This document shows positions 1-64,000 of a stretch of DNA of 64,000 bases, in pieces (within the stretch, counting starts at the first letter, position 1; each line of letters begins with the position of its first letter). The stretch is taken from NCBI GenBank assembly GCA_902786665.1, contig CADADN010000016.1, positions 1 to 64,000 of the forward strand, in the 5' to 3' direction. The stretch comes from an uncultured Prevotellaceae bacterium (GTDB taxonomy: Bacteria > Bacteroidota > Bacteroidia > Bacteroidales > Bacteroidaceae). Under the pieces are notes generated by a model, which saw only the letters and a program-made list of their open reading frames with translations, ran no database searches and was not told where the DNA came from. A program made the translations under genes and the position numbers.

Positions 1-279
1 CATCTGGAACTGCCCCCTCCACTCGGTGGGGTGGTCGGCAATCCACAGCCCGGCGAACTCCTCCTGGAACTTGTCCTTTTCGTTGATGTCGTAGTAGGCT
101 CGGAGCATGCTCAGGAACACGCTCTTGCCGAAGCGGCGCGGACGAACGAGGAAGAGGAAGTTGTCCGTCTCCTCCATCACGGGGATGTATTTTGTCTTGT
201 CCACAAAATACTTACCCTCCTTCCTTACCTGGCGGAAGTCGGAGATGCCGTAGGGCAGCAGCTTGATTTTTTCCATCAT
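1..279 (-). CDS. AAA-ATPase / PD-(D/E)XK nuclease-like protein, N-terminal part (runs off window)
   Basis: Reading leftwards from ATG 279, the frame is open to the window edge (93 codons). It begins MMEKIKLLPYGISDF and contains 'GKYFVDKTKYI' followed by a Walker-A-like 'RPRRFGKS' and 'LRAYYD'. This is the N-terminal signature of the Bacteroidetes AAA-ATPase-like family (PF09820) usually fused to a C-terminal DUF1703 PD-(D/E)XK nuclease domain. A full-length relative sits at 16231-17799. The C-terminal part lies outside the window, so nuclease residues cannot be checked. The biological role of the family is not established. ATG 276 is an equally possible start. Confidence 0.85.
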   Translation of the reverse strand, partial: MMEKIKLLPYGISDFRQVRKEGKYFVDKTKYIPVMEETDNFLFLVRPRRFGKSVFLSMLRAYYDINEKDKFQEEFAGLWIADHPTEWRGQFQM

Positions 280-690
280 TCTCGTTCTTTGCGAGCAAAG
301 ATAATGTAAAAATGTCATTCTTGCAAATAAAAAATTTGGAAACAGTGAAATGATGACAGCATTCACACCATGCCACGGATGTAAAGTCCATAGCGCATAT
401 AGCCCTTTCAGTCCTAAAAGTCCGTAGACAATCACATTTCTGACTTAAAGAAACACTGACGTGCGCAACTTGTCCCCCGAAGTCGTAGGGGCGGGTCTTG
501 TGCCCGCCCGAAAGATGTGTCGCCATCCGGATCCATGGAGAGTTGTCGAAGACCCTCGACCATAAGGTATTACTTGGAGGCCTTTCAGTTGTTTTTACTT
601 AAGTTTCGGAAGTTCGGTTATATTGATATTCAATTATTTATAGTAGATTCTTAAAAGATCCATGGATAACCAAACGATGATACCATCAAA
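280..690. other. non-coding stretch with one GC-rich palindromic repeat
   Basis: I see no convincing gene here. Short open frames lack family signatures and run through repeats. The stretch holds the 25-bp GC-rich repeat at 486-510 and, near 594-612, a motif (ACTTAAGTTTCGGAAGTT) that recurs in inverted orientation at the ends of the tandem repeat downstream. Confidence 0.5.
486..510 (+). repeat. REP-like 25-bp GC-rich palindromic element, copy 1
   Basis: The 25-bp sequence starts TAGGGGCGGGTCTTG and ends TGCCCGCCCG. It can fold as GGGCGGG...CCCGCCC around a short loop. Identical 25-mers occur at 26454-26478 in the same orientation, inside a coding region, and at 32057-32081 in the opposite orientation. 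Three exact copies in 64 kb suggest a dispersed repeat family. Confidence 0.8.
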
Positions 691-696
691 ATGCCT

Positions 697-1343
697 CCGT
701 TTGTGAGAATTTTTTACTTCATTCTTGATTTGTTATATCTTGGTTTGATGTTGAATGAACCCCGAAGGGCCCGAAGGGGTGGACAGAATGTCAACTTCAT
801 ACCGTTGCTCTGTCACCCCTTCGGGGTTGTTGATTTCATATCACCGTCAAGCAGGGGTTGCGCTTCGCTCCACCACCTGCCTGTGGTCGTCCCAGCCCTT
901 CGGGCTTCACTTCACAACCAGTTGCCATACAAAACAAATTACAGTTTTGTAAGGCATTTTTACTTCCGAAACTTAAGTCTTAATTTGTGAGTTTTTTAAC
1001 TTCATACTTGATTTTTATATCTTGGTTTGATGTTGAACGAACCCCGAAGGGGTGGACAGAGTACAGGCAGGCGGTGGAGTGCGAAGCACGGAACCCCTGC
1101 TAAAAGCATAGTGGGGCAACAACCCCGAAGGGGTGGCAGAATGACAACTTCATATCGTTGCTCTGTCACCCCTTCGGGGTTGTTGATTTCATATCGCCGT
1201 CAAGCAGGGGTTACGCTTCGCTCCACCACCTGCCTGTGGTCGTCCCAGCCCTTCGGGCTTCACTTCACAACCAGTTGCCATACAAGATAAATTACAGTTT
1301 TGTAAGGCAATTTTACTTCCGAAACTTAAATTTTTATATTCCG
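697..1343. repeat. two imperfect tandem copies of a ~290-360-bp GC-palindrome-rich element
   Basis: Copy 1 spans about 697-983 and copy 2 about 984-1343. Both start with a TTTGTGAG..TTTT..ACTTCAT..TTGAT segment and contain ACCCCGAAGGGGT and CAGCCCTTCGGGCTT palindromes. Both end CAGTTTTGTAAGGC and then TTACTTCCGAAACTTAA. Copy 2 carries about 70 bp extra (roughly 1057-1140) that includes a second ACCCCGAAGGGGT motif. The open frames across it are peptides forced by the repeat rather than genes. I think it is a non-autonomous dispersed repeat; no transposase is present. Confidence 0.75.
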
Positions 1344-1485
1344 TATCGGAGATTTATTAAGGACGGGTGCAAGACCGGCCCCTACTTTGTCACATCAAGC
1401 AATATTGTATGTCCACGGGGTGAATGATATCGGAAAAGCACATCAAAAACTCCGTCCCCTCTATAATCCATTCTCTGATGAAAAA

Positions 1486-1511
1486 GGCGGCTTCCTATGA
1501 GGGAAGCCGCC
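1486..1511 (-). terminator. rho-independent terminator on minus strand
   Basis: GGCGGCTTCC and GGAAGCCGCC form a perfect 10-bp stem with a 6-nt loop. Read on the minus strand it is followed by TTTTT. It lies about 290 bp beyond the mscL stop codon and is the first strong terminator downstream of that gene. Confidence 0.7.
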
Positions 1512-1721
1512 AGGTATGCGCTAAAAGAATAGCGATATCTTACTCAATTTTCGCTAGTAAGGGAAAAAGAGGCGTGAAGAGGGTTTGAATAAGCATGGGA
1601 ACATCATTTCCCCCAAAAGGTAGTAAAGTGAACATCTGAGCTTCGCTCGATTGTCGGTTGCGTCTTGGTAGAGCAAGCATGCTTGACTTTGCACTCGACT
1701 TGCACGACATTCGTCCCTTTA

Positions 1722-1799
1722 ACTCCCCTTTAACTCCCCTTTAACTTCTCTTTAACTTCTCTTTAACTCCAAAAAGATGAGCGAATGCGAAACTTGAGT
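1722..1799 (+). repeat. CTTTAACTCC tract followed by GAGCGAATGCGAAACTTGAG motif
   Basis: Five 10-12-nt repeats of the type CCCTTTAACT lead into AAAAAGATGAGCGAATGCG and AAACTTGAGT, ending just past the mscL stop. The same composite is found in the opposite orientation at 15830-15945. This marks a dispersed intergenic repeat of unknown function. Confidence 0.6.
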
Positions 1800-1802
1800 T
1801 TC

Positions 1803-2210
1803 TTATTTCTTCTTCAGCAGGTCGCGGATTTCAGTGAGGAGCTCTTCCTGTGTGGGTCCAGCAGGTGCAGCGGGCTCTTCCTTCTTCGGCATCAACTTGT
1901 TCATAGCTTTGACCATCAAGAAGATACAGAATGCGATGATGAGGAAGTCGATAATGTTTTGTATGAATGCACCATACTTGAGTGTGGCTCCTGCGATAGG
2001 CTCGCCGCCATCCACTGCGGGCAGCATCATCTTGTACTCCAGACCGGACAGGTCGATGCCGCCGGTCAACATGCCGATGAATGGCATCAACACGTCATCC
2101 ACCAAGGATGTGACGATTTTTCCGAACGCACCGCCGATGATCACACCGACAGCCATGTCCATCACGTTGCCCTTCATGGCAAACTCTTTGAATTCTTTAA
2201 TAAATCCCAT
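1803..2210 (-). CDS. mscL: large-conductance mechanosensitive channel
   Basis: This 135-residue protein matches MscL in length and layout. It has an N-terminal amphipathic helix ([19 protein letters not shown]), a TM1 with the conserved glycine-rich '[24 protein letters not shown]', a periplasmic loop, TM2 (about residues 80-105, [18 protein letters not shown]), and a C-terminal Glu/Lys helix after an Ala/Pro linker. MscL opens under membrane tension to release solutes during hypo-osmotic shock. It is encoded alone and divergently from gap. Confidence 0.97.
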
Positions 2211-2561
2211 AATCTTATAAATTTAATAATTGAAAAAAAAGTGATTCCTTATTTCTTCTGTACGATGAGAAGAGGTGCTTTTTTGCACTTATGGCACCCA
2301 TTTTGTCATGTACATTTAGCAATCTTACATTTCCAAGAGGCGGTTTTCACGTTTTTTCCCATTTCCACCTCCAATTTTATATTTTTTAAATCTCGATTAT
2401 GATGCAAAATTAGAAAAAAAATTGTAACTTTGCACGCAAATAAGAAAAAAAATGTCTCAAGGGGTCATTTTTTTGATGACAATCATCTTTCAAGGCATTG
2501 AAAAGAACAATTAGAAAAGAATATATATTTTTCAACCTTTTAATAAATTTAAGTAACACAA
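2211..2561. other. divergent promoter region between mscL and gap
   Basis: This 351-bp AT-rich stretch holds no gene. On the plus strand it contains a TAnnTTTG box at 2425-2432, which would give gap a leader of about 120 nt. I find no equally clear box for mscL on the minus strand. Confidence 0.6.
2425..2432 (+). promoter_or_regulatory. Bacteroidetes -7 box for gap
   Basis: TAACTTTG fits the TAnnTTTG consensus of the Bacteroidetes primary sigma factor. The expected upstream TTTG is not obvious, so this is a partial match. Confidence 0.5.
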
Positions 2562-3590
2562 ATGATTAAAATTGCTATTAACGGATTCGGCCGCATCGGT
2601 CGTCTCGCTTTCCGTCAGATGTTTGAGGCTGATGGCTATGAGGTAGTTGCTATCAATGACTTGACCAGCCCGAAAATGCTCGCTCACCTGCTCAAGTATG
2701 ACACTTGCCAGGGTGGTTTCGCCGGAAGGTTCGGTGAGAACAAGCACACTGTAGAGGCTACAGAAAACTCCATCATCGTTGATGGTAAGGAAATCACCAT
2801 CTATGCAAAGCCCAACGCAGCTGAACTGCCTTGGGGTGAGCTCGGTGTTGACGTCGTCCTCGAGTGCACTGGTTTCTACACCTCCAAGGAGAAGTCAATG
2901 GCTCACATCAACGCTGGTGCCAAGAAAGTCGTTATCTCCGCTCCTGCTGGCAACGACCTGCCCACCATCGTTTACAACGTGAACCATGACAAGCTGACTC
3001 CTGCCGACACCATCATCTCTGCAGCTTCCTGCACCACCAACTGCTTGGCTCCCATGACGAAGGCTTTGAACGACTACGCTCCAATTCAGAGCGGCATCAT
3101 GACCACCGTACACGCTTACACTGGCGACCAGATGATTCTCGACGGTCCTCAGCGCAAGGGTGATGTGCAGCGTGCTCGTGCCGGTGCTCAGAACATCGTG
3201 CCCAACTCAACAGGTGCTGCCAAGGCCATCGGTCTTGTGATTCCCGAGCTTAATGGCAAGCTTATCGGTGCTGCACAGCGCGTTCCCACCGCAACTGGTT
3301 CCACCACCATTCTGCACGCTGTCGTGAAGAAGGACGAAGTGACCGTTGAGGGTATCAATGCCGCTATGAAGGCACAGGCCAACGAGTCATTCGGCTACAC
3401 AGAGGAGAAGCTCGTCAGCTCCGACATCGTCGGCATGCGCTTCGGCTCACTCTTCGATGCCAACCAGACCATGGTTTCAAAGATTGCTGAGGGTGAATAC
3501 CTCGTGCAGGTTGTTTCTTGGTATGACAACGAGAACTCCTACACTTCACAGATGGTACGCACCATCAAGTGCCTCGCCGAACTCAAATAA
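2562..3590 (+). CDS. gap: glyceraldehyde-3-phosphate dehydrogenase, type I
   Basis: The 342-residue protein starts [20 protein letters not shown], the NAD-binding Rossmann motif. It has the active-site signature [12 protein letters not shown] with nucleophile Cys157 and the C-terminal '[16 protein letters not shown]' typical of class I GAPDH. It oxidatively phosphorylates glyceraldehyde-3-phosphate in glycolysis. Length and all signature motifs are normal. It is monocistronic, with a strong terminator 25 bp after the stop. Confidence 0.98.
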
Positions 3591-3614
3591 TCCGGCTTGT
3601 AGCAACAATACATT

Positions 3615-3644
3615 GAAAGCCGCCTGGGATGCCAGGCGGCTTTC
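3615..3644 (+). terminator. rho-independent terminator after gap
   Basis: GAAAGCCGCCTGG and CCAGGCGGCTTTC form a perfect 13-bp stem with a GATG loop, followed by TTGG. It lies 24 bp past the gap stop codon. Confidence 0.85.
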
Positions 3645-3654
3645 TTGGTGATGA

Positions 3655-3735
3655 GGGTTTTAGGAGATTCTAGGAAGTCCTAGGAAGTCCTAGGAAGTTC
3701 TAGGAAGTCCTAGGTAATCCTAGGAGGTTCTAGGG
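3655..3735. repeat. 10-bp tandem CTAGGAAGTN repeats at the 3' end of rsr
   Basis: About eight degenerate copies of a 10-bp unit (TTCTAGGAAG / TCCTAGGAAG) fill the gap-rsr intergenic region up to the rsr stop. A longer array of the same unit lies on the other side of rsr at about 5310-5430. Units are too short and spacer-free for a CRISPR. Confidence 0.85.
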
Positions 3736-3740
3736 GCTCT

Positions 3741-5246
3741 CTAAATCTGCACCCTGTTGATGAGAGTCAGTGCGTTCTTGCCGTCGTCGATGGCAGCGAG
3801 GACATCGAAGATGCGGTCGCTCCAACCAGCAATGAGATAGACACCCTCGTCGGTGATGCGCAGCGGCGATTGGCCGTAGCCTGCGAGGTCGAAGAGGTAG
3901 AGCCTGGCTTGTGGAGCCATCTTCTTGTAAGCCATCCAGGAAGCCTTGAGGCTCTTGTCGCTGCGTGTGCTGTCCCACATCTGCAAGTCGGTGAACATCA
4001 TTACCTTGTCCATTTGAATCTTGTGGCTGATGAGCCAGTCGATGACCTTGTGGCCGTTGGTGCTGTAACCCACCTCGCCCTCCATTCTGCGGAGTTGGCT
4101 GGTAGCCATCAGGATGTTGTCGGCAGGCATGTTGACAGCCTTCCAAGTGTCACCGAAGATACCGGCAATCACTTGATGGCAGCGGCTCTTGAGCAGCATG
4201 GACAGCAAGAGGCCGATGTCGTAGTATTGGACGGTGCTCCTCGGGCTGATGGATTGCCACATGGAACCAGAGACGTCGGAGGCAAGCAACACGCGGGTGT
4301 TCTCGTCGAAGCCCTTGATGTTGGCGGCGGAGTGCCTTACGGCAGCCTCCAGAGCAGACATCACAGCCTGGGTGTGGAGGGAGTTCACCTTCTCCATCTC
4401 GCGATAGGCAGAGAGGTAACGGAAGGGCAGCTGCTTCGACTTGGCCACTTGGGCGGGGTCGGAGAGTCGTCGGTTGACGACCATCATTGCAGCACGTGAC
4501 ACGTCGGCCTCGAGCAGGTTGCGCAGGTTGCGCATCAGGGCCATGTAACCCAGCTTGCCGCTGGCTACCAGCTCCTCCCACTTTGCCTGGAAGGCCTTGC
4601 GGCGCTCAGCGTCGTTCTCGAAGTGCTGCTGGCCCAGGGCCGAAAGCTCAGTCTCCCAGGTGTAAGGCACAGACAACTGCTGGCTTGCAATCATGTCGAA
4701 CAAGAATTGCTGTTGCTCGTCCTTGGCCTTGGGGTGTACGACAAAGAGGGCGTCACGCAGCTTCACCGAGATGTTGTCGCGGTCGTACTTGGCAAACTGA
4801 TACTCGTCGAAGTGGTTGAAAGCCTGTTGGAGACCCTTCTGCAACTGGCGTGACAACTTGTTGAGCTTCTTGTGAGCGTCACGAGAGGGGTTGCGCCATT
4901 GATAGCACATCAGCAACTCCATGATCTCGTCGGCACGCTGCACGGTCTTCTCTACGGCACGGGCAACGAGGTCGTCGCCGTTGTGCACCTTCGCCAACTC
5001 CACCAGCAACAGCAAGGGGATGCTGCGAAGATGCATCTCGGTGCGGGTGTACACTGCGAGCCGAGCCACGAACTCTGGCGATACCTTGCCCACCAGGTTG
5101 GCGATGCGCTCCACGCGCTCGTCACGCTTCTCATAGAACAGGTCGCTGAGCGATGCGGTGACTACGGCGGTGTAAAGCTCCAACTCAGGAGTCATGGCGT
5201 AAGCCTGGGCACCCTCGTGGTTCATCACGAGGCCTGCCATCTTCAA
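3741..5246 (-). CDS. rsr: Ro60/TROVE-domain RNA-binding protein
   Basis: The 501-residue protein carries an N-terminal HEAT-repeat-like TROVE domain (roughly residues 15-310: 'LYTAVVTASLSDLFYEK', 'RLAVYTRTEMHLRSIPLLLL', 'MCYQWRNPSRDAHKKL'). A C-terminal von Willebrand A-like domain has the MIDAS motif DVSGSM at about residue 324 plus 'MMFTDLQMWDS'. Ro60 is a ring-shaped protein that binds misfolded RNAs in its cavity and Y RNAs on its outer face; in bacteria Y RNA can tether it to an exoribonuclease (known for Deinococcus). A Y-RNA-like locus lies 200 bp upstream on the same strand. Flanking 10-bp repeats bound the gene on both sides. Start 5246 is the first ATG; the second, two codons in, is also possible. 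Confidence 0.95.
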   Translation of the reverse strand: MKMAGLVMNHEGAQAYAMTPELELYTAVVTASLSDLFYEKRDERVERIANLVGKVSPEFVARLAVYTRTEMHLRSIPLLLLVELAKVHNGDDLVARAVEKTVQRADEIMELLMCYQWRNPSRDAHKKLNKLSRQLQKGLQQAFNHFDEYQFAKYDRDNISVKLRDALFVVHPKAKDEQQQFLFDMIASQQLSVPYTWETELSALGQQHFENDAERRKAFQAKWEELVASGKLGYMALMRNLRNLLEADVSRAAMMVVNRRLSDPAQVAKSKQLPFRYLSAYREMEKVNSLHTQAVMSALEAAVRHSAANIKGFDENTRVLLASDVSGSMWQSISPRSTVQYYDIGLLLSMLLKSRCHQVIAGIFGDTWKAVNMPADNILMATSQLRRMEGEVGYSTNGHKVIDWLISHKIQMDKVMMFTDLQMWDSTRSDKSLKASWMAYKKMAPQARLYLFDLAGYGQSPLRITDEGVYLIAGWSDRIFDVLAAIDDGKNALTLINRVQI

Positions 5247-5303
5247 AATCGAATCGAACTTTATCTTCGTAACATTTTAAATGGTTAAACTTTTATTTTA
5301 GAC

Positions 5304-5430
5304 CAGGAGGGCTTGAGAGATTCTGGGAGATTTCTAGGAGATTCTAGGAAATTCTAGGAAGTTCTAGGAAATTCTAGGAAGTTCTAGGAAGTTCTAGGAA
5401 GTTCTAGGAAGTTCTAGGAAGTTCTAGGAA
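5304..5430. repeat. 10-bp tandem GTTCTAGGAA array upstream of rsr
   Basis: More than ten copies of GTTCTAGGAA (with GATTCTAGGA and AATTCTAGGA variants) lie between the Y-RNA locus and the rsr start, so they would be part of the rsr leader if the two are co-transcribed. Copies nearest the Y RNA are nearly perfect; those nearest rsr are degenerate. Confidence 0.9.
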
Positions 5431-5449
5431 AACCATCAATATCCAGAGG

Positions 5450-5622
5450 TATCACGATAGTGGCGAGGCAACAGGCGAAAAGACGCCTTATTTCTCTACC
5501 GTTGAGCTACAGGGCCATGGGTATTGTCTTTTTTGCGGCCCCGGCTGGAGTCGAACCAGCATCTTTGTATTGAATGTACACTGCGAAGTATGTCTTCTCT
5601 ACGGCACTCGCCTTATCGTGAA
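5450..5622 (-). ncRNA. Y RNA (YrlA-like) with circularly permuted tRNA-mimic domain
   Basis: The ends pair as a long interrupted stem: TCACGATA..GGCGAG (5621-5607) with CTCGCC..TATCGTGA (5467-5452). This corresponds to the Ro-binding helix of Y RNAs. Inside, a T-arm (GCTGG-TTCGACT-CCAGC) is followed by CGGGGCC, then an A-rich loop, then GGCCCTG and a D-arm (TAGCTCAACGGTAGAG). GGCCCTG and CGGGGCC form a 7-bp acceptor-like stem, so the tRNA halves occur in permuted order and the Ro stem replaces the anticodon arm. Bacterial YrlA RNAs are known to mimic tRNA in this way. Position next to rsr on the same strand supports the call. Exact ends are inferred from pairing. Confidence 0.8.
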
Positions 5623-5702
5623 AAGGTGGGGGGCTACGGTCGCCAGGGAGTATTGGATTTAGAGTGTCGAAGTATCCCTGTGCTACGGCACAGCCACCTT
5701 GT
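5623..5702 (-). ncRNA. upstream degenerate Y-RNA copy
   Basis: AAGGTGG (5700-5694) pairs with CCACCTT (5629-5623), enclosing about 78 nt with a perfect CTGTGC-CGTA-GCACAG hairpin. It shares GTGCCGTAG-N7-ATACTTCG and a following 13/17-matching segment ending CAATAC with the full Y RNA immediately downstream. It lacks the T-arm, acceptor and D-arm parts. I read it as a diverged tandem duplicate, either a second short Y RNA or the 5' domain of one transcript. Confidence 0.6.
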
Positions 5703-5750
5703 TTTTCTCTTTTCAATCTTTCAAAGACCGTTCTTGTCTTGTTTCGATTG

Positions 5751-5758
5751 CAAAGGTA
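5751..5758 (-). promoter_or_regulatory. -7 box for the Y-RNA/rsr transcription unit
   Basis: On the minus strand TACCTTTG matches TAnnTTTG, about 50 nt upstream of the first Y-RNA stem. I cannot see a good TTTG at the -33 position. Confidence 0.55.
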
Positions 5759-5879
5759 GGAAGGTGCTCCGCAGTGAATTTGCGTAACGAAAAAAAAGTT
5801 TCAAAAAAAATATCTTTTCCTCTTTTTTCTTGTCAAAATACTGTCATGTCTTGCCCAATTGCCGTTTTTCCCACCTAAA

Positions 5880-5911
5880 TTTGCACGTTTCGGAAAAAAA
5901 ACGTAATTTTG
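5880..5911 (+). promoter_or_regulatory. promoter of miaA operon
   Basis: TTTG (5880-5883), a 20-nt spacer and TAATTTTG (5904-5911) give a full Bacteroidetes promoter match 35 bp before the miaA ATG. Confidence 0.7.
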
Positions 5912-5945
5912 CCTGTCAACGAAAAAAACTTAGCCCTTGCCACCC

Positions 5946-6917
5946 ATGATCACCATTCTCGGTCCCACAGCCAGCGGAAAAACCCGACTCGCTGCCACTC
6001 TCGCCGCCGACATCGACGCCGAGGTCATCAGCGCCGACAGCAGGCAGGTGTACCGTCGCATGGACATCGGGACCGGCAAGGACCTTGACGACTACGTGGT
6101 GGATGTGAAGCGCGTGGCATGCCATCTTGTCGACATCTGCGAGCCCGGCACCCGATACAACGTCTATGAATACCAGCGCGACTTCCTCCAGGCCTACGCC
6201 GACATCACCTCCAGGGGAAAGCGAGTGGTGCTCTGCGGAGGCACCGGTCTATACCTTGAAGCCGTGCTCAAGGGATATCATCTCTCCCCAGTGCCGCAAA
6301 ACGCCGAACTAAGGCAAAGACTGGAAGGGAAGACCCTCGCCGAACTCACCGTCCTCCTGGCAGAGCTCAAGCGCCGCAACGGTTCCACCATGCACAACAC
6401 CACCGACGTGGACACCGCCCAGCGTGCCATCCGTGCCATAGAAATCGAGGAATACAACCTGGAGCATCCCGTGGATGACAGATTCTTCCCCCAACTCCAA
6501 TCTCTTGTCATAGGGGTGGACATCGAACGGGAAGAGCGCCGCCGCCGCATCACCCACCGCCTCAGACAAAGGCTTGATGAAGGGATGGTGGACGAGGTGC
6601 GCCAACTACTCGACAGCGGGATTCCAGCGGAAAACCTCATCTACTATGGCTTGGAGTACAAGTACGTCACCGAATACGTCATCGGGAAAATCACCTTTGA
6701 CGAGATGTTCACACAACTCGAAATCGCCATACACCAATTTGCCAAAAGGCAGATGACATGGTTCAGGGGCATGGAGCGAAGAGGCACCGTCATCCACTGG
6801 ATTGACTACGACCTTCCCCTGCAAGAGAAAGTGGAGGCCGTAAAACGGCTCGCCGCCAACCATGCACCCTCAGACATCACATCACCATCACCATCAAAAG
6901 ACCAAGACCATGGCTGA
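5946..6917 (+). CDS. miaA: tRNA dimethylallyltransferase
   Basis: The roughly 320-residue protein has the P-loop 'GPTASGKT', 'SADSRQVYRRMDIGT' (substrate-binding Asp and Thr region), 'HHLVD'-equivalent 'CHLVDICEPG', 'GGTGLYLEAVLKG', and the C-terminal 'QFAKRQMTWFRG' motif. MiaA adds the dimethylallyl group to N6 of A37 in tRNAs reading UNN codons. ATG 5946 is preferred over the in-frame TTG 9 bp upstream because the conserved start is MITILGPT. Its 3' end overlaps the following lipid kinase by 8 bp, so the two are probably co-transcribed. Confidence 0.95.
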   Translation: MITILGPTASGKTRLAATLAADIDAEVISADSRQVYRRMDIGTGKDLDDYVVDVKRVACHLVDICEPGTRYNVYEYQRDFLQAYADITSRGKRVVLCGGTGLYLEAVLKGYHLSPVPQNAELRQRLEGKTLAELTVLLAELKRRNGSTMHNTTDVDTAQRAIRAIEIEEYNLEHPVDDRFFPQLQSLVIGVDIEREERRRRITHRLRQRLDEGMVDEVRQLLDSGIPAENLIYYGLEYKYVTEYVIGKITFDEMFTQLEIAIHQFAKRQMTWFRGMERRGTVIHWIDYDLPLQEKVEAVKRLAANHAPSDITSPSPSKDQDHG

Positions 6918-7845
6918 CAACAGCAACAAATGGGGCATCATCTTCTGCCCCAAGAGCGGAACATTCAGACCACAAGCCAAGTGGGAGAAAGTGGAGAAAT
7001 GCCTCAAGGAAAAAGGCATAGAATATGACTTTGTGCAAAGCGAGAACTCCAGCAGCGTGGAGCGGTTGGTCAAGATGATGGTGAGCAACGGCTACAAGAC
7101 ACTCGTCATCGTGGGAGGCGACTCCGCTCTCAACGAAGCCGTCAACTGTCTCATGTCGGTGCCCAAGGCAGAGCGCGACACCATCTCCCTCGGCGTCATC
7201 CCCAATGGGCTGATGAACGACTTCGCCCATTTCTGGGGCATCAAGGACAACGATGTGGAGGCGTGTGTCGACATGATACTGAACAAGCGGGTGAGAAGCA
7301 TCGACATGGGTTGCATCCGCTACACCAATGAAAAAGGAGAGAAGTGCCACCGCTATTTCCTCAACTGCCTCAGCATCGGCCTGGTGGCGTCGGTCATCAA
7401 GCAAAGGAGGATGGCCAGCGGGTCTTTTGGTTGGAGGAAACTCGCTTTCATCCCATCATCCTTGCTCATGATCTTCCATAGGCTGGAGTACAAGATGAAG
7501 TTGCGCATCAACAGCGATGTCATCGACAGGAAGGTGATGACGGTCTGCATCGGCAACGCACAAGGATATGGCTTCACCCCCAACGCCGTGCCCTACAACG
7601 GTCTGCTCGACGTCTCCGTCGTCTATCACCCAGAGGTGGTGCAACTCCTGGAAGGACTATATCTCTTGTATAGTGGGAAAATCCTCAACCACCGCAGCGT
7701 GCATCCTTACCGCACCAGGGAGATCCTGGTGGACAAGGCCGAGCGGGCACTCGTGGGTGTGGACGGCCGAATCATGAAGACACCGGTGGGAGCCTTCCGC
7801 GTCAATGTGGAGCAAGAGGTGCTGCAATTTATCATACCGGAGTAG
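6910..7845 (+). CDS. diacylglycerol kinase-family lipid kinase
   Basis: The 311-residue protein has the DAGK catalytic fold: 'WGIIFCPKSG' at the N terminus and 'VIVGGDSALNEAVN' in place of the usual GGDGTxNE nucleotide-binding loop. It also has 'LGVIPNGLMNDFA' in place of the usual PxGTxNDFA, and a C-terminal beta-sandwich 'GNAQGYGFTPNAVPYNGLLDVSVV'. Members phosphorylate diacylglycerol, sphingoid bases or related lipids; the substrate here is unknown. An upstream in-frame ATG at 6862 would add 16 residues including HHHHH but lies deep in miaA, so ATG 6910 is chosen. Confidence 0.85.
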   Translation: MADNSNKWGIIFCPKSGTFRPQAKWEKVEKCLKEKGIEYDFVQSENSSSVERLVKMMVSNGYKTLVIVGGDSALNEAVNCLMSVPKAERDTISLGVIPNGLMNDFAHFWGIKDNDVEACVDMILNKRVRSIDMGCIRYTNEKGEKCHRYFLNCLSIGLVASVIKQRRMASGSFGWRKLAFIPSSLLMIFHRLEYKMKLRINSDVIDRKVMTVCIGNAQGYGFTPNAVPYNGLLDVSVVYHPEVVQLLEGLYLLYSGKILNHRSVHPYRTREILVDKAERALVGVDGRIMKTPVGAFRVNVEQEVLQFIIPE

Positions 7846-7849
7846 GAGA

Positions 7850-7916
7850 ATTGAGATTTGAGATTTGAGGTTTGAGAATTGAGATTTGAGGTTTGAGATT
7901 TGAGGTTTGAGAATTG
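7850..7916. repeat. 7-nt GAGATTT/GAGGTTT tandem tract
   Basis: About nine repeats of GAGATTTGAGGTTTGAGAATT type lie between the lipid kinase and crp-like genes. Related tracts occur at 25562-25620, 28340-28400, 29486-29580 and 32105-32205, always in intergenic DNA. The tract is followed by GCTTCGCTCAAAGTTAAC. Confidence 0.8.
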
Positions 7917-7994
7917 AAAAGTTATCGCTTCGCTCAAAGTTAACGACAATACTCTGTTTGCACTTGTAGAGATGTCTCATCGTGGCGTGCTTCT

Positions 7995-8702
7995 TCATCC
8001 CATTTGGGAGATGCGCCTGAGTTCTTCTTCACGCACGATTTTGATTTTTTTCCCATCGATGGCGACGAGTTGCTCGTCGGCAAAGGTGGAGAGTGTCCGT
8101 ATGGCGTTGCTTGTCGTCATGTTGGAGAGGTTGGCCAGGTCCTCGCGACTCAAGTAGATGCCCAAGGTGCAGCCATCTTCTTCCACACCGTGATTGTCTT
8201 TGAGGAAGAGCAACGCCTCAGCCAGTCTGCCGCGAATGTGCTTCTGTGTCAGGTTCACCGTGCGTTCGTCAGACTGTCCCAGCAACACCGAAAGATGTCG
8301 CACCACCTGCAGGCCCATCAATGCGTTGCCACTCATCAATCGTTCCACCAATGCCATGGGCGCCGATGCCACCACCGAAGGTTCCAGCACTGTCGCCGTG
8401 GTGAGATGAGACGCTCCGGCGAACCAGGCACGGTAGCCGAACATCTCCACCGGCTTGATGACCCGTACGATTTGGTCGCGGCCGCCCACGCCGTTCTTTG
8501 CCACCTTCACTTTCCCGTGCACCAGGAAGTACATCTTGTCGGGATTGTCCTTCACGCCATAGATCACATCGTTCCTCTTGTAGCGTAGGACTGACAGATG
8601 GCTCGTCAATTCCTGACGCTCCTGGGCTGTCAGCGAAGGCCACACGCCACATACGGCATCGGTGATGGCGGAGAGGTCTGTCAAGGTAGAAGGTGCTGCC
8701 AT
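7995..8702 (-). CDS. Crp/Fnr-family transcriptional regulator
   Basis: The protein (about 235 residues from ATG 8702) has a cyclic-nucleotide-binding-like beta-roll ('YFLVHGKVKVAKNG', 'VIKPVEMFGYRAWFAG') and a C-terminal winged helix-turn-helix with 'LSREDLANLSNMTTSNAIRTLSTF'. Fnr iron-sulfur cysteines are not seen, so the effector is unknown. It is divergent from the glycogen operon at 8957 and may regulate it (inference). An in-frame ATG 14 codons upstream gives an N-terminal extension not expected for the family. Confidence 0.9.
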   Translation of the reverse strand: MAAPSTLTDLSAITDAVCGVWPSLTAQERQELTSHLSVLRYKRNDVIYGVKDNPDKMYFLVHGKVKVAKNGVGGRDQIVRVIKPVEMFGYRAWFAGASHLTTATVLEPSVVASAPMALVERLMSGNALMGLQVVRHLSVLLGQSDERTVNLTQKHIRGRLAEALLFLKDNHGVEEDGCTLGIYLSREDLANLSNMTTSNAIRTLSTFADEQLVAIDGKKIKIVREEELRRISQMG

Positions 8703-8831
8703 GGGAAAAATGGGATGAAATTGTGAATGGTGCAAAAATAGCATTTTTCCGCCAACAAACGCTTGGTTTTGCTAAAAAATGTTTTCTACAACATAAAAAA
8801 GCTTGTTTTTGGCAAAATTTGCCGCAATTAT

Positions 8832-8862
8832 TTTGAATAGTTGGCAAAAAACACTACCTTTG
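8832..8862 (+). promoter_or_regulatory. promoter of glycogen operon
   Basis: TTTG (8832-8835), a 19-nt spacer and TACCTTTG (8855-8862) form a full-consensus Bacteroidetes promoter. It predicts a leader of about 90 nt before the debranching enzyme gene. Confidence 0.75.
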
Positions 8863-8956
8863 AGGAAAATTCACAGTGTGCGCATTTTTACGTGTGCAAG
8901 TTGTGTATGTGTAATGTAAATCTGATACGTTTTTTTAAAACCTTAATACAGCAACT

Positions 8957-10906
8957 ATGAGTTATCTACGATTAGAAAAGGCGCTGATGACCAACTTGCA
9001 GGAGTCTCTCCCACGAGAATTGTTGAGAACCAACCGTTCCGGGGCTTACTCATGCTCCACCATCGTCGATTGCAACACGAGGAAGTATCATGGGTTGCTC
9101 GTGGTCCCCATCCCTGAGTTGGATGACGAAAACCACGTGCTGCTCTCCTCTCTCGATGTCACCGTTGTGCAGCATGGAGCGGAGTTCAACCTGGGACTCC
9201 ACAAGTACCAGGGCAACAACTACAGCCCGAAGGGCCACAAGTACATCCGTCAGTTCGATTGCGACAAAGTGCCCACCACCATCTACCGTGTAGGAGGTGT
9301 CATCCTCAAGAAGGAGGTGGTGTTCCAGCACTATGAGGACCGAATCCTCATCCGCTACACCCTCGACGACGCGCACTCTGAAACCATCCTCCGTTTCCAG
9401 CCGTTCCTGGCCTTCAGGAGCGTGAGGGCGTTCACTCACGAGAACTACACTGCCAGCCGTGACTACACTCCTGTGGACAACGGCATCAAGACCTGCATGT
9501 ATGCCGGCTACCCCGACCTCTTCATGCAGTTCAGCAAGAAAAACGAGTTCATCTTCCGTCCCGACTGGTATCGAGGCATCGAATACCCCAAGGAGCAGGA
9601 GAGAGGCTACGCTTCCAACGAGGACCTCTACGTGCCGGGTTATTTCGAGATGAAGATCAAGAAGGGCGAGAGCATCGTCTTCGCCGCCTCCACCTCGAAA
9701 ATCCGTTCCAACACCCTGAAGAAACTCTTCGACAACGAGGTGGCAGAGCGCAACCCCCGCGACAACTTCTTCCATTGCCTGGTCAATGCCGCACACCAGT
9801 TCCACAAGAGGATGCCCAACGACGACCGCTATCTCCTTGCAGGATATCCTTGGTTCAAATGCCGCGCACGCGACACCTTCATCTCCCTTCCGGGCCTCAC
9901 CCTCGCCATTGAGGAGCAAGACTATTTCGAATTTGTCATGCACACCGCAGAGCGCGAACTCAGGGCGTTCATGGAAGACAAGCCCATAAAGGGTCAGATA
10001 TATGAGATGGAGCAACCCGACGTGCCCCTCTGGGCCGTGTGGGCCGTCCAACAGTATGCCAAGGAGTGTGGCAGGGTGAAATGCTGGAAGATGTATGGCA
10101 AATTGGTCAAGGACATCATTGCCTACATCATCGACGGCGGCCATCCCAACCTCTGGCTTGAGGAGAACGGCATGCTCCGCACCGAAGGGCGCGACAAAGC
10201 AGTGACGTGGATGAACTCCACCGCCAATGGGCGTCCCGTCGTCCCGCGCACAGGATACATCGTGGAGTTCAACGCCTTATGGTACAACGCCCTCCGCTTC
10301 GTCGCATCACTCGCCGCCGAAAACGGGGAGGACGAGTTGACCGAAGACCTCATGGCAAGGGCGGAGAAATGCAAGCAATCATTCGTCGACACCTTCCTCA
10401 ACGAATATGGCTATCTCTACGACTATGTCGATGGCAACATGATGGACTGGAGCGTCAGGCCCAATATGATTTTTGCCGTGGCCTTCGACTACTCACCGCT
10501 TTCGCAAGAGCAGAAGAAGAGCGTCCTCGACGTGTGCACAAGGGAGTTGCTCACTCCCAAGGGACTCAGGTCGCTGTCGCCCAAGAGCGGTGGTTACAAC
10601 CCCATGTATGTCGGACCACAGACACAGCGCGACTATGCCTACCACCAAGGCACCGCATGGCCTTGGCTTGGAGGATTCTATATGGAGGCATGCCTCAAGC
10701 TCTACAAGAGGACGCGACTCAGCTTCATCGAGAGGCAGATGGTGGGATACGAGGATGAGATGAACTATCACTGCCTCGGCACCATCAGCGAACTCTTCGA
10801 CGGCAACCCGCCATTCCTCGGCAGAGGGGCCATGTCGTTTGCCATGAACGTGGCGGAGATCCTACGCTCGCTCAACATGCTCGAATCTTATAAATATAAT
10901 AAATAA
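8957..10906 (+). CDS. glycogen debranching enzyme, amylo-alpha-1,6-glucosidase type
   Basis: The 649-residue protein starts with a GDE N-terminal domain (about 1-260: 'NRSGAYSCSTIVDCNTRKYHGLLV', 'KKEVVFQHYEDRILIRYTL'). An (alpha/alpha)6 catalytic domain follows ('AGYPWFKCRARDTFISLPGLTLA', 'NSTANGRPVVPRTGYIVEFNALWYNAL', 'YHQGTAWPWLGGFYMEA'), as in GH133 enzymes. It would hydrolyse alpha-1,6 branches of intracellular glycogen. It is the first gene of a tight three-gene operon with a glycogen-synthase-like GT and a GH57 enzyme, an arrangement known in Bacteroidales. No signal peptide, so cytoplasmic. Confidence 0.94.
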   Translation: MSYLRLEKALMTNLQESLPRELLRTNRSGAYSCSTIVDCNTRKYHGLLVVPIPELDDENHVLLSSLDVTVVQHGAEFNLGLHKYQGNNYSPKGHKYIRQFDCDKVPTTIYRVGGVILKKEVVFQHYEDRILIRYTLDDAHSETILRFQPFLAFRSVRAFTHENYTASRDYTPVDNGIKTCMYAGYPDLFMQFSKKNEFIFRPDWYRGIEYPKEQERGYASNEDLYVPGYFEMKIKKGESIVFAASTSKIRSNTLKKLFDNEVAERNPRDNFFHCLVNAAHQFHKRMPNDDRYLLAGYPWFKCRARDTFISLPGLTLAIEEQDYFEFVMHTAERELRAFMEDKPIKGQIYEMEQPDVPLWAVWAVQQYAKECGRVKCWKMYGKLVKDIIAYIIDGGHPNLWLEENGMLRTEGRDKAVTWMNSTANGRPVVPRTGYIVEFNALWYNALRFVASLAAENGEDELTEDLMARAEKCKQSFVDTFLNEYGYLYDYVDGNMMDWSVRPNMIFAVAFDYSPLSQEQKKSVLDVCTRELLTPKGLRSLSPKSGGYNPMYVGPQTQRDYAYHQGTAWPWLGGFYMEACLKLYKRTRLSFIERQMVGYEDEMNYHCLGTISELFDGNPPFLGRGAMSFAMNVAEILRSLNMLESYKYNK

Positions 10907-10920
10907 GGAGGACACGCAAT

Positions 10921-12186
10921 ATGAAAGTTTTAATGTTTGGCTGGGAGTATCCTCCTCATGTGTTTGGTGGACTGGCAACCGCCAATTATGGAATTTCTGA
11001 AGGACTGCACGCGCAAGGCGACATCGACATCACCCTGTGCCTGCCCAAACCTTTTGGCGACGAGGACACCTCGGCATGCAAGATTGTCGGCATATGCGCC
11101 GTCCCCATCGCCTACCGTGACGTGGACTACGACTATGTGAAAGGACGCATCGGCAACATCATGCCGCCGGAGTATTACTACAAGTTGCGGGAACACATCT
11201 ATTCCGACTTCAATTACATGCACGTCAACGACCTCGGATGCATGGAGTTTGCCGGGGGGTATCCCACCAACCTGCACGAGGAAATCAACAACTACTCCGT
11301 CATCGCCGGGGTGGTTGCCAGGACCGAGGAGTTCGACATCATCCATGCCCACGACTGGCTTACCTATCCTGCCGGCATACATGCCAAGAAAGTCAGCGGC
11401 AAACCCCTATGCATACACGTCCACGCCACCGACTTCGACAGAAGCCGCGGCAAGGTGAACCCCACCGTCTATTCCATCGAGAAAGACGGCATGGACAACG
11501 CCGACTGCATCATGTGCGTCTCCGATCTCACCCGAAGGACCGTCATCAACCACTACTACCAGGACCCCAAGAAGGTGTTCACCGTGCACAACGCCGTCTA
11601 TCCGCTCAAGCAGGAGTTGCAAGACATCCCCAGGCCCGACCACACCGGCAAGGAGAAGGTCGTCACCTTCCTCGGGCGCATCACCATGCAAAAGGGGCCG
11701 GAGTATTTCGTCGAGGCTGCCACCATGGTGCTCCACCGCACACGAAATGTGAGGTTCTGTATGGCTGGCTCCGGCGACATGATGGACGCCATGATACAAC
11801 TCGCAGCAGAGAGAGGCATAGCAGACAGGTTCCATTTCCCGGGATTCATGAGGGGAAAGCAAGTGTATGAATGCCTCAAGGACTCCGACGTCTATGTCAT
11901 GCCCTCTGTGAGCGAACCTTTCGGCATCTCGCCCCTGGAGGCCATGCAATGCGGCACGCCGTCCATCATCTCTTGGCAGAGCGGCTGCGCTGAAATCCTG
12001 AACAACTGTATCAAGGTTGACTACTGGGACATCCACGCCCTGGCCGACGCCATCTATTCCATCTGCCACAACGACAGCCTTTTCCACTACCTGCAGGATG
12101 AGGGAAAGAAAGAGGTCGACCAGATCACCTGGGAAAAGGTGGGGCGCTGGATCAAGGAACTTTACATCCGCACACTCAACAAGTAA
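10921..12186 (+). CDS. glycogen synthase-like glycosyltransferase (GT-B fold)
   Basis: The 421-residue protein starts MKVLMFGWEYPPHVFGGLATA, the glycine-rich N-terminal donor/acceptor loop of bacterial GT4/GT5 enzymes. It carries 'IIHAHDWLTYPAG', 'FLGRITMQKGPEYFVEAA' and the C-terminal 'MPSVSEPFGISPLEAMQCGTPSIIS', the E-x7-E motif that binds the nucleotide sugar. In Bacteroidetes such proteins sit between the debranching enzyme and GH57 genes and are taken as glycogen synthases. It begins 14 bp after the previous stop, preceded by AAGGAGG, an unusually good Shine-Dalgarno for this phylum. Confidence 0.92.
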   Translation: MKVLMFGWEYPPHVFGGLATANYGISEGLHAQGDIDITLCLPKPFGDEDTSACKIVGICAVPIAYRDVDYDYVKGRIGNIMPPEYYYKLREHIYSDFNYMHVNDLGCMEFAGGYPTNLHEEINNYSVIAGVVARTEEFDIIHAHDWLTYPAGIHAKKVSGKPLCIHVHATDFDRSRGKVNPTVYSIEKDGMDNADCIMCVSDLTRRTVINHYYQDPKKVFTVHNAVYPLKQELQDIPRPDHTGKEKVVTFLGRITMQKGPEYFVEAATMVLHRTRNVRFCMAGSGDMMDAMIQLAAERGIADRFHFPGFMRGKQVYECLKDSDVYVMPSVSEPFGISPLEAMQCGTPSIISWQSGCAEILNNCIKVDYWDIHALADAIYSICHNDSLFHYLQDEGKKEVDQITWEKVGRWIKELYIRTLNK

Positions 12187-12204
12187 CCAAAAAAATCGAT
12201 CAAA

Positions 12205-13623
12205 ATGAAAACAATATGCATGTATTTTGAGATTCACCAAATCATACATCTCAAAAGATATCGGTTCTTCGACATCGGCACCGACCATTACTATTACGAC
12301 GATTATGAGAACGAGCGTTCCATCACCGACATCGCCAACCGTTCCTACATCCCCGCACTGGATGCCATCCAAGAAATGATCAACCAGCATGGCGACTATT
12401 TCAAGGTGGCCTTCTCACTCTCCGGAACAGGCATCGAGCAGCTGGAGATGCATGCCCCGCAGGTGTTGGAGAAACTGCAGGAGCTCGCCAAGACAGGTTG
12501 TGTGGAATTCCTTGCCGAACCCTATTCCCATGGACTCTCCGCATTGGCCAACGAGGCCTCTTTCGAACGCGACGTGAAAAAGCAGATGATCAAGATGAAG
12601 GAGTATTTCGGACAAGAACCGAAGGTGCTGCGCAACTCCTCCCTCATCTACAGCGACGACATCGGCGGGCAGGCTGCCGCCATGGGATTCAAGGGCATGC
12701 TCACCGAAGGAGCCAGACACGTGCTGGGTTGGAAGTCACCACACTATGTCTATAATTGCGCCATCGCTCCCGACCTCAAACTGCTCCTGCGCGATGTCAC
12801 CCTCAGCGACGACGTCTCCCTGCGGTTCAACAACAGCGAATGGGAGGGATACCCACTCTTCGCCGACAACTACATCGACCGCATCGCCAACTTCCCCGAG
12901 GAAGAGCAGGTCATCAACATCTTCATGGAACTGTCGGCCCTCGGCATCGCACAACCCCTGTCGAGCAACATCCTCGAGTTCCTCAAGGCATTGCCCGCTT
13001 GCGCCAAGCAGAGAGGCATCACCTTCTCCACCCCCACCGAAATCTGCATGAAGATGAAGAGCGTGGGCAACCTCGACGTGCCCGACACCCTCTCTTGGGT
13101 CGATGAGGAGCGCGACGTCAGCTGCTGGCTCGGAAACGCCATGCAGCGTGAGGCTTTCCAAAAGCTCTACAGCATCGCCGACAGGCTCCGCATCATCGAC
13201 GACCCACGCATCAACCAGGACTGGGACTACCTGCAGGCATCCAACAACTTCCGCTTCATGACCACCAAACCTTCCAACGTGGGTCTTGACCGAGGCATTT
13301 ACAGTACGCCTTTCGATGCCTTCACCAACTATATGAACATCTTGGGCGACTTCATCACCCGCGTCAACAACGTCTATCCGCTTACCATCGAGAATGACGA
13401 ACTGGAGCCTCTGCTCAACACCATCCGCAACCAAGGTGACGAGTTGGAGAAGAAGGCTAGGGAAATCACACGCCTGCAGGCGAAGATCGACAAGATGCAG
13501 AAAGAGGAAGACAAGCTCAAGGCAAAGTTGGAAAAAGCCAAGGAGGCTGCTTCCGCCAAGAAGCCTGCCACCCGCCGCAAGAAGGCTGAAGCTGCTCCAA
13601 AAGCAGAAAAGCCAGAGGAATAA
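12205..13623 (+). CDS. GH57-family alpha-amylase-like glycoside hydrolase
   Basis: The 472-residue protein shows the GH57 layout. 'MKTICMYFEIHQIIHLKRYRFF' has the His-x-His-like first motif reduced to EIHQ, followed by 'FSLSGTGIEQLE', 'VEFLAEPYSHGLSAL' (second motif), 'LRNSSLIYSDDIG' (third) and 'NIFMELSALG' (fourth). Residues about 395-472 form a Lys/Glu/Ala-rich coiled coil and disordered tail. The family includes 4-alpha-glucanotransferases, branching enzymes and amylases; the precise activity here is not known. It ends the glycogen operon, before a strong terminator. Confidence 0.9.
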   Translation: MKTICMYFEIHQIIHLKRYRFFDIGTDHYYYDDYENERSITDIANRSYIPALDAIQEMINQHGDYFKVAFSLSGTGIEQLEMHAPQVLEKLQELAKTGCVEFLAEPYSHGLSALANEASFERDVKKQMIKMKEYFGQEPKVLRNSSLIYSDDIGGQAAAMGFKGMLTEGARHVLGWKSPHYVYNCAIAPDLKLLLRDVTLSDDVSLRFNNSEWEGYPLFADNYIDRIANFPEEEQVINIFMELSALGIAQPLSSNILEFLKALPACAKQRGITFSTPTEICMKMKSVGNLDVPDTLSWVDEERDVSCWLGNAMQREAFQKLYSIADRLRIIDDPRINQDWDYLQASNNFRFMTTKPSNVGLDRGIYSTPFDAFTNYMNILGDFITRVNNVYPLTIENDELEPLLNTIRNQGDELEKKAREITRLQAKIDKMQKEEDKLKAKLEKAKEAASAKKPATRRKKAEAAPKAEKPEE

Positions 13624-13688
13624 GGGGGCTTTGTAGAGTCGACCTTAAGGACCTTGAAGACCTTAAGCTCCTCTGAAGAATACCAAGC

Positions 13689-13719
13689 AGGACCGATGCT
13701 CAAACTGAGCATCGGTCCT
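13689..13719 (+). terminator. rho-independent terminator of glycogen operon
   Basis: AGGACCGATGCTC and GAGCATCGGTCCT form a 13-bp perfect stem around AAACT. A T-rich TTGGTTTTTTG follows 15-20 bp later. It also sits just past the end of the convergent dehydrogenase gene. Confidence 0.8.
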
Positions 13720-13775
13720 GTCGTGTTAATTGGTTTTTTGAAGGTTTTCCACTGCTGCTGTGCCGGCAATCCTTG

Positions 13776-14795
13776 TCATTGCATATCCACGAGGATGCGG
13801 AAGACCTTGCCCGGCTGTTCCGCCCATTGGTTCATGGCGTCCACGGCCTCTTCTGGCTTCACCACCTTGGAAATGAGGCAGTCGACAGGACAGTTGCCTC
13901 TTTCGAGGTAGTGGATGACGGCGCGGAAGTCGGAAGGCAGGGCGTTGCGCGACCCTCGGATGTCGAGTTCCTTTTGCACGAAGAACTTGGTTTGGAACGA
14001 CACCTCCGTCTTGGCGTATCCGATGCATACGGTGCGCCCGGTGAAGGCCACTTCGTTGACGGCCATCTGGTAGGTGGGTATGCTTCCCACGGCCTCGATG
14101 ACGACATCGGGACCGAAGCCCGACGTGAGTTCCGCCAGTTTCTCATGGGCGTCCTCGGTGCGGGTGTTGATGGTGTAGGTGGCACCCATCTGATGGGCGA
14201 GGACGAGTTTCTCGTCGTCGATGTCGGCGGCCACCACGGTGGCTCCGCGCAGCGCACTCCTCACCACGGCTCCCATGCCCACCATGCCGCAGCCGATGAC
14301 GAGTACGGTGTCGATGTCGGTGACTTCGGCGCGGGAGACGGCGTGGAAGCCCACGCTCATGGGTTCGATGAGGGCGCAGGTGCGCGGTAAGAGTTGTCCG
14401 GCGGGGATGACCTTCTCCCATGGCAGTGCCACATATTCGCACATCGCGCCGTCACGCTGCACGCCGAGGGTCTCGTTGTGCTGGCAGGCGTTGACGCGCC
14501 TGTTGCGGCAGGAGGAGCATTTTCCACAGTTGGTATAAGGGTTGACGGTGACGTTCATGCCAGGTTTGATTTCCTTTGGCACGTCGGCACCCACGGCTTC
14601 CACCACGGCACCCACCTCGTGCCCCGGGATGACGGGCATGTGCACCATCGGATTCCTTCCCAGGAAGGTGTTGAGGTCTGACCCGCAGAAACCTACATAG
14701 TTCACTTTGAGGAGCACATCGCCGGCTCCCATCACAGGTAGGTCGATGTCCACCACCTGCATCTGCCTTTCGGCTGGTATCTTGATTGCTTTCAT
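13776..14795 (-). CDS. zinc-dependent alcohol dehydrogenase, L-galactonate 5-dehydrogenase-like
   Basis: The 339-residue MDR protein has the catalytic-zinc ligands in 'GFCGSDLNTF' and 'IPGHEVGAVVE', four structural-zinc cysteines ('NCGKCSSCRNRRVNAC') and an NAD-binding 'VIGCGMVGMGAV'. It belongs with threonine/sorbitol-type dehydrogenases. Together with the aldo-keto reductase 67 bp upstream on the same strand, it resembles the Bacteroides L-galactose pathway. There an aldo-keto reductase-type L-galactose dehydrogenase and an MDR L-galactonate dehydrogenase flank a lactonase; no lactonase gene is seen here. Substrate assignment is inference. Confidence 0.85.
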   Translation of the reverse strand: MKAIKIPAERQMQVVDIDLPVMGAGDVLLKVNYVGFCGSDLNTFLGRNPMVHMPVIPGHEVGAVVEAVGADVPKEIKPGMNVTVNPYTNCGKCSSCRNRRVNACQHNETLGVQRDGAMCEYVALPWEKVIPAGQLLPRTCALIEPMSVGFHAVSRAEVTDIDTVLVIGCGMVGMGAVVRSALRGATVVAADIDDEKLVLAHQMGATYTINTRTEDAHEKLAELTSGFGPDVVIEAVGSIPTYQMAVNEVAFTGRTVCIGYAKTEVSFQTKFFVQKELDIRGSRNALPSDFRAVIHYLERGNCPVDCLISKVVKPEEAVDAMNQWAEQPGKVFRILVDMQ

Positions 14796-14816
14796 TTCTT
14801 TTTGCTTTTTTATGGA

Positions 14817-14870
14817 GTCCTTAGGAACCTTAGGGTCTTTAAGGACCTTAAGGTCTTTAAGGTCAACTGT
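14817..14870. repeat. CCTTAAGGTCTTTAAGG repeats
   Basis: Short repeats (CCTTAGG, CTTTAAGGACCTTAAGG) fill the gap between the dehydrogenase and the aldo-keto reductase. A related tract (ACCTTAAGGACCTTG) lies at 13641-13672 on the other side of the dehydrogenase gene. Confidence 0.6.
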
Positions 14871-15798
14871 TCTTCCACCTCACCCTTTGTTGGTCGCCGA
14901 TGATTTCCTTCACTTTTTCCACCAGTTGTTGGTCGGCGGGTTGCGAGACATAGTCGATGTTGCGAAGGACATTGTCGGGATTGGCGCTGCTGAAGAGCGT
15001 CGTGGTGATGCGTGGGTTGAGTTGGGTGGAGAACTGCATGGCGAGTCGCTCTATGGGGTAGCCTTGTGCATCGCAGTAGAGGGCGGCCTTGCGGCAGGCC
15101 TCGCGCAGCGACTCGGGTGCGGGATGCCAGTCGGGTGCGCCCCTCATGGAGAGGAGACCCATGGAGAGCGGCGAGGCGTTGATGACTCCGATGCCGCGCT
15201 CCTCGAAGAAGTCAAGGTAGTCGAGCAGCATGTCGTCGTTGAGGCAGTAGTGGCAGAAGCAGAGCACGCTTTCCACGGTACCCTCTTCGCAGTGCTCGAT
15301 CACCCATTTGATGTTTTCCGGTTGGAGGTCGGTGATGCCCACGTGGCCCACCACGCCTTTCTTGCGCAGTTCCACCAAGGCAGGAAGGGTTTCATTCACC
15401 ACCTGGTTCAAATCGGCGAACTCAATGTCGTGTACGTTGATGAGGTCGATGTAGTCGATGTTCAGGCGTTGCATGCTCTCATAGACGCTCTCCGTGGCTC
15501 GTTTGGCGGAGTAGTCCCAGTAGTTGACGCCGTCCTTGCCATAGCGTCCCACCTTGGTGGAGAGGAAGTACTTGTCTCTCGGGATGTCCTTGAGGGCCTT
15601 TCCCAACACCATTTCCGCTTTCAGGTGTCCATAATAGGGTGAGACGTCGATGAAGTTGATGCCGTTGTCGATGGCCGTGAAGACGGCGCGGATACCCTCT
15701 TCCTCCCTGATGCCGTGGAAGACGCCGCCGAGAGACGATGCCCCGAAACTGAGGTTCGACAGCCGAAGGCCGGTTTTTCCTAATTCGTTGTAAATCAT
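14863..15798 (-). CDS. aldo/keto reductase, L-galactose dehydrogenase-like
   Basis: The 311-residue TIM-barrel AKR begins MIYNELGKTGLRLSNLSFGASSLGG. It has catalytic Asp and Tyr in 'FIDVSPYYGHLKAEMVLG', Lys in 'YFLSTKVGRYG', and 'DYIDLINVHDIEF' with the active-site His. 'LFSSANPDNVLRNIDY' near the C terminus binds the cofactor. The 'SPYYG...AE..LG' and 'HDIEFA' motifs are those of L-galactose/L-fucose dehydrogenases rather than generic AKRs. It is likely first in a two-gene operon with the zinc dehydrogenase. Confidence 0.85.
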   Translation of the reverse strand: MIYNELGKTGLRLSNLSFGASSLGGVFHGIREEEGIRAVFTAIDNGINFIDVSPYYGHLKAEMVLGKALKDIPRDKYFLSTKVGRYGKDGVNYWDYSAKRATESVYESMQRLNIDYIDLINVHDIEFADLNQVVNETLPALVELRKKGVVGHVGITDLQPENIKWVIEHCEEGTVESVLCFCHYCLNDDMLLDYLDFFEERGIGVINASPLSMGLLSMRGAPDWHPAPESLREACRKAALYCDAQGYPIERLAMQFSTQLNPRITTTLFSSANPDNVLRNIDYVSQPADQQLVEKVKEIIGDQQRVRWKNS

Positions 15799-15829
15799 AG
15801 TGTATGATGGATTATGATGATGATTTTAC

Positions 15830-15945
15830 TCAAGTTTCGCATTCGCTCAACTTTTTGTAGTTAAAGGGGAGTTAAAAAGAAGTTCTCCCTCGCCCCCGGC
15901 CTGCGGGGCCACCCCCTCTCGGGCAGAGGGGGAGGAGTTAAAGGG
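15830..15945 (-). repeat. second copy of CTTTAACTCC / GAGCGAATGCG composite, with hairpins
   Basis: Read on the minus strand it runs CCTTTAACTCC, then CCCCTCT-GCCCG-AGAGGGG, then GGCCCCGCAGGCCGGGGGC. It continues with TTTAACTCCCCTTTAACT and GAGCGAATGCGAAACTTGAG. It matches the mscL-flanking composite at 1722-1799 but has the GC hairpins inserted. It lies in the leader region of the aldo-keto reductase. Confidence 0.65.
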
Positions 15946-16174
15946 ACGTATGTCCACTTCATCATTATTTTGATGGTTTTCTGCACAATCTTTAAAGTGT
16001 TAACCCTTCTATTCCTTACTTTCCTTACTTGTGAAAGTTGAGTTGTTTTACTTATGTGGATGCAAAAGTAATCAAAAAAACTGAAACGGCTTTTGATTTG
16101 CTTTATCTTTTTGATGATGTTTGTCGATGGTACTGTATTCATTACAGATTAAAGACAAGGCTGAAACATTTACA

Positions 16175-16220
16175 AACGAAGACGGAGATGTACACTATGA
16201 AGTGCATCCCCGTCTTCGTT
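16175..16220 (-). terminator. inverted repeat downstream of AAA/PD-(D/E)XK gene
   Basis: AACGAAGACGG-GATG and its near-perfect complement form a stem of about 18 bp with one G-T wobble and a loop TCATAG region. Read on the minus strand it is followed by TTTGT, a weak U-tract. It starts 11 bp past the stop codon at 16231. Confidence 0.6.
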
Positions 16221-16230
16221 GTATTTGGAG

Positions 16231-17799
16231 TCATCCGTGCATGATGGAGCAGGAATGGGTCTTTGTCTCCTTGTCGTAGTTGATGCCCACAAGGAGGAGG
16301 TTGTCGGTGTGTTGCGCCACTTTTGCCGGGTACTGCTTGCGGAGAATCTGGTCGATGGCGGAGTCGGCATCCTTGTTGTATTTCAATTCCAGAACGATGG
16401 CGGGGGAGTCGACGTTCTTGCGTGGGATGAGCACCAAATCGGCAAAGCCCTTGCCTGAAGCCAATTCACGATAGATGACATAATTGTTGCGGGCATAATA
16501 GTAGGCGATGGAGAGAACGCATGCCAGAGAGTTCTCGTTGTTGTAAGAAAGGATGCTCGTATGCTCGTCGTGTGCGGCATCCACGCCTTGTGCCACCGCC
16601 TCGCTGTCACCCTCGAGGGTGGCATGGAGCAATTGTTCCGACTGCTGCAAACTCTTGATGACATTCGTCCAATTGGTGTCCTCCACGGCGTTTTCCATTT
16701 CCCCTAACACTTCGTGGTTGGGAATGAAGCACTCCTCCTTGGTCCAGTCGTAACCGAGGTAACCTAAGTGAATGAGCACGGTGAGAACGTCGTCGCGGCT
16801 CCGGATGATTGACATGTCATTTTGAAACTTGGTGGTTTTCACTTTCACCCTTCCTCCAGCCAACATACGGATGATGTCATCCTTCAGACCCTCGAAGTTC
16901 ATTTGGATGTAATGTGACACAGCATCAAACGCCCCGGTGGTTGCCCAATAGCTGCGGCAGCGTCGGCTCCTGATGGCTTGTATGACAGAGTTGGGGTTGA
17001 ATATGGACGGCTCATCACCAATCTGATAGCCATCGTACCACTTCACCAATTCATCGAAATCCATTCCGTGTTTATCTGCCAACGTCTTCACCTCGTCTTT
17101 TGTAAAACCGAAGAACTGAGCCATATTGACTGGTTCAACCATGGAATATTCAATAAAGTTGTTTAAAGCAGACTCTGTCTTATATTTTTTTATTGGCAAG
17201 ATACCTGTCAAATAGACACCGGCGAAGACATTCATTGCATTCAAGCTTTTAAACATCCGCCTGAGCCAACTCACATAGCGGTCCATGGCTGAGGTGCCAT
17301 GTATGAACTCACGGCAGATGGCATCCCATTCGTCAATGATGAATACGAAGCGCTCGCCAGTTTCCTGCGCGATGCGACTGAGGCCGTCCATCAGGTCATC
17401 GTCATCCTGTGGCTCCACTTGTGGGTAGGCTTTCATCACGTCCTCTCTCACAGCCTTATCTATTTTGCCTACGATATCTTCATCATGATAACGTGTGACA
17501 AAATAAGTCATGTCAAGACTGATGACAGGATATTTGTTGAGGTGCTTGTCAAATGACGGGTCATTGGCGATTTGCAGGTCGGCAAACAACGAGCGCGAAT
17601 CGACGGAATGGTCGTAATAGGCGCACAGCATCTTCGCCGCCATCGACTTGCCGAAACGACGGCAGCGGGTGACGCAGCTGAAACATTGTTCGGTGAAGAG
17701 TGTTTTGTTGACAACGGCTATCAGCCCAGACTTGTCAACGTATTCACTGTTGCGGGTTCTTCGAAATCCTTCATCCCCGACGTTGATGTAAGTTCCCAT
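16231..17799 (-). CDS. AAA-ATPase / DUF1703 PD-(D/E)XK nuclease-like protein
   Basis: The protein (522 residues from ATG 17799) begins MGTYINVGDEGFRRTRNSEYVDKSGLI. It has a Walker-A-like 'RCRRFGKSMAAKML' and a Walker-B 'RFVFIIDEWDAI'. Its C terminus carries the PD-(D/E)XK core 'GFADLVLIP...PAIVLELKYNKDADSAIDQI', where the Asp and E-L-K are visible. This Bacteroidetes-abundant family has no settled function; a role in phage defence or DNA transactions is speculative. A full promoter lies 25-55 bp upstream. It is a paralogue of the truncated gene at 1-279. Confidence 0.9.
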   Translation of the reverse strand: MGTYINVGDEGFRRTRNSEYVDKSGLIAVVNKTLFTEQCFSCVTRCRRFGKSMAAKMLCAYYDHSVDSRSLFADLQIANDPSFDKHLNKYPVISLDMTYFVTRYHDEDIVGKIDKAVREDVMKAYPQVEPQDDDDLMDGLSRIAQETGERFVFIIDEWDAICREFIHGTSAMDRYVSWLRRMFKSLNAMNVFAGVYLTGILPIKKYKTESALNNFIEYSMVEPVNMAQFFGFTKDEVKTLADKHGMDFDELVKWYDGYQIGDEPSIFNPNSVIQAIRSRRCRSYWATTGAFDAVSHYIQMNFEGLKDDIIRMLAGGRVKVKTTKFQNDMSIIRSRDDVLTVLIHLGYLGYDWTKEECFIPNHEVLGEMENAVEDTNWTNVIKSLQQSEQLLHATLEGDSEAVAQGVDAAHDEHTSILSYNNENSLACVLSIAYYYARNNYVIYRELASGKGFADLVLIPRKNVDSPAIVLELKYNKDADSAIDQILRKQYPAKVAQHTDNLLLVGINYDKETKTHSCSIMHG

Positions 17800-17823
17800 G
17801 GTCGTGTGACTTTCTTTTGGTAG

Positions 17824-17854
17824 CAAAGATAAGCCTTTTTGATTGACCAGCAAA
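17824..17854 (-). promoter_or_regulatory. promoter of the AAA/PD-(D/E)XK gene
   Basis: On the minus strand TTTG (17854-17851), a 19-nt spacer and TATCTTTG (17831-17824) give a full consensus match, 25 nt before ATG 17799. Confidence 0.75.
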
Positions 17855-17982
17855 ATAATTCCCCGTTTATTTTGAACATTCCCTACTCTTGCCAAGTTTT
17901 TGTAAAAGTTGTCCCAAAAATTTGGTGGTGATGTGAAAAATCATTACCTTCGCAACATGAACAAACAGTCGGAAAACATACT

Positions 17983-18624
17983 ATGATAGACAACAATGTA
18001 AGCCTCGACTTGATGGAGTTTGTCGAGCAGAAGATACTCCCCCGGTACAATGAGTTTGACAAGGCGCACAACCTCTCTCACGCCGTGCAGGTGATACGCC
18101 GGTCGGTGGCTTTGGCGCGTACGTTCGGTGCCGATGTCAACATGTCGTATGCCATTGCTGCCTATCACGATTTGGGTATGGAAGGGCCGCGGGCCATCCA
18201 CCACATCACGAGCGGCAAGATTCTGGCAGCCGACCGCCGCTTGCAGCGTTGGTTCTCCGACTCGCAGCTCCAGGTGATGCGCGAGGCGGTGGAGGATCAC
18301 CGCGCCTCCGCCTCCCATGCACCGAGGAGCCTTTATGGGAAGATTGTGGCAGAGGCCGACCGCGACATGGACCCTGAATTGGTCATCCGCCGCACCATAC
18401 AGTTTGGTCTCAGCCATTATCCAGAGAAGGACAAGGAGGAGCAGTGGCGCCGCTTCATGGAGCATATGGACAACAAATACTCCATCCACGGCTACATCAA
18501 GTTGTGGTTGCCTGGTTCTGACAATGAGCGCAAACTCAATCAGTTGCGTGAATACATTTCCCATCCGGACCAGATGCGCCCCATCTTCGACCGCATCTAC
18601 GGGGAGGAGAAACCCGCCGAATGA
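17983..18624 (+). CDS. HD-domain phosphohydrolase
   Basis: The 213-residue protein has an N-terminal HD domain: 'DKAHNLSHAVQVIRRS' (metal-binding His), 'AIAAYHDLGM' (the HD doublet), 'VMREAVEDHRASAS' and 'AEADRDM' (distal Asp). HD proteins hydrolyse phosphomono- or diesters such as nucleotides. The substrate cannot be told from sequence. It lies alone between the divergent AAA gene and the convergent GH106 gene, whose stop is 2 bp beyond its own. Confidence 0.9.
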   Translation: MIDNNVSLDLMEFVEQKILPRYNEFDKAHNLSHAVQVIRRSVALARTFGADVNMSYAIAAYHDLGMEGPRAIHHITSGKILAADRRLQRWFSDSQLQVMREAVEDHRASASHAPRSLYGKIVAEADRDMDPELVIRRTIQFGLSHYPEKDKEEQWRRFMEHMDNKYSIHGYIKLWLPGSDNERKLNQLREYISHPDQMRPIFDRIYGEEKPAE

Positions 18625-18625
18625 G

Positions 18626-21600
18626 TCATTTCACCACCACCTTTTTCCGGTTTTTGATATAGACACCCTTCGAGGGACGTGCCACCCGCATGCCTTGGAG
18701 GTTGTAATAGGTGTCGTCGCCTTCGCCAATGGTGCGGAGGACGGCGATGCCCGACAGGTCGTTGACGGGTTGATAGACGCATAGTGAGCGGTAGATGTGA
18801 TAGGCGGCGCTCGAGGGCATGTCCAAGGTGAGGGTGGTGTCGTTGCCGTCGCACCATTTGAAATAGAGTATGGAGTCTGCCGCGTTGTAGGCTGTGGTGC
18901 CGTCGCCCACGAGATAGGACAATTGGCACAACGTGCCGCGCCTCACGCTGTCGACGCTCACTGTGAAGTCGTTGGGGCAGTTCATCCCATATCCCGGGAA
19001 GAAGAAATAGTAGGTGGCTTTCTCGCAGTTGAAGGTGAGTCCTTCGTAAAGCGTGTTGACGGTCTTTCCGTTTTCGTTGGCACGATACCAGGTCTGCTTG
19101 CCAGTCTCGCTGAACCCCTTGATTTCGCTTGTGGATGGCAGTTTCATCCATCCGCCTCCCGGGGCTTCCTCCGTGGTGAAGTCGATGTTGATGGTGCGGT
19201 CGAAAGGTCCGAAAGCAGGGATGTAGGCGTAGGCATTCTCCCCTTGGTCGTTGGAGGCTTGCACCACGAGGTCTTCCCCCGCCGCGCCTTTCACGACGAT
19301 ATGGAAGGTGCCGTTGTCATCCTTGGTTTTTTCGTATTTGTCGAAAGCGTTTCCGGCCTGGTCGGTGATGGTGATGTCGGCGATGGGCTGGTGGTTGCTG
19401 GCTTCCACCTTGAAGATCATATGGAAATGTCCGTTTTCGTCGGCTTTCATCCCCTCCAACTGTGCTGTGACGGTTTTGTCGGCATTTGCCAGTGGTATGA
19501 GGGCAACGTTGGAGTTGAGTCCCGATGGCACAGGTTCCCACTCGGCATAACTGGCAGTGCTGATGTTGGAGAAATTGATGTCATCGAATATGCGCCAAGT
19601 CACGCCGTCGCGGTCCATCTGACTGATGCGGTTGGCGGGCAGGTTGGTGACTTCTATTCTCAGTGTGTTGGTGCCCTCCCGCACCTTGTCGCCCAAATTC
19701 AATGTAAAGGGCACCGCCCAAGCGCATCCCATGTATTCACCGTTGAGCCACACGCGGGCACTCTCACGCACGTCGCCGAGGTCGAGCAGGAAGCCTTCCG
19801 GGGCTGTTTGCAGCTGACGCGCCGTGACGTGGAAGGTGGTTTCGTAGATGCCTGTGCCCATCAGCCGGGCGGTCTGGCTGTCTATGTCTTGCCAGGGTCT
19901 CGGTCCGTCGAGACGGTAGGTGTCGGCGATGGCTGGGTGGCTGTCATCGCTGAAGGAGAGCGTCCATTCACCGCCGATGGTTATCCTTCCTTGCTGTTGT
20001 GTCGCCATGGCGGTCTTTCCAGAGGTGACGGTGGTGTCGTAGGTGCGCAGTATGACAGACTCACCCGACTTGAGACTCATCCACACCTTTCCCTCTTCAT
20101 TGACGAGGGCGTCGGTGATGTTGCCATCCATGGGGTTGAAGAAGATGGCGCTGTTGAAATCGACAGCGAGAGGTGCGAAACCCTCTATGTCGGTGTCGGT
20201 GAGGTTGGCGATGAAGTAATGGTGTCCGTTGTCGTTGCTCCTGCGTATGACGCTCAGGCCGTATTGGCTGCGCAGTGCCTCGGGTCGTGCCTCGATGGTT
20301 TGCAGTGCCGTTGCATCGCGTCCGTAGACGATGCTGGCACCCTCGGCAGCCAGTTGGTCGAGGTGTGTCTTGACGCTGTCGGGCAGGTGGTCACTGACGG
20401 GGATGACAAGGGTGGAGTAGGGGACTCCTCCCGCCGTTACGAGGCGACCATTGGCGAAGGTGGTCAGCATGAGTTGCCGTTCGCTGGTGTAGTCGCAGTC
20501 GTAGCCGGCAGCCTCGAGGTTGTTGACACATTGTTCCAGTTCCGCCATCTTCGTGCCCATCGTGTTGATGTCGAAGAGCAGGAGTCGGTTTTGGAACGAA
20601 CCAGTTGTCTTGTGCATGGCATTTGCGAAGGGCGCATAGACGAGGATGTCGTTGTCGGGGTTGCCCATTTGCAGGAAACTCTGTGTCCGTGCGATGTATT
20701 GCATGAGGGATGGTGCGTCTCGCCAGATGCTGTTGGTGGGGCTCATGTCTATGGCGGCGTAGAATTTCCACCCGGGCCAAGGCGCGTCTTGTGGCGAATA
20801 GGTGGTGCCGTGGAAGATGACATGGTTGATGCCGGAGGTGAAGAGCAGGTCGAGTTCGGGTTTGATTTGTGACAGCGAGGTGCGGAAATGCTCTGTCAGC
20901 CAGGTCATCGACTCGCTTGAGGTGAGTGGTTTCCCGGTGATGTGTGCTGCGCTGGAGGCATATTTCAGAGTCGCCCTGGTGCTGAGTGCCTTCATGGAGA
21001 AGCCGGGGTCTTTGCGCAAGCCCTTGATGCCGAAATCGTTCTGGTAGAAGTTCTCTGCCTCCGGGATGTCGGCTTCGGCATAGAGGTCGATGAGGTTGCC
21101 TGGGGACCCGTGTGCCTGGCTGCGTGTGGTGGCGCCATGGCTGTGAGCCCACGCCGTCCACTGTCGGGTGAAGTTGTCGCGCAGCATGTCGGAAAGGGTT
21201 TGGCGGTAGTCGGCATAGACCTGTGGGTCGCGCTTGAGCAATTGGTCCATATGTCCTTCCAACTTGTAGCCGCGGCGGCGCTCAAACTCCTCAAACATCC
21301 TCGGCGTCCAGTCGGCCTGGGTGATTTCGTAGGAGTCGTTGAAGAAGGAGTGGGGCCAGGGGGCGGCAGGGGCGGCGGCGAAGCGGTTGTCGAAATGGTC
21401 GAGGTAGTGGGCTACGGCAGTGGAGTCGAAATGGTCCACCACATAGCCTTCGCTGCCTGGAGAGGGGCGTTTCACCTGCATCACTCGATATTGGTTGTAA
21501 ATGGCTATGACTTGCCATTTGCCCTCCGGGGCCACCCAGTTCATCTTCCCGTTTTCCACAAATGGGGTGAGGTCTGTGGCGGGACCGTCGTTGCCGCTTT

Positions 21601-22108
21601 GCGGATAGGCCATCACCTTTTGCAGCAAACCGTTGGAGGGATTGATGGTCATCGTGGCGGTGGAATGGCCGTCGCCGGAGATGTCCATCGTCTCTGTCAC
21701 CAGTTTGCTTGCGCTCTCCTCGGCTTTCACCTGCGGGCCGCCGAAGGGCCATCCCGTGCCGGTGGTCATGTCGATGTCGATGCCGTATTCTTCGCCCAAC
21801 TGTTGCGTGTATCGTAGTATCTCCAACCATCGGTCGCTGAGGAACGGGATGTTGCGGGCTGCATTGCCGTTCACCCCGTAGATGGGAGTGATTTCGAGGG
21901 TGCCGAAACCTGCGGCGGCGTATTGCGCCATGTTCCAACGGAGGTTTTCCTCGTCAACCGCCGACCCCATCCACCACCAGCGGCTGCCGGCTTTCGCTTC
22001 GCGGGTGATTTCCGGCCATGTGACTTGCTGGGCATGGGATGCCAGTGTGGAGGTCGACAGGACAATGATGAGTATGATGGCTCTCAGCAACGATTTCTTC
22101 ATAATCAT
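18626..22108 (-). CDS. GH106-like glycoside hydrolase (alpha-L-rhamnosidase family) with C-terminal sorting tail
   Basis: From ATG 22108 the protein has about 1,160 residues and a signal peptide ending ASHAQQ. The hallmark 'GSRWWWMGSAVDEENLRWNMAQYAAAGFGTLEI' follows, then a long catalytic region and beta-sandwich domains ('TFHVTARQLQTAPEGFLLDLGDVRESARVWLNGEYMG' is a galactose-binding-like GH2 jelly roll). The end, 'YYNLQGMRVARPSKGVYIKNRKKVVVK', is a Bacteroidetes C-terminal sorting-tail-like motif. The GH106 family removes alpha-L-rhamnose from plant glycans. A TACCTTTG box lies 36 bp upstream. It stands outside a polysaccharide utilization locus: no SusC/D pair is nearby. Confidence 0.85.
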   Translation of the reverse strand: MIMKKSLLRAIILIIVLSTSTLASHAQQVTWPEITREAKAGSRWWWMGSAVDEENLRWNMAQYAAAGFGTLEITPIYGVNGNAARNIPFLSDRWLEILRYTQQLGEEYGIDIDMTTGTGWPFGGPQVKAEESASKLVTETMDISGDGHSTATMTINPSNGLLQKVMAYPQSGNDGPATDLTPFVENGKMNWVAPEGKWQVIAIYNQYRVMQVKRPSPGSEGYVVDHFDSTAVAHYLDHFDNRFAAAPAAPWPHSFFNDSYEITQADWTPRMFEEFERRRGYKLEGHMDQLLKRDPQVYADYRQTLSDMLRDNFTRQWTAWAHSHGATTRSQAHGSPGNLIDLYAEADIPEAENFYQNDFGIKGLRKDPGFSMKALSTRATLKYASSAAHITGKPLTSSESMTWLTEHFRTSLSQIKPELDLLFTSGINHVIFHGTTYSPQDAPWPGWKFYAAIDMSPTNSIWRDAPSLMQYIARTQSFLQMGNPDNDILVYAPFANAMHKTTGSFQNRLLLFDINTMGTKMAELEQCVNNLEAAGYDCDYTSERQLMLTTFANGRLVTAGGVPYSTLVIPVSDHLPDSVKTHLDQLAAEGASIVYGRDATALQTIEARPEALRSQYGLSVIRRSNDNGHHYFIANLTDTDIEGFAPLAVDFNSAIFFNPMDGNITDALVNEEGKVWMSLKSGESVILRTYDTTVTSGKTAMATQQQGRITIGGEWTLSFSDDSHPAIADTYRLDGPRPWQDIDSQTARLMGTGIYETTFHVTARQLQTAPEGFLLDLGDVRESARVWLNGEYMGCAWAVPFTLNLGDKVREGTNTLRIEVTNLPANRISQMDRDGVTWRIFDDINFSNISTASYAEWEPVPSGLNSNVALIPLANADKTVTAQLEGMKADENGHFHMIFKVEASNHQPIADITITDQAGNAFDKYEKTKDDNGTFHIVVKGAAGEDLVVQASNDQGENAYAYIPAFGPFDRTINIDFTTEEAPGGGWMKLPSTSEIKGFSETGKQTWYRANENGKTVNTLYEGLTFNCEKATYYFFFPGYGMNCPNDFTVSVDSVRRGTLCQLSYLVGDGTTAYNAADSILYFKWCDGNDTTLTLDMPSSAAYHIYRSLCVYQPVNDLSGIAVLRTIGEGDDTYYNLQGMRVARPSKGVYIKNRKKVVVK

Positions 22109-22143
22109 GGTTTTTAGGTGGTTTGTCTTTGCTATGGTTGGTA

Positions 22144-22151
22144 CAAAGGTA
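22144..22151 (-). promoter_or_regulatory. -7 box of the GH106 gene
   Basis: TACCTTTG on the minus strand; TTTC instead of TTTG lies about 19 nt upstream, so the -33 element is imperfect. Confidence 0.55.
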
Positions 22152-22162
22152 AGGAATAATTT

Positions 22163-22208
22163 AAAAAGATGAAAGATGAAAAATGAAAAATGAAGGATGA
22201 AGATGAAA
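22163..22208. repeat. GATGAAA 7-nt repeat tract
   Basis: Several copies of GATGAAA/AATGAAA (for example AGATGAAAGATGAAAAATG) lie upstream of the GH106 promoter. It is a purine-rich relative of the other 7-nt tracts in the window. Confidence 0.6.
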
Positions 22209-22251
22209 ATATGGGAAAGGCGCCATGGCAGTCTGCACCTCATGCCTATTT

Positions 22252-23112
22252 CTATTCTTTGTTCTGAAACTCCTTGGGCGTCATTCCCGTCTCGCGCTTG
22301 AAGTAATTGTTGAAAGCGGAAGAACTGATGAAATTGAGATGCTCAGCCACTTCGTATGACATCATACTGTTGGTTTTCAAGAGAACTTTTGCTCGAAGGA
22401 TGACGGCGCGGTTGACCCAGTACATCACACTCTGACCACTGGCTTGCTTGATGACGGTCGAGAGATGGTGGGGGGTGATGTGGAGCATGTTGGCATAGAA
22501 GGGGATGCTCCGCTCGCGCTCGCAATGCAGGTTGACCAACGACTTGAAACTTTGGAAGAGTTGTTGTTGTCGCGAGGGTATGGAACTCCCTTCAGCAGTG
22601 TTCATCTCACTCTTGATGGAGGCGATGTTGCTCACAAGGGCTGTGAGCAGGCTGCGTACCGTTTCCTGTCGGAAGGGCGAATGATGTGCAACGTCCCATA
22701 GCAGATATGCCATGCGAAGCAGTTCATTCCACTGTGTGGCGTCGGTGCGTATGATGATGTTCTCGCCGATGTGGATGTTTTCCTTCGACACGATGGCCAA
22801 CACGTTGGTTTCCATATGGCAGCGTTTCAATTCCAGGATGATGTCGGGAGTGGTGACCACCACCATGCCTTTTTCAATATGGTAGTCCTCAAGGTCTATG
22901 CTGATGTCGGCTTCCCCCTCCAGCATCATCATGATGCGCCCTTCCGGCACGTTGTAAATCTGGCCTGGGTGAAGGAAATTGCCGCGTATGGGACTGCCGT
23001 TGACCACCATGCTGAAATCATTGTTGGAGAATACGTGACTCTTCTCCCCGGCAAGGTCGTGCAGGTTGACATGGTCGATGGAAAAGGAGTGAATGGTCTT
23101 TACCTTGGACAT
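22252..23112 (-). CDS. AraC-family transcriptional regulator
   Basis: The 286-residue protein has an N-terminal cupin-like sensor ('HPGQIYNVPEGRIMMMLEGEADISIDLEDYHIEKGMVVV'). Its C-terminal double helix-turn-helix contains 'PFYANMLHITPHHLSTVIKQASGQSVMYWVNRAVILRAKVLL' and 'SYEVAEHLNFISSSAFNNYFKRETGMTPKEF'. It is transcribed divergently from the ABC exporter operon starting at 23283, so control of that operon is likely (inference). A TAAATTTG box lies 29 bp before its ATG. Confidence 0.93.
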   Translation of the reverse strand: MSKVKTIHSFSIDHVNLHDLAGEKSHVFSNNDFSMVVNGSPIRGNFLHPGQIYNVPEGRIMMMLEGEADISIDLEDYHIEKGMVVVTTPDIILELKRCHMETNVLAIVSKENIHIGENIIIRTDATQWNELLRMAYLLWDVAHHSPFRQETVRSLLTALVSNIASIKSEMNTAEGSSIPSRQQQLFQSFKSLVNLHCERERSIPFYANMLHITPHHLSTVIKQASGQSVMYWVNRAVILRAKVLLKTNSMMSYEVAEHLNFISSSAFNNYFKRETGMTPKEFQNKE

Positions 23113-23282
23113 AGGGTTTCGATATAGTACGATTTGATTGCAAATTTAGTACTTTTTTGTGAGAATTGCTAAAGAAAAACCGAATCATCATACAAATTTG
23201 TATTTTTTTCAGAGGATTCTGCAATAGTTCTTTCGGAAAAAAGTTCTAATTTTACATCGTGAAAAGACAAAACCGATATGAT

Positions 23283-24551
23283 ATGAACAGAATCATCCTG
23301 ACTTTGGCCTTGATGGCCGCCACGCTTATGGCACATGCACAGACGCTGGAGGAGTGTCAAAAGGCTGCGGAGCAGAATTATCCTCTTATCAAGCAATATG
23401 ACCTCATAGAGAAAACCACCGCCTTGACGGTGGAAAACATAGGGAAAGGATGGCTGCCACAAGTCTCTGCCTCGGCACAAGCCACCTTGCAGAGCGATGT
23501 GGCTTCCTGGCCCGATGCGATGACTCCTATGATGCAGCAGATGGGCATCAGGATGAAAGGACTGAGGAAAGACCAATATCGTGTGGGTGTCGATGTGCAG
23601 CAGACGGTGTATGACGGCGGTATGATCAACAGCCAAAAGGAGATGGCCCGTGAGCAGGGCGTGGTGCAGGCCGCACAGGCCGAGGTGGACTTGTACCAGG
23701 TGAGGAAGCGTGTCAACGAGATGTATTTCGCCCTGTTGTTGGTGGAGGACCAGATACGGTTGAACAAAGACCTGCAGACCGTGCTGGCCGGCAATGAGAA
23801 GAAGTTGGAGTCCATGGTGAGAAACGGCATCGCCGCCGAGAGCGACCTGAACAATGTGAAGGCGGAGCGACTCAATGTGGTGCAGCAAGCCACCAACCTG
23901 GAGTCGCAGAAACGCATGCTCCAGACCATGCTTGGCACTTTTTGCGGCATCGAGGTGAAAGAGGTGCGCAAGCCAGAGGCAACGGAGGTCGGCGTGTCGA
24001 ACAACCGTCCTGAGTTGCGTCTCTTCGATTCGCAGTTGCGGTTGGCCGACGCTCAGGAGAAAGTCCTCGACGCCGCTTTGAAACCCAAAGTGGGCCTCTT
24101 CGCCCAAGGTTTCTACGGCTACCCCGGATACAATATGTTTGAGGACATGATGAGGCACGAATGGTCGCTCAACGGAGTGGTTGGCGCCCGCGTCACTTGG
24201 AACATCGGCGCCCTATACACGCGGAAGAACGACAAGGCGAAGATTCAACTCCAACGAGACCTTGTGGAGAATGGTCGCGACATCTTCCTTTTCAACAACC
24301 GCTTGGAACAAATCCAACAGAACGAGGACATTGCCAGTTACAAGAAACTCATGGCTGAGGACGAGGAAATCATCTCGCTGAGGTCGGCGGTGAGAAAGGC
24401 TGCAGAGTCGAAACTCTCCCACGGCATCATCGACGTGAACGACCTGGTGCGTGAAATCAGCAATGAGAATGCAGCCAAGGTGCAGCAGTCCATCCACGAG
24501 ATAGGGATGCTCAAGCAGATTTATGACAACAAGTTCACCGCCAACAATTAG
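23283..24551 (+). CDS. TolC-family outer-membrane efflux protein
   Basis: From ATG 23283 the protein has 422 residues, with a signal peptide (MNRIILTLALMAATLMAHAQ). Long coiled-coil helices of the OEP type follow: 'TLEECQKAAEQNYPLIKQYDL', 'VGVDVQQTVYDGGMINSQKEMA', 'LLVEDQIRLNKDLQTVLAG', 'ESDLNNVKAERLNVVQQ'. It would form the outer-membrane duct of a type I or MacAB-like exporter. It heads an operon with HlyD-like, ABC ATPase and two permease genes. An upstream in-frame ATG (23259) lacks a good signal peptide. Confidence 0.93.
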   Translation: MNRIILTLALMAATLMAHAQTLEECQKAAEQNYPLIKQYDLIEKTTALTVENIGKGWLPQVSASAQATLQSDVASWPDAMTPMMQQMGIRMKGLRKDQYRVGVDVQQTVYDGGMINSQKEMAREQGVVQAAQAEVDLYQVRKRVNEMYFALLLVEDQIRLNKDLQTVLAGNEKKLESMVRNGIAAESDLNNVKAERLNVVQQATNLESQKRMLQTMLGTFCGIEVKEVRKPEATEVGVSNNRPELRLFDSQLRLADAQEKVLDAALKPKVGLFAQGFYGYPGYNMFEDMMRHEWSLNGVVGARVTWNIGALYTRKNDKAKIQLQRDLVENGRDIFLFNNRLEQIQQNEDIASYKKLMAEDEEIISLRSAVRKAAESKLSHGIIDVNDLVREISNENAAKVQQSIHEIGMLKQIYDNKFTANN

Positions 24552-24559
24552 CCAACAAT

Positions 24560-25570
24560 ATGAAAACATATACCTTTATGAAAAGAGTGAATGATAAAGC
24601 GCAGCTGTTCTTTCTGGCGAGCATAGTGCTTGCCGTGACAGCTTGCGGTAAAAAAGAGAAGGAATATGACGCCACCGGTACGTTTGAGGCCACCGAGGTC
24701 ACCGTTTCGGCCAAGTCGTCGGGAGAGTTGCAACTCTTCGACGTCACAGAGGGTGGCCAGGTGGAGAACGGCAGCGTAGTGGGTCGGATAGACGCCTTCC
24801 AGTTGAAGTTGAAAAAGGAACAGCTTGAGACCACCCGCGGCCAACTGAGTGCCAACAAGCGACAGTTGGCTTCATCGAAAAACTCCAACGACAGTCGCCA
24901 ACTCGACCTGGAGAAACAGTTGGCATCCATCAAACAACAGATAGCCAATGCAGAGCGCGAGCGTCAACGTTTCTCCGAATTGGTGAAAGACGGTGCCGTG
25001 CCACGCAAGCAACTCGACGATATCAATTACCAAATCAAGGTGCTCGAGAAGCAGTTGGAGGCCACCAGCGACCAGATACGCAGTAACAACGCCAGTCTGA
25101 AAGACCAAAGCACCGGCATCGATGCCCAGATGGACGGCATCGATGCCCAAGCGGCCGGACTGGAGGCGCAGATACGCCAGATTGACGACCAGATTGCCAA
25201 CACCGAGGTTGTCGCTCCGTATACCGGCACCGTGTTGGAGAAATATGTGGAGCGGGGAGAGTTTGTCACCACGGGCAAACCGTTATTCAAGATGGCCGAC
25301 ACTCAAAACATGTTCTTGCGTGCCTATGTCACCTCGGCGCAGTTGCAAAACATCAAGGTGGGGCAGCAAGTGAAGGTGTTCGCCGACTATGGCGACGGGC
25401 AGATGAAAGAGTATGCTGGCACCATCTCGTGGATATCCTCTCGTTCGGAGTTCACACCCAAGACCATCCTCACCGATGACGAGCGTGCAGACCTGGTGTA
25501 TGCCGTGAAGGTGGCCATCAAGAACGACGGTTTCGTCAAAATTGGGATGTATGGAAGATTGAAGATTTGA
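24560..25570 (+). CDS. HlyD-family periplasmic adaptor lipoprotein
   Basis: The 336-residue protein has a lipoprotein signal peptide ending LAVTAC-GKK, a lipoyl/barrel-sandwich N-terminal half ('TVSAKSSGELQLFDVTEGGQVENGSVVG') and a long coiled coil (about 75-190). The second half-lipoyl is 'VVAPYTGTVLEKYVERGEFVTTGKPLFKMAD', followed by a beta-barrel with 'GQQVKVFADYG'. It resembles YbhG-like adaptors that bridge an inner-membrane ABC exporter to TolC. It starts 8 bp after the TolC-like gene. The second methionine (MKRVND) is an alternative start. Confidence 0.92.
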   Translation: MKTYTFMKRVNDKAQLFFLASIVLAVTACGKKEKEYDATGTFEATEVTVSAKSSGELQLFDVTEGGQVENGSVVGRIDAFQLKLKKEQLETTRGQLSANKRQLASSKNSNDSRQLDLEKQLASIKQQIANAERERQRFSELVKDGAVPRKQLDDINYQIKVLEKQLEATSDQIRSNNASLKDQSTGIDAQMDGIDAQAAGLEAQIRQIDDQIANTEVVAPYTGTVLEKYVERGEFVTTGKPLFKMADTQNMFLRAYVTSAQLQNIKVGQQVKVFADYGDGQMKEYAGTISWISSRSEFTPKTILTDDERADLVYAVKVAIKNDGFVKIGMYGRLKI

Positions 25571-25620
25571 GATTTGAGATTTGAGATTGAAGATTTGAGA
25601 TTGAAGATTTGAGATTGAAG
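25562..25620. repeat. GATTTGAGATTGAA tract inside exporter operon
   Basis: Seven- and fourteen-nt repeats of GATTTGAGATTGAAGATTTG type begin immediately at the stop of the adaptor gene. They occupy most of the gap before the ATPase gene. Confidence 0.8.
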
Positions 25621-25648
25621 CCTCTATAGCTTGAAGAAAGATAAAAAA

Positions 25649-27241
25649 ATGGATGCCATAAAAGTAAAAAACATCAGCAAGTCATACGGCAAGGTGAAGG
25701 CACTCGACGACGTGTCGTTCTCTGTCGGCAAAGGCGAGGTCTTCGGCCTGATAGGTCCCGATGGCGCCGGCAAGACTTCGATGTATCGCATCCTCTGCTC
25801 ACTGCTCCTGCCACAGTCGGGCAGTGCCACGGTGGACGGCTTCGACGTGGTGAAACAGATGAAGGAGATACGCCGTCGTGTGGGTTACATGCCCGGAAAG
25901 TTTTCCCTTTATCAGGACTTGACAGTGGAGGAGAACTTGAAGTTCTTTGCCACGCTCTTCGACACCACCGTCGAGGAAGGATATGACAGCATCAAGGCCA
26001 TTTATTCCCAGATTGAACGTTTCAAGGATCGTCGGGCGGGTGCGCTCTCTGGTGGGATGAAGCAGAAATTGGCGCTCTCCTGCGCACTGGTCCATGCACC
26101 GAGCGTGCTGTTCCTCGATGAACCTACAACGGGCGTCGACCCCGTGAGTCGGAAGGAGTTTTGGGAGATGCTTGCCTCGCTCAAAGACCGTGGCATCACC
26201 ATCGTGGCTTCCACACCCTATCTCGACGAGGTGCGCCGATGCGAGCGCGTGGCTTTCCTCGACCAAGGTCGCATCCGCGGCATCGACACGCCGGAACATA
26301 TCCTCACGGAGTTTGCGGATATCTTCAACCCACCGGGAATCAAACGTAAAAAGTCGGGGATTGCAAATCCCCTCCAACAGATTGCAAATCCCCTCCAACA
26401 AGATAATCCCTCTCAGCAAGATAATCCTCTTCAGCAAGAAGCCCCCGAAGCCGTAGGGGCGGGTCTTGTGCCCGCCCGCAGCCAGTCCACCGGCAGTCAA
26501 GCGGAGAATGTCATCGAGGTGGAGCATTTGGTGAAGGCTTTCGGGACGTTCCATGCTGTGGACGACATCTCGTTCACGGTGAAGAAAGGTGAGATTTTCG
26601 GTTTCTTGGGTGCCAACGGTGCGGGGAAGACCACCGCCATGCATATGCTGACCGGTTTGAACCAACCTACCAGCGGAACGGGACGTGTAGTGGGTTACGA
26701 CATCCGCACGGAGTATGAGCAAATCAAGAAGCACATCGGCTATATGAGTCAGAAATTCTCACTCTATGAGGATTTGACCGTGGCTGAAAACATTCGTCTC
26801 TTTGCCGGCATCTACGGAATGAAGGACGATGAAATCAAACGCAAGACCGACGAACTCTTGGAACGGCTGCACTTCTCCGACCACAAGAACACCCTCGTGG
26901 CTTCGCTGCCCTTGGGGTGGAAGCAGAAACTCGCCTTCTCCGTCTCCATCTTCCACGAGCCTGGCATCGTGTTCCTCGACGAACCGACTGGCGGTGTGGA
27001 CCCAGCCACAAGGCGTCAGTTCTGGGAACTCATCTACGATGCTTCCGAGCGAGGCATCACCGTCTTTGTCACCACCCATTACATGGACGAGGCAGAGTAT
27101 TGCGACCGCATCTCCATTATGGTGGACGGCAAAATCAGCGCGATAGGCACCCCCGAGGAATTGAAGAGAAAGTTCAACCAACCCGACATGGACCATGTCT
27201 TCACCTATCTGGCACGACAAGCCACCCGCAGCAGCGACTAA
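25649..27241 (+). CDS. ABC transporter ATPase with two fused nucleotide-binding domains
   Basis: The 530-residue protein has two complete NBDs. NBD1 has Walker A 'GPDGAGKTS', signature 'ALSGGMKQKLALS' and Walker B 'VLFLDEPTTGVDP'. NBD2 has 'GANGAGKTT', a divergent signature 'ASLPLGWKQKLAFS' and 'IVFLDEPTGGVDP'. The arrangement matches YbhF-type exporters. The linker (about residues 230-285) is low-complexity: two copies of 'IANPLQQ', two related 'DNPxQQ' units, and a translated copy of the 25-bp REP-like repeat reading 'VGAGLVPARS'. ATG 25649 is preferred to the upstream TTG. NBD2's LPLG in place of LSGG is worth noting. Confidence 0.93.
   Translation: MDAIKVKNISKSYGKVKALDDVSFSVGKGEVFGLIGPDGAGKTSMYRILCSLLLPQSGSATVDGFDVVKQMKEIRRRVGYMPGKFSLYQDLTVEENLKFFATLFDTTVEEGYDSIKAIYSQIERFKDRRAGALSGGMKQKLALSCALVHAPSVLFLDEPTTGVDPVSRKEFWEMLASLKDRGITIVASTPYLDEVRRCERVAFLDQGRIRGIDTPEHILTEFADIFNPPGIKRKKSGIANPLQQIANPLQQDNPSQQDNPLQQEAPEAVGAGLVPARSQSTGSQAENVIEVEHLVKAFGTFHAVDDISFTVKKGEIFGFLGANGAGKTTAMHMLTGLNQPTSGTGRVVGYDIRTEYEQIKKHIGYMSQKFSLYEDLTVAENIRLFAGIYGMKDDEIKRKTDELLERLHFSDHKNTLVASLPLGWKQKLAFSVSIFHEPGIVFLDEPTGGVDPATRRQFWELIYDASERGITVFVTTHYMDEAEYCDRISIMVDGKISAIGTPEELKRKFNQPDMDHVFTYLARQATRSSD
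26454..26478 (+). repeat. REP-like 25-bp element, copy 2, inside an ABC ATPase gene
   Basis: This copy is identical to 486-510. It lies in frame in the linker between the two ATPase domains and is translated as part of AVGAGLVPARS. Confidence 0.85.
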
Positions 27242-27274
27242 GATACTTGGAAAAACCATCAACACAGGAAAAAG

Positions 27275-28333
27275 ATGAAACAGTTCACATCATTTGTCAT
27301 CAAGGAGGCCAAGCACATCCTGCGCGACAAGCGTACGATGCTCTTGCTCTTCGGCATGCCTTTGGTGTTGATGCTGCTCTTCGGCTTCGCCATCACCACC
27401 GATGTGAGGAATGTGCGCACGTTGGTGGTGATGTCCAACGCCGACCACGCCACCCGGCAGGCGGTGGAGCGTCTCTCGCAATCGGAGTATTTCACCATCG
27501 TCAACGTAGTAGCCACTCCGCAAGAGGCAGAACACCTCATTCGCCACCAGAAGGCCGACTTCGCCATCGTCTTCTCGCAGCAATTCGCAGCGAAGAAGGG
27601 CGGTGTGCAGTTCATCGTGGATGGCTCCGACCCCAATATGGCACAAATGTGGACAAACTACGCCACCCAGGTGTTGCTCAACCCCTCCGGCGGTCTCGTC
27701 AACTCAAAAATGCTCTACAACCCGCAGACCAAGTCGGCCTACAATTTCGTGCCTGCCATCATGGGCATGCTGCTGATGCTCGTCTGTGCATTGATGACTT
27801 CCATCTCCATCGTGCGTGAGAAGGAAAAAGGCACGATGGAGGTGCTGCTCGTCTCACCCATGAGACCCTTGATGATCATCATCGCGAAAGCCGTGCCCTA
27901 TCTGGTGCTCGCCTTCCTCATACTGACCATCATCCTGCTGATGGCGAAATTTGTCCTGGGTGTCCCGCTGGCAGGTTCGCTGACGTGGATCATCCTCATC
28001 TCCGTGATTTACATCCTGCTTGCCCTATCGCTCGGACTGCTTGTGTCAAATGTGGCGAAGACCCAGTTGGTGGCCTTGCTCGTCTGCGCCATGGTGCTGC
28101 TGATGCCCATCGTCATGCTGTCGGGCATGATATTCCCCGTGGAGTCGATGCCGGAAATCCTCCAATGGGTGTCGGCTGTCATCCCGCCGAGATATTACAT
28201 CTCGGCCATGCGCAAGTTGATGATCATGGGTGTCGGCATCGACCAGGTGCTTTTCGAACTCTCTGTGTTGACAGGCATGCTAGTCATCCTGATGTCGCTG
28301 TCTCTCATCACCTTCAAGAAACGCCTGGAATAA
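27275..28333 (+). CDS. ABC-2 type permease (exporter, first)
   Basis: The 352-residue protein has an N-terminal membrane anchor ('MLLLFGMPLVLMLLFGFAITTD'), a large periplasmic domain and five C-terminal membrane helices beginning 'VPAIMGMLLMLVCALMTSISIVREKEKGTMEVLLVSP', the ABC-2 signature. It resembles YbhS/YbhR. It follows the ATPase by 33 bp and precedes a second permease, so a heterodimeric exporter is expected. The substrate is unknown. Confidence 0.92.
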   Translation: MKQFTSFVIKEAKHILRDKRTMLLLFGMPLVLMLLFGFAITTDVRNVRTLVVMSNADHATRQAVERLSQSEYFTIVNVVATPQEAEHLIRHQKADFAIVFSQQFAAKKGGVQFIVDGSDPNMAQMWTNYATQVLLNPSGGLVNSKMLYNPQTKSAYNFVPAIMGMLLMLVCALMTSISIVREKEKGTMEVLLVSPMRPLMIIIAKAVPYLVLAFLILTIILLMAKFVLGVPLAGSLTWIILISVIYILLALSLGLLVSNVAKTQLVALLVCAMVLLMPIVMLSGMIFPVESMPEILQWVSAVIPPRYYISAMRKLMIMGVGIDQVLFELSVLTGMLVILMSLSLITFKKRLE

Positions 28334-28339
28334 TAGTCA

Positions 28340-28400
28340 TCAATTTTCAATCTTCAATCTTCAATTTTCAATTTTCAATTTTCAATCTTCAATCTTCAAT
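28340..28400. repeat. TTCAATTTTCAATCTTCAA tract between the two permease genes
   Basis: Eight 7-nt repeats (TTCAATC/TTCAATT) fill the whole gap between the permease genes and extend to the codon before the inferred GTG start. This leaves no room for a conventional ribosome-binding site. Confidence 0.85.
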
Positions 28401-28401
28401 T

Positions 28402-29484
28402 GTGATTCGGTTTCTCATACAAAAGGAGTTCACGCAGATACGCCGCAATTCGTTCCTGCCACGGCTCATCGTCATGTTCCCCATCATGATCATGTGCGTC
28501 ATGCCGTGGGTGATGAACATGGAGGTGAAGAATGTCGTGGTTGACGTGGTTGACCTTGACCGTGGCACGCAGTCGCAGCGACTCGTCCACGCCATTGAAC
28601 ATAGCAACTACTTCATCTTCCACGGACAGAAACCAACCTATGCAGAGGCGTTGAAGGATATCGAGCACGCCGATGCCGATGTCGTGGTGGTCATCCCACA
28701 AGACTTTGGCAAGAATCTGGTACAAGGACAGCAACCGCAAGTGCTTATCGCGGCTAATGCCGTCAATGGCACCAAGGGGTCGATGGGGGCTGCCTATCTC
28801 TCACAGATTGTCATGGCTGAAGCCAATCCCGGTGCCAGCGCCATAGAGTCGAAGATTTCCACCTTGTTCCTCTATAACAAGAACCTGAACTTCAAACTCT
28901 TTATGATTCCTGCACTCTTCGCCATCGTGATGATGCTGATGACGGGCTTCCTGCCTGCATTGAACATCGTGGGAGAGAAGGAGACGGGCACCATCGAGCA
29001 AATCAACGTCACGCCGGTCTCTAAATGGGCGTTCATCCTCGCCAAACTCATCCCTTACTGGCTTATCGCCATGTTCGTCATCACGGTGTGCCTTTTGCTT
29101 GCGTGGGGAATCTATGGCATCACGTCCGCCGGCCCTTTATGGCTCGTCTATCTGTTGGCCATGCTGCTAGCCATGTTCTTCTCGTCGTTCGGACTGATTA
29201 TCTCCAACTATTCCGACACCATGCAACAGGCCGTCTTCGTGATGTGGTTTTTCGTGGTTGTCATGCTGCTGCTCAGCGGTCTTTTCACCCCCACGCGTTC
29301 CATGCCTTCGTGGGCGTATCTCACCACCTACGTCAACCCTATGAGCTATTTCGTCGAGGCGGTGCGCACTGTCTTCGTCCGAGGTGGCGACTTCCAAAGC
29401 ATCGCCCACCAGGTGTTCGCCCTCCTCGGCATCGGATTATTCATGGGAGGATGGGCAGTGCAGAGCTATAAGAAAAACAGTTAG
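28402..29484 (+). CDS. ABC-2 type permease (exporter, second)
   Basis: The roughly 360-residue protein is a paralogue of the preceding permease: 'IRFLIQKEFTQIRRNSFLPRLIVMFPIMIMCVMPWV', a periplasmic domain, then 'FMIPALFAIVMMLMTGFLPALNIVGEKETGTIEQINVTPVSK'. The frame is open far upstream, but that extension is out of frame with the first permease and runs through the repeat tract. GTG 28402, immediately after the tract, gives the correct N terminus by comparison with relatives. It is the last gene of the exporter operon. Confidence 0.88.
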   Translation: MIRFLIQKEFTQIRRNSFLPRLIVMFPIMIMCVMPWVMNMEVKNVVVDVVDLDRGTQSQRLVHAIEHSNYFIFHGQKPTYAEALKDIEHADADVVVVIPQDFGKNLVQGQQPQVLIAANAVNGTKGSMGAAYLSQIVMAEANPGASAIESKISTLFLYNKNLNFKLFMIPALFAIVMMLMTGFLPALNIVGEKETGTIEQINVTPVSKWAFILAKLIPYWLIAMFVITVCLLLAWGIYGITSAGPLWLVYLLAMLLAMFFSSFGLIISNYSDTMQQAVFVMWFFVVVMLLLSGLFTPTRSMPSWAYLTTYVNPMSYFVEAVRTVFVRGGDFQSIAHQVFALLGIGLFMGGWAVQSYKKNS

Positions 29485-29485
29485 T

Positions 29486-29580
29486 AAATTGAAAATTGAA
29501 GATTGAAAATTGAAAATTGATATGCACCCGGAGTGTGCCCCAATTTTCAATTTTCAATCTTCAATATTTCAATATTTCAT
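29486..29580. repeat. 7-nt repeats arranged as a long inverted repeat between convergent genes
   Basis: ATTGAAAATTGAAGATTG-type repeats (29489-29520) face TTTTCAATTTTCAATCTTC-type repeats (29541-29580) around a short GC-containing middle (ATATGCACCCGGAGTGTGCC). The arms can pair over about 30 bp. The position between convergent stop codons suits a bidirectional terminator. Confidence 0.75.
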
Positions 29581-31668
29581 CTTGAGGTTGTGCATGATGA
29601 AGCCGTAGATGTCGGCCTGCTCCTCCAGCACTTTTGTCATAGGCTTGCCACCACCATGCCCCGCCTTCGAGTCGATGCGGATGAGGACGGGAGCATCGCC
29701 CGCCTGGCAAGCCTGCAGCGTGGCGGCAAACTTGAAGGAATGCGCCGGCACCACGCGGTCGTCGTGGTCGGCGGTGGTGACGAGCGTGGCGGGGTAGGAT
29801 GTCCCTGGGCGCAGGTTGTGCAAAGGAGAGTAACCCAGGAGGTATTCAAACATCTCACGGCTGTCTTCGCTCGTGCCATAATCGGGAGCCCAGTTCCAAC
29901 CAATGGTGAACTTGTGGTATCTCAACATGTCCATCACGCCCACTTGCGGGATGGCGACCGCGAAGAGGTCGGGACGCTGCGTCATGCAGGCACCCACCAG
30001 CAAACCGCCGTTTGAACCACCTTGGATGGCCACTTTTTGCGCATTGGTGTAACGCTGTGCAATGAGCCATTCCGTGGCGGCGATGAAGTCGTCGAACACA
30101 TTCTGTTTTCTCATCTTCGTGCCTGCAAGATGCCATTCCTCGCCATACTCGTTGCCACCGCGCAGGTTCACCATCACATAGATGCCGCCGCTCTCGAGGA
30201 AGGGGATGCGCATGGTAGAGAAGGATGGTGAGAGGCCGATGTTGAACCCGCCGTAGCCATAAACCAGCACGGGGTTCTTGCCGTTGCGCTTCAACCCTTT
30301 CTTGTAGGTGAGGAACATGGGTACTTTCGTGCCGTCCTTGCTGGTGAAGAACACCTGTTCGCTGACGAAGTCGTTGGCGCGGAAGTTCACCTTTGGTGCA
30401 TAATACACCATGCTTTGGTCGGTGGCGATGTCGTAGTGGTAGATGGTGCCGGGGACGGTGAACGAACTGAAGGAGTAGAAGCACTCCTTGCGGTCCTTCT
30501 TCCCGCTGAAGCCGGCGCTGCCCACCGAGGGGAGCTTGATTTCGCGCAACATTTTCCCGTCCAGCGTATGGAGAAAGGCGTGTGTTGATGCGTCGCGTGT
30601 GTAGGACACCAGGAGATGGTTGTCGATGATGTCGGTGGACTCCACCACACCTTCTCCTTCGGGGATGATGGTGCGCCAATTGGCGATGCCCGGATTGTGC
30701 AGGTCGACGGCTACCACCTTGCCCTTGGGAGCCTCGTAATTGGTTTGCAAGTACATGGTGTCGCCGATGTTATCAATGAAGTCATAGGTGTAGTCCATGT
30801 TGGAGGTCATCTGTATGAATTGCGAGTCGGACTGTCTCAGGTCTCTGACAAACAGGTTGTTGCCAGAACCGGCACCGCTCTCGTAAAGCACCATGATGGT
30901 CTCTTCCTCGTTCACTCCCACGCCGTAGAACCGCTTGGGATAGGCGGGGTTCATATAGAACAGCACGTCGTCGCTCTGTGGCGTTCCGATGCGATGGTAG
31001 TATATCTTGTGGCATTCGTTCACCGCCGACAGTTCGTTGCCTTCCACGGGGTCGTAGGCACTGTAGTAGAAGCCGTCGCCCTGCCAGGCAGCACCACTGA
31101 ACTTCACCCAGAGGATATGGTCGTCGAGCAGTCGCCCTGTGGCGGCGTCGAGCACGTAGATTTCTCTCCAGTCGGACCCGCTGCGGGAGATGCTGTATGC
31201 CACATATTTGCCGTTGTGGGAGAAGGTGACGCTCTGTAGGGCCACCGTCCCGTCGCTGCTCAGCAGGTTGGGGTCGAGGAACACCCGTGGCGTGCCGCCT
31301 AACTCATCCATCACATACAACACGCTTTGGTTCTGCAGGCCATCGTTCTTGTAGAAATACCATTTGCCGTGTTTCTCGAAGGGGATGCCCGTCCTTTCGT
31401 AATTAGCCACCTCGCGCAGGCGGTTGAACAGTTTCTTGCGCTGCGGCATCTGGCTCAGGTATTTGTTGGTGACGGCGTTCTCCGCTTCCACCCATTGTGC
31501 GGTCTGTGCGCTGGTGTCGTTTTCCAACCATCGATAGGGGTCGGGCACTTTCGTGCCGAAATACTCGTCCACGGTGTTGTCACGTGGAGTGACGGGGTAG
31601 TTGCTTTTTTGTGCTGACGCAGCAAGGGTGATGGTTGCAATGGCGATAGTGAAAAGGGTTTTTCTCAT
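29569..31668 (-). CDS. prolyl oligopeptidase (S9A)
   Basis: From ATG 31668 the protein has 699 residues, with a signal peptide (MRKTLFTIAIATITLAASAQ), the N-terminal 'YPVTPRDNTVDEYFGTKVPDPYRWLEND', a seven-bladed propeller, and an alpha/beta-hydrolase domain. Catalytic Ser lies in 'IQGGSNGGLLVGA', Asp in 'TADHDDRVVP' and His in 'SKAGHGGGK'. It cleaves short proline-containing peptides, here probably in the periplasm. A full-consensus promoter lies 41-71 bp upstream. Confidence 0.95.
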   Translation of the reverse strand: MRKTLFTIAIATITLAASAQKSNYPVTPRDNTVDEYFGTKVPDPYRWLENDTSAQTAQWVEAENAVTNKYLSQMPQRKKLFNRLREVANYERTGIPFEKHGKWYFYKNDGLQNQSVLYVMDELGGTPRVFLDPNLLSSDGTVALQSVTFSHNGKYVAYSISRSGSDWREIYVLDAATGRLLDDHILWVKFSGAAWQGDGFYYSAYDPVEGNELSAVNECHKIYYHRIGTPQSDDVLFYMNPAYPKRFYGVGVNEEETIMVLYESGAGSGNNLFVRDLRQSDSQFIQMTSNMDYTYDFIDNIGDTMYLQTNYEAPKGKVVAVDLHNPGIANWRTIIPEGEGVVESTDIIDNHLLVSYTRDASTHAFLHTLDGKMLREIKLPSVGSAGFSGKKDRKECFYSFSSFTVPGTIYHYDIATDQSMVYYAPKVNFRANDFVSEQVFFTSKDGTKVPMFLTYKKGLKRNGKNPVLVYGYGGFNIGLSPSFSTMRIPFLESGGIYVMVNLRGGNEYGEEWHLAGTKMRKQNVFDDFIAATEWLIAQRYTNAQKVAIQGGSNGGLLVGACMTQRPDLFAVAIPQVGVMDMLRYHKFTIGWNWAPDYGTSEDSREMFEYLLGYSPLHNLRPGTSYPATLVTTADHDDRVVPAHSFKFAATLQACQAGDAPVLIRIDSKAGHGGGKPMTKVLEEQADIYGFIMHNLKMKY

Positions 31669-31708
31669 GATTTCTGATGGATAAGAGGGTTCTCTGTGAT
31701 AATTGGTG

Positions 31709-31739
31709 CAAATATAGTTAAAACCGAATGCAATGCAAA
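31709..31739 (-). promoter_or_regulatory. promoter of the prolyl oligopeptidase gene
   Basis: On the minus strand TTTG (31739-31736), a 19-nt spacer and TATATTTG (31716-31709) match the Bacteroidetes consensus in full. Confidence 0.75.
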
Positions 31740-32107
31740 GCAAAAATACAATTTTTGCTTTCACTGCCCATTATGTCACCCGGCCATATCTTACAAGGCA
31801 TGGCGACGGGGGACTGGAGGGAGAGTCTGACAGGTCTTATATCTCTACTGCAATTGCAGTAGATAGGACCAACCATTACAATGAAGGGCAAGGAGAATTC
31901 AGGTATGGGGCATTGGACATCGAACGCTTGAGAAACAGGATTCGGGATGACGCCAAGGGGTTGAGATTTGAATTGGAAGTCACCCTTTGTGACGAAATGG
32001 ACAGGGTGTCGGAATTCAAGAAATGGTTTGACATCGTCAACACTGACGACTCTAATCGGGCGGGCACAAGACCCGCCCCTACAGCTGCACCGCCATCCGT
32101 GGCGTAA
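31740..32107 (+). other. possible gene remnant, doubtful
   Basis: An open frame starting in the prolyl oligopeptidase promoter reads 'FRYGALDIERLRNRIRDD' and 'LEVTLCDEMDRVSEFKKW'. This looks protein-like in the middle, but it ends by running through the reverse-oriented REP-like element and a 7-nt tract. I do not recognise a family and see no promoter or credible start. It may be the tail of an eroded gene. Confidence 0.25.
32057..32081 (-). repeat. REP-like 25-bp element, copy 3 (reverse orientation)
   Basis: This copy is the exact reverse complement of 486-510 and 26454-26478. It lies 25 bp before a 7-nt TTCAATC tract, as copy 2 lies within a repeat-rich stretch. Confidence 0.85.
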
Positions 32108-32205
32108 TTTTCAATTTTCAATCTTCAATCTTCAATTTCCAATCTTCAATTTTCAATCTTCAATTTTCAATCTTCAATTTTCAATTTTCAATCTTCAATT
32201 TTTCT
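32105..32205. repeat. TTTTCAATCTTCAAT tract at the 3' end of the beta-barrel gene
   Basis: Thirteen or more TTCAATC/TTCAATT units abut the C-terminal coding end of the outer-membrane protein at 32195. Confidence 0.85.
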
Positions 32206-35050
32206 TCGGTGATTTGTTGAATTTGAATGCGCAGGTGAGCATGAGATATCTTGGTATGCAGTTATCCCATGTCTCGGTGCGTCCTTGTGCATTCACGGTG
32301 TATTGTTTGTTGGAGAGTTGGTGAAGGATGTCGAAGGCGGTGAGTTTGAGCGTGAGTTTTTCCTTGAACAATGAGCGTGAGAGTTCGGCGTTCCACACCA
32401 GGTCGTTGGTGTTCATCATGTCGCTGTTGTATCCCCTTCTGCTGAACATCTTGATGTCGGTGGCCAATGAGAGTTTGATCCACGGGATGACATACATCAG
32501 TCTTGCCCCGTAGTTGAAGTCGAAGGCGCTGATGCGTTCGAAGTCCTCCCTGTCGCTGGTGCTGATGCGCCAGTTGATGTCGCCCAGCAAGGCGACGGTG
32601 AGTTTGTCTTTCTGGTATTCCAGTTCGAGCCTGTCGTGCAAGGTCCAGTTGTTGACGGTGCTCTTGTTGCTTCCTTCTGTCGTCCCGGCGTTGAGGTAAA
32701 GAATGGGGAAATCTACAGAATGGTTGTAGTTGGCATCCGCCCTTTCCTTGAGAGTCAGTAGTTTCTTGCGGTCTATGGGGCGTTGGTAGTTGGTTCCTAT
32801 GCCGGCTTGCCAGTTTCCGTTGATGTTGTCGTTTCTTAGGGTGTACGCCCCAGTTTCTTTGTCGTAGGTGGTTCGTGTTCCCCAGGCATTTCGTGTGATG
32901 CTGGCAGACCCCCAGATGTTGGCCAACCTTCTGATGCTGTCATTGTTGAATATAAAGGAAAAAGTGAGGTTGTGGACGACGTTTGCCTTCAGGTTGGTGT
33001 TGCTGACCCATGTAGACAACGGGTTGGCGGTGTTGTTGTGCGGCATAAGTGATGTGAAGCTGGGTTTGGAGACATTCATGCTGTAGTTGATGTATTGCAA
33101 CCCTTTCTGCTTGCCCCATTGGTAGTAGTTGAAACTTGGTGTGAAGAGTGTGTAGCTCCTTCGTGCGATGGTGTCGATATGGTGGTCGTTGTAGTTGATG
33201 CGTTCGGCATTGATGGTGACGGGCAGTTGGAAAGAGATGTATCCTTTGTCGTCAGACTTGTTGATGGCCAGCCGTCCGGTGTAGGTTCGTGTGAGGAGTT
33301 GCTGCGAGATGCTGTTGTCGGTATCCAATGCGCTCAGCAGCTGCTCCCGACTGGAGGGCAATGTCCCGATGTCTTGTGGGTCGAAGTCCTTGAGTCTGTC
33401 GAGTCGGAAGAGGTCGTTGTGACTGTTGTTCCAATTCTGTCTGTATCCCACCTCTGGTTCTATGCTCCATTGGTTGGGCAGTTGCAGGGAATAACTGGCG
33501 GCCGCGCTGTATTGGTATGTGTTCGACCGTGAGTCAATGTATTGGTTTCTCAGGTCGTCGAGCATGCTTTGTGCGTAATGGGTTTCGGTGCGCGAGAAGT
33601 TGTCGTTCGGCTTGGTCTGGCTGAAGTTGGCGTTGAAGTTGATGCTGAAGAAGTCTCCCCAACTGAATTTCTTGTAGTAGAGCAAAAGTCCGTTGAGGCT
33701 CAGCGTGCGGTATTTGTTAAGTCCTATGCTCGTGGTGTTGTTGATGGGCGCCTGTTGCCAGGTGGAGTCTTGGTTTTGGGTGTTTCGCGTGCCGTCGCCG
33801 TAATATAGTGTGACGTAGTTGTAGAGGGTGAATGGCTTTTGCAAGGTGAACTGGTTGCTGGCATTGAAGTTGAAGTCCTTCTGCCTGCTTCTCGACTCAG
33901 AGCCTCCCATGATGTTCCCTTCCTTGGCAAACCGCTCTGTGGCGCTGCGGCTCCAGAAGTCGGCATCGCTCCAGGTGAAGGTGGCGTCCATCGTCTCGTC
34001 CCATTTCTTGTCTGCATCCTCGGTGCTGAGATGAAATCCTGTCTGTTTGGTGGTGCGCAGTCCCCTTGGCATTTCTGAAGGTGTCCATTCCCCCTCCCCA
34101 CCGGGTCGCCGTGTCTCGTTGATGTTGTTGGTGTTGCCGAAGAGGGAGATGCGAGAGTGGTCGCTGTAGTACAGTCCGAAGAGTCGGGCCATGTATCGGC
34201 TGTCGGTGCCCGCCCCGACTTCCGCGTTGCCGAGGTACCCCCTGTTGTACTCCCGCTTGAGTTCCACGTCCATCACATAGTCTTTCTTCTCGATGTCGCG
34301 GCCCACTAGTTCGCTCTGCTTGGTGGATTTGTTATAGACCTTGATGTCTCTCACGGTGAAATAGGGGAGATTCTCGAGCATCACCTTGTTCTGTCCTTTG
34401 AAGAAGTCTTTGCCGTTGAGTGTGAGGTAGTCCACTTTTTTCCCATTGATGTAGATGTCGCCGTTGTCCTTGAGTTCTGCTCCCGGCATCTGCCTTATGA
34501 GTCCGTCGAGCATCGACCCTTCCGGGAGGTTGAATGCAGATGCGTTGAAGACGAGTGTGTCGCCTTTGTAGGTGAGTTTCACCCTTGTTCCGGTGACGGT
34601 GACGCCTTCCAGGTCGGACTCTTTCCAGATGTCGTCTTGTTTCTTTTTCATCAGGATGCGGGGGAGTTCGAAATAGGAGTTGCGGGCGATGTGGCGGAGT
34701 TGGTAGTTCATGTATGTGTCTTCATAACCTTCCGCCGTAGCCTTGAGGATGTAGTCAGCCTGCACGGCGGGCACCTTGAAGCCATAATAGGATATGGTGC
34801 TCCATGACGAGCTGGTGACGGTGTCCACGACGGTGGAGTCGCTCCGCATCAAGGTGACGAAAGCCTTGATTTTTGCTTTTGTGAACGAGTCATAGACCTC
34901 GCCGGCGAGTTCCACGGTGCGCTCTTTTTTCTTCTTTTCCTTCTCCTTCGGGGTGACAGTGGAGTCGTTTTTTACGATGGTGGAGTCGTTCTGCGCGGCC
35001 ATGGGCAGGCAGAACGTGAGGAGTATTCCAATCAAAAGGGTCTTTGTCAT
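32195..35050 (-). CDS. TonB-plug / outer-membrane beta-barrel protein with carboxypeptidase-like N-terminal domain
   Basis: The 951-residue protein has a signal peptide (MTKTLLIGILLTFCLPMAAQ) and a carboxypeptidase-like regulatory domain (about 48-130, 'ELAGEVYDSFTKAKIKAFVTL'). A TonB-receptor plug follows (about 150-250: 'LPEGSMLDGLIRQMPGAELKDNGDIYINGKKVDYLTLNGKDFFKG'). A long beta-barrel ends 'MLTCAFKFNKSPKKN', not in the usual aromatic residue. It belongs to the Bacteroidetes 'outer membrane beta-barrel family' proteins that lack a SusD partner. Ligand unknown. Confidence 0.88.
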   Translation of the reverse strand: MTKTLLIGILLTFCLPMAAQNDSTIVKNDSTVTPKEKEKKKKERTVELAGEVYDSFTKAKIKAFVTLMRSDSTVVDTVTSSSWSTISYYGFKVPAVQADYILKATAEGYEDTYMNYQLRHIARNSYFELPRILMKKKQDDIWKESDLEGVTVTGTRVKLTYKGDTLVFNASAFNLPEGSMLDGLIRQMPGAELKDNGDIYINGKKVDYLTLNGKDFFKGQNKVMLENLPYFTVRDIKVYNKSTKQSELVGRDIEKKDYVMDVELKREYNRGYLGNAEVGAGTDSRYMARLFGLYYSDHSRISLFGNTNNINETRRPGGEGEWTPSEMPRGLRTTKQTGFHLSTEDADKKWDETMDATFTWSDADFWSRSATERFAKEGNIMGGSESRSRQKDFNFNASNQFTLQKPFTLYNYVTLYYGDGTRNTQNQDSTWQQAPINNTTSIGLNKYRTLSLNGLLLYYKKFSWGDFFSINFNANFSQTKPNDNFSRTETHYAQSMLDDLRNQYIDSRSNTYQYSAAASYSLQLPNQWSIEPEVGYRQNWNNSHNDLFRLDRLKDFDPQDIGTLPSSREQLLSALDTDNSISQQLLTRTYTGRLAINKSDDKGYISFQLPVTINAERINYNDHHIDTIARRSYTLFTPSFNYYQWGKQKGLQYINYSMNVSKPSFTSLMPHNNTANPLSTWVSNTNLKANVVHNLTFSFIFNNDSIRRLANIWGSASITRNAWGTRTTYDKETGAYTLRNDNINGNWQAGIGTNYQRPIDRKKLLTLKERADANYNHSVDFPILYLNAGTTEGSNKSTVNNWTLHDRLELEYQKDKLTVALLGDINWRISTSDREDFERISAFDFNYGARLMYVIPWIKLSLATDIKMFSRRGYNSDMMNTNDLVWNAELSRSLFKEKLTLKLTAFDILHQLSNKQYTVNAQGRTETWDNCIPRYLMLTCAFKFNKSPKKN

Positions 35051-35141
35051 AATGGGAGAAAAATGTTTTGTCGAGACGGGAGGAGCTCTGTCTCGGATTG
35101 CACTAGTCGCGGGAAATCAGGGAAGTGTGACTGGCTGTGCA

Positions 35142-35801
35142 TCATTCCATTTTTGGCAGTTTCTTCGCTGGCCAGCCATAGTCTTGATACATGTTGACAT
35201 CAAGGTTGTGCTTGTTGGCATAAACGGCCAATCCGTCGGCCCTCAGCCTTTCACGTGCTTTTTCGTCGCTGTTGATGGTATGGAATGCATCATATTTGTC
35301 ACCGAATATTCTCTTGGCCGATGGCAGGTTGTTGGAGCCGTCCTCCACTTGGTCGAAGCCGGTCACCTCAAACCCCTTTTCTGTTTGGCGGATGTGCATC
35401 AGCCCGGGATGACTGCCGCCGGAAACGCATTTCAGCGTGTCGCCCACTTGATTGTAGTTGAACACCCAGAAGTCGCCCCATACGAGGATGTCTTCCGCAT
35501 TCCGCTCATCTACAGTCACGATGCTGTGGATGGGTACGCAGTGTTCGCCCTCGGCGTAATGCTTGCCTATCTCATTTATTAGATAGCGGTCGATGGCGGG
35601 GAAATAGTTTGTCTCAATGTTTTCCTCGCTGGTCTCTGTTTTCGAATCCGCAGGTTGGTCGTTCACTTTGTTTCCACATGCTGCCAAGGTGGCGAGCAAG
35701 CAAGAGCAAAGCCAAACGTGTTTGAACTTTGCCGAGCGTGAACAGGCTCTACCCAAGGTCGATATGACCAGGGCAGCGAGAGCGATTGGGCTTCTTTTCA
35801 T
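35142..35801 (-). CDS. hypothetical lipoprotein
   Basis: The 219-residue protein carries a lipobox 'LLATLAACGNK' at about residues 35-44, preceded by an unusually long N region ('MKRSPIALAALVISTLGRACSRSAKF'). The mature part contains 'FPAIDRYLINEIGKHYAEGEHCVPIHSIV' and 'GDFWVFNYNQVGDTLKCVSGG'. I recognise no named family. No other ATG exists before residue 130, so either the long N terminus or a non-ATG start is used. It lies 91 bp downstream of the beta-barrel gene's start on the same strand. Confidence 0.75.
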   Translation of the reverse strand: MKRSPIALAALVISTLGRACSRSAKFKHVWLCSCLLATLAACGNKVNDQPADSKTETSEENIETNYFPAIDRYLINEIGKHYAEGEHCVPIHSIVTVDERNAEDILVWGDFWVFNYNQVGDTLKCVSGGSHPGLMHIRQTEKGFEVTGFDQVEDGSNNLPSAKRIFGDKYDAFHTINSDEKARERLRADGLAVYANKHNLDVNMYQDYGWPAKKLPKME

Positions 35802-35986
35802 TGTCGTATGCTTTACATTTCTTGTTTGAGCGAAAAAAGTATGATGGACGTGGGCGTACTTCTATGCAGCCGCCACCTTCATACTCATATGTCGTGTTGT
35901 TTGGGTGTGACTTGGTTTTGCAAGATCTTTATTTTGAAAAGTAATAAAAAACTCCAACCCCATGGCCGGGAAATGGTACATGCAGC

Positions 35987-36193
35987 TCACGTATTCGGGC
36001 TTTTTACTGTGTTCACCACCACGAATTTCTTGAATGGCGGAGGAGTCACTTTGATTACGCTTTCTGCCTTCGCTGTTGTTTCAGCCGTTTCTGCCTTTCC
36101 AACAGCCTTCTTGTCGTTGCTGTTTGCTGTCAATATGGGAATCAACAAGCACCAAAGCACAATGAATGGTTTGCTCTTGATAGCTCTCATCAT
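35987..36193 (-). CDS. small secreted protein, hypothetical
   Basis: The 68-residue frame reads MMRAIKSKPFIVLWCLLIPILTA (signal peptide) followed by a Lys/Ala/Thr/Glu-rich stretch and 'VIKVTPPPFKKFVVVNTV'. A full-consensus promoter 24-53 bp upstream on the same strand is the main support. The opposite-strand frame (154 codons) lacks a promoter and family motifs. Function unknown. Confidence 0.5.
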   Translation of the reverse strand: MMRAIKSKPFIVLWCLLIPILTANSNDKKAVGKAETAETTAKAESVIKVTPPPFKKFVVVNTVKSPNT

Positions 36194-36216
36194 TAGTATT
36201 AATTGGTTTTCTGCGA

Positions 36217-36246
36217 CAAAGATAGTAAACCTTTTCCGATTGGCAA
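36217..36246 (-). promoter_or_regulatory. promoter of the small secreted protein
   Basis: On the minus strand TTG (36246-36244), a 19-nt spacer and TATCTTTG (36224-36217) match the consensus. The predicted leader is under 20 nt. Confidence 0.65.
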
Positions 36247-36428
36247 TGAAAAATCAGGATAAAGAACAATGATTTGTCGCCAACATCTCCATGAGTTGTC
36301 ATTGGTCACACCTGCATGGACTCCACTTGCACATAAGACTTCTGGAGATTGCGACGTTCGTAGACGTAGAACCCTAAACCCTCAAACAACTCAATCAAAT
36401 GTCTTTGTATGTGAAAAAAGCTGTCTGA

Positions 36429-37361
36429 TTATAAAAATGAACTGTTGTGTGATGCGTATTTCCCCTGCCAAAGATCATGCCTTTCCATATATCCCTCTAA
36501 CATATTGGTGAATTCCTGGCTTTTCAGTCCCCATTTGGGAGCCAACACCATTTCTTTAGGCGACAACGTTACAAACCTTTCCAGCAGGATGTTTTCCCGT
36601 AGTCGTGAAATATATTCGGCCAAAAGTGAAATATATTCACTGACCTCGAAAATACGTATGGCTGATTGTTCATGCATTTGGGCAAGCAACGTGCCTTTGA
36701 GAACTTGCAGATGATGTATTTTGAGAAAATGCAGGGGTAGGGAGGATACGACGGATGCCTGTAGGAGACATTCGTTGGCATCCTCGCCGGGCAGCCCAAG
36801 TATCACATGGGCGCCGGTATGGATTCCCCTTGATGCCGTAGCCTCAATTGCTTTTTGGCTGCATGAGAAGTCATGCCCTCTGTTGATGGTGCGCAAGGTG
36901 TGGTCTTTGACACTCTCGATGCCGTATTCCACAGCGACGAAAACATGGCTGCCCAGCTGTTGCAGATAATCGAGCAAAGGTGTGCTGACGCAGTCGGGAC
37001 GCGTGCCAATGATGATACCCGCGACATCGTCTTCCGACAATGCTTCCTCGTATTTCCCGCATAGTGTATCCAAATCGGAGTAAGTATTGCTGTATGCTTG
37101 AAAATAGACAAGATAGCGCATGTCATGGTATTTCCTTCCGAAGAAGGCTTTCCCGTCTGATATCTGTTGGGAGATGGTCTTGCGGGCATCACAATAGAAA
37201 GGACTGAACGAACGGTTGTTGCAGTAGATGCATCCGCCGACGCCTTTCGTCCCGTCTCGGTTGGGGCAGGTGAACCCGGCGTCGACCATGATTTTTTGCA
37301 CGCGAAAAGGGAAGTGCTTTTTCAGCCAATCCCCATAGTCGTTGTATCTTTTTTTGCCCAT
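36429..37361 (-). CDS. TIGR01212-type radical SAM protein (YhcC-like)
   Basis: From ATG 37361 the protein has 310 residues and begins MGKKRYNDYGDWLKKHFPFRVQKI. The radical SAM cluster is 'TCPNRDGTKGVGGCIYC', with the characteristic wide spacing C-x11-C-x2-C. 'GTRPDCVSTPLLDYL' and 'VAVEYGIESVKDHTLRTINRGHDF' are conserved in this family. The molecular function of TIGR01212/YhcC proteins is not firmly established. A -7 box ends only 6 nt before the ATG, suggesting a leaderless transcript. Confidence 0.92.
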   Translation of the reverse strand: MGKKRYNDYGDWLKKHFPFRVQKIMVDAGFTCPNRDGTKGVGGCIYCNNRSFSPFYCDARKTISQQISDGKAFFGRKYHDMRYLVYFQAYSNTYSDLDTLCGKYEEALSEDDVAGIIIGTRPDCVSTPLLDYLQQLGSHVFVAVEYGIESVKDHTLRTINRGHDFSCSQKAIEATASRGIHTGAHVILGLPGEDANECLLQASVVSSLPLHFLKIHHLQVLKGTLLAQMHEQSAIRIFEVSEYISLLAEYISRLRENILLERFVTLSPKEMVLAPKWGLKSQEFTNMLEGYMERHDLWQGKYASHNSSFL

Positions 37362-37366
37362 GGCTG

Positions 37367-37374
37367 CAAAGATA
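37367..37374 (-). promoter_or_regulatory. -7 box of the radical SAM (TIGR01212) gene
   Basis: TATCTTTG on the minus strand is followed by CAGCC and then ATG, so transcription would begin at or next to the start codon. No clear -33 element is seen. Confidence 0.5.
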
Positions 37375-37474
37375 CATCTTTTACACCTAAATAATGGCAT
37401 GTGTCGGAAATAATCTACCAAGAGGGTGGCATATGGGAAGGCAAGATATGGAATTAAAAAACATACATCATTTC

Positions 37475-37505
37475 TTGCCGCTTTCAGGAAAAATGCCTAT
37501 TTTTG
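37475..37505 (+). promoter_or_regulatory. promoter of the Cys-repeat RiPP-like operon
   Basis: TTG (37475-37477, in TTTCTTGC), a 20-nt spacer and TATTTTTG (37498-37505) fit the Bacteroidetes consensus. It predicts a leader of about 235 nt that contains the inverted-repeat element at 37533-37718. Confidence 0.6.
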
Positions 37506-37532
37506 CAGATGAAGAATGGAGCATTTTAACAT

Positions 37533-37718
37533 AAGTAGGTGATCAAAATTAGATGATAGTATTTTATGATTTATTTGGATGCAGATTTTTCTCTCAGACG
37601 AAGGAGCATAGCGGGCTATGTGACTGAGGATGAATGAAAAATATGCGCCAAAGAAACATAAAAGACTATACAACACCTACAAGAATGATAGTAACAGATA
37701 ATTTTGATTACCTACTTT
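37533..37718. mobile_element. MITE-like element with terminal inverted repeats
   Basis: The ends AAGTAGGTGATCAAAATTA (37533-37551) and TAATTTTGATTACCTACTT (37700-37718) are inverted repeats with one mismatch, and weaker pairing continues inward. The 186-bp interior has no coding capacity. I cannot identify a clean target-site duplication, so it may instead be an RNA or regulatory hairpin in the leader. Confidence 0.55.
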
Positions 37719-37747
37719 ACAGTTGGCATCCCTCAAACAATCATCCT

Positions 37748-38320
37748 ATGAAAGAGCAAGAGAAGCACGATGAGTCTCGCAGGGACTTTTTGAAAAAACT
37801 CATCGCCGGAGGATTCACTTTGGCGACGGGACTGTTTATGGGTTCTAAGATAGCCAAGGCCGGGGAAGTCCTCTCCGCCATGGGTGCATGCAGCACGTCA
37901 TACAGTTGTTCTGGCGGGAGTGGCAAATGCGGCACTTCGTATTCTTGTTCGGGCCAGGGCGCCGGTGGCAAGGGCAAATGCGGCTCCTCCTACGACTGCG
38001 CGGGTGGCGGCGGCAAATGCAGCACGTCATACTCTTGTTCGGGCCAGGGCGCCGGTGGCAAGGGCAAATGCGGCTCCTCCTACGACTGCGCGGGTGGCGG
38101 CGGCAAGTGCAGCACGTCATACTCTTGTACGGGCCAAGGTGCCGACGGCAAGGGCAAGTGCGGCTCCTCCTACGACTGCGCGGGTGGCGGCGGCAAGTGC
38201 AGCACGTCATACACTTGTGCCGGCCAGGGTGCCGACGGCCAGGGCAAGTGCGGCTCCTCCTACGACTGCGCGGGTGGCGGCGGCAAGTGCAGCACGTCAT
38301 ACGCTTGTACGGGTAATTGA
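37748..38320 (+). CDS. Tat-exported Cys-repeat peptide, candidate RiPP precursor
   Basis: From ATG 37748 the 190-residue peptide has a twin-arginine signal (ESRRDFLKKLIAGGFTLATG, residues 9-28, with probable cleavage after AKA38). The rest is almost entirely Gly, Cys, Ser, Tyr and Lys. There are ten C-x-x-S-Y-x-C motifs (first Cys48), alternating KCGSSYDC and KCSTSYxC, separated by Gly-rich spacers such as SGQGAGGKG. The 90-bp unit is repeated about four times. The stop is 8 bp before a PqqD-like/radical SAM/SPASM gene, which points to a ribosomally made, radical-SAM-modified product. I know of no named family with this repeat. An upstream in-frame ATG (37634) would fall in the inverted-repeat element and hide the Tat signal. 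Confidence 0.85.
   Translation: MKEQEKHDESRRDFLKKLIAGGFTLATGLFMGSKIAKAGEVLSAMGACSTSYSCSGGSGKCGTSYSCSGQGAGGKGKCGSSYDCAGGGGKCSTSYSCSGQGAGGKGKCGSSYDCAGGGGKCSTSYSCTGQGADGKGKCGSSYDCAGGGGKCSTSYTCAGQGADGQGKCGSSYDCAGGGGKCSTSYACTGN
37971..38310 (+). repeat. 90-bp coding tandem repeat in the precursor gene
   Basis: AGGGCAAATG/AGGGCAAGTG recurs at 37971, 38061, 38151 and 38241, an exact 90-bp period. Copies 1-2 use AAATGC and GGTGGC; copies 3-4 use AAGTGC and GACGGC, so the array has two sub-families. Confidence 0.95.
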
Positions 38321-38328
38321 AAGGTTCC

Positions 38329-39618
38329 ATGAAACTGCTGTTGCCTTCCACCGTCCAACGGATAGACGAAGGAGAGAAAACCATCTTCTTCAATCCCGAC
38401 GTGCCTTCATGGGTCGTCACCGACAGAAACGGTGCCTTGCTGCTCTCCCTTTGCAACGGTTCCTTGACGCAAGAGGAAATGGTCGGATTGCTTGAGGAGG
38501 AATATGGCGGGGAGGCTGCCGACATGGTGGACAGGTTCTTCCGCCATGCCATTGAGTCAAGGTTGTTTGACACCCCTTCTCCCGGTGAAACTCCCATCCT
38601 CAGGAACGAGGGAAGGCTGAGCATCGTGCAGTTTTCCATTTCCCCGTCTTGCAACCTCAACTGCCGATACTGCTATGCCACCGACAGGGAGGAGAGTGCC
38701 CATCCAAGGATGACGCTGGATGACTACAGGCGCGTGGTGGACGAGTTGTGCGAGATGTCGGACATGGTGAAGTTCACCTTGACTGGCGGAGAACCCTTGC
38801 TCAACAAAGACTGCCTCGACATCGCGAGGTACATCAAGGGCAAGGGGCATTACGTAGACCTGTTGACAAATGCCACGTTGGTGGACAGTCGCAACGTGGG
38901 GCGTATTGCCGAGGTGTTCGACATGGTGACCGTGAGCGTGGATGGCAGCAGCGAGGAGTTGCATGAGGCTTTTCGCGGCAAAGGGTCGTTCAAGCGGACG
39001 GAACGCGCCATCGACTTGATGGTGGCGAATGGCATCGACACAAGGTTGTCGATGACCGTCAATCGCCTGAACATCCACGACGTGGCGGCGATGGCTCGAA
39101 AATATGGCAGCCGCTTGAGTTTCGCTCCACTCTTTCCCGCTGGGAATGCGAAGAAGGATCAAGACATTTCCATCACCGGTGCAGAATATTATGAGGCGCT
39201 GCGCCACGCCGAAGGGGTGAATCCCCTTTCGTATTGTGAGTCGTCGCTCGACGAGGCAAGGCATTGTCGCAGCTGCAAGTGCGCCGTGGGCGACAGCGAA
39301 CTGAGTTTCTCTGCCACCGGGGATGTCTATCCCTGCCAGTTGTTGCACTATCCGGAATTTCTTCTTGGCAACATACACGAGAGAGGTGTGTGGGAGATGT
39401 ATGAGCAGTCGCCCGTCGTGGAGATGTGCCGGCGTCTCACCGTTGACAACATCGAGGGGTGTGCCACGTGTTTCCTGAAATACGTGTGTGGCGGGGCTTG
39501 CCGTGCCCGTGCCTTCCATGAGTGTGGCGACATCTGGCAGTCGGGACGTTTCTGCGAATACGAGCGGCGTGCTTTCATCGATGGCATCATCGACATCTAT
39601 TCCCAAAACGTGCTTTGA
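38329..39618 (+). CDS. PqqD-like/radical SAM/SPASM peptide maturase
   Basis: The 429-residue protein has an N-terminal PqqD-like RiPP recognition element (about 1-85: 'MKLLLPSTVQRIDEGEKTIFF', 'LLLSLCNGSLTQEEMVGLL'). A radical SAM core has the cluster CNLNCRYC (Cys108, 112, 115) and 'LTGGEPLLNKD'. The C-terminal SPASM domain has CATCFLKYVCGGAC (C-x2-C-x5-C-x3-C) preceded by 'CRSCKCAVGD' and 'ATGDVYPCQLLHYPEFLLGNI'. Such enzymes install thioether, C-C or similar crosslinks on peptides. The likely substrate is the Cys-repeat protein immediately upstream. ATG 38329 is chosen over the TTG overlapping the precursor stop. Confidence 0.95.
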   Translation: MKLLLPSTVQRIDEGEKTIFFNPDVPSWVVTDRNGALLLSLCNGSLTQEEMVGLLEEEYGGEAADMVDRFFRHAIESRLFDTPSPGETPILRNEGRLSIVQFSISPSCNLNCRYCYATDREESAHPRMTLDDYRRVVDELCEMSDMVKFTLTGGEPLLNKDCLDIARYIKGKGHYVDLLTNATLVDSRNVGRIAEVFDMVTVSVDGSSEELHEAFRGKGSFKRTERAIDLMVANGIDTRLSMTVNRLNIHDVAAMARKYGSRLSFAPLFPAGNAKKDQDISITGAEYYEALRHAEGVNPLSYCESSLDEARHCRSCKCAVGDSELSFSATGDVYPCQLLHYPEFLLGNIHERGVWEMYEQSPVVEMCRRLTVDNIEGCATCFLKYVCGGACRARAFHECGDIWQSGRFCEYERRAFIDGIIDIYSQNVL

Positions 39619-39757
39619 ACTTTTCAGCTTAGCAGGCAAACTGTCGTGCCGCAAAAAGAAACCCACATCGCCAATTGGTTGACACCTTATTATTATATAT
39701 GCCAAGGAAACTTCATTTGCTTTTTTTGATTTGACTATTAAAAAAAGTCATTTTTTC

Positions 39758-39788
39758 TTGCAGAAATAAAAAATAATATCTATCTTTG
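39758..39788 (+). promoter_or_regulatory. outward promoter adjacent to the left inverted repeat
   Basis: TTG (39758-39760), a 20-nt spacer and TATCTTTG (39781-39788) match the Bacteroidetes consensus. It points right into the hairpin at 39794-39833 and, in the present arrangement, faces the 3' end of the recombinase gene with no co-directional gene until 51.8 kb. Confidence 0.65.
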
Positions 39789-39793
39789 CCACG

Positions 39794-39833
39794 AAAACAA
39801 GTGTATCTCCCCGCCGGAGATACACTTGTTTTT
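39794..39833. repeat. left palindromic inverted-repeat site
   Basis: AAAACAAGTGTATCTCC and GGAGATACACTTGTTTT form a 17-bp perfect palindrome around the asymmetric centre CCGCC. The 22-bp part at 39802-39823 recurs as its exact reverse complement at 51571-51592. It can also act as a terminator-like hairpin, being followed by TTTTT. Confidence 0.85.
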
Positions 39834-39995
39834 GAGTTTTTCCGCAACCACCTGGCATTGTCTCAAGTGATGGTTGCTTCCATTCACATTCTATTTTGCA
39901 AAGATAGCAAATATATGGTACAACTCCAAATTTTCTTTCCAAAAATGTTGGCAATTTCTTTTATTTATGACATTTTATTTATTTGGAATCGACAA

Positions 39996-41036
39996 CTAAT
40001 CCTTCTTGTCTTTTAGTAAATTGATTATTCTCTCATTTTCATTATGTATTCTTGTTTCATCAATTGATTTCAAATAAACCTTTGTCATATTTTCTGATGA
40101 ATGACCTAAAGCTTCGCTGATGACACTGACAGGAATGTCAATGGATTTGGCTATGCTTGCCCATGAATGACGTGCCACATACAAGGTGAGTTTTTGTTGG
40201 ATGCTTAGACGGATGCCGATGGTAACAAGATTTTTATTCACTATATATTGAACATGTCGGTATTGATTGCGTTCTCCTTTGCCAACGGTATGGATGATGG
40301 GAAGCAAATAGGTGTCGTTAAATGCCTCATAGCTATCTACAATTTGTTGCATGGCGGGCTCCCATTTGACAGAGAGATTTTGTCCTGTTTTTTTTCTAGA
40401 ATAATACAAGATCCCGTTATTGATGTCGCTTTTTTTCAAATATGCCATATCTACAAAAGCCATTCCCCGAGTATAGAAACTGAACAGAAACAAGTCGCGC
40501 GCCAATTGCTCCTGCTTGTTTCCTGGGATATAATCTTTGATTTTGCGTATGTCTTGTTGCGAAAGTGCACGTTTCTGGGTTTTTGCCATACCCGTGTAAA
40601 CATGTTCGAAGGGGTGATTGTCTGTTGCCAGTTTTTGTCGGACGGCCCGGAGGTAAGTCGCCTTCAAGATTCTCATATAAAACGATATGGTATTCCAGCA
40701 TACCTTGTTGCTTTTCAAGTATTCCTGATAGTTTATCATCAAGGAATCATTGAAATCCTCAAACAGCAAGGTTTTGCTTTTTAGGAACCGGTTAAAACTG
40801 TGGAATGTGGTGCGATAGGTCTCGGCTGTCCGTTGTCTTCCATTTTGTTTTTTCTCCTTGATCAAAACCTCCATGAAATCTTGGAAAGATTGTTTCTCAA
40901 TGGTTGCAGATGAAGCACAGGTTCCCTCCTCTTTTGTGTTGTCTGTGATACATCTTGCTTCATTCTTTTCGGAGTCGACGAAAATTTTGACAGATTCTTG
41001 ACTTGTGGGAATGTTGATTGTAAGTTCGATTTTCAT
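39996..41036 (-). CDS. tyrosine recombinase (Tsr-type DNA invertase/integrase)
   Basis: The 346-residue protein has an N-terminal SAM-like core-binding domain (about 50-135) and a catalytic domain with Arg190 (FYTRGMAF), Lys215/216 (SRKKTGQ), Arg289-His290 (LYVARHSWAS), His312 and nucleophile Tyr321 (MTKVYLKSID). The usual HxxR histidine is Tyr286, as in Bacteroides 'ARHSWAT' recombinases. Such Tsr enzymes in Bacteroidetes invert promoter or gene segments controlling surface proteins, though some are element integrases. It is the leftmost gene of a minus-strand block bounded by 22-bp inverted repeats. Confidence 0.93.
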   Translation of the reverse strand: MKIELTINIPTSQESVKIFVDSEKNEARCITDNTKEEGTCASSATIEKQSFQDFMEVLIKEKKQNGRQRTAETYRTTFHSFNRFLKSKTLLFEDFNDSLMINYQEYLKSNKVCWNTISFYMRILKATYLRAVRQKLATDNHPFEHVYTGMAKTQKRALSQQDIRKIKDYIPGNKQEQLARDLFLFSFYTRGMAFVDMAYLKKSDINNGILYYSRKKTGQNLSVKWEPAMQQIVDSYEAFNDTYLLPIIHTVGKGERNQYRHVQYIVNKNLVTIGIRLSIQQKLTLYVARHSWASIAKSIDIPVSVISEALGHSSENMTKVYLKSIDETRIHNENERIINLLKDKKD

Positions 41037-41550
41037 ATCTATGAGTTAATTATTAAATAGAAATAGTGTTTGAAAATTAAACTAACAAAGTTGAAAAATA
41101 TTATACATGTAAACTTATTGGATACACTTTTCGTTTTATTACATCTATTATTGTTGGGAACGTATTATCGTACCGCTCCCAAAATAGTCATAGCTACTCT
41201 ATCTTCTAGTTATGTAGGCTCAAGTGTGGTGCAAATGTTGCACATCCACCTGAACATTCCAAAACCCTATATTCAAAAGAGCAACATCATTATAAAAACA
41301 AAATTGAATCCAAATGCGTTGTTATTGCACAACACATGGTTTACAAGTCACATCTCCGTATGAAAGCCAATGGGCTATCTTGCAAATCATAGCTAACAAG
41401 TAATACATATGCTTTTTCAATAAATAATTAGAACTTTACATTTGGTGGAAAAATATTTTTGAAGCACTCAACCAATATGTGGCTTCTACAAGGAAGTCTT
41501 TTGGGACATCGATGAATGCCAGACAGTAGTTATGGCAAATCCATTCCTTC
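41037..41550. other. AT-rich non-coding stretch upstream of the recombinase
   Basis: About 510 bp without a supportable gene. A 97-codon plus-strand frame has no start context, signal peptide or family signature. I found no full promoter match and no copy of the 22-bp repeat here. It could hold the regulatory region of the recombinase. Confidence 0.5.
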
Positions 41551-42078
41551 TTATTGATTCAAATCCATAAGGTCTAAGATGCTGATAAATAATTGCCTTT
41601 TGTCGCTCCACTCTTTATTGCGGAAAGCAAAGCGATGATTGTTGCCGTATTCTAGTAGGAAAGGTTTTTCGGCAGAGAAAAGCTGGCGCAACTGACTTCT
41701 GGTCAGCTTGAAACGTATTCGATTGACATAACCTTTTTTACCCAATTCGCGAAAAAGGAACTCTCCTTGGGATGAGATGGCAACACCTTCAGCGGGTATA
41801 ACAGTAACAAGGCTGTCTGTGATGGGAGTGGTGGAATGTATGGTAGCCGTTAGAGACACAGTGTCTGTAGTGACCAGGCATGATAGGTCGAAAACCAGAT
41901 TCTTCAAAGCCTTGCTGTCGGATGTCTTGGCCATCTTTTGCGGCATGATGAAATAGACCATGCCCTCAGCAGTGAGGTGGGTCTTGTATTTTTTGTGTAT
42001 TTTGGGGATATTTCCCGAAAAGGAGGAGATACACGACAACTGTATGATGGCCAGTAACAATAACCTGAACTTTACCAT
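41551..42078 (-). CDS. hypothetical secreted protein
   Basis: From ATG 42078 the 175-residue protein starts MVKFRLLLLAIIQLSCISSFSG, a signal peptide. The body is beta-rich ('LVFDLSCLVTTDTVSLTATIHSTTPITDSLVTVIPAEG', 'HRFAFRNKEWSDKRQLFISILDLMDL'). I recognise no family. The alternative upstream start (48 bp earlier) has a Pro-rich N terminus and is less likely. It is in the same strand block as the TRL-like gene, 77 bp downstream of that gene's stop. Confidence 0.75.
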   Translation of the reverse strand: MVKFRLLLLAIIQLSCISSFSGNIPKIHKKYKTHLTAEGMVYFIMPQKMAKTSDSKALKNLVFDLSCLVTTDTVSLTATIHSTTPITDSLVTVIPAEGVAISSQGEFLFRELGKKGYVNRIRFKLTRSQLRQLFSAEKPFLLEYGNNHRFAFRNKEWSDKRQLFISILDLMDLNQ

Positions 42079-42154
42079 AGCGATAGGAAGGAAAGGAAAT
42101 GCAGGTGGGCGGACAAATCCACCCACCTTTTGTTAAGAGATTACTAGAAAAAGA

Positions 42155-42475
42155 TTACTCACCATAGACGATGGTGGTGTGCTTGGCATAAATGCCTAAG
42201 ATGTTGGACGTCTCGTAGTCTACGTGGCTGACCTTTTTTATACCACCAGCTTTGGCTGCTGCGTTGATACTGGCGTCACCCGTGGAAACGATGCCCAAGA
42301 TAGAGGTTGCCTCGGCTGTACCTACTTTGGAACCCAGGGTGTTGCTCGTTACCATACCAGGGCTTTTTTGTGACTGATAGACATAGCCCACTTGAACAGC
42401 CTGGTTATTCATAGCACAACTTGTAAAGAGCAGTGCACAAGCGGCACATGCAACACTAATCAATTTTTTCTTCAT
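42155..42475 (-). CDS. TRL-like family lipoprotein
   Basis: From ATG 42475 the 106-residue protein has a lipoprotein signal (MKKKLISVACAACALLFTSC-AM). The C-terminal half 'GTAEATSILGIVSTGDASINAAAKAGGIKKVSHVDYETSNILGIYAKHTTIVYG' matches the TRL-like family (PF13146). These are small predicted membrane-anchored proteins of unknown role, widespread in Bacteroidetes and Proteobacteria. Length is typical. Confidence 0.85.
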   Translation of the reverse strand: MKKKLISVACAACALLFTSCAMNNQAVQVGYVYQSQKSPGMVTSNTLGSKVGTAEATSILGIVSTGDASINAAAKAGGIKKVSHVDYETSNILGIYAKHTTIVYGE

Positions 42476-42609
42476 AGTTTTGAAAATTAGCATATCCATA
42501 GACCTCTTATGGATTGGTTGATAAATAGAACGCTCGTAAGGTCAATGCGTATGCACACGGACGTTATAGAATTGGACTTAAAAAATATCCTGTTGTGTTC
42601 AGATACGAC

Positions 42610-43671
42610 CTATTTTGATACCGGGCGAACCGTGGGTCCGCCACAGAATCGGCCGCTATTGCTCCAATTCACGCTGCTTGAACTGAAATCCAACAAATAA
42701 GCGCATACCGAATTGGTTTGGTGCTGCGTGGATGACCAGTAGTAGCCTTTGTCACCTTCACCGCTAAGATTGGCACCTGAGCGGACACCTGCAGCGGGTA
42801 GGAAGATGCTGCCGCCACTCGGGCCGACAAACTTCCTGCCATCGACACCGTTGAGAGTGGTATATTCACTTGTGCAGTTTTCTACAAGTTCCTTGTTTTG
42901 GTCTAATGTTGGCATCTGCCAAGTACCACCCCATTTTACTGTTGCCACATCGTATTGCGTACCAGCAATGTCACTCCCAAGGTTGTGGCACGTGTCCTCT
43001 GAACCATCGCAATGGATGTAGGTGGTCCAGTCATAAACATCTTTCTGCGCCAACTCTCCCCATGCATAGTGACCTCCATACTCTTCCGGTGCGTCAGCAC
43101 CCATATTGCAGCATGACCATTTCGTCCCAGAGGGTAGCCCTAAGTCAATCATATGGGGATGGTTGGAGTCGGGACAGGCAAGATAGGTTTGTGGTGTTGG
43201 AGGGTCTGAGTTTTGTTTGATGAAAGTGAGGTTGTCATATCCATCCGTCCCGGTGAATTCTGTTGGGGAGACGATGGTGATGGTGAAAACCAACGGGTCG
43301 TCTTCTTCTCCTTCCAAATAGATGACAAGCGTATTATTCGAAAAAGAATAGGTCATCTTGTCCACATGACCAAAATTGCCTTCACTGAAATCTTCTATGG
43401 AACCTGTGTGGTCGTCGTTGAACACCCATATGGCGTCAATCTCATGCCTGCCTGCCTCATACGCATACCAAACGCCGATGATGGAGAAATCTTCCGGGTT
43501 AGGATTCTCTCCACCTGTCTTTTCACGGAAAAAGGTACATGAAATGTCTTCGGTGTCAACGACGATTTGGGTGCCGTCGACCTTTTCCACGACCATCTCA
43601 TACTTTTTCTGCCCTTGACAAAAGGAGGCAGAAATCCATAACATGAAAAAGAGCAATGATATTTTTTTCAT
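42610..43671 (-). CDS. FISUMP-domain secreted protein
   Basis: The 353-residue protein has a signal peptide ending SFCQG and an N-terminal module 'YEMVVEKVDGTQIVVDTEDISCTFF'. Residues about 50-130 resemble a lipocalin-like/META beta-sheet ('IIGVWYAYEAGRHEIDAIWVFNDDHTGSIE'). The C-terminal Fibrobacter-succinogenes-major-paralogous domain (about 165-353) has 'HPHMIDLGLPSGTKWSCCNMGA', 'GGHYAWGE', 'WQMPTLDQNKELV' and 'SGGSIFLPAAG'. FISUMP domains are surface-associated with unknown ligands. Two more copies are at 61565 and 62516. Confidence 0.88.
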   Translation of the reverse strand: MKKISLLFFMLWISASFCQGQKKYEMVVEKVDGTQIVVDTEDISCTFFREKTGGENPNPEDFSIIGVWYAYEAGRHEIDAIWVFNDDHTGSIEDFSEGNFGHVDKMTYSFSNNTLVIYLEGEEDDPLVFTITIVSPTEFTGTDGYDNLTFIKQNSDPPTPQTYLACPDSNHPHMIDLGLPSGTKWSCCNMGADAPEEYGGHYAWGELAQKDVYDWTTYIHCDGSEDTCHNLGSDIAGTQYDVATVKWGGTWQMPTLDQNKELVENCTSEYTTLNGVDGRKFVGPSGGSIFLPAAGVRSGANLSGEGDKGYYWSSTQHQTNSVCAYLLDFSSSSVNWSNSGRFCGGPTVRPVSK

Positions 43672-43691
43672 AATTGTTGTTTTTGACGATG

Positions 43692-44150
43692 CTACTTGTT
43701 AACTACTTTGAAACTGTTTTTTACAGCATGGATGATATAAGTGCCTTTGGGAAGGTCTCGAAGGTTGAAAGACACCGACCCCATGCCATCGGCAACAATG
43801 GTCTTCATGGCCTTGCCATCCATGGTGCAAACATGGATTTTGGAACCTTGTGGTAAGTCGTTGACGGAAACCTGCCCGTTGGAATAACATGGCAGGCAGG
43901 GCTTTTCCTTGACATCCGATGTGCTGGATACGCAATACTGGTCGATATCAGCTATGGGGAACGAGAAGCTGGCATCATCATTCCGCACATACAGATACTC
44001 CCCGTCAAATGTGATGACAGGATTTGAGTCAAGGGATAGGACGGTTTCATTGCCCGTCTTCAGCTTGATGACCAAATTGGTCACATTGTCGGCACGAGTT
44101 ACGATGGTTGTGGCCATCAAAGCCATGATTAATAGTATTCGTTTCAACAT
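43692..44150 (-). CDS. small secreted protein with C-terminal sorting domain
   Basis: The 152-residue protein has a signal peptide (MLKRILLIMALMATTIVTRA), an N-terminal module ('LVIKLKTGNETVLSLDSNPVITFDGEYLYVRND...FSFPIADIDQYCV') and a T9SS-like C-terminal domain ('QVSVNDLPQGSKIHVCTMDGKAM...GSVSFNLRDLPKGTYIIHAVKNSFKVVNK'). It has almost nothing besides these two parts. It resembles the 153-residue protein at 57763, and both sit next to larger surface proteins. T9SS assignment is inference; no T9SS genes are in the window. Confidence 0.8.
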   Translation of the reverse strand: MLKRILLIMALMATTIVTRADNVTNLVIKLKTGNETVLSLDSNPVITFDGEYLYVRNDDASFSFPIADIDQYCVSSTSDVKEKPCLPCYSNGQVSVNDLPQGSKIHVCTMDGKAMKTIVADGMGSVSFNLRDLPKGTYIIHAVKNSFKVVNK

Positions 44151-44220
44151 TGTTTACATGGGTTGAGGACGTTTATTCTGCACTGCTGATTACTTATTAT
44201 TTGTCATATGGCTACGACTT

Positions 44221-45006
44221 TCATTCAGCAGCCACATTGGCGAATCCTAGTTGCTTGTATTGATTGAGGACATTTGGCGAAATATCTGATGGAAGTGTCA
44301 AGCGACCTTCCTTGAGTGTCTGATAGCAGAAGGTGTTAGCTTGAAAGCTAATGAAATGCATTGACGACAGCGTTATATCCAACAAGTTGGGGCAGTCATA
44401 GAAGGCAAAATCGCCGATGGATTCCAAATGATGTGGAAACACCACTGATTTCAAATGGTGGCAACCATTGAATGCACCTATTCCTACCTGGGTGAGTGCA
44501 GGAGGCAAATCCACTTTCTCCAAACCGTCGCATTTGAAAAACGCATATGCTCCAATGTTGCTCACATTGTCAGGAATGTGAAAAGAAGTTGCTTTCTTGG
44601 CTCGTGGAAAATGGAGCAAGGTTTGTCGGTCGGCGGAATAGAGCACCCCATCTGCATCACAATAGATGGGGTTGCTTTCTGAAACAAGGATTTGTTCCAA
44701 CTTTAAGCAGTAATTGAAGGCTGAGACGGCTATGGACTTGACAGTTGTGGGGATTTCTATTGTTTTGAGATAGGTGCATCGTTTGAAAGCAAGATTTGAG
44801 ATGGATACCACTTGATAAGCGGCATCCTGCCATATCACCTGTTCGGGGATGGTAAAATGTTCCCCTTCATACCAACATTCTATCAGGCGCACTGTATTTT
44901 TGGAGTTGTCAACAATTTCATAACAGGTCGCGTCGGAAACGATGTTGTAGGCATTTGATTTAGAGATAATACATATGGCCAAAGCCAGTAATATCATTTT
45001 TCTCAT
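44221..45006 (-). CDS. BspA-type leucine-rich-repeat protein
   Basis: From ATG 45006 the 261-residue protein has a signal peptide (MRKMILLALAICIISKSNA) and LRR_5 repeats: 'VSISNLAFKRCTYLKTIEIPTTVKSIAVSAFNYC', 'NIGAYAFFKCDGLEKVDLPPALTQVGIGAFNGC', 'SIGDFAFYDCPNLL'. It ends without a sorting tail. Such treponemal/BspA repeats mediate adhesion in oral Bacteroidetes. It is shorter than the plus-strand LRR proteins at 52910 and 54770. Confidence 0.88.
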   Translation of the reverse strand: MRKMILLALAICIISKSNAYNIVSDATCYEIVDNSKNTVRLIECWYEGEHFTIPEQVIWQDAAYQVVSISNLAFKRCTYLKTIEIPTTVKSIAVSAFNYCLKLEQILVSESNPIYCDADGVLYSADRQTLLHFPRAKKATSFHIPDNVSNIGAYAFFKCDGLEKVDLPPALTQVGIGAFNGCHHLKSVVFPHHLESIGDFAFYDCPNLLDITLSSMHFISFQANTFCYQTLKEGRLTLPSDISPNVLNQYKQLGFANVAAE

Positions 45007-45433
45007 ACGGTTTGCTTTTTTTAAAACTGGGATGTCAAATACGCTTATCTGACACCCAGTGTAAATACTGATTTCAAAGGTGGAAATGCTTTCGCAAGAC
45101 TCCTGAAAAACAGAATCCATGTGGAATTATTCCCACAAACAAACACAGCCCATCCACTGCCCTGTCATTTACTAATACTATATTAGATCAGATCATACTT
45201 AATGATGGAATTGGACAGTGGTGGGTGTGCCATTTGTCGTGCTTTCCATGGAGCACATGGTGAGCTAGTTTTTTAGACTAGTGTTGCATCATGAGAGGGA
45301 CGGACGTGTATCACTACATGATCCGCCCCTTATTGATTATAAGCCGTTATGAAATAAAGACTATAATAGTACGGACATAGTACATATACTGTCTTTTGTT
45401 AATTATGGAATGTATACACATAGGGACTATATT
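45007..45433. other. non-coding gap upstream of the LRR gene
   Basis: About 430 bp without a gene. I see AT-rich DNA and no full TTTG-N19-TAnnTTTG promoter on the minus strand. It separates two possible transcription units inside the minus-strand block. Confidence 0.45.
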
Positions 45434-47383
45434 TCATTTTATGAGTATCTTCCGGCCATTGATGATGTAAAGACCACGACGCAGTCCTCGGAGGGCTTTT
45501 TCTGGGTCTTTTTCATCGCGTGCTAGCATACCTTGCGCGTTATAGACACGTACACGGTCTTTGTTTTGGGATGCGTTGGCATATTGGGCAGTTGTTACGG
45601 CGGGATCGAAATTGATTTCAATAACCAACTCCTTTTCGTAAAGGACATCATTCATAAGAAGGATACTGTCTGGGATATGAAGCAGATAAGTACCCTTTGA
45701 CAATTTGGGTTGTATGCTATCCACTTCAAGAGCGGTGTTGGTGGTACCCAATTTCAAGAATGCCGTTGCCACTTCATTGTTCAAGGTGTCTGTGAGTGTG
45801 ACTTCATAACCTATGTGATGATCATTGTCCACTAATCCCACCCAATAGAAATGATTGAATGTCAACAAAATGCTTTTCAAGGTCTCATCTTGATCTGGCA
45901 TAGTCATAATGGTGACATCATAGGCATAGTCAGGTAAGCCAAGAACTGTATAGTAGAAAGACATTTCACTGGATATGTCCTCTTCATAATCTCCCAAAAA
46001 GAATGAACCATATGGATAATGCACAGTATATTCCCCAGGTTCCGTTATCGGAGTATATAATTTGACATGGCATTTTTTGTTGTCCTCATCATTTTTATCT
46101 TTATAGGCATAGGCAGTAGCAATTGTGTCACCTTTTTCGTTGGTGATAGTGATACCTTCCTCATTGAAATAATTGGGATAAACAGGTCTGTCAAAAGTTA
46201 TGCTGATTTCCGACAAGGTCATCACTTCGCTTCCATCGGCAGGATCCATCTCCTGTATGCCAAATGTTTTTTCTCGGTTAGTAATTTCATACAAGATGGT
46301 CGTCTTCTTGTTGTCAAGCATTTTTTTGCCGATGGAGAAAGTTCCTTCGGGTATGACCAATTGGTATGTACCGATTTCATTCAATGGTTGTTCCAAAGTA
46401 TAGGAATAAGACGCTTCGTCGGAATCAAGAGTCAAATCACCTGCTCTGAATGAGCGAACCACCTCGCCATTGGAGGAATTAGACAATTGGATGATATTTT
46501 CTTCATTATAAAGGACAATTCCTTCTTCATTAGAAAATACGAATTTCTTTAGTGAAGTATACCTTCTATCAGAAGGATAGACAGAAATAACGGGATAACC
46601 AAATTCGCAATTATATTTAAGCTCATAATAAGAATTCTCCCCTTTCCCTTTGTTACCTTTGATAGTCCTGCCGCCGAGATCTTTAGCATAGACACGCAAT
46701 ATCACATAGGAAGTACTCCTCAGCAAAACAGCTCGAGGTATGTGCATCATCTGTTCATACAGATGTCCTTCAACAGGAGTGAAATTTACAAAGTCGTAAC
46801 TATTGCCATCCTCATCAAAGACTTTACTTCTTTCCCTATCGATTATAGCATCACCTGTAAACTCTACGATGGTGAAATCAATATCAACATCTGTAAAACC
46901 AACATTTTCACTAGGACTGAATGACAAATATTTGATGTTGCTGTATTCATAATCGTCATCATCATCCTGTTGGGAAGTTCCACTTCCCACATAATTGACT
47001 TGGACTTTTCCTATAACAGGACTTTTTGAGTCTGCCACTTCATGACCAACAATCTCCAAAGTGTAGGTATGTCCCTTTGCGAGAGTGACATCATTATAGA
47101 ATTTCAAAAGCCATGACCCACTGTCTGTCTTGATACTGTTGAACGCGTCATAGATGATGTTTTTGGTATCATCCTCAATCAATCTCTCATGGAATCCACC
47201 GCAGATGGAGTCGAAACTTGTCTTGAACAATATCGAATCTCCCTTGGAGAATCCTTCCAATACACTGTTGTTTTGGGGGAAGACAACAACAGAAGGGTTT
47301 TCTTCACCCGATTCTTGAGCAAAAACGGATGAGGAAAATGCTGCAAATAAGATTAAAAGCAAAAAATGGATGTAACGGCTCAT
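45434..47383 (-). CDS. large secreted surface protein with C-terminal sorting tail
   Basis: The 649-residue protein has a signal peptide ending SSSVFAQ. It is beta-rich, with several Ig-like repeats of the type 'DPADGSEVMTLSEISITFDRPVY' and 'YPSDRRYTSLKKFVFSNEEGIVL', and intervening 'GTYQLVIPEGTF' / 'GEYTVHYPYGSFFLGD' / 'GTYLLHIPDSIL' elements. The end, 'DRVRVYNAQGMLARDE...LRGLRRGLYIINGRKILIK', is a Bacteroidetes C-terminal sorting motif. Function unknown; a surface adhesin is plausible. Confidence 0.82.
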   Translation of the reverse strand: MSRYIHFLLLILFAAFSSSVFAQESGEENPSVVVFPQNNSVLEGFSKGDSILFKTSFDSICGGFHERLIEDDTKNIIYDAFNSIKTDSGSWLLKFYNDVTLAKGHTYTLEIVGHEVADSKSPVIGKVQVNYVGSGTSQQDDDDDYEYSNIKYLSFSPSENVGFTDVDIDFTIVEFTGDAIIDRERSKVFDEDGNSYDFVNFTPVEGHLYEQMMHIPRAVLLRSTSYVILRVYAKDLGGRTIKGNKGKGENSYYELKYNCEFGYPVISVYPSDRRYTSLKKFVFSNEEGIVLYNEENIIQLSNSSNGEVVRSFRAGDLTLDSDEASYSYTLEQPLNEIGTYQLVIPEGTFSIGKKMLDNKKTTILYEITNREKTFGIQEMDPADGSEVMTLSEISITFDRPVYPNYFNEEGITITNEKGDTIATAYAYKDKNDEDNKKCHVKLYTPITEPGEYTVHYPYGSFFLGDYEEDISSEMSFYYTVLGLPDYAYDVTIMTMPDQDETLKSILLTFNHFYWVGLVDNDHHIGYEVTLTDTLNNEVATAFLKLGTTNTALEVDSIQPKLSKGTYLLHIPDSILLMNDVLYEKELVIEINFDPAVTTAQYANASQNKDRVRVYNAQGMLARDEKDPEKALRGLRRGLYIINGRKILIK

Positions 47384-47409
47384 AATAGCATAATTATGTG
47401 TATGATGGG

Positions 47410-47898
47410 TTATTGCTCGAATTTTTTAGGTTGTATCGTGAGATACCATTTCCCGTCTATACGGAAAGGATGCAGCGACCCCTTGACTGTGCCAGGTATT
47501 TTACTTTCTACACTGTCAGGAAACATTCTGGTGGTGTATCTCACCTCAGAATCGCTGTCACTATACAAGATGATGGCATCAAGCGTGTAGCTTTCAACAG
47601 GAAATGCTTTCAAGGTGCTTCTCAAATCATTCCTTTGAGATGCTGTCAAAGGTTTGGCCTCTTGGTGCTCAACATCATAGAGTTGGTCTAACGCGCCTTC
47701 CACATCCTTTTGTTTCAGGGTTTCAAGGAATTGAGTGGCCATTTCCATAACGGCAATAGTATCCTCATGGCTCCTTTGCATACCAAAATCGGTTCGAGGA
47801 TTCTCAGGGATGGTCAAATTCCTGTTTTTGGGTTCATCCTTGCATGCCACCAACAACAAAGCAGATAAAAATAGAATGATAAAACCTTTTGTTTTCAT
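47410..47898 (-). CDS. small lipoprotein, hypothetical
   Basis: The 162-residue protein has a lipobox 'LSALLLVAC-KDEPKN'. The KDE after Cys resembles the lipoprotein export signal for surface exposure in Bacteroidetes. The mature part ('MATQFLETLKQKDVEGALDQLYDVEHQEAKPLTASQRNDL', 'IDGKWYLTIQP') resembles DUF4878/NTF2-like lipoproteins, but I am not sure. It lies between two large surface protein genes on the same strand (26 and 84 bp gaps). Confidence 0.75.
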   Translation of the reverse strand: MKTKGFIILFLSALLLVACKDEPKNRNLTIPENPRTDFGMQRSHEDTIAVMEMATQFLETLKQKDVEGALDQLYDVEHQEAKPLTASQRNDLRSTLKAFPVESYTLDAIILYSDSDSEVRYTTRMFPDSVESKIPGTVKGSLHPFRIDGKWYLTIQPKKFEQ

Positions 47899-47982
47899 AT
47901 CTTTTTAAAATAGGGAGTGCCCCAATTACATTTAGGGCACTCCCCGAAGTAGTTAAATTAGATAATGTTCTTTAAACCATAA

Positions 47983-50900
47983 TTATTGTCCAGGAAGTTC
48001 TCCGTGCGGATATACCCATCCATAGACCCATGTGCTGATCGAGCCCCATCCATAAGAGACGGTAACAGGAATTGCAACTCTAACCTTGGCTTCAACGTTG
48101 GAACCTCCATTGTTGTAGAAATAGATGTAGTTTCCAACTTGTTTGAAGGAGATGGCGATGTTACCATTGGTCTTTAGTCTCAATTGACCTGATGTCATAC
48201 CACCGACTGCAGGATCGATGTTGTTGTCGATGACAATATTACCATTGGCATCCTCCTTGAAAGAGAACTTCGCATCGTCACAAGCGAAAACAGGATCTTG
48301 AACTTGGTAGTAATCCCACAAGCTCTGTGTCCACATCAACTGTTCGTCTGTAGATGACACAGATCCATCAGGAACATTCTTGACCAAATAGCCGCGGAAG
48401 TCAGTCAGAGTGAAGAAAGATCTCCATTGACGAGGACAACCAGAAACCTCACCATCCTGCCAATTAGCCTCTGTTTCTATATGCATGTTGACACGCAGAG
48501 GAGCAACCAAATAAGCTTTGTAGCTCCAAACCGGAATGTAGTTCCAGGGGTTCAATGCACCCCAGACGTTGATGCCGACAGGCTTGGTATGAGTGCGCAA
48601 CGGCTGTCTTGTTCCATCAGGACCGATGATATCATTGGCTGGATTATTATCCAATGCATTCAGATAAGCACTGTTGACGGCAGTAATGTCTGCAGCAGAA
48701 AGAGTGGCACGATCCAAACGTGCATAAGTATTCTTTGCTGAGTTATCCCAAGCCTTATGGGTGCTTGCCACGTCATGCAAGTTGTAATTGCCATTTGCTG
48801 CATAGTTGTCTTGCCACCATGTCATGGTCAGCAAGCCCCTCTTGTAGCCTGCAAAGTTCTGCCAGTTAATAAGGGAAAGTGGTAATTCACTATTATAGAA
48901 ATATCTGGTATCCACATGCTTGCCACCACTCAGAGATATTCTTGAGCCATTTCCTGTTTCATAAATATCAGAAGTTGTAAGCGTACCATAGTTCTGTTCA
49001 AACTGGATATCCCATGAGCCACATGGTGAAGGAATGTTCTTGACAATTCTATTATTCTCATATTTATAGACGTTCATCAAGTCATTGTCATAGAAGCAGT
49101 AGTTCTTACCATGGGCAGCCCACCATTCCTGAAGTTCAGATTTGAACTGCAGCGGAAGGATATCATGCTCCTGATGTGCATTGCTCAACCAATATTGGTC
49201 ATAGAATGCAGTGATGGACGGCAGAGGTTTCGGCAGCGAGATGGTGAATTTCCAATTGAAATACACATTAGGATAACGCGGGTCATTGGACTGGAAGAGC
49301 ACTTTGGCTGTAAATGTCTTCGTGTCATTCTCCGAGTTGCAATAGATAGTCTTGATCTGACTAGGTGTCAAATCCCAAGAGGCTATGATGGCATCACCAT
49401 GGAGGTTGGTAGTTTCCGAAACAACAGGCAAAGCGAGTGGATCTGTAATTCTATCCAAATGATTCGGTGCGGAAGTCAATGAAGCATAATTACTTGGCCA
49501 GTTGGTCTTCCATGAGCCAGTAACCAATATCGGTTTTGATGTTTCGGTCATATATATTTCACGGAACATCTGCTCTGAAATACCTGCCAATGCGGAGTGA
49601 TGCTCAATCGCTGCATAAACTTGAGTGATGAATTCCCTCCAAGTAATAGGGGTAGCTGAGGCACCACCGCAAGGATCGAGAGTGGCTGCACTTTCTTTTT
49701 CAAACAGAAGTGTATCGGCAAGTTCTGGCTGAGGATCTGGACCTGGGTCTTTCTTGTCAGTCCATTTAATCTTCAAATAGCGCCTGTCAACGACATGACC
49801 CTGAACTGTGTCTACCAATTCTACACGGACGATAGGCTCTTTACCAATACAAGCCTTGTTGTCTGTCACACCATTAGGAATACATGATTTAATGATACCA
49901 TCGGGAGTGACGGTAGCAAACTCTTGCTGGTTGGTTCTGTGTGGAGCATCGTTCCAATAATCACGATTCATCATATGGAAGCGGAAAGCCATACCATATT
50001 GCTTCAGTTGAGCAGGTGTGATGGTGGTTTCGCAAACGCAAGCTGGGTCACGATAGCTCCCATTATACTTGCAACCCGTGATAAGCTTTTTCAAATCATA
50101 GGTTTCCCTATAATAAACCAATTTGGAAACAAGCTTCAAGGGATTATCATCAACACGTGAATTTAAGACTGTCAAAGAGTCACTGAAATGACGAGGTCTA
50201 TACAAATCAACAAGTCTTCCTGATGGATTATCAACATTGTCATAGAAAGTTTCTTGACCAGACCAATCTCTATTAATTAATGCTGCAAAATCAGCATTGT
50301 TCTCTTGTGCACGTGCGGCAATCCTTGGGAAGTAGAAATTCTCCACCAAGCGGGAGTTCTCGGAAATGATGTCAGCTGGCTCATACAAGTTAGGATTACG
50401 TGGAACCTTCAAAGCCACAATGGTGATAGGATTGACATCGTCATCACCAAGGTAAACATTCTTGACTTTCTTGATTTTCACCGTCATCAATCCATTATGG
50501 AAATCCTTGATTCCATTGAAAGCAATAGGAGACTCGACTTCAACGGCACGTGTCTTAGCAGTAGCAGCCAGGAAGTTGATGTTCGCCACGTCGATGCCAC
50601 TTTCTTGCACGGTAGTAGGATTCAGACGATAAGTTGCCTCTGTCTCACCAGTGCTGACAAGGTAAGAAGCACCTGTAGGAACGGTGTCATTTGGCAAGAA
50701 TGCATTATATTTGAGAGATGTAAACTCGATTGCCTCAATACCTTTGATAAAGAGTTGGGGAACAAGGGAGATGCTGTTGAGCATGCGCTCCACCAGAACT
50801 TCCAAGGCTGAAAGGTTGGCGTTCACATTGACAATCATCTGCTCCAGATTAGTCATTTGAGATCTCATCACCGAGATTTCTTGGTTTGTCTGAATCTCGC

Positions 50901-51471
50901 CGATGGCGGCTTTCAGCTGATCAATCTGCTCTTGCAGGTTTGCATCATTGAACTCGTCCATGAATTTCTGCAAAGCTTCCATTTGGATTCTCAAGTTGGC
51001 CTCCACAGCTTCGCGAGCCTTAGCCTCATCCTTCAATTGTCCTGTCAAAGCAGCAAGGTCGGCAATAACACCATCCACAGTTGATTGGTCGGCCTTTTGG
51101 TCGATTCTGCCAATAGCGTCATAAGCGGCCTCGATTTGTGATGTCAGCACGGCCATTCTGGCGGCATAGTCTTTCTCCATGCTATCCAGTTTGGTTTTCA
51201 GTTCATCCACAGTCGATTGGTCTGCCTTATTGCTGATGGCAGACTCCAACTGAGCCTTGAGAGCAGCGATTTGCGTCTCATAAGCGGACTTCTCCGTATT
51301 CAGACTTTGCTCCAAATTAGTCTTGACCGTCAGCAATTCTGAGCGAAGTGCCACAATCTCGGCCTTATTGGATTTAATGTCATCATCGTAGTCCTTACAA
51401 GACGTAAACAAACTCATAGATGCCAAGAAGCAGGCACCCAAGAGCAGCATACTAAAAAGTTTCTTTTTCAT
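47983..51471 (-). CDS. giant surface lipoprotein with N-terminal coiled coil
   Basis: The 1,162-residue protein has a lipoprotein signal 'SMSLFTSC-KDYDDD', with an acidic export signal expected to place it on the cell surface. A coiled-coil stalk (about 30-225) contains repeated 'ADQSTVDELKTKLDSM'-like heptads. A long beta-rich ectodomain follows, with a proline linker 'DPGPDPQPE' and an aromatic-rich C terminus ('VSYGWGSISTWVYGWVYPHGELPGQ'). I recognise no catalytic domain. It is the first gene of the minus-strand block next to the right inverted repeat. I find no TAnnTTTG box on its strand between that repeat and the start codon. Confidence 0.85.
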   Translation of the reverse strand: MKKKLFSMLLLGACFLASMSLFTSCKDYDDDIKSNKAEIVALRSELLTVKTNLEQSLNTEKSAYETQIAALKAQLESAISNKADQSTVDELKTKLDSMEKDYAARMAVLTSQIEAAYDAIGRIDQKADQSTVDGVIADLAALTGQLKDEAKAREAVEANLRIQMEALQKFMDEFNDANLQEQIDQLKAAIGEIQTNQEISVMRSQMTNLEQMIVNVNANLSALEVLVERMLNSISLVPQLFIKGIEAIEFTSLKYNAFLPNDTVPTGASYLVSTGETEATYRLNPTTVQESGIDVANINFLAATAKTRAVEVESPIAFNGIKDFHNGLMTVKIKKVKNVYLGDDDVNPITIVALKVPRNPNLYEPADIISENSRLVENFYFPRIAARAQENNADFAALINRDWSGQETFYDNVDNPSGRLVDLYRPRHFSDSLTVLNSRVDDNPLKLVSKLVYYRETYDLKKLITGCKYNGSYRDPACVCETTITPAQLKQYGMAFRFHMMNRDYWNDAPHRTNQQEFATVTPDGIIKSCIPNGVTDNKACIGKEPIVRVELVDTVQGHVVDRRYLKIKWTDKKDPGPDPQPELADTLLFEKESAATLDPCGGASATPITWREFITQVYAAIEHHSALAGISEQMFREIYMTETSKPILVTGSWKTNWPSNYASLTSAPNHLDRITDPLALPVVSETTNLHGDAIIASWDLTPSQIKTIYCNSENDTKTFTAKVLFQSNDPRYPNVYFNWKFTISLPKPLPSITAFYDQYWLSNAHQEHDILPLQFKSELQEWWAAHGKNYCFYDNDLMNVYKYENNRIVKNIPSPCGSWDIQFEQNYGTLTTSDIYETGNGSRISLSGGKHVDTRYFYNSELPLSLINWQNFAGYKRGLLTMTWWQDNYAANGNYNLHDVASTHKAWDNSAKNTYARLDRATLSAADITAVNSAYLNALDNNPANDIIGPDGTRQPLRTHTKPVGINVWGALNPWNYIPVWSYKAYLVAPLRVNMHIETEANWQDGEVSGCPRQWRSFFTLTDFRGYLVKNVPDGSVSSTDEQLMWTQSLWDYYQVQDPVFACDDAKFSFKEDANGNIVIDNNIDPAVGGMTSGQLRLKTNGNIAISFKQVGNYIYFYNNGGSNVEAKVRVAIPVTVSYGWGSISTWVYGWVYPHGELPGQ

Positions 51472-51838
51472 ACGATAACAATTTAAAGATTAATAAAAAA
51501 CAAATGATATGTTAGTTCTTATAATTCTCATTATTTCATTGACAGGGTAGTTATTATAGTACACGTTTTAGTATCTCCGGCGGGGAGATACAGAGTTGTT
51601 GCATTATCTATGAAATATTTTGACTTATTTGGCTTTAATAATTAATAATGGTATGAAAAGAAATTACAAAACAACACGTTTGCCCCTTGGGGATGAGCAT
51701 TTTTTGCTCTCGACAGCTATGGTAGTTGCACAAATTACAACCACCATACCCTTATAAGGTTGAAGAATGATTTTTATATTTCAATTGGGAATAGGTATTT
51801 CAAACAAATATGTTCAATAACTATAAAACTAAAAAATT
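51472..51838. other. intergenic region holding the right inverted-repeat site
   Basis: This 367-bp AT-rich region separates the giant lipoprotein (minus) from the DUF2135-like lipoprotein (plus). It holds the 22-bp repeat at 51571-51592 and a weaker palindrome ATGGTAGTTG...CAACCACCAT (about 51719-51747). I see no full promoter for either gene; TATATTTC near 51774 is a one-mismatch -7 box on the plus strand. Confidence 0.55.
51571..51592. repeat. right palindromic inverted-repeat site
   Basis: GTATCTCCGGCGGGGAGATA plus CA is the exact reverse complement of 39802-39823. The arms GTATCTCC/GGAGATAC flank the asymmetric centre GGCGG, opposite to CCGCC at the left site. Similarity ends outside the 22 bp. 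Confidence 0.85.
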
Positions 51839-52837
51839 ATGAAAACAAAATTGTTTACGTTATTCTTGTTGATGATGGGAATGACATTCTTCGTTTCTTG
51901 TAGTAAAGACGATGATGATGATGACAATGGTGGTTCACAAGTTCAAAATCAATTTGAAAAGAACTACTTTTCCGTGGATGACGGCACGTTCGTCAATGAA
52001 GATTATCCTGAGTCGAACCTTAACGATGTTATCTCTGATGTTAGCACCAACAACCAAGCGTTGTCTGGTGGTATGAATTACATCACCATCATTACCGAAA
52101 GGGCTTACAAAAAGTTCTTTATTGCCGTACAAGGCCAGCCGGGGTATTGGGTGTATTATCCTAAGAATGTTTATTCCGATGGTGGCGTTTATACCTATAT
52201 CATTGTCTTGAGGTATAGTGTTGACTATAGGTCGAATTGTATTCTCATAGTCGGTGGGGAATATGAAGATGGTGGCATTCCAAGGTATGATAAAATTCCT
52301 GTCAACTATGTCACCAGCAAGTCGGGAGACCTTAATATCAACTTGACCTTCAGCAACGAGAAGGATGTGGACCTGCATCTTTGGACACCAAGTGGAAGAC
52401 ACATTTGGTATTACAATAGAGGCTCTTCCTATTATGGCCTTGATCATGACTCGAATGCAGGCTGTGATATTGATGGGTTGAATAATGAAAATATTTATAT
52501 TCCTTCGGATTACATAGAAGATGGTACCTATACCGTGGGCGTTGCACTCTATGCGAATTGTGACCGAAGCATCTCCACCAGATGGTCGATTGTGGCGCGT
52601 TATAAAGGTGACATCATCAGACCCTCATCAGGAAAGAACCCCGTTTCGGGCGTGTATCCTGTGGGAGCATACAGCGAAGGTGATGAAGCCATGGGCGTGA
52701 TGACCTTTGAAATCAAGAATTCGGGGAATTCCGCCAACAGGGTGAAAGCTTATATGCTTCCTGAGTATGTGCCCACTGATATGGATGAAATGAAGCACGA
52801 AGAGTCTGAATGGATGAAACTTGACAAAAGACATTGA
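51839..52837 (+). CDS. surface lipoprotein with DUF2135-like domain
   Basis: The 332-residue protein has a lipobox 'MTFFVSC-SKDDDDDD', an acidic export signal for the cell surface. The mature part contains 'DVDLHLWTPSGRHIWYYNRGSSYYGLDHDSNAGCDIDGLNNENIYIP', which matches the calcium-site-like core of DUF2135/YfaP domains. It is the first plus-strand gene right of the inverted-repeat segment. Ligand unknown. Confidence 0.83.
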   Translation: MKTKLFTLFLLMMGMTFFVSCSKDDDDDDNGGSQVQNQFEKNYFSVDDGTFVNEDYPESNLNDVISDVSTNNQALSGGMNYITIITERAYKKFFIAVQGQPGYWVYYPKNVYSDGGVYTYIIVLRYSVDYRSNCILIVGGEYEDGGIPRYDKIPVNYVTSKSGDLNINLTFSNEKDVDLHLWTPSGRHIWYYNRGSSYYGLDHDSNAGCDIDGLNNENIYIPSDYIEDGTYTVGVALYANCDRSISTRWSIVARYKGDIIRPSSGKNPVSGVYPVGAYSEGDEAMGVMTFEIKNSGNSANRVKAYMLPEYVPTDMDEMKHEESEWMKLDKRH

Positions 52838-52850
52838 TGATTAATCAAAG

Positions 52851-52886
52851 AGGCCTTCGTGTGACACTGTGGCCAAACGAAGGCCT
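52851..52886 (+). terminator. inverted repeat between lipoprotein and LRR genes
   Basis: AGGCCTTCGT and ACGAAGGCCT form a 10-bp stem with a 16-nt loop 13 bp after the lipoprotein stop. A U-tract is lacking, so termination may be weak or partial. Confidence 0.45.
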
Positions 52887-52909
52887 TGGCTTAACCAAAA
52901 AGTATACAA

Positions 52910-54757
52910 ATGATGAGAAAAACACTTTTATTATCGCTTTTGCTGCTTTTGCCTTGGATGGGAAAAGCATCAATTATAACCGTGAACAATGGTTACATTT
53001 ACTTGATATTGGATACTTCAACCAAGAAGGCAAAACTGGCAAGCAATCCCAATAAATACAGTGGAGATTTGACCATCCCTGAAACCATCACCTATGATAA
53101 TGACATTTACACTGTTGTGGCAATTGGATGGCGTTCACTGCAAAATTGCACCGGACTCACCTCTGTCAACATACCTAACAGCGTCACCACAATAGAAGAT
53201 GAGGCGTTCAGCGGTTGCAAAGGCCTCGTTTCCATGGAGATACCCAGCTGCATTACAACGCTCGGCAGTTCTGTTTTTTCTGGTTGCACAGGTTTGACAA
53301 CATTCACCATCCCCGCCAACATAACCTCTCTTGGCGACGGTTTGTTATCTAATTGTACAGGTTTGACACAAGTTACTATTTTAAGCAACGCACAAGGGGG
53401 TGCAAATACTTTTCACGGCTGCTCGAATTTGAAGGATGTCATATTCGACTGTGAAAATGCATATCCTTATTTCAAAAGTAATACAGTAATAGAAAAGGTC
53501 ACTTTTGGCGATCATGTAAAGTCAATCAGCGATAAAGCCTTTTATTATTGCTCTAATCTTAAGACCGTGAATCTGTCAAATAGCGTTGAACGAATCGGGA
53601 GCAATGCCTTTTACGATTGTGAGGGGTTGACTACAATAACGATTCCAAATGGAATAAGTTTTATCGGGAAAGATGCCTTTTCATATTGCAATTCTCTTTC
53701 AGAAGTATGCATCTCGGATTTGACGGCATGGTGCAATATCGTCTTTGAGAATCCTTGGGCATGCCCCTTGGTGTGCGGGAAGAAATTGGTGTTGAATGGA
53801 GAAGAGATCGTCAACTTAGTCATCCCTGACGGTGTGACGACCATTCATATTGGTGCATTCGCCAATGGTGTCAATTTCCAATCCATAACAATACCCGGTA
53901 GCGTCAATGCCATTTCCGACTATGCTTTCGATGGATGTGAGAAGGTGAAGTCTTTGGCTCTTCCCGAAGGTGTGACAACTATCGGCTCCTATGCTTTCGA
54001 AGATTGCAGTGCTCTTGAGACTATCACCATGCCCGCCAGTTTGACGTCGATAGGTAGTAAGGCTTTTAATAATTGCAAATCTTTGAAACGTGTCAATGTT
54101 GCAGACATAGGTGCTTGGAGTGAGATACAATTCGGAGGCGAGTATGCCAATCCATTCTATTATTCCAAATCTTTCTATTTCAACAATGAATTGGTCAATG
54201 AATTGGTGATCCCCGAGGGAGTGAAAGTAATCAAAGGCTATGCTTTTGAACGGTGTCAAGACCTTGTTTCCATTACTTTTCCAAGCAGTCTTACAGAGAT
54301 AGAAAACTATGCGTTCCTGTATGATGAAAACATAGCTGAGATCATTTGCTTTGCTGACATTCCACCTGCTATGTCCCAACACTCCTTTTATGGAGTTAGC
54401 AAATATAAGATTGACCTTTACGTACATGAATCTGCCAAGGAAAGCTACCTCAATGATTATTGGTGGAAAAGTATGAATATACATTCCATACCCGACAGCA
54501 CACCTGCAAAATGCGCCAAGCCAACAATCAGCTATGAAAATGGCAAGTTTGTCTTTGAGTGTGAGACTGAAGGTGTTGAATTCATTTCTCAAGTAACGGA
54601 TGCCAATGTCAAGGCACACGCTTCAAGTAGGATTTCCCTTGAGCCTGTATATGTTGTCAGTGTGTTTGCCCGATTGAAGGGAAGTGAAGACTCTGACGTG
54701 ACAACAGCAGAATTCAGGTGGGAAAACAACAACCCCAAAATCACCTATGTCAAATAA
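52910..54757 (+). CDS. BspA-type leucine-rich-repeat surface protein
   Basis: The 615-residue protein has a signal peptide (MMRKTLLLSLLLLLPWMGKA) and about fifteen LRR_5 repeats such as 'LTSVNIPNSVTTIEDEAFSGCKG', 'LTTFTIPANITSLGDGLLSNCTG' and 'VKSLALPEGVTTIGSYAFEDCSA'. A C-terminal module ('AKCAKPTISYENGKFVFECETEGVEFISQVTD') is shared with the next gene. There is no GKKxxxK tail. LRR_5 proteins act as adhesins. It is 12 bp upstream of a second LRR gene; the two are paralogues and probably co-transcribed. Confidence 0.92.
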   Translation: MMRKTLLLSLLLLLPWMGKASIITVNNGYIYLILDTSTKKAKLASNPNKYSGDLTIPETITYDNDIYTVVAIGWRSLQNCTGLTSVNIPNSVTTIEDEAFSGCKGLVSMEIPSCITTLGSSVFSGCTGLTTFTIPANITSLGDGLLSNCTGLTQVTILSNAQGGANTFHGCSNLKDVIFDCENAYPYFKSNTVIEKVTFGDHVKSISDKAFYYCSNLKTVNLSNSVERIGSNAFYDCEGLTTITIPNGISFIGKDAFSYCNSLSEVCISDLTAWCNIVFENPWACPLVCGKKLVLNGEEIVNLVIPDGVTTIHIGAFANGVNFQSITIPGSVNAISDYAFDGCEKVKSLALPEGVTTIGSYAFEDCSALETITMPASLTSIGSKAFNNCKSLKRVNVADIGAWSEIQFGGEYANPFYYSKSFYFNNELVNELVIPEGVKVIKGYAFERCQDLVSITFPSSLTEIENYAFLYDENIAEIICFADIPPAMSQHSFYGVSKYKIDLYVHESAKESYLNDYWWKSMNIHSIPDSTPAKCAKPTISYENGKFVFECETEGVEFISQVTDANVKAHASSRISLEPVYVVSVFARLKGSEDSDVTTAEFRWENNNPKITYVK

Positions 54758-54769
54758 ATACCGAACAAT

Positions 54770-56455
54770 ATGAAAACAAGATTTTTTATACAAGCCATTC
54801 TTTTGTTTTCACTGAATGTTTCAGTCGCTGCATACACAGGAACGCAAGAAATAGATGGCATCTATTATGAATTGGTTACAAAGTCAAAGAAAGCGACGGT
54901 GGTCAGAGGCTCCAACAAATATGAAGGTGATGTCGTCATACCTTCCACTGTAACCTTTGATGGTACGGTTTGCAATGTTGTTGGCATAGAGAAACAAGCT
55001 TTCTACAGGTGTGGGGATTTGCTCTCTGTCACCATTCCTGCCAGTGTCGTTTCCATCGGAGAATTTGCGTTCGAAGGTTGCGGAAAATTACTGAGGGTTG
55101 TTTTTGAAGGAGACGGGCTGACAACCATGGGGCAATATGTTTTCAGTGAATGCAGCAGTCTCTCTAAAATCAATATTCCCAACACGCTCACAAAAATCCC
55201 AGAGGCATCATTCCATAAATGCATTAGTCTTAACAATGTCGTTATTCCCAACAGCGTTGCCGACATCGGTGATGCGGCTTTTTTTGGCTGTACCTCTCTC
55301 TTTTCAATTTCAATTCCTGAAAGTGTGACAAACATAGGAGAGTCTGTCTTTGAAGGATGTACAAGTCTGAGAAGTTTCAGACTTCCAAGAAGCTGGACGA
55401 AAATACCTTCAGGCGCATTTGCTGAATGCACCTCATTAAGTTACTTGGTCATACCTGAAGGAATCAAGGAATTGGGGGATGGCGCCTTTCGTGATTGCAG
55501 TGGCGTTGAAGAGTTGTACATTCCCAGCAGTTTGACAGATGTTGGAGATGACGCTCTACGTGGCTTTAAAAACCTTCAACACTTGGATATACCTGATGTC
55601 AGGATATGGAGCCAGATCTATTTTGGATTGTATGAAGACAATCCTTCCTTGTGGGCAAAGGAGTTTTGTGTGAATGGAGAAGTGATTGAAAATCTTGTCA
55701 TTCCCGATGGGGTGACCAGGATAGAAGAGGATGTCTTTCCTATTTGCAGGGAACTCAAGACCATTACAATTCCCAATAGTGTGAAAACAATCGGAAGCGA
55801 AGCCTTCTATCTTTGTCCTCAACTTACAACCGTGGTCATCGGCAACGGGGTGCAGAAAATATGGGATGAGGCATTTGGAAGATGTGGGGAATTGCTGGAT
55901 GTCTATTGCTATGCTGAAAAAGTCCCGGAAAATTGGTCTGCGTTTAAGGATTCTTATATCGAAGAAGCGACATTGCATGTGCCGGCTGCATCAGTAAATG
56001 CATATAGGGATGATTATAAATGGGGGCAGTTCGGCACGATCGTGGCCATTAAGGATGGTGACCCGAAGGCAGAACTTCCCAAATGTGCCAAGCCCAAAAT
56101 TAGTTATGAAAACGGAGAATTGGTCTTTACGTCTGACACACCTGATGTGACATTCAAATCTATTATTCTTGACACGGATATGGGGGAGCGATGCACCAAT
56201 GAGTTTGATATCGACGTATCATACATCGTCAAGGTGATGGCAACGCGTGAAGGATATGAGCCAAGCGATGTCAGCATTGCTGAGATTTATTGGCTTGAGA
56301 ACGGAACACAAGATGACATTGAAGTCATTGAAGTGGATCCCGTCAGCCTCGTCAATGCCGGGAATGGCGGCATCTACAACCTCGCTGGTCAGAAAGTTTC
56401 TGACAGTTATAGGGGAGTGGTTGTCATCAATGGCAAAAAGGTACTCAAAAAGTAG
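54770..56455 (+). CDS. BspA-type leucine-rich-repeat protein with sorting tail
   Basis: The 561-residue protein has a signal peptide (MKTRFFIQAILLFSLNVSVAA) and an N-terminal module 'IDGIYYELVTKSKKATVVRGSNKYEGDVVIPSTV'. LRR_5 repeats include 'LLSVTIPASVVSIGEFAFEGCGK' and 'NNVVIPNSVADIGDAAFFGCTS'. The same 'PKCAKPKISYENGELVFTSDTPDVTF' module as the upstream protein follows. The end is 'GGIYNLAGQKVSDSYRGVVVINGKKVLKK', a Bacteroidetes C-terminal sorting motif. It is likely the second gene of an LRR operon. Confidence 0.92.
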   Translation: MKTRFFIQAILLFSLNVSVAAYTGTQEIDGIYYELVTKSKKATVVRGSNKYEGDVVIPSTVTFDGTVCNVVGIEKQAFYRCGDLLSVTIPASVVSIGEFAFEGCGKLLRVVFEGDGLTTMGQYVFSECSSLSKINIPNTLTKIPEASFHKCISLNNVVIPNSVADIGDAAFFGCTSLFSISIPESVTNIGESVFEGCTSLRSFRLPRSWTKIPSGAFAECTSLSYLVIPEGIKELGDGAFRDCSGVEELYIPSSLTDVGDDALRGFKNLQHLDIPDVRIWSQIYFGLYEDNPSLWAKEFCVNGEVIENLVIPDGVTRIEEDVFPICRELKTITIPNSVKTIGSEAFYLCPQLTTVVIGNGVQKIWDEAFGRCGELLDVYCYAEKVPENWSAFKDSYIEEATLHVPAASVNAYRDDYKWGQFGTIVAIKDGDPKAELPKCAKPKISYENGELVFTSDTPDVTFKSIILDTDMGERCTNEFDIDVSYIVKVMATREGYEPSDVSIAEIYWLENGTQDDIEVIEVDPVSLVNAGNGGIYNLAGQKVSDSYRGVVVINGKKVLKK

Positions 56456-56504
56456 GAAAACGATCACTTCTTTTTCAAGTGAACTCTTGGTTGATGATGC
56501 AAAA

Positions 56505-57734
56505 ATGACAAGTCCATTCTTCTCTGGCAACATGTCTCACGTCGTTTCACGCATGTCCAACGCTTGTTTTCACAGAACAGCATGGAGCAAATGGCTTTTT
56601 TTCATAACCTCCATGCTCCTTTTGGCATGCCATGAGCATCACACCGATGTTCCTGAACCTCCCGAGCCGTATGTCTCACGGCAGACCGTCATTCTTTTTA
56701 TGCCTTGGTCAACCAATATGAAGGATTTGTTTGATGAGAACATCGCGGACTTCGAGAAAGCCATAAGCGAAGGGATTCTCCACGATGACCGCGTGCTGGC
56801 ATGCATTGCCACCAGCGTGGACCGCGCTTGCATCATCGAGCTACGTATGGAAGACGGGAAGGGCGTGCGGGACACCCTGCAAACCATTGACTATCCCAGA
56901 TTCTCCAACAGCAGCCAGATCACCCGGATGCTCAACGACATCAAGGCCATCGCCCCCGCCCGCCGCTATTCCATGGTGGCAAGCGGGCATGGCATGGCTT
57001 GGCTTCCAGTGGATGCCACCCGCTCTTTTGCCGCTCCTCCCTTTCCCGACAAGCCTGTCACCCGATTTTTCGGTGGTCTCACCCCATTGTACCAAATAGA
57101 GGTGTCGGCATTGGCTCAAGGCATAGCAGACGCAGGCTTGCATATGGAGTACATCCTCTTCGACGACTGCTATATGGCCTCCGTGGAAGTGGCTTACCAG
57201 CTCCGCCACGTCACCGACCATGTCATAGGGTGCCCCACGGAAGTCATGGCCTACGGCTTCCCATACCACCTCTGCGCGAAAATGTTGGTGGGTGACATTG
57301 ACTATCAAGGCGTTTGTGATGTCTTCCATCAATTCTACAGCAATTATCATATGCCGTATGGGACTGTGGCGGTCATCGATTGCAGTGAACTGGAACGGTT
57401 GGCCGACCTTGCCTACGCCATTCACGCCCGTTATCTGTCAGACTTCGACTCCGACAGCGACATTCAGTCGATGGATGGATATACGCCACCCTTGTTTCTT
57501 GACATGGGCGACACCTACGACCATATCTGCAAGGACAGTGCGATGCTCGCCTCCTTCCACGAGCAATTGGAGCGCACCGTGCCAAGCAAGTCATACACCT
57601 ACACTTATTACTCCGCCATAGACGGCCGCCATGAGATACGTCATTTCTCTGGCATCACGTGTTCGGAAGCGAGTACCAACCCGCAAGCCATCGACTCATA
57701 TAAGATGACGGAGTGGTACAAGGCCACGCATTGA
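56505..57734 (+). CDS. clostripain-family (C11, clan CD) cysteine peptidase lipoprotein
   Basis: From ATG 56505 the protein has about 409 residues, with a lipoprotein signal ending 'ITSMLLLAC-HEHH'. The clan CD fold shows 'RQTVILFMPWSTNM', catalytic His in 'YSMVASGHGMAW' and catalytic Cys in 'ILFDDCYMASVEVAYQL'. It continues 'VTDHVIGCPTEVMAYGFPY', as in C11 peptidases. These cleave after Arg or Lys and may self-activate. Starts at 56532 or 56553 are also possible; the frame is open upstream into the LRR gene but that part is not signal-like. Its last 99 bp are duplicated exactly at 62395-62493. Confidence 0.9.
   Translation: MTSPFFSGNMSHVVSRMSNACFHRTAWSKWLFFITSMLLLACHEHHTDVPEPPEPYVSRQTVILFMPWSTNMKDLFDENIADFEKAISEGILHDDRVLACIATSVDRACIIELRMEDGKGVRDTLQTIDYPRFSNSSQITRMLNDIKAIAPARRYSMVASGHGMAWLPVDATRSFAAPPFPDKPVTRFFGGLTPLYQIEVSALAQGIADAGLHMEYILFDDCYMASVEVAYQLRHVTDHVIGCPTEVMAYGFPYHLCAKMLVGDIDYQGVCDVFHQFYSNYHMPYGTVAVIDCSELERLADLAYAIHARYLSDFDSDSDIQSMDGYTPPLFLDMGDTYDHICKDSAMLASFHEQLERTVPSKSYTYTYYSAIDGRHEIRHFSGITCSEASTNPQAIDSYKMTEWYKATH
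57631..57729 (+). repeat. 99-bp direct repeat, copy 1 (3' end of the C11 gene)
   Basis: The sequence starting ATGAGATACGTCATTTCTCT and ending ACAAGGCCACGC is identical to 62395-62493. In this copy it is followed by ATTGA, which gives the C11 gene its stop codon. The repeats bound a segment of about 4.7 kb. Confidence 0.95.
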
Positions 57735-57762
57735 GATTTCTATTAACCAAAACAATACTAAA

Positions 57763-58224
57763 ATGAAAAAGTTATTCTCTTTAATCATTCTTTTCGTTTT
57801 CGCCCTCTCTGTGATGGCGGACGACATGCTCCTTCAGATTTGGCAGTCTGACGGTAAGGTGGTCAACATCGACCTGAACGAGCAGCCTGTCACAACCTAC
57901 TCGGATGGTAATCTCATCATTACCACGACAAGGACCACCATCACCTATCCGCTGGAGAAGGTGGTGAAGTACACCTATGTCTCTGCCGAAGGCATAGAGT
58001 CACTTGACGCAATGAACACGAAGTTCTCACAAGACGGTGAGACGCTCATCTTCTCAGGACTGGCACAAGGCACGGAGATTGCCGTGTATGCCTCTTCCGG
58101 ACAGAAGATGCGAAAAACAAAAGCTGGCTCTCAGACCAAAACCACCGTTTCCGTCTCCGACCTCCCTCCGGGAGTGTATTTGGTAAAAGTCAATTCCGTC
58201 ACCTATAAAATCACGAAGCGATGA
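57763..58224 (+). CDS. small secreted protein with C-terminal sorting domain
   Basis: The 153-residue protein has a signal peptide (MKKLFSLIILFVFALSVMA) and an N-terminal module 'LLQIWQSDGKVVNIDLNEQPVTTYSDGNLIIT...YPLEKVVKYTYV'. The T9SS-type tail is 'EIAVYASSGQKMRKTK...TTVSVSDLPPGVYLVKVNSVTYKITKR'. It shares the two-part build of the protein at 43692. It overlaps the start of the next gene by 4 bp (ATGA), indicating translational coupling to the clan CD peptidase. Confidence 0.82.
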   Translation: MKKLFSLIILFVFALSVMADDMLLQIWQSDGKVVNIDLNEQPVTTYSDGNLIITTTRTTITYPLEKVVKYTYVSAEGIESLDAMNTKFSQDGETLIFSGLAQGTEIAVYASSGQKMRKTKAGSQTKTTVSVSDLPPGVYLVKVNSVTYKITKR

Positions 58225-61200
58225 AAAACACGATTTTAAAAAGCTTTCTTGCTCTGGTCATGGTATTGATGGCATTGCCGATGATGGGGCAGGATTGGAT
58301 GGAAATCCATTTTAAAGATGGAAAATATCGTAAGTTTTATTTGAAATATTTGATAGATTTTTCTCCTTCGAAATTTGACTCAAATGGTGTTCAACACAGT
58401 AACTATGACTATCAGCGTGTTGTGACGAAAGATGATGTTTTTATTTACAAATTGGCAGATGTTGATAGTATTTCATTCACAAAATATGAAGAAGAAATTG
58501 CAAAAAAGAATTATGTAGATGCTATGACGGTTGTTTTTAATGTTTTAAGTAATAATCCAACATTAGCAGATGTTATTAAACACATTGATGAAATAAAAAA
58601 ATCAGAAGGAGTAGATAACGCTTGGAGTGATGGGCATCAGTTATTTGTGAAGGTAAAGGGTTTTGATGTCGTACCTTTCCATTTTTCTCATGATTCTATT
58701 TTAAATGAGGATTTGAATTTGAGAATAAAGAAGGAAAAAAATAGTAAAAAATCACCGCATTCCTCTTTTGAATATATTTCTTCCACGGGAAAACCATTAA
58801 GAGCAGTAATAGCAAATCAGACACATTTCGACTACGAATTTTCAGATAATGTTGAAAATTATTATAATCTTTTACAATCATATTTTGATGATTGTAATAT
58901 AATGGTTGACTACATTAAAAGGCCAACGGTAGACTTCTTCTTTGAGAATTCTTCGGATCCAAATAATACAGGTAGTTTAAATCTATATGATTACGACATA
59001 ATAATATTGGATACTCATGGGGGGTATGATAATAATACTGGTGTTCATGACTTTTTAACCGCCGAAATACTTGGGGCTGTAAATATGGAACAATATACAA
59101 GTCCATCTGAAAGTGACCTAACAGGTAGTTTTAATATGTTAGATCTTTTACGTCAAAAATATGATGGTGTAACAGAGGATGATATTTTGTTATCTTATAG
59201 CGAAGAAAGGGATGTAAATAGTAATACCAGATGGATTCTTCATCCATCATTGACGGAAAATTTCTTTAAATACAGAGCTAAAGGTCTTTTCTTAAATCCA
59301 AACTCTATTTTTTTTAATTGTGCTTGTCAATCTTTAAAGGGTAATGAGATGCATTCAACTTATGGATCTGATAATCAAGTGCAATCTAACTATAGCTTAG
59401 CAAATACTTTTTTAAATAAAGGTTTAGGAGTTTATTTGGGATACAATGAGTCTAATTATATAAGTCCTTATGCAAGTACTTGTTCTTTTATCTATATGAT
59501 GGAGGGTTACTCGTTGGACAAAGCATGTTATGCTTTGAATGAAATAGCAAGAGTACAGCCATTTGTTGCCGAAAAAGAAGATAATGAAGATGGATATGGC
59601 GGATATTCTTATATAGATTATTCCTATTTAATGAGAGTTCCTGATCTTTCAAATAATCAATTTGGAAAAGGTTTTATAGTTCCTGTTCAAACAGAGGAAT
59701 TAAGCAATGAAAAGGCAAATCAAGAATATAATCAAAGTAATACTGTAATTGTAAATGGTAAGGCAACACTTTTAAGTTTAGATGAAGATGTTATTAAAGC
59801 AGGTTTTGCAGTGACATATTATGACCCTATAGGATATACTCAATATGTAGAAGCTGAAATTGATCCTATATGTTATGAGAATAATGTATACAAGTTTTCT
59901 GCTACATTAGAGAACCTTGAACGTAATCGTACGTATTCATATTGCGCCTATACCTATGATGGAATGAACTACAACTACGGAAACACTTGCTCGTTTAAAA
60001 TTGACAAGATTAATAACTTGGAACTGTCTACTAGTTCAATAAGCTTAAATGTCGGTCAAAGTACTGTTGTTGACATCACTTCCGGCTCTGGTAGCTACGT
60101 GATAGAGAGCAGTGATGAACATGTTGCCACAGCCTTTATTGATGGTAATACAATCTCGATAAATGCATTGAATCCAGGCGAGGATACAATCATCGTGTCA
60201 GACAAGATAACCGGCCAGACGGCGATGATTGCGGTGACGGTGACAGGGCAGGCTGACACCCGTGAACTGATGGTTACCAAGACGGTAAACAAGACCGTCT
60301 ATTCCATCTATAAGAAGACACTTGACGAAAACGATTACCGCACGAACCCTGACGGATGGAAGTGCTATCGCTCTGAGCTGGTGCTGGATATCATTAAGGA
60401 AGGAAAAACCGAATCGTATGTCGTGGATGACAACATCTATTTGGACAAACAGAACAACCATCATGGCGGCCAACAGCCGTGTATGGTGCTTGATTTCAAA
60501 AAGGGAATGATAGGTATCTTCTGTAACTCTAAGGAAACAGGTTACAACTATGATATGGACGGCTATTATTATTCCACTTCAATGAACAATGTCAGTTTCT
60601 CAAAGGAAGCTGTCTTTGAAGGTTACAACTGGGGATGGTTCCCGTATTTCCGTGACTATGGGGATGACAACGTCAATCTTTGCAACTTCAGTTATGACGG
60701 ATATTTCACCATTCTTGCCATTAGAAAGAGCGGAGAATGGGAGCTTTACTACGACAACAAGGACATCACTCCTGAAGTTGCCCAGCAAATTTGGGAAAGG
60801 ATAGGTTCTGTGCTGGTTATCGACAACAACCAAAATGATGATGTTGATAATCGCATCCCAGATATTATTCCAGAAGATTTTCGGGATGTGATTGAGGATT
60901 ACATTCCCATATACGATGGTATGAATCCTCCCAACATCGAAGGTGCTTATTTCCTGAGTCCGGAAATTCTGATCGGCTCTTCTTTGAGTGGTGACCAAAT
61001 AGGCAGGAAATACAATTCTTATTATCAGAAATATGGCAATCAAGACATGGTCAATAACACGATAGACATGGTTTATGTTTCGGAATATGAAAGCGATTGG
61101 GCAAAAGGCAGCGGAGCCTTTATCAGTGGCACGGGCAACAATTTTACCGTCTTTTTCAACTTGGAAGGAGTGAGCTCTGGGATTGAATACAAGTCTGCAG

Positions 61201-61460
61201 AAGTTGTTTCTGGAACAAAGACTGCTACTGGCATCAAGAACCTGACTCACGGATTTATTATGACGGAAAAGGGTGATGATCCCGAACACAAACTCGTGGA
61301 TGTCGGGACATTCCGTTTCTTCACCGACCAAGACGGAATGAGTGAGGCCACCTCATGGCCTTTTGGTAACCAATATGGCGCAAGGAAGCGTGTGAAACAA
61401 GACATTGATCTTCCGGATGCTCATGACAGGTGTAAAGAACCATTGACACCTCTGAAATAG
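58221..61460 (+). CDS. large clan CD cysteine peptidase-like secreted protein with BIG2-like domain
   Basis: The 1,079-residue protein has a signal peptide (MKNTILKSFLALVMVLMALPMMG) and an N-terminal 'MEIHFKDGKYRKFYLKYLIDF...YKLADVDSISFT' module. The peptidase-like domain has 'YDIIILDTHGGYD' (His266) and 'SIFFNCACQSLKG' (Cys369), the hydrophobic-block-HG and hydrophobic-block-AC motifs of clan CD (caspase/gingipain/C11). Residues about 595-675 form a BIG2-like Ig domain ('STSSISLNVGQSTVVDITSGSGSYVIESSDEHVATAFI'). The C-terminal 400 residues are of unknown fold. DNA from about 58300 to 60000 is strikingly AT-rich compared with the 3' half, suggesting a mosaic gene. Confidence 0.8.
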   Translation: MKNTILKSFLALVMVLMALPMMGQDWMEIHFKDGKYRKFYLKYLIDFSPSKFDSNGVQHSNYDYQRVVTKDDVFIYKLADVDSISFTKYEEEIAKKNYVDAMTVVFNVLSNNPTLADVIKHIDEIKKSEGVDNAWSDGHQLFVKVKGFDVVPFHFSHDSILNEDLNLRIKKEKNSKKSPHSSFEYISSTGKPLRAVIANQTHFDYEFSDNVENYYNLLQSYFDDCNIMVDYIKRPTVDFFFENSSDPNNTGSLNLYDYDIIILDTHGGYDNNTGVHDFLTAEILGAVNMEQYTSPSESDLTGSFNMLDLLRQKYDGVTEDDILLSYSEERDVNSNTRWILHPSLTENFFKYRAKGLFLNPNSIFFNCACQSLKGNEMHSTYGSDNQVQSNYSLANTFLNKGLGVYLGYNESNYISPYASTCSFIYMMEGYSLDKACYALNEIARVQPFVAEKEDNEDGYGGYSYIDYSYLMRVPDLSNNQFGKGFIVPVQTEELSNEKANQEYNQSNTVIVNGKATLLSLDEDVIKAGFAVTYYDPIGYTQYVEAEIDPICYENNVYKFSATLENLERNRTYSYCAYTYDGMNYNYGNTCSFKIDKINNLELSTSSISLNVGQSTVVDITSGSGSYVIESSDEHVATAFIDGNTISINALNPGEDTIIVSDKITGQTAMIAVTVTGQADTRELMVTKTVNKTVYSIYKKTLDENDYRTNPDGWKCYRSELVLDIIKEGKTESYVVDDNIYLDKQNNHHGGQQPCMVLDFKKGMIGIFCNSKETGYNYDMDGYYYSTSMNNVSFSKEAVFEGYNWGWFPYFRDYGDDNVNLCNFSYDGYFTILAIRKSGEWELYYDNKDITPEVAQQIWERIGSVLVIDNNQNDDVDNRIPDIIPEDFRDVIEDYIPIYDGMNPPNIEGAYFLSPEILIGSSLSGDQIGRKYNSYYQKYGNQDMVNNTIDMVYVSEYESDWAKGSGAFISGTGNNFTVFFNLEGVSSGIEYKSAEVVSGTKTATGIKNLTHGFIMTEKGDDPEHKLVDVGTFRFFTDQDGMSEATSWPFGNQYGARKRVKQDIDLPDAHDRCKEPLTPLK

Positions 61461-61467
61461 TCACATT

Positions 61468-61515
61468 GACAGGTTTTTGATCGAATTTCGTTTTCGGTCA
61501 AGAACCTGTCTTTTT
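61468..61515 (+). terminator. terminator after the clan CD peptidase gene
   Basis: GACAGGTT..TTGA.CGAA and TTCGGTCAAGAACCTGTC form a long interrupted stem, followed by TTTTT. It starts 8 bp past the stop codon. Confidence 0.75.
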
Positions 61516-61564
61516 GATATCGGTAAATATAAACAATTTTCTAAAAAATGCCACTAAAACAACA

Positions 61565-62302
61565 ATGAAAAAACTACTCTTCACCTTCTCTTTAACACTC
61601 TTGGGATTAACGGGTAATGCACAGTTGGTAATCAACGGAGACTTGAACTATGACGGTGACCTAAACATCACCGACATAGTTAAAATAGTTGACATTGTTC
61701 TTGGTAATTCGCCAATGAGTTACCTCACCTGCCCCGACGACCATCACCCTCATCTCATCGACCTTGGGCTGTCGTCAGGCACGAAGTGGGCTTGTTGCAA
61801 CGTGGGAGCAACGGCACCTGAGGACTATGGCGGGTACTACGCCTGGGGTGAAACGGAGGAAAAAGCAGTGTATGACCGGAGCACTTATGAGTATTACCAG
61901 AATGATAGTTATTTGGATATTGGCAACGACATCGCAGGAACGCAATATGATGTAGCTCATGTGAAATGGGGTGATTTTTGGGTGATGCCGTCGTTAGACC
62001 AAATCAAGGAGTTGGAAGACGAATGCCAAACTCAATGGACAACGAAAAACGGCATCTCAGGATGGCTTTTCACGGGTAAAAATGGTTCTACCATCTTTTT
62101 GCCTGCAGCGGGTGGATATTGGGGGGAAGTCTTAAGAGGATCTCGCGGCAACGGTTACTACTGGTCGTCCATACAGAAAATTACCGATTGGACGTCGGAC
62201 ACCGTATGCGCTTGCTGCATCTTTTTCAACTCGTACCAACTCTCCTTGTACGGCTCTGAGCGTTCGGGAGGACAGTCTGTTCGCCCCGTTTCAAGCAAAT
62301 AG
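61565..62302 (+). CDS. FISUMP-domain protein with dockerin-like repeat
   Basis: From ATG 61565 the 245-residue protein has a signal peptide (MKKLLFTFSLTLLGLTGNAQ). A single dockerin-type-I-like segment 'INGDLNYDGDLNITDIVKIVDIVLG' (about 23-47) has calcium-ligand-like DxNxDG spacing. A FISUMP domain follows ('HPHLIDLGLSSGTKWACCNVGA', 'GGYYAWGETEEKAVYD', 'FWVMPSLDQIKEL', 'GSTIFLPAAGGYW'). It is the last gene before the second 99-bp repeat. Confidence 0.88.
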   Translation: MKKLLFTFSLTLLGLTGNAQLVINGDLNYDGDLNITDIVKIVDIVLGNSPMSYLTCPDDHHPHLIDLGLSSGTKWACCNVGATAPEDYGGYYAWGETEEKAVYDRSTYEYYQNDSYLDIGNDIAGTQYDVAHVKWGDFWVMPSLDQIKELEDECQTQWTTKNGISGWLFTGKNGSTIFLPAAGGYWGEVLRGSRGNGYYWSSIQKITDWTSDTVCACCIFFNSYQLSLYGSERSGGQSVRPVSSK

Positions 62303-62394
62303 TGCATCCTTATCCCTCGCCTCGCCCCATCCCGGCTCAGTGTGCAAACAACGCCGCCATACAGATTTTTGGAATTATAAGATGAGGCCTAGCT

Positions 62395-62493
62395 ATGAGA
62401 TACGTCATTTCTCTGGCATCACGTGTTCGGAAGCGAGTACCAACCCGCAAGCCATCGACTCATATAAGATGACGGAGTGGTACAAGGCCACGC
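62395..62493 (+). repeat. 99-bp direct repeat, copy 2 (orphan C11 gene end)
   Basis: This is identical to 57631-57729. Here the frame encoding 'EIRHFSGITCSEASTNPQAI' has no C11 gene in front of it and continues past 'WYKAT' for about 20 codons before a stop. It is a gene fragment left by insertion or duplication. It ends 23 bp before the 3' end of the convergent FISUMP gene. Confidence 0.92.
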
Positions 62494-62515
62494 TCCGGTC
62501 AACACCCCCTGGCGC

Positions 62516-63226
62516 TTATTTGGAAACCGGGCGGATGTTCAGACCGAAACTGCGGCCGTAGTTGCCGTTGCCCCATTTTGCACCATCCGAATTGAATTCG
62601 AGGAAGTATGCGCTGTGCGCGTACGATGGGATTTGCGTTGATGTCCATAAGTAGCCGGTGCTGCCAACGTAGTTGGGGTAATCTCCCCATCTGTTGCCTG
62701 CAGCAGGCAAGAATATGCTGGCTCCATTTTTCTTGCTGGTGAACTTTCCCCCGTTGACACCATAGCATGTTGTCCACTCGTATGTGCAGTTGTCGAGCAA
62801 TTCCTTGAGTTGGTTGAAGGTAGGCATGCGCCATGAGCTGCCCCATTTCACGTGGGCAACATCGTATTGTTTGCCTGATATTTCAGAGCCTATGTTTTGG
62901 CATGTCGATGGAGAGCCTTCGCAAAGGGTGTATGTTGTCCAATTGTACGTGGCTTTCTCATTGGTCTCACCCCAGGAAAAGTATCCTCCCTTATCCTCGG
63001 GCTTGTCGGCATCCACGTTGCAGCAGGCCCATTTTGTTTTGGAGGGAAGTCCGAGGTCGATCATGTGCGGGTGGTTGGCATCCGGACATTCTTTGTAACT
63101 CTTTGGTGATTCCTGTTTGGTTTCCTGCTGTGCGGGTTGTTTTCCTGCACGTTGCCCTGAACTCTGTGCGTTGGCGCAGAGGGTGAAGGAAAGCAGGATG
63201 GAAAGGATTGTCATTGTTCTTTTCAT
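62516..63226 (-). CDS. FISUMP-domain secreted protein
   Basis: From ATG 63226 the 236-residue protein has a signal peptide (MKRTMTILSILLSFTLCANAQ) and a Gln/Lys-rich linker. The FISUMP domain has 'HPHMIDLGLPSKTKWACCNVDADKPEDKGGYFSWGETNEKATYNW', 'WRMPTFNQLKELLDNC' and 'NGASIFLPAAGNRWG'. It is close to the proteins at 42610 and 61565. The longer upstream frame (start 63424) is not signal-like. It is convergent with the plus-strand 99-bp repeat. Confidence 0.9.
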   Translation of the reverse strand: MKRTMTILSILLSFTLCANAQSSGQRAGKQPAQQETKQESPKSYKECPDANHPHMIDLGLPSKTKWACCNVDADKPEDKGGYFSWGETNEKATYNWTTYTLCEGSPSTCQNIGSEISGKQYDVAHVKWGSSWRMPTFNQLKELLDNCTYEWTTCYGVNGGKFTSKKNGASIFLPAAGNRWGDYPNYVGSTGYLWTSTQIPSYAHSAYFLEFNSDGAKWGNGNYGRSFGLNIRPVSK

Positions 63227-63320
63227 AATGATTGGTTTTGATTTCCATCCTGCCTCTGTCAGGCAAGGGGAGGGAATGGTTTCTGTATTGCAAATAGGGA
63301 TGACGGAGAGATTGCTTGTC

Positions 63321-64000
63321 TCAATTGAAGAAGTTCCACGATAGTCCGAAGCGGAAGATGCGCTCGTTGATGGGGTAGTGGGGTGTGAGGAAGTAGTTGC
63401 CTCCGTCGCTGGAATGGTTGACATGGCTGAGCATGGCGAAGAAGCGGGTGTGCTTCAGGAAGAAGTTGGCGTAGAGGTTGACGATGGGGTAGTTGCCCAC
63501 TTTCACACGGTTTTCCGGGATTTCCTGCACGGCATATTGCCCGATGCCCGGCACATAGTCGGGTGCATTGTATTTGGTGAAATACCTTGCGTCGAGTCCC
63601 AGGTCGCAGTCGAGCACGTGTGCGATTTTGAATCTGAGGAAGAGGTTGACGTAGGCGTTGAAGTCGGGTAGGGGTATGATGTCGTCCTTGCTCGACTTCT
63701 GGTAGGTGAGCTGTGCCTCCAGGTTGGCGATGCCGAAGGTGAGTTTCTGGTCGAGTGTGGCAGTGAGGATGCTGATGTTGCCGCTGCATTGCCTGACGGC
63801 GGCGGTGTTCTGCAGTCTGTAGGCGTTGTCGCCGCTGTTGGCCACCTGGTATGATGTGCCGAAATAGGTGTAGTTGCTGATGTTGTCCACGGCCACGCGC
63901 AGGTTGGTGCGCGTGCGTTTGAGGGAGAACATGCCTTGTATTCGCGTGTGCGTGGTCTTTTTCATATCCTCGTTGTCCCACCAGAAGTGCTTGGCATGGA
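63321..64000 (-). CDS. putative porin, C-terminal part (runs off window)
   Basis: The frame is open to the right edge (226 codons). It is beta-barrel-like with alternating aromatic strands: 'NLRVAVDNISNYTYFGTSY', 'KLTFGIANLEAQLTYQKS', 'LDARYFTKYNAPDYVPGIGQYAVQ'. The end, 'RFFAMLSHVNHSSDGGNYFLTPHYPINERIFRFGLSWNFFN', terminates in an aromatic-rich last strand and matches the Bacteroidetes 'putative porin' family (PF14121-like). The N-terminal half and signal peptide are outside the window. Confidence 0.8.
   Translation of the reverse strand, partial: HAKHFWWDNEDMKKTTHTRIQGMFSLKRTRTNLRVAVDNISNYTYFGTSYQVANSGDNAYRLQNTAAVRQCSGNISILTATLDQKLTFGIANLEAQLTYQKSSKDDIIPLPDFNAYVNLFLRFKIAHVLDCDLGLDARYFTKYNAPDYVPGIGQYAVQEIPENRVKVGNYPIVNLYANFFLKHTRFFAMLSHVNHSSDGGNYFLTPHYPINERIFRFGLSWNFFN

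Follow-up and report, generated by a model that had tools for sequence, protein, structure and literature searches.

A conserved precursor/maturase cassette of Bacteroidales that probably represents a tandem, Tat-exported variant of the streptosactin system

The window, by which we mean the whole stretch of DNA analysed here, comprises positions 1 to 64,000 (64,000 nucleotides) of contig CADADN010000016.1 in assembly GCA_902786665.1, from an uncultured Prevotellaceae bacterium; its host is a gut bacterium related to ruminant Prevotella. A two-gene cassette at 37748-39618 on its forward strand encodes a precursor peptide and a maturase. This cassette had been sighted earlier in a sequence-only reading, and inspection of the DNA confirms what was described: a 190-residue peptide with a twin-arginine signal and ten CxxSYxC motifs, with the start of a maturase gene 8 nt downstream. 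The features are:

37748..38320, + strand: precursor gene, 190 aa (ATG at 37748, stop at 38318-38320)
37748..37861, + strand: twin-arginine signal and probable RiPP leader, SRRDFLKK...LFMGSK...AKA, above the cut-off of TIGR01409
37889..38317, + strand: array of ten C-x-x-S-Y-x-C-x-G modules with a spacing of 13 or 17 residues
38329..39618, + strand: radical SAM/SPASM maturase, 429 aa (ATG at 38329, stop at 39616-39618)
38392..38559, + strand: PqqD-like RiPP recognition element, residues 22-77, a weak Pfam match as in most relatives
38635..39099, + strand: radical SAM core with CNLNCRYC, residues 103-257
39280..39555, + strand: SPASM region with seven Cys (C318, C336, C378, C381, C387, C391, C409), invariant in 12 of 12 relatives
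39792..39834, + strand: terminator-like hairpin of 19 pairs after the maturase, its stem perfect over 17 bp

The precursor start is matched by a Met at the equivalent place in the Bacteroidales orthologues, and an in-frame TTG at 38317, in the frame of the maturase, overlaps the precursor stop. The N-terminus of the precursor reads MKEQEKHDESRRDFLKKLIAGGFTLATGLFMGSKIAKA, with a putative leader cleavage site placed by eye. Scored against the NCBIfam Tat-signal model TIGR01409, which was applied to the window precursor only, it passes narrowly (18.1 bits against a cut-off of 16.7, E 0.0025). All 15 Bacteroidales leaders contain RR[DEK]F and, after the twin Arg, LFxGxK, whereas the Tat motif is absent from both precursors found in the spirochaete phylum (loci L027 and L140). 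The Tat signal noted at first sight thus stands for the Bacteroidales precursors and does not extend to the two others; since these lack it, Tat export is not a general requirement of the system. TatC is encoded by 14 of the 15 carrier genomes, being missing from the 2.0-Mb genome G802 that carries L023, and its presence is not discriminating because it is also common in control genomes (11 of 14). The spirochaete genome G399 has TatC, yet its precursor is without a Tat signal. No NCBIfam precursor family was matched by the window precursor.

The maturase contains both CNLNCRYC and the SPASM signature C-x2-C-x5-C-x3-C, and Pfam recovers Radical_SAM (1.8e-26) and SPASM (7.2e-8) above their cut-offs. 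The radical SAM CxxxCxxC (C108, C112 and C115) and the SPASM Cys set are present as in sactipeptide maturases and invariant in 12 of 12 relatives. The N-terminal recognition element of the sequence-only reading fares less evenly: in the window the PqqD match (E 0.0014, 19.3 bits) lies below the Pfam gathering score of 23.4, while 10 of 12 relatives match PqqD at E<=0.1 (best 1.1e-5). The top NCBIfam match of the enzyme is the sactipeptide maturase StsB (NF045574), a name that we take to denote the streptosactin maturase, at 183.6 bits, with the second-best family reaching 136.8. The alignment is near full length, residues 6-415 of 433 against 8-416 of 466, and includes the RRE region; the score is far below the curated cut-off of 625 bits. 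StsB is likewise matched in 12 of 12 relatives, where its E-value is the best of the 25 families listed, and the two enzymes of the spirochaete phylum also have it as their top match, at 204.8 and 155.0 bits. A family search thus leaves the precursor without any match and the enzyme nearest to StsB but under its cut-off.

The two genes are strictly paired. Among 399 genomes of the window's family, a sample of a larger group, the enzyme (E<=1e-60) occurs in five and the precursor, searched with the window sequence only at E<=1e-5, in the same five. Neither gene occurs alone in any of the 399, which answers the question, raised with the first sighting, of whether the repeat peptide lives apart from its enzyme (0 of 399) and bears out a dedicated pair. 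At the order level the enzyme is found at E<=1e-50 in one of 393 genomes, the window's own. Since none of the 207 family genomes with a completeness of 90% or more and a contamination of 5% or less carries the pair, all family carriers are lower-quality assemblies. The pair is single-copy in nine of nine carriers examined, and also in the four carriers other than the window's among the five family genomes. The window's own assembly holds a second pair on another contig (C80, locus L002; enzyme 60% identical), and as this assembly is 9.67% contaminated, either of the two pairs may belong to another organism.

Beyond these samples, a scan of a genome collection gave at least 580 pattern matches, and the best 80 of 429 relatives were taken. 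They include at least 15 close Bacteroidales loci with enzymes 46-98% identical to that of the window. Seven of these 15 come from rumen or omasum (yak, sheep, goat, roe deer, water buffalo), six from RUG-series bins, presumably also of the rumen, and two from material without a stated source. The array is present in 13 of 13 of these loci that have DNA upstream of the enzyme; L017 and L018 (71% and 70% identical), whose contigs begin inside the enzyme gene, enter no precursor count. The precursors of L015, L019, L021 and L022 are identical to those of L008, L009, L010 and L011 and were counted once. Together with five loci from the family genomes and the window's own assembly, the set comprises 17 distinct precursor/enzyme pairs, 15 from Bacteroidales and two from the spirochaete phylum. 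In that phylum the enzyme is found at E<=1e-45 in 4 of 344 genomes, two of which carry arrays: in the Spirochaetaceae locus L027, four CGMGLGC/CGIGLGC modules end an apparent membrane protein directly before the enzyme, and in L140 (genome G1022) an 89-aa precursor bears four CGLGTGC-SGGGG modules. The fetched stretches of the other two, L141 and L142 (E 6e-49 and 1e-46), contain no module.

More distant enzymes appear without arrays. Nine relatives in the Clostridia phylum (9 of 398 genomes, E 8e-60 to 1e-51) have no array in stretches of about 4 kb. The array is not a general partner of such enzymes: L003-L007 and L028-L127, scanned for loci with at least two C..[SAGT]..C.G modules, gave only repeat copies of known loci (L093, L096, L097). 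Viral contigs yielded one close relative (L102, 52% identical), truncated so that the precursor side lies beyond the contig, along with 25 weak relatives; none has a precursor. Among plasmids, 8 records contained enzymes at E<=1e-20, every one of them distant, with less than 60% identity; the one on a Streptococcus salivarius plasmid adjoins ABC transporters and does not correspond to this system. A tree of 29 enzymes, comprising 16 of the 17 array-bearing ones (without L011) and 13 others chosen from the fetched loci (with L160, L161 and L163 of the nine Clostridia relatives left out), places the array-bearing enzymes on one side of a branch with support 80/90; the tree is drawn as an open fork and does not include StsB itself, several branches are long, and the grouping is only moderately supported, subject to long-branch warnings.

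The modules themselves are strongly constrained. All 20 Cys of the window precursor lie inside them (four CGSSYDC, three CSTSYSC and one each of CGTSYSC, CSTSYTC and CSTSYAC), and the underlying DNA repeats a 90-bp unit 4.4 times. Counted with the pattern C-x5-C-x-G, of which the Cys at +6 and the Gly at +8 are themselves part (Gly at +8 in 189 of 189), the 17 distinct precursors hold 189 modules, 4 to 19 each: 10-19 in Bacteroidales and 4 in the spirochaete phylum. The CxxSYxC motif is thereby upheld as a conserved unit, and the counting pattern covers every mature-region Cys in the 16 precursors checked. The number of modules varies even between close relatives, being 10 in the window and 12 in L016, whose enzymes are 98% identical. 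In three close pairs (window/L016, L012/L013 and L010/L011) dN/dS values of 0.074, 0.028 and 0.028 for the repeats compare with 0.063, 0.085 and 0.122 for the enzymes; the amino-acid pattern of the repeats is retained while their codons drift. Because 17 distinct precursors retain the array and the repeat dN/dS is low, it is not a chance repeat or an artefact.

Position by position, +1 after the first Cys is Gly or Ser; +2 is Ser in 163 modules, Thr in 14, Ala in 4, Leu in 4, Met in 3 and Ile in 1; +3 is Ser in 163, Gly in 14 and Ala in 12, and nothing else in all 189; and +4, the 'Tyr' position, is Tyr in 140, Phe in 23, Ile in 12, Ser in 6, Leu in 4 and Thr in 4. The sequence-only reading had offered, as one possible modification, a Tyr-x-Cys crosslink in each motif. 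Such a bond, or another aromatic, cyclophane-like crosslink once per module, would suit the 163 of 189 modules with Tyr or Phe at +4, but the position is not Tyr in 49 and not aromatic in 26 (Ile, Ser, Leu or Thr), among them all eight spirochaete-phylum modules. Since triceptides and aromatic cyclophanes need an aromatic residue at the crosslink, the 26 modules mean that a Tyr crosslink cannot be general, and we consider an aromatic chemistry very improbable. The +3 position, in contrast to the varied +2 and +4, is always small, either Gly, Ala or Ser, as would be expected of an alpha-carbon acceptor.

The same counts bear on a ranthipeptide-like chemistry, in which the same cassette would link a module Cys to the residue at +2 or +4 by a C-beta or C-gamma thioether. 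Neither position is ever Gly in the 189 modules, the residues being mostly Ser/Thr or Tyr/Phe/Ile, and thioether-forming SPASM enzymes of the ranthipeptide/SCIFF kind (PapB; CteB) are among the enzyme matches: PapB scores 102.2 bits, the SCIFF maturase 69, and the best PDB sequence match is 5wgg (2.7e-15), which we take to be the SCIFF maturase CteB. These scores are however lower than that of StsB, the closest curated family, which stands about 80 bits above PapB, and the side chains differ in kind at +2 (Met, Ile, Leu, Ala) and at +4 (Tyr, Ile, Ser, Thr). At +3 a C-beta bond is impossible wherever that residue is Gly, which has no side chain at the proposed acceptor. Thus, we hold this chemistry to be quite unlikely. 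C-x5-C pairs in a Gly-rich chain could also bind metals or form disulfides, with the enzyme making some other change (e.g. epimerisation) or acting elsewhere; given genes that are strictly paired, module Cys that are all conserved and an enzyme nearest to a thioether-forming SPASM family, this is hardly probable.

After the second Cys, position +9 is Gly in 98 modules, Gln in 68 and another residue in 23 of the 189, and the spacing to the next module is 13 in 98 of 98 modules with Gly and 17 in 62 of 68 with Gln. In the spirochaete-phylum modules CGMGLGC-SGGGG and CGLGTGC-SGGGG, Gly is at i+3, and also at +9 where a further module follows.

These patterns are best read beside streptosactin, a small growth-inhibiting peptide of Streptococcus thermophilus (the GggA/GggB, 'GGG' RaS-RiPP system). 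Passages of PMC8172795 give its alpha-thioethers as Cys25-Ser28 and Cys31-Gly34; Cys15, printed at one place in that paper, is at odds with the 4-residue rings given in part of PMC13361665, where GggB installs the pair of rings processively. According to an excerpt of PMC8326336 the rings form from the C- to the N-terminus, and an excerpt of PMC12445099 gives the mature sequence as NASCGPSHSCGGGR, with a change of -4.0313 Da and a terminal Arg. Both maturases are SPASM enzymes with similarity over the full length, including the N-terminal domain. The window module shares the Cys/Ser/Cys spacing of the streptosactin core CxxSxxCxxG, with the following xxG in about half of the modules: CGPSHSCGGG of streptosactin and the module CGSSYSCAGG have in common their two Cys, their two Ser, the Gly next to the first Cys and the final Gly-Gly. 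The small i+3 residue is common to both systems, and the pattern of a first ring, CxxS with Ser, Ala or Gly as i+3 acceptor, is found in 189 of 189 modules as a sequence pattern, while that of a second ring, with Gly at i+3 of the second Cys (+9), is confined to the 98 modules already counted. When the streptosactin core was permuted and scored against a matrix of 166 Bacteroidales modules (out of 181, namely those that continue for four residues past the second Cys), the real score was equalled or exceeded in 1,096 of 100,000 free permutations and in 5,787 of 100,000 with the Cys fixed. Resemblance of the cores beyond the Cys spacing is therefore, taken alone, weak and only suggestive, and the streptosactin argument rests on enzyme and core together. 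The differences are equally clear: streptosactin is a single 14-mer core as against 4-19 tandem cores in the array precursors, the Bacteroidales leader is, unlike that of streptosactin, a Tat signal, and a protease and regulators belong to the streptosactin cluster, as passages of PMC8172795 describe, whereas the array pair has no conserved neighbour.

We thus give somewhat better than even credence to the proposal that the cassette encodes a multi-core relative of streptosactin with alpha-thioether modules, exported by Tat in Bacteroidales as a lasting chain. The PqqD-like domain of the maturase would bind the N-terminal leader of the precursor, which in Bacteroidales would double as the Tat signal. 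A Tat signal requires only hydrophobicity in the region where LFxGxK stands constant after the twin Arg, and LFxGxK may therefore be the docking site. The radical SAM centre is predicted to take the alpha-hydrogen from the i+3 residue (Ser, Ala or Gly) of the first module Cys, whose sulfur would close a four-residue alpha-thioether (sactionine) ring, one per module. Where Gly-Gly follows a module, its second Cys might form a further ring with the Gly at i+3, as in streptosactin, so that by this analogy each module would bear one or two rings. The enzyme would repeat the closure along the 10-19 modules, and the stapled chain would then be exported folded. Tat carries folded proteins, and cytoplasmic modification before export would fit this route.

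The fate of the exported product is the point on which a further alternative has to be weighed. An extracellular trypsin-like protease, cutting at the Lys/Arg before each stapled module, might free many 13- or 17-residue streptosactin-like antimicrobials, making the precursor a multi-core bacteriocin. Linkers end in Lys or Arg in 139 of 169 cases over 16 precursors, and in nine of nine in the window, so that a trypsin-like enzyme could release short units, which counts against a lasting chain; the freed unit CGSSYDCAGGGGK resembles streptosactin, which itself ends in Arg in the excerpt of PMC12445099. However, Lys/Arg is missing from 30 of the 169 linkers, and those that have it are unevenly distributed among species (12 of 18 in L008, 7 of 11 in L010 and 0 of 3 in L027); in L140 the count is 0 of 3. 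Further, no other ORF family of at least 80 aa is common to three or more of 16 loci. In this comparison flanks of up to 6 kb, several shortened by contig ends, were compared with each other rather than annotated singly, with ORFs antisense to the pair excepted and L016 left out. Genes for a protease, a transporter or immunity are not among conserved neighbours of the pair, so that the product is most likely a long exported chain, and the modules of L027, which form the tail of an apparent membrane protein, point the same way. We consider the bacteriocin unlikely, and the evidence favours a lasting exported chain, be it structural, adhesive or metal-binding.

Several other families invite comparison. 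Like the array system, the other sactipeptides (subtilosin A/AlbA, SKF/SkfB, ruminococcin C) combine a radical SAM/SPASM maturase with Cys donors, but the AlbA family score of the window enzyme is only 78.7 bits. Gly-rich GrrA, with GrrM, is another short-repeat target beside a SPASM enzyme, with a different repeat. The ACGX system (TIGR04340), a weak match of the enzyme relatives, likewise places short repeats beside a SPASM enzyme, and again the repeat differs. In bufferins and similar peptides a signal peptide serves as RiPP leader, with MNIO enzymes and Sec signals; the array system would share the export-signal leader but has instead a radical SAM enzyme and Tat. Subtilosin-type cores are described in passages of PMC8172795 as nested hairpins, whereas the predicted rings of the array are tandem and unnested.

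The candidate new RiPP class of the sequence-only reading has to be scaled back in this light. The pair falls below the cut-off of every named family and is for that reason unnamed; with StsB as its nearest family and the Cys/Ser/Cys spacing of streptosactin, the claim of a class was overstated. The cassette does not belong to the StsB family, nor does it yet make a new class. A doubtful though credible extension is that it does form one: an exported fibre of up to 19 similar stapled rings, structural or metal-binding, made by a processive single radical SAM enzyme from a precursor with a Tat-signal leader, with the spirochaete modules forming the end of a membrane protein and a ring chemistry that could differ from that of streptosactin. 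The open-access literature, as covered by titles, beginnings of abstracts and selected passages, contains no description of the system, and neither the module strings nor a link to 'twin-arginine' appear there among the matches listed. In the parts seen of a Bacteroidales RiPP survey (PMC10352776), which hold no word beginning with 'tat', and of a rumen BGC survey (PMC8241843), the system is not described. In sum, the cassette is real, conserved and unnamed, and probably a tandem Tat-exported variant that works like streptosactin.

If this is true, the chemistry of a small streptococcal peptide extends to long tandem arrays in two Gram-negative phyla, and the cassette would supply a natural Tat-exported many-ring substrate for studies of radical SAM processivity, as well as a testable example of a RiPP leader that is at the same time a twin-arginine signal. 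It would also hint at RiPPs serving as materials, not antibiotics.

As to terminator-like sites, there are two against a shuffle mean of 2.5, hence no excess. The hairpin at 39792..39834, beyond the maturase gene, overlaps one arm of an inverted repeat that bounds a probable invertible segment.

The sequence downstream of the maturase gene is probably an invertible DNA segment. The features considered in the window and elsewhere in its assembly are as follows:

36429-37421, minus strand: second radical SAM protein, matching Radical_SAM and Radical_SAM_C
39802-51592: 11.8-kb stretch, probably invertible, bounded by inverted repeats
39999-41036, minus strand: tyrosine recombinase, just within this segment
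G000:C80:8900-10180, same assembly: second precursor/maturase pair (L002), with CGSSFDC-type modules

The bounding repeats are perfect and 22 nt long (39802-39823 and 51571-51592), with a core pattern for which shuffled sequences give an expectation of none, and one arm overlaps the terminator-like hairpin 3' of the maturase. In L016, the locus of a close Bacteroidales relative, the sequence past the position equivalent to 39823 corresponds to window 51592-45828 in reverse. The same two strains differ in module count, with 10 in the window (repeat at 37922-38313) versus 12 in L016, a difference that fits 90-bp units having been gained or lost.

The upstream radical SAM gene, encoded on the strand opposite to the pair, lacks a SPASM match in the domain search and is not a conserved neighbor of the precursor/maturase pair across the loci compared. 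As each of the 13 other carriers counted has one copy of the pair (13/13), L002 possibly comes from a contaminating species.

Downstream of the pair in the spirochaete-phylum locus L140 (2805-4144) lie a zinc-ribbon/TM2 protein and an M48 metallopeptidase, which might act in processing the peptide; the gene next after the enzyme in the Spirochaetaceae locus L027 matches neither. The L027 module protein (5321-5998) displays, as judged by eye, an apparent signal and membrane segments. Its C-terminal tail comprises four modules resembling the core of the streptococcal sactipeptide streptosactin, and its gene, as listed, shares 4 nt with the beginning of the maturase gene of the same locus.
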